Of a DNA stretch of 24,332 bases, positions 1 through 24,332 are shown one piece after another (positions within the stretch are counted from its first letter, which is position 1; each line of letters begins with the position of its first letter). The DNA is from a virus: the IMG/VR virus record IMGVR_UViG_3300043446_002818, positions 1 to 24,332 of that record, one strand, 5' to 3'. Both the position numbers and the translations under genes were made by a program. The notes beneath the pieces are model-generated. The model did not search any database. It was not told where the DNA came from and saw nothing but the letters and a program-made list of their open reading frames with translations.

Positions 1-1845
1 GGCCTGAACGTCTGTGCCAATAACAAGGCCAAGGTTGCTTCGGGCACCAGAAGCGGTTGTAGCGCCGGTACCGCCGTACAGGACGCCAACTGCGGTGCCC
101 TGCCACACGCCGGTACCAATCGTACCAACTGACGTAAGGCTCGATCCGGTAATGCCGCTACCAAGGGTGGTGCTGCTCAGTACCGAGGTGCCATTGATGT
201 AGTACGCCTTGCCAGTAGCAAGGCTAATGTGCTCGGACGAGGTCCATGCGTCAGTTGCGTCAACCCAGTTGAAGGTCTTGTCCGTGGTGCCTTTAAGGGT
301 GATACCACCGCCGTCAGCGCCGGCATCCGTTGGGCTAGTGACAGAACCAAGTTCAATGTTCTTATCGTCAACCGTAATGGTCGTCGAGTTAATGGTGGTG
401 GTCGTTCCGTTGACCGTCAAGTCACCAGAAAGAACCAGGCTTGTACCAGTCGCGGCGCCAATGTTTGGCGTGACAAGCGTCGGGCTATTGGCAAAAACAA
501 GCGCGCCAGTCCCCGTCTCATCAGTGATTGCGCTGATCAGGTTTGCAGACGAAGGAGTTGCCAAGAATGTGGCAATCCCAGTTCCAAGACCAGACACACC
601 CGTGCTGATTGGCAGCCCGGTAGCGTTGGTCAACGTAACGCTAGAAGGCGTACCAAGCGCCGGAGTAACAAGCGTTGGGCTATTGGCAAACACCAACGAC
701 CCGCTACCCGTCTCATCGGAGATAACGCTGATGAGTTCTGCAGATGACGTTGCGGCAAACGCGCTCAACTTGTTTGCAGTAAGGGCAACAGTACCACTTG
801 CGTCTGGCAGGTTAATAGTTCGATCTGCCGTTGGGTCAACAACGTCAAGAACGGTTTCAAAATTGTTGTTTGACGCACCTTCCCACTGAATCGTATGCCC
901 AGCAGGGAGGTAAAGGCTATGGATGGTTGGCGTGCCGTTATTGGCAGTAAGGGTAACGTTATCAATCGTTGGGCTGATTGAGAAAACTACTGCGCCAGCA
1001 GTGCCGGTCTCATCTGTTAGGGCGCTGGCAAGGTTTGCCGAAGAGGGCGTGGCAAGGAACGTGGCAACGCCAGTTCCAAGGCCCGAAACACCCGTGCTAA
1101 TCGGCAAACCAGTTGCGTTTGTAAGCGTGGCGCTTGAAGGCGTACCAAGGGCCGGCGTGACCAACGTTGGGCTATTTGCAAAGACCAAAGCGCCAGTTCC
1201 GGTCTCATCAGAGATAACGCCAGCAAGTTCCGACGAAGAAGTTGCCGCAAAGGCGCTCAACTTGTTGCCGGTCAGGGCGACTGTGCCGCTTGTTGCTGGA
1301 AGCGTAATAACCGTGCCGGTTCCCGCAACTGCCGAGGCAATAACCTGCGCCGTTCCAGAAGATGAGCCAGGAAGCGTGACGCTGCTAATACCCGTCAGCG
1401 CAAGGTTGGCCGATGATCGATTAAGCGCAACGGCCGTCGTACCAACGTACGTTGTGTCCGAAGGATTTGCCTTGCCGCTTGCAAGATCATAAGCAGCCTT
1501 GACTGCATTAGGCGTTGCGGCCTTAGTTGTTGAAGTGCTGGAATACGAATCTTCGAGTTGAACGGCACCAGAAGCAGTCGTGCTGGCAGAATCGATAGAA
1601 ATGACAGGAGTTGCTCCGCCGGTCGAATTGATCGGAGAGGTTCCGCTTACAGAAGTGACCGTTCCTGCGCCTGTCGAAAGGGTTACCCAAGCAGCGCCGT
1701 CGTAAACCTTGATCGCGTCGGAAACGGTGTTGTAGTAAATCTGGCCCTGAACCGGAGACGCCGGATCGGCAGACAGGTTCTGAATGGCCGCATTGAGCAA
1801 CTCATTCTTCTGAAGATCTATACTCGCAAGAAACTTGACTGCCAT
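1..1845 (-). CDS. Repeat-rich phage tail fibre protein, C-terminus cut by window edge
   Basis: The frame is open from the ATG at 1845-1843 to base 1, giving 615 codons with no stop, so the C-terminus lies outside the window. The ATG is preceded by a strong AGGAGA six bases upstream. The N-terminus (FLASIDLQKNELLNAAIQNL, then a QGQIYYNT segment) matches the start of many phage fibre proteins that I recognise by pattern. Next come phrases typical of fibres: TLPATSGTVALT, IQWEGASNN, VVDPTADRTI, LTVNGTTTTINSTT, VDDKNIELGS and LTSVGTIGTGVWQGT. Two diverged copies of a roughly 113-residue unit lie at residues 180-293 and 344-456. The composition is rich in Gly, Thr, Ser and Ala with almost no Cys, as expected for a trimeric beta-structured shaft. 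It follows two small genes in the same operon and probably builds the distal adsorption fibre. The missing end may hold a receptor-binding or chaperone domain, but this cannot be seen here. Confidence 0.85.
   Translation of the reverse strand, partial: MAVKFLASIDLQKNELLNAAIQNLSADPASPVQGQIYYNTVSDAIKVYDGAAWVTLSTGAGTVTSVSGTSPINSTGGATPVISIDSASTTASGAVQLEDSYSSTSTTKAATPNAVKAAYDLASGKANPSDTTYVGTTAVALNRSSANLALTGISSVTLPGSSSGTAQVIASAVAGTGTVITLPATSGTVALTGNKLSAFAATSSSELAGVISDETGTGALVFANSPTLVTPALGTPSSATLTNATGLPISTGVSGLGTGVATFLATPSSANLASALTDETGTAGAVVFSISPTIDNVTLTANNGTPTIHSLYLPAGHTIQWEGASNNNFETVLDVVDPTADRTINLPDASGTVALTANKLSAFAATSSAELISVISDETGSGSLVFANSPTLVTPALGTPSSVTLTNATGLPISTGVSGLGTGIATFLATPSSANLISAITDETGTGALVFANSPTLVTPNIGAATGTSLVLSGDLTVNGTTTTINSTTITVDDKNIELGSVTSPTDAGADGGGITLKGTTDKTFNWVDATDAWTSSEHISLATGKAYYINGTSVLSSTTLGSGITGSSLTSVGTIGTGVWQGTAVGVLYGGTGATTASGARSNLGLVIGTDVQA
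478..816 (-). repeat. Intragenic fibre repeat, copy 2 (113 residues)
   Basis: This copy encodes residues 344-456 of the fibre, starting INLPDASGTVALTANKLSAF. It aligns with copy 1 over its full length with one single-residue gap near the end (TDETGTGALVF here, TDETGTAGAVVF in copy 1). The two copies are separated by about 150 bp encoding an IQWEGASNN...VVDPTADR linker. Confidence 0.85.
967..1308 (-). repeat. Intragenic fibre repeat, copy 1 (114 residues)
   Basis: This copy encodes residues 180-293 of the fibre. It starts with ITLPATSGTVALTGNKLSAF and contains the sub-motifs DETGTGALVF, SPTLVTPALGTPSS and LPISTGVSGLGTG. It ends with a second DETG...SPT half-repeat. The nucleotide sequence differs from copy 2 at many third positions while the protein is well conserved, so the duplication is old and under protein-level selection. 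Confidence 0.85.
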
Positions 1846-1851
1846 TTCTTA

Positions 1852-1857
1852 TCTCCT
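1852..1857 (-). promoter_or_regulatory. Shine-Dalgarno site of the tail fibre gene
   Basis: On the minus strand the sequence reads AGGAGATAAGAAATG, which is a strong ribosome binding site six bases before the fibre start. Its first two bases are part of the TAG stop codon of the upstream gene, so translation of the two genes is closely coupled. Confidence 0.8.
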
Positions 1858-2179
1858 AATTTAAATATGCCTGCCCGCTGAATCCAGCGGAGAACGTGAT
1901 AACAAGCGTATTATCACTGGTGTAATTGACTTCGCCAATGACTACTGTACCTGCGGAGTCAACCACGGTAACGCTTGGGCGTCGCCCAAGATTGTGCGTA
2001 ATGGTCCAGGTTGCAGACGGAGTGTTCTGATTAAAGACGTAGTAGTTAAATGAACTGCCAACGTTAACCACCGCCGGAGCAGGTGATACAGCAGTATTAA
2101 ATGGTCGCACCTGTGCCGTGTTGGTTTCGCGAACAACGGAGATTGTTCCGCCCTCATCAACAATGCGCAGCGGGCTCAT
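1856..2179 (-). CDS. Small tail-fibre-associated protein with fibre-type C-terminal domain
   Basis: A 107-residue protein. The C-terminal half (residues ~57-107) contains WTITHNLGRRPSVTVVDS followed by GTVVIGEVNY and ends TFSAGFSGQAYLN. I recognise this as a short beta-rich domain often found at the C-termini of phage tail fibres and tip proteins. Here it forms almost the whole of a separate small protein, after an N-terminal strand-rich stretch (ISVVRETNTAQVRPF). The ATG overlaps the TGA stop of the upstream gene (ATGA, 2176-2179), and the TAG stop overlaps the ribosome binding site of the fibre gene downstream, so all three are translationally coupled. A role as a tail-tip or fibre-attachment component is likely but inferred. 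No signal peptide or membrane segment is visible. Confidence 0.75.
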   Translation of the reverse strand: MSPLRIVDEGGTISVVRETNTAQVRPFNTAVSPAPAVVNVGSSFNYYVFNQNTPSATWTITHNLGRRPSVTVVDSAGTVVIGEVNYTSDNTLVITFSAGFSGQAYLN

Positions 2180-2523
2180 CGGGTCACCTCTGCAGAAATC
2201 ACGAAGTCTCCGCCCATGACCTTGTCGACATATTCGCCGTTGACAACCTCAAGGTCGTACACATAGTTTCCGGCAGGAATTGCAGACGTGATCGATCCAT
2301 CCACGAGGATGGTGATTGTTCCGGCTGATCCGCCAAGCGTCAGCCCGCCATCTGGGCTGGTAAGGGAAAGATAGGCATAGCCGGAACCCGCTCGCGGTCG
2401 AACCTGCATACGAGCGGTGTAGCCAGTCAGATTTACCGGGTCTCCTGACGCATTGTTATACGTCACGACCCGGGAAAGGCTGCTGCCCTGTTCGGTGGAG
2501 ATGTCGTAATCAATGATGGCCAT
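2176..2523 (-). CDS. Small phage structural protein, BppU-N-like fold suspected
   Basis: A 115-residue protein when started at MAIIDYDIS. The pattern is a polar N-terminal strand (QGSSLSRVVTY), a central LTGYTARMQVRP motif, a GGLTLGGSAGTITILVD segment, and an IPAGNYVYDLEVV stretch leading to DFVISAEVTR. This arrangement resembles the N-terminal beta-sandwich of upper-baseplate (BppU-type) and related accessory proteins encoded beside tail fibres. The resemblance is by pattern only. Start choice: an in-frame TTG at 2541 and an ATG at 2532 also exist. I prefer the ATG at 2523 because none of the three has a Shine-Dalgarno site, and a TAGAAT box ends seven bases before this ATG, which fits a leaderless transcript. 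It is the first gene of the three-gene adsorption cassette. Confidence 0.7.
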   Translation of the reverse strand: MAIIDYDISTEQGSSLSRVVTYNNASGDPVNLTGYTARMQVRPRAGSGYAYLSLTSPDGGLTLGGSAGTITILVDGSITSAIPAGNYVYDLEVVNGEYVDKVMGGDFVISAEVTR

Positions 2524-2536
2524 GCATGGCATTCTA
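2523..2536 (-). promoter_or_regulatory. Putative leaderless promoter of the adsorption cassette
   Basis: On the minus strand TAGAAT (2536-2531) is followed by seven bases and then the ATG at 2523, which places the expected transcription start on or next to the A of the start codon. This TANNNT-to-ATG spacing is a known signature of leaderless genes, common in Actinobacteria. The -35 region is poor: TTGTGT at a 16-base spacing matches only in the TTG. No Shine-Dalgarno site precedes the gene, which supports the reading. Confidence 0.45.
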
Positions 2537-2550
2537 CACAAAAAACAAGA

Positions 2551-2570
2551 TCACACAACATTATTTGTGA
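2551..2570. promoter_or_regulatory. Weak dyad TCACA-N10-TGTGA between divergent promoters
   Basis: Five-base perfect inverted arms sit in the 93-bp region between the divergent terminase and adsorption cassettes. They lie just upstream of both -10 boxes, where a shared regulator could bind. The arms are short and chance occurrence is quite possible. Confidence 0.25.
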
Positions 2571-2580
2571 CTGCGTGATG

Positions 2581-2593
2581 TATAATAACCCCA
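2581..2593 (+). promoter_or_regulatory. Promoter -10 element of the terminase operon
   Basis: A perfect TATAAT lies at 2581-2586, with an A at 2593 as the likely transcription start. This would leave a 24-base leader before the terminase small-subunit ATG. No good -35 box is found at 16-18 bases upstream, so an activator or other sigma contacts may be needed. Confidence 0.5.
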
Positions 2594-2607
2594 CGACAAC
2601 GTCATTT

Positions 2608-2612
2608 AGGAG
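2608..2612 (+). promoter_or_regulatory. Shine-Dalgarno site fixing the small terminase start
   Basis: AGGAG lies four bases before the ATG at 2617. It supports that start rather than the in-frame ATG at 2575, which lies upstream of the TATAAT box and would not be on the transcript. Confidence 0.75.
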
Positions 2613-2616
2613 AACC

Positions 2617-3168
2617 ATGGGACGACCAGGACGATTACCGCAAGGACAAGTACAGGCAGTCAGGGACAGGATTCGCTCGCTGCTGCTTGCCGGGCTGCAT
2701 CCAAGTGCCATTGCCAAGCAGGTAGAACTCGCTGAAGACACGGTTCGTCGGCACTTGACGGTCATCCGGCAGGAGTGGAAAGAGCAGGGACTGGACGTCA
2801 GCGGCACTCGACTGGAGTTGATTGCCAAGGCAAACTCTATCTCGCAACAGGCAGCCATTGAGGCGGCTAAGGCGCGTGGCACAAGCGCTGCCGTTGCCGC
2901 ACTGAAGTTGCAACTAGAGGTGGTCGACCGCATTGCAAAATTGACTGGTGCATACGCTCCGGAAAAGGCTGAGATTAGCGGCCCGGGCGGAGGTGCCATT
3001 CAGGTTGTCCAAACCGAACATGAAATCGATCATTTGCCGCCAGCGCAGGTAGCCGCACGACTGCGCGCATGGGCAGAAGACATTGAGTCGCAGAAGGCTG
3101 GAGAGGAGGTGCCAGATGAACAACCAGGAGTACCGCGATTGGTTGAGGCGGAAAGCACAGACGTCTGA
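2617..3168 (+). CDS. terS: Terminase small subunit (TerS-like)
   Basis: A 183-residue protein that probably recognises the packaging site on phage DNA and loads the large terminase. The N-terminus GRPGRLPQGQVQAVRDRI leads into a helix-turn-helix at residues ~28-50 (HPSAIAKQVELAEDTVRRHL). A long helical region follows at residues ~63-115, probably for oligomerisation, with a SGPGGGAIQVVQTEHEIDHL segment typical of small terminases near the C-terminus. The family assignment rests on this pattern and on the gene directly downstream being the large terminase. The 3' end overlaps the start of that gene by 53 bases in another frame. The longer reading from the ATG at 2575 is rejected because it includes the promoter -10 box. 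Confidence 0.8.
   Translation: MGRPGRLPQGQVQAVRDRIRSLLLAGLHPSAIAKQVELAEDTVRRHLTVIRQEWKEQGLDVSGTRLELIAKANSISQQAAIEAAKARGTSAAVAALKLQLEVVDRIAKLTGAYAPEKAEISGPGGGAIQVVQTEHEIDHLPPAQVAARLRAWAEDIESQKAGEEVPDEQPGVPRLVEAESTDV
3105..3110 (+). promoter_or_regulatory. Shine-Dalgarno site fixing the large terminase start
   Basis: GGAGGT lies inside the 3' end of the small terminase gene, five bases before the ATG at 3116. It selects that ATG over the upstream in-frame ATG at 3083 and implies translational coupling. Confidence 0.8.
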
Positions 3169-4540
3169 CGCCGCCTTTGCGGAGTACGTCAGCAATCTCG
3201 TGTTCCCCAAACACCTCAGGGAGATGGAGCAATTTCTCAACGAGCACGACCGCGCCTTGGTGCTCATGCCACGCGGCCATGCTAAGACAACGCAACTTTT
3301 GCATCGCGCTGCGCGTCTTATTGGCGTTCACAAGGGCCAGATTCGTGTAGGTATCTTAACCGCCGTATTGTCTGATGCGCTTGCCCGTTCGCGTGCGGTT
3401 CGAGCCCTTGTCGAGCATCCACGATTTGCCGAGGTGTTTGAGTGGGCGCAACAGGGCGTGATTGGCACGAAGTGGACAGATGAAGTGTGGACCATCAAGG
3501 GAACAAATCTTGGCAAGGATGCCACCTGTTTCGCAGACGGCGTGGGCTCCATTAAGCCCGGCGCTCGCCTTGATGTGCTTCTTGCCGACGACATGGTCGG
3601 CATCAAGGAAAACGCCACGCCTTTGCAGCGACAGAAGTCTAGTGAAACGTATTGGCAGGTAGTTGACCCCATGCTTGTTCCGGGATCTAAGCGCTGGTAC
3701 ATCGGCACGCGCTGGCACGAGGACGACTTCTACGCGGAATTGACGCGAAAGGGCGTTCCTACTTACCAGCGACGATCTCTTGAAGATTCTGGTCCACTCT
3801 GGCCGGAGATGTACACCGAAGAGGCGCTGCTTCAGAAAAAGGAAGAACTTGGTGGTCCAATCTTCTCCCTGCAATACCAGAACGACGTGACCCAGATGGG
3901 CGGTAACATCTTTCGCTATGACTTCCTGCAATATGTCGACCGCGTCCCTGCTGGCGCCCGGCGCATCGGGGTAGACCTTGCATCATCCGCCAGTGAGCGT
4001 TCGGACTACACGGCGGCAGTAGAGATTGTCGAAGATGCAGATAAGAACCTGTATGTCGTTGGGGCATATCGGGAGCGACTGGTTCAAGGGCATCAGCAGT
4101 GGCTGACGGGCCTAGATAAGAACGGCTCTATCGTGGACGGCTCGAACGGACCACGCATGCTCTGGCCAGCCCGCTACGTCGGTCTTCGCGGACAGCAGGA
4201 TGTAGACATGGATAGCCCGCGCAACTTTGAGGCGGTCAACATTGAGGCCGTGCAGCATCAAAGCACGTTCGTGCGCGAAATGCTATCTGAGACCAGGCTT
4301 CCGGCTCGCCCAATCCGCCCAGACCGGGACAAGGTGGTACGCGCTCGCGCCTTGGCAGCACGATACGAGGCCGGAAAAGTGTTCCATCTTCGAGGTGGGC
4401 CAGGGATTAGCGCACTAGAGGCTGAGATGCTAGGATTCCCTAATAGCGAGCACGACGACATGGTCGACGCGCTGGTTTATGCCGCAGATGTGGGTGGGGT
4501 CGGCTTTTACTTCACCTCAGCAACGAGGTTTGCAGGATGA
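3116..4540 (+). CDS. terL: Terminase large subunit (ATPase and nuclease)
   Basis: A 474-residue DNA-packaging motor, the usual size for this family. The N-terminal ATPase shows a Walker A-type loop MPRGHAKTT at residues 51-59, a Walker B DVLLADD at 153-159 with its acidic pair D158/D159, and a GTRWHEDD motif at 197-204 that fits the ATP-coupling segment. The C-terminal RNase H-like nuclease shows GVDLA with D287, an acidic residue in NIEAV (E377), and EHDDMVDAL at residues 446-454 supplying the final aspartates. All key residues are present, so the enzyme looks active. The protein docks on the portal and translocates and cuts concatemeric DNA. No portal gene follows; three small genes do instead, which is atypical. 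Its stop overlaps the next start (ATGA, 4537-4540). Confidence 0.93.
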   Translation: MNNQEYRDWLRRKAQTSDAAFAEYVSNLVFPKHLREMEQFLNEHDRALVLMPRGHAKTTQLLHRAARLIGVHKGQIRVGILTAVLSDALARSRAVRALVEHPRFAEVFEWAQQGVIGTKWTDEVWTIKGTNLGKDATCFADGVGSIKPGARLDVLLADDMVGIKENATPLQRQKSSETYWQVVDPMLVPGSKRWYIGTRWHEDDFYAELTRKGVPTYQRRSLEDSGPLWPEMYTEEALLQKKEELGGPIFSLQYQNDVTQMGGNIFRYDFLQYVDRVPAGARRIGVDLASSASERSDYTAAVEIVEDADKNLYVVGAYRERLVQGHQQWLTGLDKNGSIVDGSNGPRMLWPARYVGLRGQQDVDMDSPRNFEAVNIEAVQHQSTFVREMLSETRLPARPIRPDRDKVVRARALAARYEAGKVFHLRGGPGISALEAEMLGFPNSEHDDMVDALVYAADVGGVGFYFTSATRFAG

Positions 4541-4683
4541 CGGTTGAAGATCTGTTCAAGAAGATTGGCGCACAGACCATGGAGATCGACGCGCTTCGTC
4601 TGGAGATTGAGCGCCTGACGGAGATTATCGGTCGCCAGCAGGCAGAGGCCAAAGAAAAGGGCGAAGAAAAGAAGAGCAAGTAA
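4537..4683 (+). CDS. 48-residue coiled-coil microprotein
   Basis: This short gene starts with the ATGA overlap of the large terminase stop and ends directly before the next ATG (TAAATG). Hydrophobic or neutral residues fall on a regular 3-4 spacing at positions 10, 13, 17, 20, 24, 27 and 31 (I, Q, I, L, I, L, I), which predicts a parallel coiled coil. A strongly charged Lys/Glu tail follows at residues 36-48. No family is recognised. The tight packing and clear heptads support a real gene. It could be an oligomerisation partner for a terminase-region protein, but this is conjecture. Confidence 0.65.
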   Translation: MTVEDLFKKIGAQTMEIDALRLEIERLTEIIGRQQAEAKEKGEEKKSK

Positions 4684-5112
4684 ATGATCCGGGATATCGT
4701 CCAAGCAGATAAGGCGAAAAACCCGGCACCGTACAGAGAATTCAATGAACTTCTGACAAAGGTCTTGCAGAAGTACAACATGACGTTTAACACCTTTGCC
4801 AAGGTGGCTTCGTCGCTTGGCGTTGAGATGACGTTCAATCGTTTACGGGATGTGTATTACGAGCGAGTCCTCATTAGCCCCAACGATATTGTCACTTTGC
4901 AAAAGGTATTAAACGCTCCGACCAAAGACGCCACAAGCAGCCGGATCATTGCTATGTATAGGAATTCGGTTGACTCGATGTGCCGATCTTGCGCAAACAC
5001 GGACAAGAATCCGACGTGCTGGGACGCTACGTGCCCACTTCGACCGGTTTCGCCGCTGCCGCTTGCAGAAGGCAATGAGATTGAAGAGGAGGACGATAGT
5101 GACTTACTCTGA
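4684..5112 (+). CDS. Helical, possibly HTH protein with four-cysteine zinc-like tail
   Basis: A 142-residue protein of unrecognised family. Residues ~17-78 are helix-rich and resemble the layout of a lambda-repressor-type helix-turn-helix (MTFNTFAKVASSLGVEM, then ISPNDIVTLQKVLNAP). Residues 100-117 carry four cysteines as C-X2-C-X8-C-X4-C (C100, C103, C112, C117), which could bind one zinc ion. The C-terminus is acidic (EIEEEDDSD). The start abuts the stop of the microprotein, and the 3' end overlaps the next gene by 14 bases, encoding that gene's ribosome binding site. A DNA-binding or regulatory role in the packaging operon is plausible but inferred only from these motifs. Confidence 0.7.
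   Translation: MIRDIVQADKAKNPAPYREFNELLTKVLQKYNMTFNTFAKVASSLGVEMTFNRLRDVYYERVLISPNDIVTLQKVLNAPTKDATSSRIIAMYRNSVDSMCRSCANTDKNPTCWDATCPLRPVSPLPLAEGNEIEEEDDSDLL
5086..5092 (+). promoter_or_regulatory. Shine-Dalgarno site supporting a GTG start
   Basis: GAGGAGG lies six bases before the GTG at 5099, inside the acidic C-terminal coding region of the previous gene. The internal ATG at 5117 has GAGG only three bases away, too close for good initiation, so the GTG is preferred. Confidence 0.7.
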
Positions 5113-5389
5113 GGAAATGAAGCAGCCAATGGACATTGTAATTCGCTACACGAAGAGTGCGACTTATGCCAAGTGGCACATCCTGTACGACAATGTCGTT
5201 CAGGACACCGCCCCAACGCCCGAGCGTGCTCTTGAGGCCGCTGCTCGCTTTATTATCAGCCGCATGACGGATGATGACGACGCTGGGGAGATGCGTATCC
5301 GATGGACCGATGTCCCAGTCGGTTTTACTCCCCCGGACGCCTCAACTCTTGCCCCGATTATCGAGGACGACCGCGAACCGGTGCACTGA
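5099..5389 (+). CDS. Small protein of unknown function, GTG start
   Basis: A 96-residue protein. The sequence alternates strand-like (MDIVIRYTKSATYAKWHILY) and helical (TPERALEAAARFIISRM) segments, with an acidic run DDDD at residues ~61-64 and an acidic, proline-containing C-terminus. No family or catalytic motif is recognised. It is the last gene of the plus-strand operon: its start overlaps the previous gene and its stop lies five bases before an intrinsic terminator. Its final 32 bases overlap the end of the convergent ParB-like gene. Confidence 0.7.
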   Translation: MTYSEEMKQPMDIVIRYTKSATYAKWHILYDNVVQDTAPTPERALEAAARFIISRMTDDDDAGEMRIRWTDVPVGFTPPDASTLAPIIEDDREPVH

Positions 5390-5870
5390 GCACATGCCCG
5401 CAATTCGGGCATTTCTTTTCTGGCTTCTCTGAGTCAAGTGGTCCCATATCCATTGACGAGGCAATCAGAGCATCTACCTCTTCTTGGTCGTACCCGGTAG
5501 CAAGAAGATCTCCGTCCGCCGCTGCGGCAGAGAGCAGGGCGGCCAGCGAGTCCTCATTGTAGTCTGCCTTATCGGACACCCGGTTGTCGGCAAGCATGAT
5601 GTTGCGCGCCCGGCGGTCATCGACATCAAGGAAGATGACAGGGACTTGCTTCCACCCAAGTTGACGAACCGCCATCAGACGATGGTTGCCCACCAAAACA
5701 AAGTTAGTTGATTTCTGCGCGATTAGTGCTCCGTACCAACCGTTCTGGCTGATAGAAGTAATAATCGCCCCGACGTCACCATCCCGGGGGTTATCGGGAT
5801 GGTTGGCAACCTGGTCAATTTCTACCCAAGTTACCGAAACGTCAGGGCGATCACTTGCGGCCTTAGCCAC
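5358..5870 (-). CDS. ParB/Srx-fold (ParB-like nuclease domain) protein
   Basis: A 170-residue protein with the ParB N-terminal fold. It shows VANHPDNPRDGD at residues 21-32, GNHRLMA at 61-67 (the position of the CTP/phosphate-binding or nuclease box) and MLADNR at 92-97. The usual helix-turn-helix DNA-binding and dimerisation domains of a chromosome-partition ParB are missing, so a partition role is unlikely. Such short phage versions may act as nucleases or modulate DNA modification, but the substrate is unknown. The C-terminus ends with a single CPNCGH half-ribbon (C154, C157). The start is GTG two bases after the stop of the holin-like gene, with AAAGG seven bases upstream. Its 3' end carries the opposite-strand terminator and overlaps the last plus-strand gene. 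Confidence 0.8.
   Translation of the reverse strand: MAKAASDRPDVSVTWVEIDQVANHPDNPRDGDVGAIITSISQNGWYGALIAQKSTNFVLVGNHRLMAVRQLGWKQVPVIFLDVDDRRARNIMLADNRVSDKADYNEDSLAALLSAAAADGDLLATGYDQEEVDALIASSMDMGPLDSEKPEKKCPNCGHVLSAPVRGRPR
5394..5420 (+). terminator. Intrinsic terminator of the terminase operon
   Basis: A perfect seven-base stem (ATGCCCG at 5394-5400, CGGGCAT at 5406-5412) closes a five-base loop CAATT and is followed by TTCTTTTC. It starts five bases after the last plus-strand stop codon. It lies within the coding sequence of the ParB-like gene on the other strand, exactly where that gene encodes its CPNCGH motif. Confidence 0.75.
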
Positions 5871-5872
5871 GA

Positions 5873-6292
5873 TTACGCCTTTGGCTCCTCTTCGAGATCA
5901 TTGATGCCGTCGCCGTCGACGTCAACCCAACCAGCCTCGCCGGCAAGGCTGCCAGCCAACTGATCAGGAATACCATCGCCGTCGGTGTCAATTGCAGATC
6001 CTGCAATGTGCGAGGTGTCGGCAAGCGCCGCCTTCTCCTCGGCCTTGACAGCCTTAGCCTTACCAACACCAAACTTCGTGTCGTCTGGGTTGAGAGCGCG
6101 AACGATAACCTGCAACGTTGCCGCAATAGCGCCTGAGGCAACCGTGCGGAAGTCGTTAGCCGTCATGTCAAGAATCGGTGCGCCGGTTGCAAGCATGACC
6201 GCGATGCCGGTCGAAAGACCAACGCGGAACGCTTCAATCAACGCCTCGTCTATACCGGTATTATCGAGAATCCACTTAATCTTTCCAAACAT
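5873..6292 (-). CDS. Holin-like membrane protein with two calcium-loop motifs
   Basis: A 139-residue protein. Two hydrophobic segments (residues ~22-40, FRVGLSTGIAVMLATGAP, and ~50-66, TVASGAIAATLQVIV) followed by ALNPDDTKFGVGKA resemble r1t-type holins of actinophages and related phages. Such proteins form membrane lesions that release or activate the lysin. The C-terminal soluble tail is unusual: it carries DTDGDGIPD at 102-110 and DVDGDGIND at 124-132, the DxDxDG calcium-binding loops of thrombospondin type 3 and dockerin-like repeats. The gene lies directly after the C39-like peptidase gene, supporting a lysis role. The ribosome binding site AGGAGA (6298-6303) is five bases from the ATG. 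Alternatives are a virion membrane-anchor protein or a spanin-like protein. Family assignment is by pattern only. Confidence 0.65.
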   Translation of the reverse strand: MFGKIKWILDNTGIDEALIEAFRVGLSTGIAVMLATGAPILDMTANDFRTVASGAIAATLQVIVRALNPDDTKFGVGKAKAVKAEEKAALADTSHIAGSAIDTDGDGIPDQLAGSLAGEAGWVDVDGDGINDLEEEPKA

Positions 6293-6297
6293 GCTGT

Positions 6298-6303
6298 TCT
6301 CCT
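6298..6303 (-). promoter_or_regulatory. Shine-Dalgarno site of the holin-like gene
   Basis: On the minus strand AGGAGA lies five bases before the ATG at 6292. It begins just downstream of the TAA stop of the peptidase gene (6305-6307), so the two are likely co-translated. Confidence 0.75.
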
Positions 6304-6304
6304 A

Positions 6305-7069
6305 TTACTTAACTTTGCCAGTGCCACCGCAACGTGGGCACGGAACTTCCTTAACCGGTGCCGCCGGCTGCGGTGCCGGTGCAGCAGGTGCAACCGGTGC
6401 TGCCGCAGGCTTAGGCGCAACCCAACCCTTTGGCGCTGTGATAATGATAACGTGCTTCTCCGGCGGAGCCTTATGCACGCCGCTGACACGCTTGCTGTCG
6501 GCAATTGCCTTCAACTGCGCTTCGGTCACCTTAACGGCAAACTCCTCAGCGCCCTTTCCGGATCGCGTTGGGCAAGCCCACTGCCAGCCCTCTTCCGGGT
6601 CCCATGCGGCAGCGGTCATGTGGCCATAGCCAGCCTTGTAATGCTTTGGGTCCTTCTTGAACCCACCGCCACCTGGACCCCACCACTTCGCCCACTTTCG
6701 GTGCCACGCGCTGATTTCAACACCCTCTGGATAGCCAATCGGCTGCTGAACCCAAACGCCAATGGCGGCGCCAGCCTTAGCAGCGGCAACTACATCAGCC
6801 CAGTCTTTTGCCCAGCGAGCCTCGGCACCAAGGACGCGAGCCGTCTTAATCAAGTCGCCAAGAGATGAGCCGTTGTCGCTCACGCCCTGCTTGTCTATAT
6901 GACCAGTAGCCTTCTCCTTGGCCTTAATGCCATCACCGGCACTAAAGTCATGTCCGGGAGCGTACTTAAACACCCAGGAAACCGCTGCCGCCATTGACGA
7001 CGGGCCGCAGTCATCCAGGATGCCACCCTTCTCCTCATGATCCAACTGGCTCTTTACTCGGAACTTCAT
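6305..7069 (-). CDS. C39-like papain-fold cysteine peptidase, probable lysin
   Basis: A 254-residue protein. The N-terminal LDDCGPSSMAAAV (C21) matches the catalytic cysteine motif of C39-type and related papain-fold peptidases. GYGHMTAAAWDPEEGW supplies H150 and D157 for the remaining triad. A proline/alanine-rich linker at residues ~217-240 separates this from a short C-terminal CPRCGGTGKVK tail (C244, C247), which would be only half of a zinc ribbon. Peptidases of this type occur as the cleavage domain of actinophage lysins, and the gene is followed by a holin-like gene, so peptidoglycan cross-bridge cleavage is the best guess. The start at 7069 is chosen because GAAAGG lies nine bases upstream; an in-frame ATG at 7105 lies at the expected transcription start, without a leader. 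It has its own promoter. A structural or maturation protease cannot be excluded. Confidence 0.7.
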   Translation of the reverse strand: MKFRVKSQLDHEEKGGILDDCGPSSMAAAVSWVFKYAPGHDFSAGDGIKAKEKATGHIDKQGVSDNGSSLGDLIKTARVLGAEARWAKDWADVVAAAKAGAAIGVWVQQPIGYPEGVEISAWHRKWAKWWGPGGGGFKKDPKHYKAGYGHMTAAAWDPEEGWQWACPTRSGKGAEEFAVKVTEAQLKAIADSKRVSGVHKAPPEKHVIIITAPKGWVAPKPAAAPVAPAAPAPQPAAPVKEVPCPRCGGTGKVK

Positions 7070-7085
7070 GCTTACCAACCTTTCC

Positions 7086-7099
7086 GGGGTAAATACCCC
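7086..7099. promoter_or_regulatory. Palindrome in the leader of the lysis cassette
   Basis: GGGGTAAATACCCC has perfect six-base arms with a two-base centre. It falls just downstream of the predicted transcription start (~7103) and 17 bases before the peptidase start codon. It could be an operator for a dimeric repressor; a two-base loop is too small for a stable RNA hairpin unless the ends of the stem open. Confidence 0.45.
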
Positions 7100-7102
7100 A
7101 AT

Positions 7103-7138
7103 CATGTGGATATTACACTATGTAACATTAAACCTCAA
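7103..7138 (-). promoter_or_regulatory. Sigma-70-like promoter of the lysis cassette
   Basis: On the minus strand TTGAGG (7138-7133) and TAATAT (7115-7110) are separated by exactly 17 bases, with the transcription start predicted near 7103. The spacer overlaps another dyad, TTACA-N3-TGTAA (7113-7125). It lies in the 72-bp gap after the tail fibre fusion stop codon, giving the lysis genes transcription independent of the tail genes. Confidence 0.6.
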
Positions 7139-7141
7139 GGG

Positions 7142-10100
7142 TTATTGGTCTTCCATACGGGCAATTTTTTCTTCCAAATCTTTGATTCTTGCCCTGAGGG
7201 ATCGAACAGCAGAGAAGAGCGGAACCACAAGGCGGTCGTATTGAATTGCCTCAGGCAACCCCTCTGCGTCAATAACCACAAAGGCATTTCCTTCAATGTT
7301 GGCAAACATTTCCTCAGCGGAGAAACCATATTGACGGTTTGCTTCTTCTCCCAATTCCTCAAAACTTTTCTTGTCGTGATAGGAGATTGGTTGAACATCA
7401 AGAATTTTTTCAGAGTCTTCCATGTAGGCAATATTTGTTTTGACCCGCTCGGTTGAACTGTCAACAAACATTTGCCAAGTTCTTGGGGAAGCCCTAGTGC
7501 CATTATAAATTCTTACAGCGCTGTAAGAATTCGTGATATCAGATGTAGCATAAATATTAGAAATTTTTATGTAGTCTGCCGTAGAACTACCAAGCGTCAC
7601 GTTATTATTAAGAGACGCAGTTGCGTTAACGGTTAAAGTGTCAGCCGATGAGTCCCCGAGAGTTACGCTCCCGTTGTGAGTTGATGTACCGGATACGGTT
7701 AAAGTGCCGCTTGTTGTAAATGATCCACCGGTTATTGTGGAACTTGCCGATAGAGTAGTTACACCACTTAGTGCTCCAGATATTGCAAGGTCATTGTTCA
7801 TGCTGAATCTGCTGTTGGCAATATCCCAAGCAAGCGTTCCGCCCGTGCTACCGCTTCCAGAGTACAAAGCAACTCGTCCACCTGTTGTATTGTCTCCGCG
7901 AACAAGAATCAAAGCAGCGGTTGATCCGTTTACGCCAACCTCAAGTTGTGATCCATGAACCCACAATTTTCCGCTTGTATCAATTGTGGACTGTCCGTCA
8001 GAAGAATAAAGATTTCCCCCACCAGAAAACTTTGGAGTTGCTGATGAAAGGAATCCCAACTCTCCATCAGCAAGAGTTCCATAGTTTCCAGAGCCATAAA
8101 CTTGCGGGCTGCTGCCAAGTGCAAGGCTTCCACCAACAACTGCACCGGCTTTTGCCGTGCTGTCTTGATATACCCAAAGTCCTGCTCCGGAAATTACGGA
8201 AAGTTTCTTTACTGCCCTGATCGTTCCAGTTCCACCAGATGCGGAAGATACTGATCCGGTTGGTCGCACAGTAATAGTGCCACTTACAGCATTTGTACTC
8301 TTTACCACCAGAGGATTGTTTGCAGTTGCGTTGCTATTTAGGGTTGACGAAGCAGTTGAGTTTGCGTAAATAAATGAACCAACAGGCGGAACGCCACCAG
8401 TAAGAGTTATTGTTACGTCTGCCGATGAACTTCCAGCCGTGTTAGATACATATCCGTAAGATGTATAGTTTGTTCCATCAGAATTTTCAACAGACAAAGT
8501 TGCCGTTTGCTGCGAAGAAGAAGGGACAAGTTTAATTTTTGCCGCAGTATCATTACCGACGGTAAGATTTGGTCCACCAAGTTGAAGATTTGTAGCAGTA
8601 AGAGCGCCGTCATTTCCAACACTAAATACCGAAGATCCGCCAGCGCTTGTAGATGCACCAGCAAAAAATACGGTTCCGGTAGACGTTGAAGACTTAAGCA
8701 AACCGGAATATGTTGTACTAAGCATGTACAAAGCAGAATCAGTAAGGGTAAATCCACCAACTGTTCCAGAACTTGCTGTTAGTGCTCCGGCATTCGTGAC
8801 GCTAAATAGCGCTGATCCGCCGCTGCTTGTGTTTGCGCCAGCAAAGAATGATGTAGTGCCCGTAGACATGCCAACGTAAGAAGAACCGCTGCCTGACCAA
8901 ATTCTGTCCGTGGCAATCGTCCATCCGCCAATAGATCCAGATGAAGCGGTAATGGAACCGTTAAATGAACCGCTTGTTGCCGTTATTGCTCCAGAGATGG
9001 TGGCGCCTGTTGCGGTAAGCACGCCGGCATTAGTCACGGAGAATGCGGCGCTTGTTCCAGTGCTTGTTGAAGCGCCAGCAAAGAAGGCAAACCCGGTAGA
9101 GTCTGTATCAATAATGCCGGCATACTGCCCAGTGGAACCGCCATAGTTTGTCAAACTTGTTGATGTGAGCGACCATCCGCCGATTGTCCCACCAGTTGCG
9201 GTGATATTGTTTGTTGAGATTGTTCCAGTAAATGAGCCGCTATTTGCGGTAACCGTTCCGGTAATGTTTGCGTCAGTTGCCGTAAATGATCCAGTGCTAG
9301 TTACTCGGAATGGTGCAGTTGACGCAGTAGAACCGCCAAGCCATAGCCGATAGGCTGCGTCGCTCGATGACAATCTAGCAACATTCTCCCCAGTACCAAG
9401 GGTAATATTTCCCGTGTTAGTAATAGTGGTGTTTCCGCCAGTCAGCGATGTAGAGGAAAGTGACCATCCGCCAACAGATCCGGATGTAGCGGAGACAGCG
9501 CCGGCTGCAGTAACGCTAAACGGCGCAGATGCACCAGTCGAGTGGCCAATCCAAAGCCGGTAGGTCGAATCTGTCGGAGAAATGACAGAAACGTTATTTC
9601 CAGATCCAGCAGTGACAACTCCAGTATTGGTAACGGAGAAGTTTGTTGTTGTCAGGGCATTGCTGTCCAGTGTTCCTATGTTGATTTGACCGGCATTGAC
9701 GTAGTCAGCGTTAATAGAAACAGATGCATTGTTTGCCGTGATGATGTTGTCTGCGTTTGCTGGGTTTTTAAGAGCAAAAGCGTTGCCCTCGATTGTCATC
9801 CATGAGGCGGTAGTTCCCCCGTCTCCGCCAACTGCCATCTTCCCGCCAAGATAAACTGTTCCAGTTGCGGACGAATCCGTTGCAGTTGTTCCAGTTACTC
9901 CGCTATCGTAAGTAAAAGTCGTCGAGGTCGGAGTGCTCGCAATGGTGAAGTATCCGTTTGCCCAGGGGGCAGAGCCGTATGTGCCAACGGTATCAATAAG
10001 TACTTTTGCTCCAACAACATACTTTGTGCCGTCGTATGCTGCAGTGGTGGTAACAGTAACAATACCAGTTGTTCCGTTGATTGACACCTCATCAATTGAC

Positions 10101-13100
10101 GGGCCGATTTCTCCAATAAGAACATCGCCACCGTAGACTGTGATATTTCTTGCCGCCACTTCTCCTTGCAGGTTTACCGAAAACGGCGCCTTCGATGGAT
10201 TGGAATTTCCTGCCCAGATTCCGCTGAATGATGGGGATGCGTTAGTTCCAGCGCGAACAACATTCTCTCCAGAGCCAACTGTGAGTTCATCTGCAGTGAT
10301 TCCGGAAACATCAATGTAATCCGCATTAAACGTTGCATCTGTACCGTTAACCTGAAGGACAATATTTCCCGCATCGTCGCGAATAGTTATGCCATCTTTG
10401 TCAACTTCAAACTGTGGAAGCGTAGCCGTTCCGTCTGAGACAATAGTCATACCGGTAGAAATATTTAGCGTTCCGGCAGTGATTTTATCTGCACTCAAAG
10501 AACCAATGTTTGCATCGGTGATTGTTGCGTTGGCGATCTGAGCGCCGGAAATAGATGCGGCAGTGATATCGACTCCGCCGTTAATCTTGCTTGGGATGTT
10601 GTTTGTTGTGTTGTACGAAACACCAGATGCCCCGCCGGTCCCTGGTGTACCGCTCTCATTGCCTGTTCGGTCAAGGGATGTTACGGCGTAGTTATATCCG
10701 CTTGTGTAGTCAGCAAAGTCAGTGTCGACGTATTGTGTCGCCGATGTCTCTGCTACGGCAACATATGACCCAGTATTGTGCACTCGTCGATATAGTCTGA
10801 ATCGTGCAAAGTCCGTGTTGTTCGTATTTACTGTGGGATTTGCCGGGTCATAAAAAGCAAATGTCCAGGTAAGAGTATTGCTCCTCAGACCAGATTCGAC
10901 GGTAAGGGTCCCTGGTGCATCGCAAGGGGTTGTATCTTGCGGCAAATCAATCTCATCTGATGACCATTGCGACCTGTTATTCGTTGCGTCAATTGCCGCA
11001 ACGCGGTAGTACAACTTCTTTCCTGGCTCCGCCTGGAATGTGTGCACAACATTTGCCTTGATGCCCGTTGATGCGCTTTGAGAGTCAGATGTCTGACTTA
11101 CGTTTGCGCGCTGGACTTCGGTGAAGTTTGCGTCATATCCGTATTCAACAGAGTAATGCGAAAAGTCATCTTCTGGGCTTGGTGTCCACTGCGCCGTAAC
11201 GCTTGCCCTTGTAACTCCGTCTGGCGTTTGAATCAAGGCAGCAGGGTCGGCAGCCACAACAAGTGCCTGCGGTGGCTCTGGGGCGATGGTGTCGTTAAGT
11301 CTGGCGGTTGCCGCCTGCATATCGGCAAAGATCTGCGTTACGCCTCTCTTTGTCAGAAGTGGGTCATCTCCAACGATAACGGTGTAGTAGACGCGATCAC
11401 CAAGCAGTCGCGCCTTAACGCCCTTAACCATAAGGGGTTCGGCAGTATCATCCGCAGCCCAGATAAACGGAATAACGCTTCCGACATACGGAACACGTGT
11501 ATCAAACGTGTCAAACTCCCAGGTTCTTTCCGCTATGCCCTTTTCTTCCCAGAATGAAAGCGCTCTGGTTTGTGCTTTGTCATCATTATCAACCAGGCTA
11601 TCGTTGATTGCCGCCTCGACAATTTTCCCTCCGCTTTCCCAAATTCCGGGAGCAAAATCAAATGTCTTGTAGTAATAGACCTCAGGTTCTGGCGAAACTG
11701 CCGCGCCACCCGCTGCCGGAGATTGGATGCTCAACGTTGTTCCAACTTGCGTTGCCTTCAGCCTCATAGCAAAACGTTTTGTACCTACATAAATCTTGTA
11801 TTGCGTTGCCCCAGGAACGGCGGCCCACTGAGCGTATAGTTCCCTAATTCCGTCGGATACATCTTGATCGGTAATGGTTTCAGTGGCGTACGTGCAGATA
11901 ACATCTTCATCGTTAACAACGGCAACAACTCGAACATAATATTTTGCTGCGGCAAGAGAACCTGCTGCAACTTTCTTTAGGGTGAGGCTAACGTCTGTTT
12001 CAATAGACTCAAGTTCGCTTGGGTTTTTAGTGTTTTTATAAACGCCGTATACAAGAAGTCTATTTGCGACCTTAGACGCTGATCGCGGCGCTTTTGGCGT
12101 TTCAAAAGAAACAAGTGGCAAAGCGTAGTTAACTTCGGATGGGCTATCTGAATACCCCATTCCGCCATTGACTTGTACTAATGAAAAATCTGTCCAGGCA
12201 ACTTCGTCGCTTCCATTTGATTTCTTGCTGACAACAATTCTTGCGGATACCGCCGACTCATGCGCCTGTGCCAAAACCCAAGTCTTGCACCATCGACCGT
12301 CGTCCGTGGAGTCAAAAGCAATATTTCTATTGAGTTTATGGGAATTGCCGACTTTTATCGTTCCAGCGGCGTTGCTATAAAACACCAGTTCTGCATCCCA
12401 GTGCGCAGCAAAGTTTGACTTTGCCCAACCCCGCACTCGTGCAAAGTAGTAGTTGTTAGCGGTAACTGGGATTGGGTTTGTTTTGCTTTCAACTGTTGTT
12501 GCCCCAGCAGAGGCAACTAGCGCCCTTCCGTATCCAAACGGCCCTCGGTTTTGCTCGATTGAGTGCCCAGTTGCAACAAAGTAACTGCTTGATGCTGGAG
12601 AAGATTCAAATCTTGGGTTATCAACCAACTCTCGCGCTTGCTTGTTCGTGTAGTGGAGGTATTTGTTCTGATCAACCCAGAACACTGCGCCAGTTTTTTC
12701 GGTAATAATATTCAATGCCTGCTTAATGGTTTTTCCGCCAAATGGGCTTGTGAGGACGATGCCGGTCTCTAGCGTTGGACTAAACCGATACGACTTATCC
12801 GGGTCTGGAGTTCCATCATTCAGTTTCTTTGCGGTCTCAACGTATTCAGTTTGATTGTCAATTCCTGGATCTAGGTCAGGGTCAATGGCGTTAAAGATGC
12901 CCCTGTAGTTTGCGTTTTCTGAATCTATAGATCCTCGAATTACATCGATATCAATAGAGCCTTTTTGCACTTTTGACTCTGGGCTAAGGTCGCCGGAGAC
13001 TGCCGGAGCAGTGCTCATGCTATAAGTAACAGTTGGGCTAGTAACCGTTGTCTTGTAATACATGTCCTTTGTGCCAATACCGGACTTTGCAAAGACTTTG

Positions 13101-13864
13101 TAATACGAAGCGCCAGCAACCGTAGTCCAATCAAGTTTGATGGTTCTCAGTGGCGGATCAGATATTCCGGGCGGATCAATATCTGTTGCTGTAAGTTGTT
13201 GAGTAACGTGCGTAAAAATCTCAACGATTTCATCGCTAGAGTTATATGCAACAACTCTGAACGTATATGGCCCAGCCGTAAGTGTAAGCCCGCCGGCAAC
13301 AACTTCTGTGGTGAGGCCGCTTATGGTCGCTCGTTCTTGGAGTTCCTCGGATACCGTCGGAGCGTTGTAATCCCGGACAATCAACTCATCCAAAAGCGCG
13401 GTGTAGTCAGAGCACTCAACGCGCTGCACAATAAAGGAATCTCCATTCCTTTCCGTATCGACACTGGAAACGACGCCACCCCAAAGTACCGTGTCTGGGT
13501 TGCCAACCACAATGTGATCGTTGGTAGATATAATTTTTACTTCTGTTCTATTGGCAACGTCAATGAAAAACGATGGGTCACTTATCGCGTCAACTATTCC
13601 AAGGGATACTGGAGTTGATCCGCCAACAGCATTCCCGCTGTCCAGCCATGACTGATAATCATCGTACCTTGTTGAGGAAAGAGGCAACATTGTGAAGATG
13701 TCGAATCGGAGCGTGGTGTTTTGATCTGTTGCCTGCTGCTCCCATTGGAGCGATGCGTAGTCAACCCGCTTACTTATATCTATCCAGATTTCCTCTTGAA
13801 TAGACGTAGAGGTCTGCGGGTAACCTGGGCGATATTGCATCAATACGCTGATTCGGTTAGCCAT
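7142..13864 (-). CDS. Tail hub / receptor-binding fibre fusion with S74 chaperone
   Basis: A 2,240-residue virion protein. Residues ~25-165 and ~300-410 look like a gp27/Tal-type tail hub (for example DTVLWGGVVSSVD and ALNIITEKTGAVFWVDQN). They are interrupted by a fibronectin III-like insert at ~188-290. Residues ~415-567 resemble a family 4/9 carbohydrate-binding module (NPRFESSPASS...IPVTANNYYFARVRGWAKS). Further fibronectin III-like domains lie at ~625-725, 862-975 and 978-1075. Residues ~1100-1200 form a fibre-shaft lead-in (ISGAQIANATITDANIGSLS), followed by a repeat shaft at 1197-1770. The C-terminus (2136-2240) is a Peptidase_S74 intramolecular chaperone with the Ser-Lys dyad S2137/K2142 in SSTERVKTNI and a final coiled coil. 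That family folds trimeric fibres and then cleaves itself off, here before S2137. The gene follows the tape measure by 14 bp, the usual hub position. Confidence 0.85.
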   Translation of the reverse strand: MANRISVLMQYRPGYPQTSTSIQEEIWIDISKRVDYASLQWEQQATDQNTTLRFDIFTMLPLSSTRYDDYQSWLDSGNAVGGSTPVSLGIVDAISDPSFFIDVANRTEVKIISTNDHIVVGNPDTVLWGGVVSSVDTERNGDSFIVQRVECSDYTALLDELIVRDYNAPTVSEELQERATISGLTTEVVAGGLTLTAGPYTFRVVAYNSSDEIVEIFTHVTQQLTATDIDPPGISDPPLRTIKLDWTTVAGASYYKVFAKSGIGTKDMYYKTTVTSPTVTYSMSTAPAVSGDLSPESKVQKGSIDIDVIRGSIDSENANYRGIFNAIDPDLDPGIDNQTEYVETAKKLNDGTPDPDKSYRFSPTLETGIVLTSPFGGKTIKQALNIITEKTGAVFWVDQNKYLHYTNKQARELVDNPRFESSPASSSYFVATGHSIEQNRGPFGYGRALVASAGATTVESKTNPIPVTANNYYFARVRGWAKSNFAAHWDAELVFYSNAAGTIKVGNSHKLNRNIAFDSTDDGRWCKTWVLAQAHESAVSARIVVSKKSNGSDEVAWTDFSLVQVNGGMGYSDSPSEVNYALPLVSFETPKAPRSASKVANRLLVYGVYKNTKNPSELESIETDVSLTLKKVAAGSLAAAKYYVRVVAVVNDEDVICTYATETITDQDVSDGIRELYAQWAAVPGATQYKIYVGTKRFAMRLKATQVGTTLSIQSPAAGGAAVSPEPEVYYYKTFDFAPGIWESGGKIVEAAINDSLVDNDDKAQTRALSFWEEKGIAERTWEFDTFDTRVPYVGSVIPFIWAADDTAEPLMVKGVKARLLGDRVYYTVIVGDDPLLTKRGVTQIFADMQAATARLNDTIAPEPPQALVVAADPAALIQTPDGVTRASVTAQWTPSPEDDFSHYSVEYGYDANFTEVQRANVSQTSDSQSASTGIKANVVHTFQAEPGKKLYYRVAAIDATNNRSQWSSDEIDLPQDTTPCDAPGTLTVESGLRSNTLTWTFAFYDPANPTVNTNNTDFARFRLYRRVHNTGSYVAVAETSATQYVDTDFADYTSGYNYAVTSLDRTGNESGTPGTGGASGVSYNTTNNIPSKINGGVDITAASISGAQIANATITDANIGSLSADKITAGTLNISTGMTIVSDGTATLPQFEVDKDGITIRDDAGNIVLQVNGTDATFNADYIDVSGITADELTVGSGENVVRAGTNASPSFSGIWAGNSNPSKAPFSVNLQGEVAARNITVYGGDVLIGEIGPSIDEVSINGTTGIVTVTTTAAYDGTKYVVGAKVLIDTVGTYGSAPWANGYFTIASTPTSTTFTYDSGVTGTTATDSSATGTVYLGGKMAVGGDGGTTASWMTIEGNAFALKNPANADNIITANNASVSINADYVNAGQINIGTLDSNALTTTNFSVTNTGVVTAGSGNNVSVISPTDSTYRLWIGHSTGASAPFSVTAAGAVSATSGSVGGWSLSSTSLTGGNTTITNTGNITLGTGENVARLSSSDAAYRLWLGGSTASTAPFRVTSTGSFTATDANITGTVTANSGSFTGTISTNNITATGGTIGGWSLTSTSLTNYGGSTGQYAGIIDTDSTGFAFFAGASTSTGTSAAFSVTNAGVLTATGATISGAITATSGSFNGSITASSGSIGGWTIATDRIWSGSGSSYVGMSTGTTSFFAGANTSSGGSALFSVTNAGALTASSGTVGGFTLTDSALYMLSTTYSGLLKSSTSTGTVFFAGASTSAGGSSVFSVGNDGALTATNLQLGGPNLTVGNDTAAKIKLVPSSSQQTATLSVENSDGTNYTSYGYVSNTAGSSSADVTITLTGGVPPVGSFIYANSTASSTLNSNATANNPLVVKSTNAVSGTITVRPTGSVSSASGGTGTIRAVKKLSVISGAGLWVYQDSTAKAGAVVGGSLALGSSPQVYGSGNYGTLADGELGFLSSATPKFSGGGNLYSSDGQSTIDTSGKLWVHGSQLEVGVNGSTAALILVRGDNTTGGRVALYSGSGSTGGTLAWDIANSRFSMNNDLAISGALSGVTTLSASSTITGGSFTTSGTLTVSGTSTHNGSVTLGDSSADTLTVNATASLNNNVTLGSSTADYIKISNIYATSDITNSYSAVRIYNGTRASPRTWQMFVDSSTERVKTNIAYMEDSEKILDVQPISYHDKKSFEELGEEANRQYGFSAEEMFANIEGNAFVVIDAEGLPEAIQYDRLVVPLFSAVRSLRARIKDLEEKIARMEDQ
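8555..10276 (-). repeat. Tandem beta-repeat shaft in the hub/fibre fusion
   Basis: This segment encodes residues 1197-1770. Two module types recur. The first reads roughly NV-x-S-x-D-x-YRLWxG-ST-x-APFxVT and is present at residues ~1424-1455 and ~1494-1525, with a diverged copy at 1201-1235. The second reads FFAGASTS-x-FSVTNAG-x-LTAT and is present at ~1594, 1673 and 1733. Both are separated by IGGWSL-type strands (1464, 1561, 1645, and GGFTL at 1703). The copies are conserved as protein but diverged in DNA. Confidence 0.75.
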
Positions 13865-13878
13865 GTCCGTTTACCATC

Positions 13879-16800
13879 CTAGTTCACTGTGCTTCCTGCC
13901 TGCTGAGCAATAAGTCTAGCAAGTTCTGCGGCCAATTGTTGCGCGTTCATACCCTCAGCGTTATTCACGGTGATGTTATAGGTATTGTTCGGAGGGGCAA
14001 TTGGCATGGTGCCCGCAGTCCCGTTGCCAATTCCGCTGGCAAAGTTTGGATCAATCGAAAGACCAGCCCGCGCCGCTGCTGCAGCATTTAGGGCTTGAGC
14101 ATACATGTTTACCTGCTCCGTTGCAATAGAGAATGCAGAAGCAGTTGTTCCCATCGCCTGCCCAAGGGCGTTGGATTCCTCAATGGTCTGCTGATGGAAT
14201 GCTCCGAGCGGACCGCCCAACTCGGCAGCGTATGCCTTGATGCTGTTCATGCTGCTCTCAAACGAGTCTCGCGTGGCGATTACCGCTGCTGAGACCGCGT
14301 CAATTTGCGTCTTGCCAAACATGATATTGCTGATCGGGTTGCCAGCGCCAGAGAGATTATTTGGATCAAAGTTCTGACCGAACAGCAACTTATCGAGGCT
14401 GGTCATCTTGCTTGCTGCACCAGCACTCATCACGTTGTCAATCTGTGTCATGACATCCTTAAGGTTTGTCACAACACCGCTTAGCGCCCCAATGCGTGGG
14501 TCACTTGAATCAGCAAACTTTGCATACTGCTCAACATCGACAGACAACAACGCTTGACCGTAAGTATCCCTGAGCACGTCTCGCATCTTTTGGATTGCCT
14601 CTTCGCGCGCTGCATTGTCTTCGAATGTTTTCCCGAGAGCATTGAAGTAGTCGGTGAACTGCTTGTCGGTAACGTCAGCCTCGGCAAGGTTGGCAATATT
14701 GATGTCGACACCAGTTGCTTGCTCGAAATCGTTGAGACCCTGCTCAAGCGTGCGCTGGGCAAGTATTGCTGTCTTCTGCGCTGTCGTAAATGTATTCTTT
14801 GCAGAAACAAGCGTCATCAAATATGTGTAGAGAGCCTCTTGCTCGTCGTTTAATTTTGCAATGCCAGTCGCCCCTCCGCCAAGACTTGAAATAAGCCCAG
14901 TGATATATGAAAGAATATTGCCGGCACCGGCGTACTCTTTGCCATTAGCGTCTTGATATCTAAGGTTTGACATAATCGCTTCGTTCATGAACGTTGCCTG
15001 GAGGCCGCTTTCTTCTGTTGTTCCACGGAACACCTTCATGTCTGCTGTCGACATCGCCTTGCCGCCATACGTCAGACCCTTGATTCCACCGGAGAAGCCC
15101 CTGCTGGTTGCGGACGTTGGTGTGAACTCAGCCTTGTCAGAGTTATAACGAATACCGGTGGTAATTGCTCCGAACTCTTTAACAAGCGCATCAGACTCCG
15201 CTGTTTTTGCTTCTTCCCTCATGGTTTCAAGTTGCGCAAGAATATCGGAATTGTCCTTTGTTAGTCCAGCGGCAAGCGCCTCAGCAATGGCCTCCCTGTT
15301 CTGCGACTCAAATGCATCGAGCGCCTGCTGCTCCTCTGTCGTCATGGTGATGTCTTGGCTGCCAGTGACGTCGCCGCGAAGCGCAGAGCCAATAGCGTTG
15401 AGCGCGTTTTCTTTGCGCGCTGCGGCCAAAAGTGCGTTGTACTTACTATAAATATTCTTTTCAGTCGTTGTGCGATTTGAAGCGCTCTTCTTTTTAATGT
15501 CGGCGTATTTCTTTCCCTCTGCGCTTGCGGCATACTTTTTAAAATCATCGTTGGCGGTTGTTTGATTTTGATATGAGCCGGAAATCATGGTTCCGAGCAT
15601 GCTTGTATCACCAGCAAGGCTGGTGCCAAACATGGTCATCTTGAGCGAGTCGTTCATCTTACCGGCCATCTTTTCGTCGCCGTTAAGAACAGACTGCGCA
15701 AAATCGAATCGGCTCTGCAAGCGCTTCAGGGCAGCGTCATAGATTGCCTGCTGGGCGTCTGCGGATGCGCCGAACTCCTTCTCGTATCGCTCCTTTTCGT
15801 CGGAGATGACCTTAAGTTCCGCCTCTTTTTGCTTGTCGATATAGAACTGCTCTAGCGCCTGCTTCGCATCATAGAACGACTTTGCGGCCTCGAGTGGATC
15901 AGCACTTTGCGATCGCATCTGGAGGCCAGCAATCTGTAGTTGCGCCTGCAGGTTTTCCTCGGTTTGCTGATCAGAACGCTGTTGATATCGCTCGTTGATG
16001 CGCTTCTCCTGCTCATCAAGTTGCTTAATGTACTCGTCATGCGTTCTCTGCTGCGCTTTTCGAAGTCTGTCGTACGCCTGCTGTGCAATTGAAGCCATCT
16101 TGCCAAGAAGGTCAATATTCTTTTGCAACGCTGCGGCATCCTTCTTTCCTCCGTCACCGCCAAGGATTGATCCAGGGTCTTTTGCAATCAACTTCTTGAT
16201 CTCATCAAGTTCTTTCTTTGTCAACTTGAACGGGTTTGCCTTTTCTGCGGCATCAAAGAATGCTGCAGCCTTCGCAGTAAGGTCCTTAATCTTTGTTTGG
16301 CTATCAGCAATGCTCCTACCCTGGGCATCAATTGCGCCTTCGGCTGCCCTTACCGCCTGTTGCGCAGACTCAATTTGATCTTTGTCTCCGCTGGCATTTG
16401 CTGCAATCAATTTTCCTTGCATCTCAAGGAGAACTTTTTTCTTTCTTTCTAGTTCAACTTGCTTTTGATCAAGTATTGTTTTTTCTGCAACGATTTCAGT
16501 GATAACGCCTTCTGCCTGCAACTCCGCAACTTTGGCGGTAATAACCGCTTCGCTTTCACTTGCAACTGATTTAATTGCATTTTGCTTTGCAAGCAATATT
16601 TCTTGAATTGCCTTGTTGTTTGCAAGTTCTTTGTTAGAAATCTGAATGCCTTCTCCCTCAAATACCGCGAGTGCCTCACCAACATCAAGGGTTCTTTCTT
16701 TTGTGGTGTATGCCTTATCCCGCAAGACAGTTTCCTGCTTAAGCAGGTCCAACTGCTCCTTTGTTGCCTTTAGCCCGGCGGCCGTTGCCGCAGTAAGCGC

Positions 16801-19800
16801 AGCCTGATTTGCTTGTCGGAAATTCTTGAATGCCTGCTCCGCCGCAACTCCCTGTGCCTGCTCCTCTGGGCTTGCGCCCTCGGTTGCCATTCGATATTTC
16901 ATCTTTACGGTCAGTGGGACGTATCGTGCCCCAGCAACCTTTTCTTTTTGCGCCTGTAGTTTCTCGTACTCAGCCCTCTCTGCTGTGGTGAGCAAATCTG
17001 TGTCTTGCTGCAGGACGCTATAGGACGTATCTTTGCCGCCGTATTGATCTCGCTCAACGCCTGCTGGAGCGTTTCTAAATGTCTTATATCCACCGGCAAT
17101 TTTTTGATCAGCGTATTCCTGAAGGAACGCAAGCCTCTTCTCTCCACCCATTTTTTCAAATGCGGCAACCTGCTTGGCGTACTCGGCTCGCTGCGCTTCG
17201 AGTTCGTCAAATTTGTTGTATCCAAATTCTGCTCCGTACTCTTCCATCATTTGTGTACGAGTCATTGTGACGTCAATCTTTGGCGTCAATGCCTTTGCGC
17301 GCTCGGCCCTGCGTACGCCAACGGAAAGCGTTTCTTTCATCAGAGCAATAACATCAAGATTGCTCATATCTCTCGTGATTTTTGTTATATCAAAACCAAA
17401 TGCATCAAGCGCATCGGCCACCTTGTCACCGAATCCTGCCGCGCGGGTCATTGATTGAATAACCGGATCAAGCATCAAATCCTTGACCTCGAGGAAGTTA
17501 TCCCTTTGCTTGCCAATGTCGTCGACTGTTACGGCCGTTCCGTCCGCCTTCTTTGCCCCAGCATCAACATCTGCCTGTGTATATTCAGATCGCGGCTGAG
17601 AGTATGCCAGCGCATCAAACATCATAGTCGGACTAAATGCTCGTGAATCTGTAATTGTCCCGAACATCCCAAGTGGACTGCTCTCTGCTTCAACTTGCAA
17701 TTTCTTGTATGCCTTCAGCAACTCCTCTTCCTGCTTAGTGAGTGCTTCGTCCCTGGCAATTTTCCCGTCAATCGACTTAAGCAGATCTTCATTTGCCATC
17801 CTAAACTTTTCTGCATCTCTCTTTGCGAAAAGGTTGTCAACCCCAAAGAGTTGCTTGAGCATTTCTGGGTCCATAGCAGTTTTCATGAAATCCGCCTGAC
17901 GTTGGTCAAAACTGCTAGATGCGTTTCTCTTCAATCTTTCATCATCGAGTTGCTGGAGCAATTGTGGCTTCATTACCTCCGATATTTGATTGCTTCCAAG
18001 GATTTCGTTATATCTCCTGTTGTATTCGTCTTCGGTCATCGGGTTGAAATCTTTATCTATGGTGTATGATGAACGCAAATCCGCCATCGGATCTGCAGTC
18101 ATCATGTTCTGAATAAAGTCTGTTTTGCCAAACTTATCTTCTACAATTGCCTTAGATTGCGCGTCGGTGAACCCAAGGAATTTCGCCTCGTCAAAGAGTG
18201 CTTTCTTCTTTCGGGCAATCGACTCGCTTTCGGACATCATCTTGTCGACAAAATTTCCAACAAGTTCACCAAGCGCGCCGCCAATCATTCCGCCGAGGGC
18301 AGCACCAAGTCCAGGGATTGGGATCAATGCCTGTCCAAGTGCGCTTCCTGCGGCTGTTCCGATTCCTGCCGCCATTGCCTGGAACGGTCCAGCCTTCTGG
18401 CGGAAGATGCTGGTCATCTCTTTCGGTAGTGCGTCCATAAGTGGCCCAATAATGGGCGCTGAAAGGATTGGTGCTACCTGGCCCGCAAGTCTTGATGCGC
18501 CACTTGCAAGTCCAAGCGCCAGGCTTGCAGGGCCAATATATTTGCCAAGACTGCTGATTTTGCTTCCGCCCTTGAGTCGCTTGCGCTTTTGCAACTCCTC
18601 TGCGGTAACCTCTTCGTTGCCCAGCAGGCCAGTCTCTTGGTCAACGTAGTAATACTTACCCTGCCTGCTATCAATCTCCCGAAGGCCAGTCTTACCACCT
18701 CCGCGCTCGATGGTTTGGAACATCTTTGGCGCTTTTCCAGCAATGCTGTTGTATATACTGGTAAGCATCCCGGCGAGTTTCTTGGAGATTCCAACAGTCA
18801 TACCCTTAAGGGCTGCTTTTCCACGCGCGTCCCCGAGAGCGCCAGTGGTAATGTCTTCAATCTCTTGCTTGGTCAGGAAATTTTCGCCCTTTGCCTGCTT
18901 TTCAAGAACCTTGGCCGTAACAATATTCCTAACCTTGTCGGGCAAGGCCTTGATTGCCTCTGCTGATCCCTTTGGAATATTGATCGGCCTGCCCTTGGCG
19001 AACTGTCCAACCAAATCAGTTGCGTCTCCGCCGTTGGCCTCGATGAGGCCGCCGATGATTGCCGTTGATTCTTGAACCTGCGTGCTTCCTTTAATTTTTG
19101 CAATAGATGCTTCGTTTTCTGCTCTCTTTGCAGCAAGTTGTGCCGTAAGCGCATCGTGCTCTTCCGTTCCGGGCGTTGCCTTTTTTAGTTCGTTTTCCAA
19201 ATATGTAATTTCGTCTGCAAGTTTCTTGATATCATTTCCTGCTTGTTCAAGATTTGCGTACGCCGTGTTGATAACAAAACTAATTTGCTTCTGCATGTTT
19301 ATGGCGCTCATCAAGTTGTCCATGGAGTAGGCGCCAGCGTTCTTGTTGATGTCTGCCTCTCCAGTTACAGAAACGCCCGCATCAAGACCGGCAAACCGGA
19401 ACATGCCAAGTTTTGACGCCTCTTGTCGGAGTCGAGCGGCCTCTTCGAGATCCTTCTTCTTAGATTCCTCCTCGGGGGTGAGAGTCTTTCCTTGTGTTGC
19501 AACATTGAAGGCGGCCAGTCGACTTTCTGCTCCGGCAAGGTAGCCGTAGTTGTCTTCAATGGACTTATTGCTAACGACTGGCTCGGTATGCGGAAGAACA
19601 TTGTCTGGGTGTGAAAGGTGGAACCCAGCACCAAAATCTGGGCGAACACCCATTGCGTTTTGCGCCAAGTCCATTGTCTGCTGCTTGTTGCGTTCCATAT
19701 CCAGAAGACCCGGAATAAAGCCTCTTCCCTGAAGAGCAATCTGAGCACCCCGCCCCTTGCTTTCCGTCATGCCGTAGGAATTTACTCGCTCACCCTCGCC

Positions 19801-22800
19801 CCAAAGTAGCGCTGCCTTTGATTTGTCGGTGGTTACTCGGCCCCTTTCATCAAGCATCTCGCCGCGTTCATTTCTCTTGAAATCCTCAGCGGCACGCTTT
19901 GCCGCGCCAAGTTCTTCATACGCCGCAGCCGTCTGCTTGACCTTGGAAATTTGCGTATCAATCGAGTCGTTGACCTTCGACCACGCTCCGCCAAGGCTAT
20001 TCATGACCTTTCCAACAATAGATCCGGCCATGTCGTATGCCATCATTGCGGTCTTCAGCGCAAGGAAAAGGCCAATGAGCACGCCAAGTGGCTTAGCAAA
20101 TGGCGTAATGATCTTCAACAGGACCGACATGCTTGCAAGGAAAATCGTAAGCAGCGGCATCAATACGTCAATTGCCGCAGAAAGTCCAAGAACAAATCCA
20201 GACAGTCCGCCAGAGGACAAATCCTTTGCAATCGTTCCGAAAGCATCTCCGATTACCTTGAAGAACTGCTCAATTGAAGGAATGAATGTCTTTACAAAAC
20301 TTCCAACAAACGCTGTGAGGATGGAGTTTTCCTTGATCGCCGCAGCAATGCCGCTGATTGCGGCAATAAGAAGCGTAATGCTGGCAATCATTGGATTTGC
20401 TGTTACTGCTTTGCTAAATAGGCTGAATGCAAGGGTTGCAACAACAAGGCCCTTGCCAACGTCGTTAGTTAGAATGTCGCCAATGAGTTTCAGCCCAGGA
20501 CCAAGATTTGCAATGACTCCTGTAATAACATTGCCAAATGCTGTTCCCTTATCAAGCGCAGATCCAAGGCCGCTGACAAAAACATCAACAAAGATCTGAC
20601 CAGCGGCTTGGAGCGCTGGACCGAACGAGGAGAGGGAGGTGATGAAGTCTTGCATACGCCTGCGAACCTCATCAACAAACTTGGTGATCTCCTTGGACTT
20701 AAGCATGAACTGACCAATTTCAACAATGGTGTCCCTAACCGAGTTGAACAGCGGCTGGAATGCTGTTGCCATGAAGTTCTGTGACAAGTCGGCAATGGTC
20801 GAAAGGGCACCGGTCATTGTCCTTGAAAGGCGGTCCGCAGATCCTTGATATTGTCGATCCATTCCGTCGGTGATTGCTCGAGCAGCGGTTGATCCAAGCA
20901 AGAATCCGCGCTTTGCAAGTGCACGGATCAAACCCTCTGCACGCTTTGGATCTTGCAATGTTTCGATCATCTGATCGATGCTGCCGAATGACTTCTTGAA
21001 TGATCCGGTATTGATGAACGACTCAAGTCGCTTGAATTCCGCAATAGTTTCTTCTGGCAAATCCTTAAGCAGGCCCATTGACCTCTTCTTGATTGCGGAG
21101 AGGTCCATCAACAACTTTTCTGACAACATGCGGTATCCTGCGATACCAGCATTTGCCAACTGCATCATGTCGTTTTGATAGACGCGGCCTGCAGAGTTCA
21201 TTTGGCCAAGCGCGTATGCAATTCGGTCAATCTTTTCGTCGTCCCCACCAAGCGCCGCCACGGCATTGGAGATCGAGTTGATCATTCCAGGAATTTCTGC
21301 CGCCTCGAATCCGAACGCCTTCATCTTGAGTGACGCTTCTACAAGCGGCTGGAATCGGAATGGCGTGACGTTTGCAATGTCCCTGATTTGCGAAACCATG
21401 CCCTCTGCAGCGCCCTTGGTGAAATCAATGGCATCAGCAAACTTAACAGCCTGCTCTCGCATGAAGCCAATCTGCACTCCGGCTTCGTTCAACTTCGGAA
21501 CAAGTTCATTCCCAATAGAAGCATTTGCCTGGAGCGTGTTGGCAAAGAGTGTGTTAAATCCTACTTGCGTGTTTTCAAGAACTTGATTGAACCCGAAGAT
21601 GCCTGACTGTAGGTGCGAAACAACACCGCCAATTTCTCGACCGAGTTGTTGGAGCACCAAGAATGTTGCTGCTCGGCCAACCTGAGTTCTTACTGCCCGC
21701 AGTACGCCAACATTAGTGTTGGTTAGCGTTGCAAGGGCAGCAGATGCCTGCTGGGCCTTCTTATTTGATTCGTCGAGAGACTTGGAGAATCCCTTATTCG
21801 CGTCTCCAACGTGAAGAATTGCAGGTGCAAGTTCGTTAAATCGATTCTGCAACGCTGCAAGATCTTTGAGTCCGCGCGGAATATTGTCAGTATCTGGAAT
21901 CTTCGCGCGAATCTTTCGCCAATCGTTATTTGGGTCATCCATTGGCCCAGACGGACCGCCTGTAGCAGTCCCGCCACCTCCGCCGCCCTGACCGCCCTGG
22001 CCTCCTTCACCAAGAAGATTTTCAGTTGTCTTAGATGAGGCATCTCCAAGTTGCGCGACCTCACCAGATGTTCCGCGTGCTGCATTTTCTAGCGCTGATA
22101 GTTGCGCTGCGATGGTCGGAATTAACTGCGCCAGATACCGCACGTCATTGATTGAAAGTCCGGTAAGTTCTGCTGCATTCTTATCGTAAGAAGATACTTT
22201 GCCCTTTCTGGCAGCCATTGGATATTCTGGCGAAGCATCACCAAGTATTCCCGCCTTAACTTCTCCGGCGTTTGTAATCCCAGTTGCAGAAACTTGACGC
22301 TGAACCTGAAGGAGGTAGTCCAGTTTTCTTCCAATTGAAGAGCCGGCCAATGCCTTTTCCAATTCTTCCGCTGAAAGATTTTCAGCACCAGAAACTCCCT
22401 TTGCCGTAAGGCTGGCTCGCGCCTCTTCGATCGCCTTCCCAAGCATTTCCGAAAGCCGAGCGGTAAGCGGAAGAATTTGCTCCTGAGCCCTTGCTGTTGC
22501 CTCAGGATTCAGTTCCTTTGCGGCGCGCGCCGCCGCTTCCTGCTCCTGGCCAGAAGTGGCCATGCTTGGTCCCTTTGGAAGCGTTGACCCTGGAGCAATC
22601 TCTTCTTGAAGGTTACGAATTTGAGTGCTGACGGCATCAATTTCATCCCCAAAAGATTGGACAGATGATCGAACATCAAGAAGGGTGCTTGTTGCTTGCG
22701 ATACCTCTGCCTCAGTTGGTCCTGGCAAATCCGGAGACTGACCTGCTTCAACATCTTGAGCAATTTCAAAATCGCTTGCCGGCATAAACTCAGAAGAAAG

Positions 22801-24332
22801 AGTTGTGCCACTGCTGCTTTTAATGTTTCCAAGATTAAAAGTATCCGCTGGATTTCTTCGAATGTCTTGTAGTTGAGAAAGTCGATCAAAAATATACTTT
22901 TGCTTTTGATTAAACGTGTTGCTGGCTTTATCCGGAACCATGCCGGACCTGAGCATCTGCTGGTATTCTTTTGTATCTGAGTTATAAATTTCTGGCACAA
23001 ATTGATTGACATATTCGCCAGTTTTTGCGCTAACCTTTGCGCCCTTTTCGGTAAGCCTGAATTCCGCCTCTTTCTCGGCCATATACTTGTCTGCGTCGGA
23101 CAAGACTTTTCTTACCTGATCCTCTTGAGCGGATATGTCTGCGGCCTGCAATACGGCAAGTGCGTCCTCGATTGCGCTTGCCTCTTCTGCAATCAATTTA
23201 TCTCGATCGGCAATTAACTTATCGCGAGCGGCAACAAGTTCTGCAATCCTTTGCATCTTTGCTTCTGTCTCAGAATCAAAGATCATTGTTTCTGTTGCTT
23301 GATCTCCGCTTGAATCAGCAATCGTTTCAAGAGCCTGGCTCACCTCTTCGGCGTGCGACTCTGAGGCGGTTGCAGCGTCTTCTGCTGCTTGTGTCTCTTG
23401 CTCCTTGGCGGCAATGATGCGATCTGCCGCAGCGTCTTGCGCTTCGCTCTCAGTTGCAATCTCTTCTGGAAGAACTTCGTACGAACCGCCCTCGTCGTCT
23501 TCGTAGTAGTCTTCATTTCGCTCTTCATCAGTAAAATCTTCAAACATCGAGGCATCTTCTTCTGCAACGACAGCCGATTCCTCTACTGCGTCAGATTTTC
23601 TTGATTCCGCCTCAGTTGCCTGTTGTGCGGCAACCGTTCCGCGTCGAACCTCTTCAATTCTTGCTGCAATGGCTTCGGCGGAAAGTCCCTTTGCCTCAAG
23701 AAGCATGCGCAGATTGTCTTGAGCGAGTTGCTCTTCTGGGGAATTTCGTAGCGTTTCTTCAAGACGCTTTTGCATCTCGTCCATGCCTGAGCCGCCGTCA
23801 TTTGGTGCCGCAGCCTGCCCTGGACTAATTGGTTCCTGTTGCAGGTCTGGCAAATTTTCACTGCTCCAACGTCGGCCCTTCCAGGCTCTATATCCAGCCA
23901 TTGCGTTCTCGGGCAGACCAGTCGATGGGAATGCGTCTGGATTGTCAAAATTCAAACCGAATCCTGAGCCGGTACCGCGACCCTCTCCGGGCATTGGTTC
24001 TATTCTTGCTGCTGATTCTTGATTTCTTGTTGTTGCATCTGCAACGGCTTTTGCGCGTGCCTTTGCTTCCGACTCGGAATCTTTCGGATCATACGGAATC
24101 AATTCGCTAATATCGAGCGCAATTTTCCCGTGCTTTTCACTGAAATACGTTCCGAAATAAATTTGGCGACCATCAGCAATTGCTTGCTTAATGAATTCAG
24201 CGTTCTCCTGCATGAGTTGCAAAACAGCAACCCTAAATCGTTCTCTCTTGATCTTATTCCTTCCCTCAATTGCCTTGATTTCCTCTTCGCCCATTCCATC
24301 GGTAACTTCTTCGGGAACCATGTCGGATGGCA
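13879..24332 (-). CDS. Giant tail tape measure protein, N-terminus probably beyond the window
   Basis: At least 3,480 residues from the first ATG (24321). The frame stays open to the window edge and no Shine-Dalgarno site precedes that ATG, so the true start is probably outside. Numbering from that ATG, residues 1 to ~825 are a polar extension with an acidic stretch (~254-310) and a glycine-rich linker (~771-800). The tape-measure domain lies at ~860-1090 (QVLENTQVGFNTLFAN, GGDDEKIDRIAYALGQMNSA, QLANAGIAGYRML). Hydrophobic helices follow at ~1290-1440, a glycine-zipper segment at ~1926-2031 (AAGIGTAAGSALGQALI), and long coiled coils at ~2611-2890. The C-terminus ends NNTYNITVNN and an amphipathic helix, as in many tape measures. 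The protein sets tail length and may be ejected into the host envelope. Its gene precedes the hub gene, the standard order. Confidence 0.9.
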   Translation of the reverse strand, partial: PSDMVPEEVTDGMGEEEIKAIEGRNKIKRERFRVAVLQLMQENAEFIKQAIADGRQIYFGTYFSEKHGKIALDISELIPYDPKDSESEAKARAKAVADATTRNQESAARIEPMPGEGRGTGSGFGLNFDNPDAFPSTGLPENAMAGYRAWKGRRWSSENLPDLQQEPISPGQAAAPNDGGSGMDEMQKRLEETLRNSPEEQLAQDNLRMLLEAKGLSAEAIAARIEEVRRGTVAAQQATEAESRKSDAVEESAVVAEEDASMFEDFTDEERNEDYYEDDEGGSYEVLPEEIATESEAQDAAADRIIAAKEQETQAAEDAATASESHAEEVSQALETIADSSGDQATETMIFDSETEAKMQRIAELVAARDKLIADRDKLIAEEASAIEDALAVLQAADISAQEDQVRKVLSDADKYMAEKEAEFRLTEKGAKVSAKTGEYVNQFVPEIYNSDTKEYQQMLRSGMVPDKASNTFNQKQKYIFDRLSQLQDIRRNPADTFNLGNIKSSSGTTLSSEFMPASDFEIAQDVEAGQSPDLPGPTEAEVSQATSTLLDVRSSVQSFGDEIDAVSTQIRNLQEEIAPGSTLPKGPSMATSGQEQEAAARAAKELNPEATARAQEQILPLTARLSEMLGKAIEEARASLTAKGVSGAENLSAEELEKALAGSSIGRKLDYLLQVQRQVSATGITNAGEVKAGILGDASPEYPMAARKGKVSSYDKNAAELTGLSINDVRYLAQLIPTIAAQLSALENAARGTSGEVAQLGDASSKTTENLLGEGGQGGQGGGGGGTATGGPSGPMDDPNNDWRKIRAKIPDTDNIPRGLKDLAALQNRFNELAPAILHVGDANKGFSKSLDESNKKAQQASAALATLTNTNVGVLRAVRTQVGRAATFLVLQQLGREIGGVVSHLQSGIFGFNQVLENTQVGFNTLFANTLQANASIGNELVPKLNEAGVQIGFMREQAVKFADAIDFTKGAAEGMVSQIRDIANVTPFRFQPLVEASLKMKAFGFEAAEIPGMINSISNAVAALGGDDEKIDRIAYALGQMNSAGRVYQNDMMQLANAGIAGYRMLSEKLLMDLSAIKKRSMGLLKDLPEETIAEFKRLESFINTGSFKKSFGSIDQMIETLQDPKRAEGLIRALAKRGFLLGSTAARAITDGMDRQYQGSADRLSRTMTGALSTIADLSQNFMATAFQPLFNSVRDTIVEIGQFMLKSKEITKFVDEVRRRMQDFITSLSSFGPALQAAGQIFVDVFVSGLGSALDKGTAFGNVITGVIANLGPGLKLIGDILTNDVGKGLVVATLAFSLFSKAVTANPMIASITLLIAAISGIAAAIKENSILTAFVGSFVKTFIPSIEQFFKVIGDAFGTIAKDLSSGGLSGFVLGLSAAIDVLMPLLTIFLASMSVLLKIITPFAKPLGVLIGLFLALKTAMMAYDMAGSIVGKVMNSLGGAWSKVNDSIDTQISKVKQTAAAYEELGAAKRAAEDFKRNERGEMLDERGRVTTDKSKAALLWGEGERVNSYGMTESKGRGAQIALQGRGFIPGLLDMERNKQQTMDLAQNAMGVRPDFGAGFHLSHPDNVLPHTEPVVSNKSIEDNYGYLAGAESRLAAFNVATQGKTLTPEEESKKKDLEEAARLRQEASKLGMFRFAGLDAGVSVTGEADINKNAGAYSMDNLMSAINMQKQISFVINTAYANLEQAGNDIKKLADEITYLENELKKATPGTEEHDALTAQLAAKRAENEASIAKIKGSTQVQESTAIIGGLIEANGGDATDLVGQFAKGRPINIPKGSAEAIKALPDKVRNIVTAKVLEKQAKGENFLTKQEIEDITTGALGDARGKAALKGMTVGISKKLAGMLTSIYNSIAGKAPKMFQTIERGGGKTGLREIDSRQGKYYYVDQETGLLGNEEVTAEELQKRKRLKGGSKISSLGKYIGPASLALGLASGASRLAGQVAPILSAPIIGPLMDALPKEMTSIFRQKAGPFQAMAAGIGTAAGSALGQALIPIPGLGAALGGMIGGALGELVGNFVDKMMSESESIARKKKALFDEAKFLGFTDAQSKAIVEDKFGKTDFIQNMMTADPMADLRSSYTIDKDFNPMTEDEYNRRYNEILGSNQISEVMKPQLLQQLDDERLKRNASSSFDQRQADFMKTAMDPEMLKQLFGVDNLFAKRDAEKFRMANEDLLKSIDGKIARDEALTKQEEELLKAYKKLQVEAESSPLGMFGTITDSRAFSPTMMFDALAYSQPRSEYTQADVDAGAKKADGTAVTVDDIGKQRDNFLEVKDLMLDPVIQSMTRAAGFGDKVADALDAFGFDITKITRDMSNLDVIALMKETLSVGVRRAERAKALTPKIDVTMTRTQMMEEYGAEFGYNKFDELEAQRAEYAKQVAAFEKMGGEKRLAFLQEYADQKIAGGYKTFRNAPAGVERDQYGGKDTSYSVLQQDTDLLTTAERAEYEKLQAQKEKVAGARYVPLTVKMKYRMATEGASPEEQAQGVAAEQAFKNFRQANQAALTAATAAGLKATKEQLDLLKQETVLRDKAYTTKERTLDVGEALAVFEGEGIQISNKELANNKAIQEILLAKQNAIKSVASESEAVITAKVAELQAEGVITEIVAEKTILDQKQVELERKKKVLLEMQGKLIAANASGDKDQIESAQQAVRAAEGAIDAQGRSIADSQTKIKDLTAKAAAFFDAAEKANPFKLTKKELDEIKKLIAKDPGSILGGDGGKKDAAALQKNIDLLGKMASIAQQAYDRLRKAQQRTHDEYIKQLDEQEKRINERYQQRSDQQTEENLQAQLQIAGLQMRSQSADPLEAAKSFYDAKQALEQFYIDKQKEAELKVISDEKERYEKEFGASADAQQAIYDAALKRLQSRFDFAQSVLNGDEKMAGKMNDSLKMTMFGTSLAGDTSMLGTMISGSYQNQTTANDDFKKYAASAEGKKYADIKKKSASNRTTTEKNIYSKYNALLAAARKENALNAIGSALRGDVTGSQDITMTTEEQQALDAFESQNREAIAEALAAGLTKDNSDILAQLETMREEAKTAESDALVKEFGAITTGIRYNSDKAEFTPTSATSRGFSGGIKGLTYGGKAMSTADMKVFRGTTEESGLQATFMNEAIMSNLRYQDANGKEYAGAGNILSYITGLISSLGGGATGIAKLNDEQEALYTYLMTLVSAKNTFTTAQKTAILAQRTLEQGLNDFEQATGVDINIANLAEADVTDKQFTDYFNALGKTFEDNAAREEAIQKMRDVLRDTYGQALLSVDVEQYAKFADSSDPRIGALSGVVTNLKDVMTQIDNVMSAGAASKMTSLDKLLFGQNFDPNNLSGAGNPISNIMFGKTQIDAVSAAVIATRDSFESSMNSIKAYAAELGGPLGAFHQQTIEESNALGQAMGTTASAFSIATEQVNMYAQALNAAAAARAGLSIDPNFASGIGNGTAGTMPIAPPNNTYNITVNNAEGMNAQQLAAELARLIAQQAGSTVN

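Follow-up and report, generated by a model that had tools for sequence, protein, structure and literature searches.

In most siphophages, the dit gene sits between tmp and tal, and the review that describes this order also covers Tal proteins that can reach or exceed 2,000 residues, as well as "evolved Tals", in which CBMs are inserted in a gp27-like Tal N-terminus (PMC7291167). A Tal/RBP of 1,098-2,156 aa with a Tal N-terminus was reported in 33 of 57 Bacillus cereus-group siphophages, with a CBM in 14 phages and a C-terminal intramolecular chaperone in most (PMC9128512). RBP-Gp29 of Deep-Purple (2,156 aa), described in the same report, joins a Tal-like N-terminus, a CBM region and a C-terminal intramolecular chaperone in one chain, and Tal/RBPs of this type are conserved at the N-terminus and variable in the centre and at the C-terminus. 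Dit and the CBM region of Gp29 were found to bind host strains with differing breadth, and the authors suggest Dit, the broader binder, for the first reversible attachment (PMC9128512).

Related layouts have been described in other phages. The Tal of Oenococcus phage X27 (1,914 aa) contains CBM16-like modules, whose closest homologue is 2zew, together with beta fibre parts and a chaperone with a Ser-Lys dyad (PMC12403621). Lambda gpJ carries hub domains, two FNIII domains, a shaft and a distal receptor-binding domain in one chain (PMC11101478). In the central fibre of Douge, gp20, residues 165-321 form a CBM-fold domain beside the baseplate-anchored arm that binds mycobacterial glycans (PMC13033339).

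We analysed a 24,332-base virus record (IMGVR_UViG_3300043446_002818, positions 1-24,332; hereafter the window), the end of which interrupts an ORF. Its 2,240-residue fibre protein is an elaborate example of the design published in these other phages, namely Tal/RBP fusions with CBM and chaperone. It is like RBP-Gp29 in its one-chain layout and pattern of conservation, like the X27 Tal in its CBM16-like module, beta fibre parts and dyad-bearing chaperone, like gpJ in joining putative hub, fibronectin, shaft and distal parts, and like Douge gp20 in the position of its CBM-fold domain near the baseplate. In contrast with the window, Deep-Purple has dit between tmp and the Gp29 gene, and its CBM region is central (about residues 800-1650), whereas the module of the window protein lies within the N-terminal 870 aa and is followed by the FN3 domains (PMC9128512). 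In the X27 Tal, by contrast, a helical rod bears three CBMs and there are two chaperone-like domains; that phage also has a Dit (121 aa) (PMC12403621). GpJ has 1,132 aa, shares the hub with gpL and has neither a CBM nor an S74 domain among its listed domains (PMC11101478); in lambda, H and J are separated by genes M, L, K and I. Douge gp20 (878 aa) is separate from the hub protein and bears a second CBM-fold domain at its tip, with no S74 among the domains listed for it (PMC13033339).

An earlier note on this DNA, made from its letters alone, held that these functions are usually split among several genes. In Streptomyces phage Salutena, separate genes carry them (the record notes list a Dit-like and a Tal-like gene besides the S74 gene), and from its identical gene order the same holds for Sentinel, but since fused Tal/RBPs have been published (PMC9128512, PMC12403621), the statement holds only in part. 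Less usual are the lack of any gene between tape measure and hub and the very long tape measures.

We propose, with a probability of roughly 80%, that the phage is a long-tailed siphophage and that the protein serves as its "evolved Tal" or central tail-fibre protein, i.e. as a trimeric tail end with a tube-closing N-terminus, a CBM-type module, an FN3/shaft section, a tip and a self-released S74 domain. Three copies would form the tail end, with residues 1-860 closing the tube below the tape measure and the CBM16/CBM4-type module and beta inserts placed on the outside. The FN3 domains and the beta-rich repetitive shaft would project the distal tip. The S74 domain is predicted to trimerise and fold the shaft end and tip and then to cut itself off before S2137, so that the mature fibre would end in the variable tip.

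A 2,240-codon reading frame behind the tape measure gene

The fibre ORF occupies positions 7142-13864 on the minus strand and runs through 2,240 codons without a break, which confirmed the single chain of 2,240 residues read in the earlier note. We compared the window with six related phage contigs (7 records in total); six of the seven hold the complete protein (2,207-2,635 aa), and the G005 protein ends at its contig end after 1,354 codons. A chance ORF was ruled out, since the protein is conserved in all six other contigs and its first 870 aa are 57-81% identical in the five further complete relatives. A fusion created by sequencing error was also ruled out, with the N-terminal fusion present in 7/7 records and the whole chain in 6.

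The fibre ORF starts 14 nt past the stop of the tape measure ORF (13879-24330, minus strand), which is cut by the record end with 3,483 codons present. Over 8-11% of its length, the latter matched, at ~24% identity, Arthrobacter and Bacillus phage proteins annotated as tape measures; its alignment with a 5,545-aa homologue covers residues 1939-5544 of that protein. The tape measure homologue of G002 lies at 9308-25945, and the long upstream ORFs of G001, G003-G006 and the window (6/6) are homologous to it. Across all seven records, the putative hub gene lies 8-14 nt behind the tape measure gene, which leaves no room for an intervening gene such as dit.

Directly after the hub gene, a 266-aa protein (6305-7105, minus strand) contains a CGPSS and a C-terminal CPRCGGTG motif. 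It gave no convincing family match in Pfam/PHROG-type domain searches; by eye, it is possibly a cysteine peptidase, perhaps with a role in lysis. A by-eye look-alike also follows the hub gene in G002.

The putative hub and its predicted jelly-roll module

The N-terminal 860 aa (minus strand, like the rest of the protein) are its best-conserved part among the relatives. Residues 1-180 (13325-13864), next to the tape measure gene, form the putative Tal-like N-terminal part of the hub (60-76% identity to the six relatives), which would continue in residues 301-412 (12629-12964; 70-87%) and 568-625 (11990-12163; 62-81%) and end in residues 729-860 (11285-11680; 67-91%), among the best-conserved stretches of all. 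Two beta-type inserts interrupt these parts. The Ig/FN3-like insert a (residues 181-300, 12965-13324; 45-85% identity) matched phrog_31 central tail fiber J at E 0.023, and its counterpart in the relative L028 matched phrog_7440 major tail protein (E 5.8e-4). The second insert (residues 626-728, 11681-11989; 50-83% identity) is FN3-like by eye and gave no convincing family match in Pfam or PHROG. Both show strands in a low-confidence AF2 model.

None of the four putative hub segments gave an identifying match in Pfam, PHROG, NCBIfam or PDB sequence searches, the first 880 aa gave no tblastn match to named phages up to E 1, and no relative turned up when genome contigs were scanned using the hub alignment. 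The AlphaFold2 model of residues 1-880 was discarded (pLDDT 32, from an alignment of three sequences at least 80% identical). Comparison of the 7-row hub alignment and of single segments with Streptomyces Tal/Dit and with lambda J, L, M and K using hhalign gave probabilities of ≤2.4%. However, the control was likewise empty, in that known hubs missed each other (Tal vs lambda J and L, Dit vs lambda M), so this null result speaks neither for nor against a hub. Gene position and conservation make it reasonable to read residues 1-860 as the tail hub; the hub claim of the earlier note thus gained synteny directly behind the tape measure gene but no match by sequence, profile or fold.

Between putative hub parts, residues 413-567 (12164-12628) are predicted to fold as a CBM16/CBM4-type jelly roll. 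The AlphaFold2 model of residues 405-575 alone, made with two homologues, was of middling confidence (pLDDT 59, pTM 0.62). When this model was compared with the PDB using Foldseek, ranks 1-10 were all CBM16 chains (top match 2zew; best E 7.5e-5), ranks 11-14 were CBM4-2 chains, and other folds appeared from rank 15 (E 0.006); ranks 1-14 have TM-scores of 0.42-0.52 and share 12-23% identity with the module. VIA-align returned CBM4-2 (Z 7.9), CBM16 (Z 7.6) and the Douge central fibre (Z 7.5-7.7; 8zdp_v Z 7.5), along with an accessory secretion protein (Z 8.2) and a GOLD domain (Z 7.8), scores that (at a maximum of 8.2) fall in the range reached by common arrangements. Since non-CBM folds score as high as CBMs, these comparisons support the fold class of the module and not its function. 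The best 13 predicted viral structures for the module include an S74 protein, a tip attachment protein J and two CenC-type CBM proteins. With no CBM or other Pfam family matching by sequence up to E 1, the carbohydrate-binding-like module proposed earlier was supported in its fold but not in its sequence family. The module and both inserts are present in 7/7 records, the module at 46-72% identity between the window and its relatives, and all three have diverged more than the putative hub parts (46%, 45% and 50% against 60-72% for the window vs G006).

These data bear on two other readings of the region. If the protein were a separate long tail fibre, with an N-terminus that attaches to a hub encoded elsewhere, its place behind the tape measure gene would be coincidental. 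Consistent with this, residues 1-860 gave no hub match in any of the searches made. The absence of dit from its place between tmp and tal also counts against our main reading, as do, for its CBM part, the modest TM-scores. However, the 8-14 nt spacing recurs in 7/7 records, and the N-terminal 860 aa are the best conserved, as expected for a hub. Moreover, a scan of 10 proteins from the G002 structural block, which covers that block apart from two small ORFs, gave no match to a hub or Dit family or PHROG. We accordingly regard a separate fibre as distinctly unlikely. The jelly-roll module, in turn, could be a structural decoration or spacer that binds no sugar, given that it is matched by fold at 12-23% identity, that jelly rolls of other function score equally and that CBM families go unmatched by sequence. 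Yet Foldseek ranks 1-14 are exclusively CBM16 or CBM4-2, the similarly placed Douge domain binds glycans (PMC13033339), and no record has lost the module; we consider a spacer a real possibility that nonetheless falls short of likely.

If the module of this putative evolved Tal does bind sugars, it may make a first, reversible contact close to the hub. This idea, raised in the earlier note, is plausible because the CBM-fold domain of Douge that binds mycobacterial glycans lies beside the baseplate-anchored arm (PMC13033339), and it is the same idea that was suggested for Deep-Purple, a studied system (PMC9128512).

Fibronectin domain, shaft, tip and chaperone

Residues 861-985 (10910-11284) contain an FN3 domain with its core at ~878-968, which by its sequence match to phrog_31 central tail fiber J (E 2.5e-5) resembles the central tail fibre J type; PF00041 scored 21.1 bits at 883-968 (E 3.6e-4), below its curated cut-off of 25. 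Residues 986-1095 (10580-10909) look like a second FN3 domain by eye and matched the Hoc-like phrog_10993 (E 0.0022), such that at least one of the fibronectin domains noted earlier was substantiated. The fibre shaft, also noted earlier, was found as well. It starts in residues 1096-1460 (9485-10579), with matches to phrog_16534 tail fiber (E 8e-5) and phrog_19445 tail tip protein Tal (E 1.9e-4), and becomes repetitive in residues 1461-1760 (8585-9484), where the units carry the signature [IV]GG[WF]; the window protein has 4 of them, P0003 has 9 and P0004 has 4. The shaft also weakly matched 8jvm, the tip attachment protein J of lambda (E 0.016). A pre-tip region follows (residues 1761-1985, 7910-8584), whose counterpart is swapped between lineages in the relatives. 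Residues 1986-2136 (7457-7909) are hypervariable, with 12-30% identity and many gaps in all 10 pairs of five proteins, and are likely the receptor-binding end of the mature fibre.

Behind the shaft and tip, the chain ends in a Peptidase_S74 intramolecular chaperone (residues 2137-2240 of 2240; 7145-7456), identified by Pfam, PHROG, a profile search of the PDB and its motif. The dyad and chaperone length given in the earlier note were exact: S2137 is followed by K2142 (S+5), and 104 residues run from S2137 to the end. Pfam Peptidase_S74 scored 20.6 bits at 2137-2186 in the whole protein, below the cut-off of 22, but 26.5 bits on the excised 116 aa, which upholds a self-cleaving-type domain at the C-terminus, with cleavage itself being predicted. 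When the excised S74 domains of the window, L002 and L003 were scanned, two of the three passed the cut-off and L002 (19.3) failed. PHROG 1330 matched over residues 1988-2240 (E 4.7e-13). A profile built from five S74 domains (the window, two relatives, Sentinel and Salutena), in which the Ser and Lys of the dyad are invariant, matched the long tail fibre distal subunit 6f45 (E 4.5e-6), the L-shaped tail fibre 8hqz (E 0.0014), MyRF 7dc3 (E 0.032), the neck appendage protein 3gud (E 0.13) and the phage tail fibre 7y5s (0.23) in the PDB, and also met two unrelated thioesterase chains (E 0.85 and 0.98).

In the S74 family, release of the chaperone through self-cleavage has been described (cited in PMC12403621). 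Alternatively, the domain could fold the tip yet remain attached, and the X27 authors are themselves undecided on cleavage in virions (PMC12403621). Against this, S-x4-K-x2-I is found in all six proteins that are complete at the C-terminus, so that Ser and Lys keep the dyad spacing despite pairwise domain identities down to 28-58%. A chaperone that is never released therefore strikes us as very improbable, and self-release of the S74 domain is retained in our reading.

Matches beyond the comparison set were concentrated in the S74 end. Sentinel and Salutena match the window protein there only, as does Roseobacter phage CRP-1 with the relative P0004, and the S74 proteins of all three phages are encoded by separate, shorter genes. 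Outside S74, the window protein had no sequence match to named phages at E 1e-5; P0004 showed weak further matches, e.g. to Streptomyces phage DekoNeimoidia at 858-1204 (E 7e-5). No relative was recovered from viral contigs when the C-terminal 139 aa served as the query.

Within the comparison set, the two ends of the protein differ in their relationships. The window and G001 are 81% identical over the first 870 aa but 47% in S74 and 31% in the preceding 150 aa, and for G001 vs G002 the corresponding values are 96%, 30% and 28% (the last over 65 aligned residues). The window S74 is nearer that of G006 (58%) than that of G001 (47%), whereas over the first 870 aa the order is reversed (57% vs 81%). 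Between G002 and G004, 611 nt of the pre-tip are 85% identical in DNA; the longest other match of this pair spans about 2,000 nt of the hub region at 65% identity, and pieces of 36-187 nt from the shaft and the end are at 66-86%. At the protein level, their pre-tip regions are 90% identical, compared to 59% for residues 1-180. From these pairwise identities, rather than from a tree, the tip and chaperone seem to have a history of their own and to be exchanged between lineages, as expected if the tip sets receptor choice, for which it may be the main determinant. The seven records resemble a natural experiment, in which tips and chaperones differ while the putative tail cap and the CBM-type module stay the same, and they fit the idea that a receptor tip and its folding chaperone travel together.

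The S74 protein is not the sole likely adhesin, since a second fibre block lies at window positions 1-2541 (minus strand). The block includes a fibre protein that bears a Phage_fiber_2 repeat and is truncated where the record ends. It also encodes a 121-aa protein; L-shaped tail fiber protein assembly is among the PHROG matches of the latter (E 3.6e-8), and its top match is of unknown function.

Tape measure length and the place of Dit

Complete tape measure ORFs are present in five of the seven records (G002, G003, G004, G005 and G006) and encode 5,545, 5,542, 5,282, 5,594 and 5,112 aa, counted from the first start codon, which is always ATG; those of the window and G001 run off the record and were left out of this range. 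All five are longer than the tape measure of Thermus phage P74-26 (5,006 aa), the published longest-tailed phage, a comparison that covers P74-26 only. In Gordonia phage Hotorobo, a 9,984 bp tape measure gene goes with a tail of about 540 nm (PMC4982279). At the same ratio, 5,112-5,594 aa would correspond to a tail of about 0.83-0.91 μm.

A bolder picture, which we consider unlikely as a whole, is that these phages are a clade of uncultured siphophages without a separate Dit. One trimeric chain on the tail tube would close the tube and bear both a sugar-binding collar and the fibre, the tail would be set by the 5.1-5.6 kaa tape measure and possibly be among the longest of any virus, and only the tip and its own chaperone would be traded between lineages. 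Finding a host would test how far the length of the tail follows that of the tape measure and whether a tip can form without a separate Dit.

In the G002 structural block, the portal protein L013 (15650-17854, 734 aa) carries a C-terminal polynucleotide-kinase-like domain (phrog_415, E 5.8e-18, residues 490-620), and ORFs of 734-739 aa are present in G003, G004 and G006.
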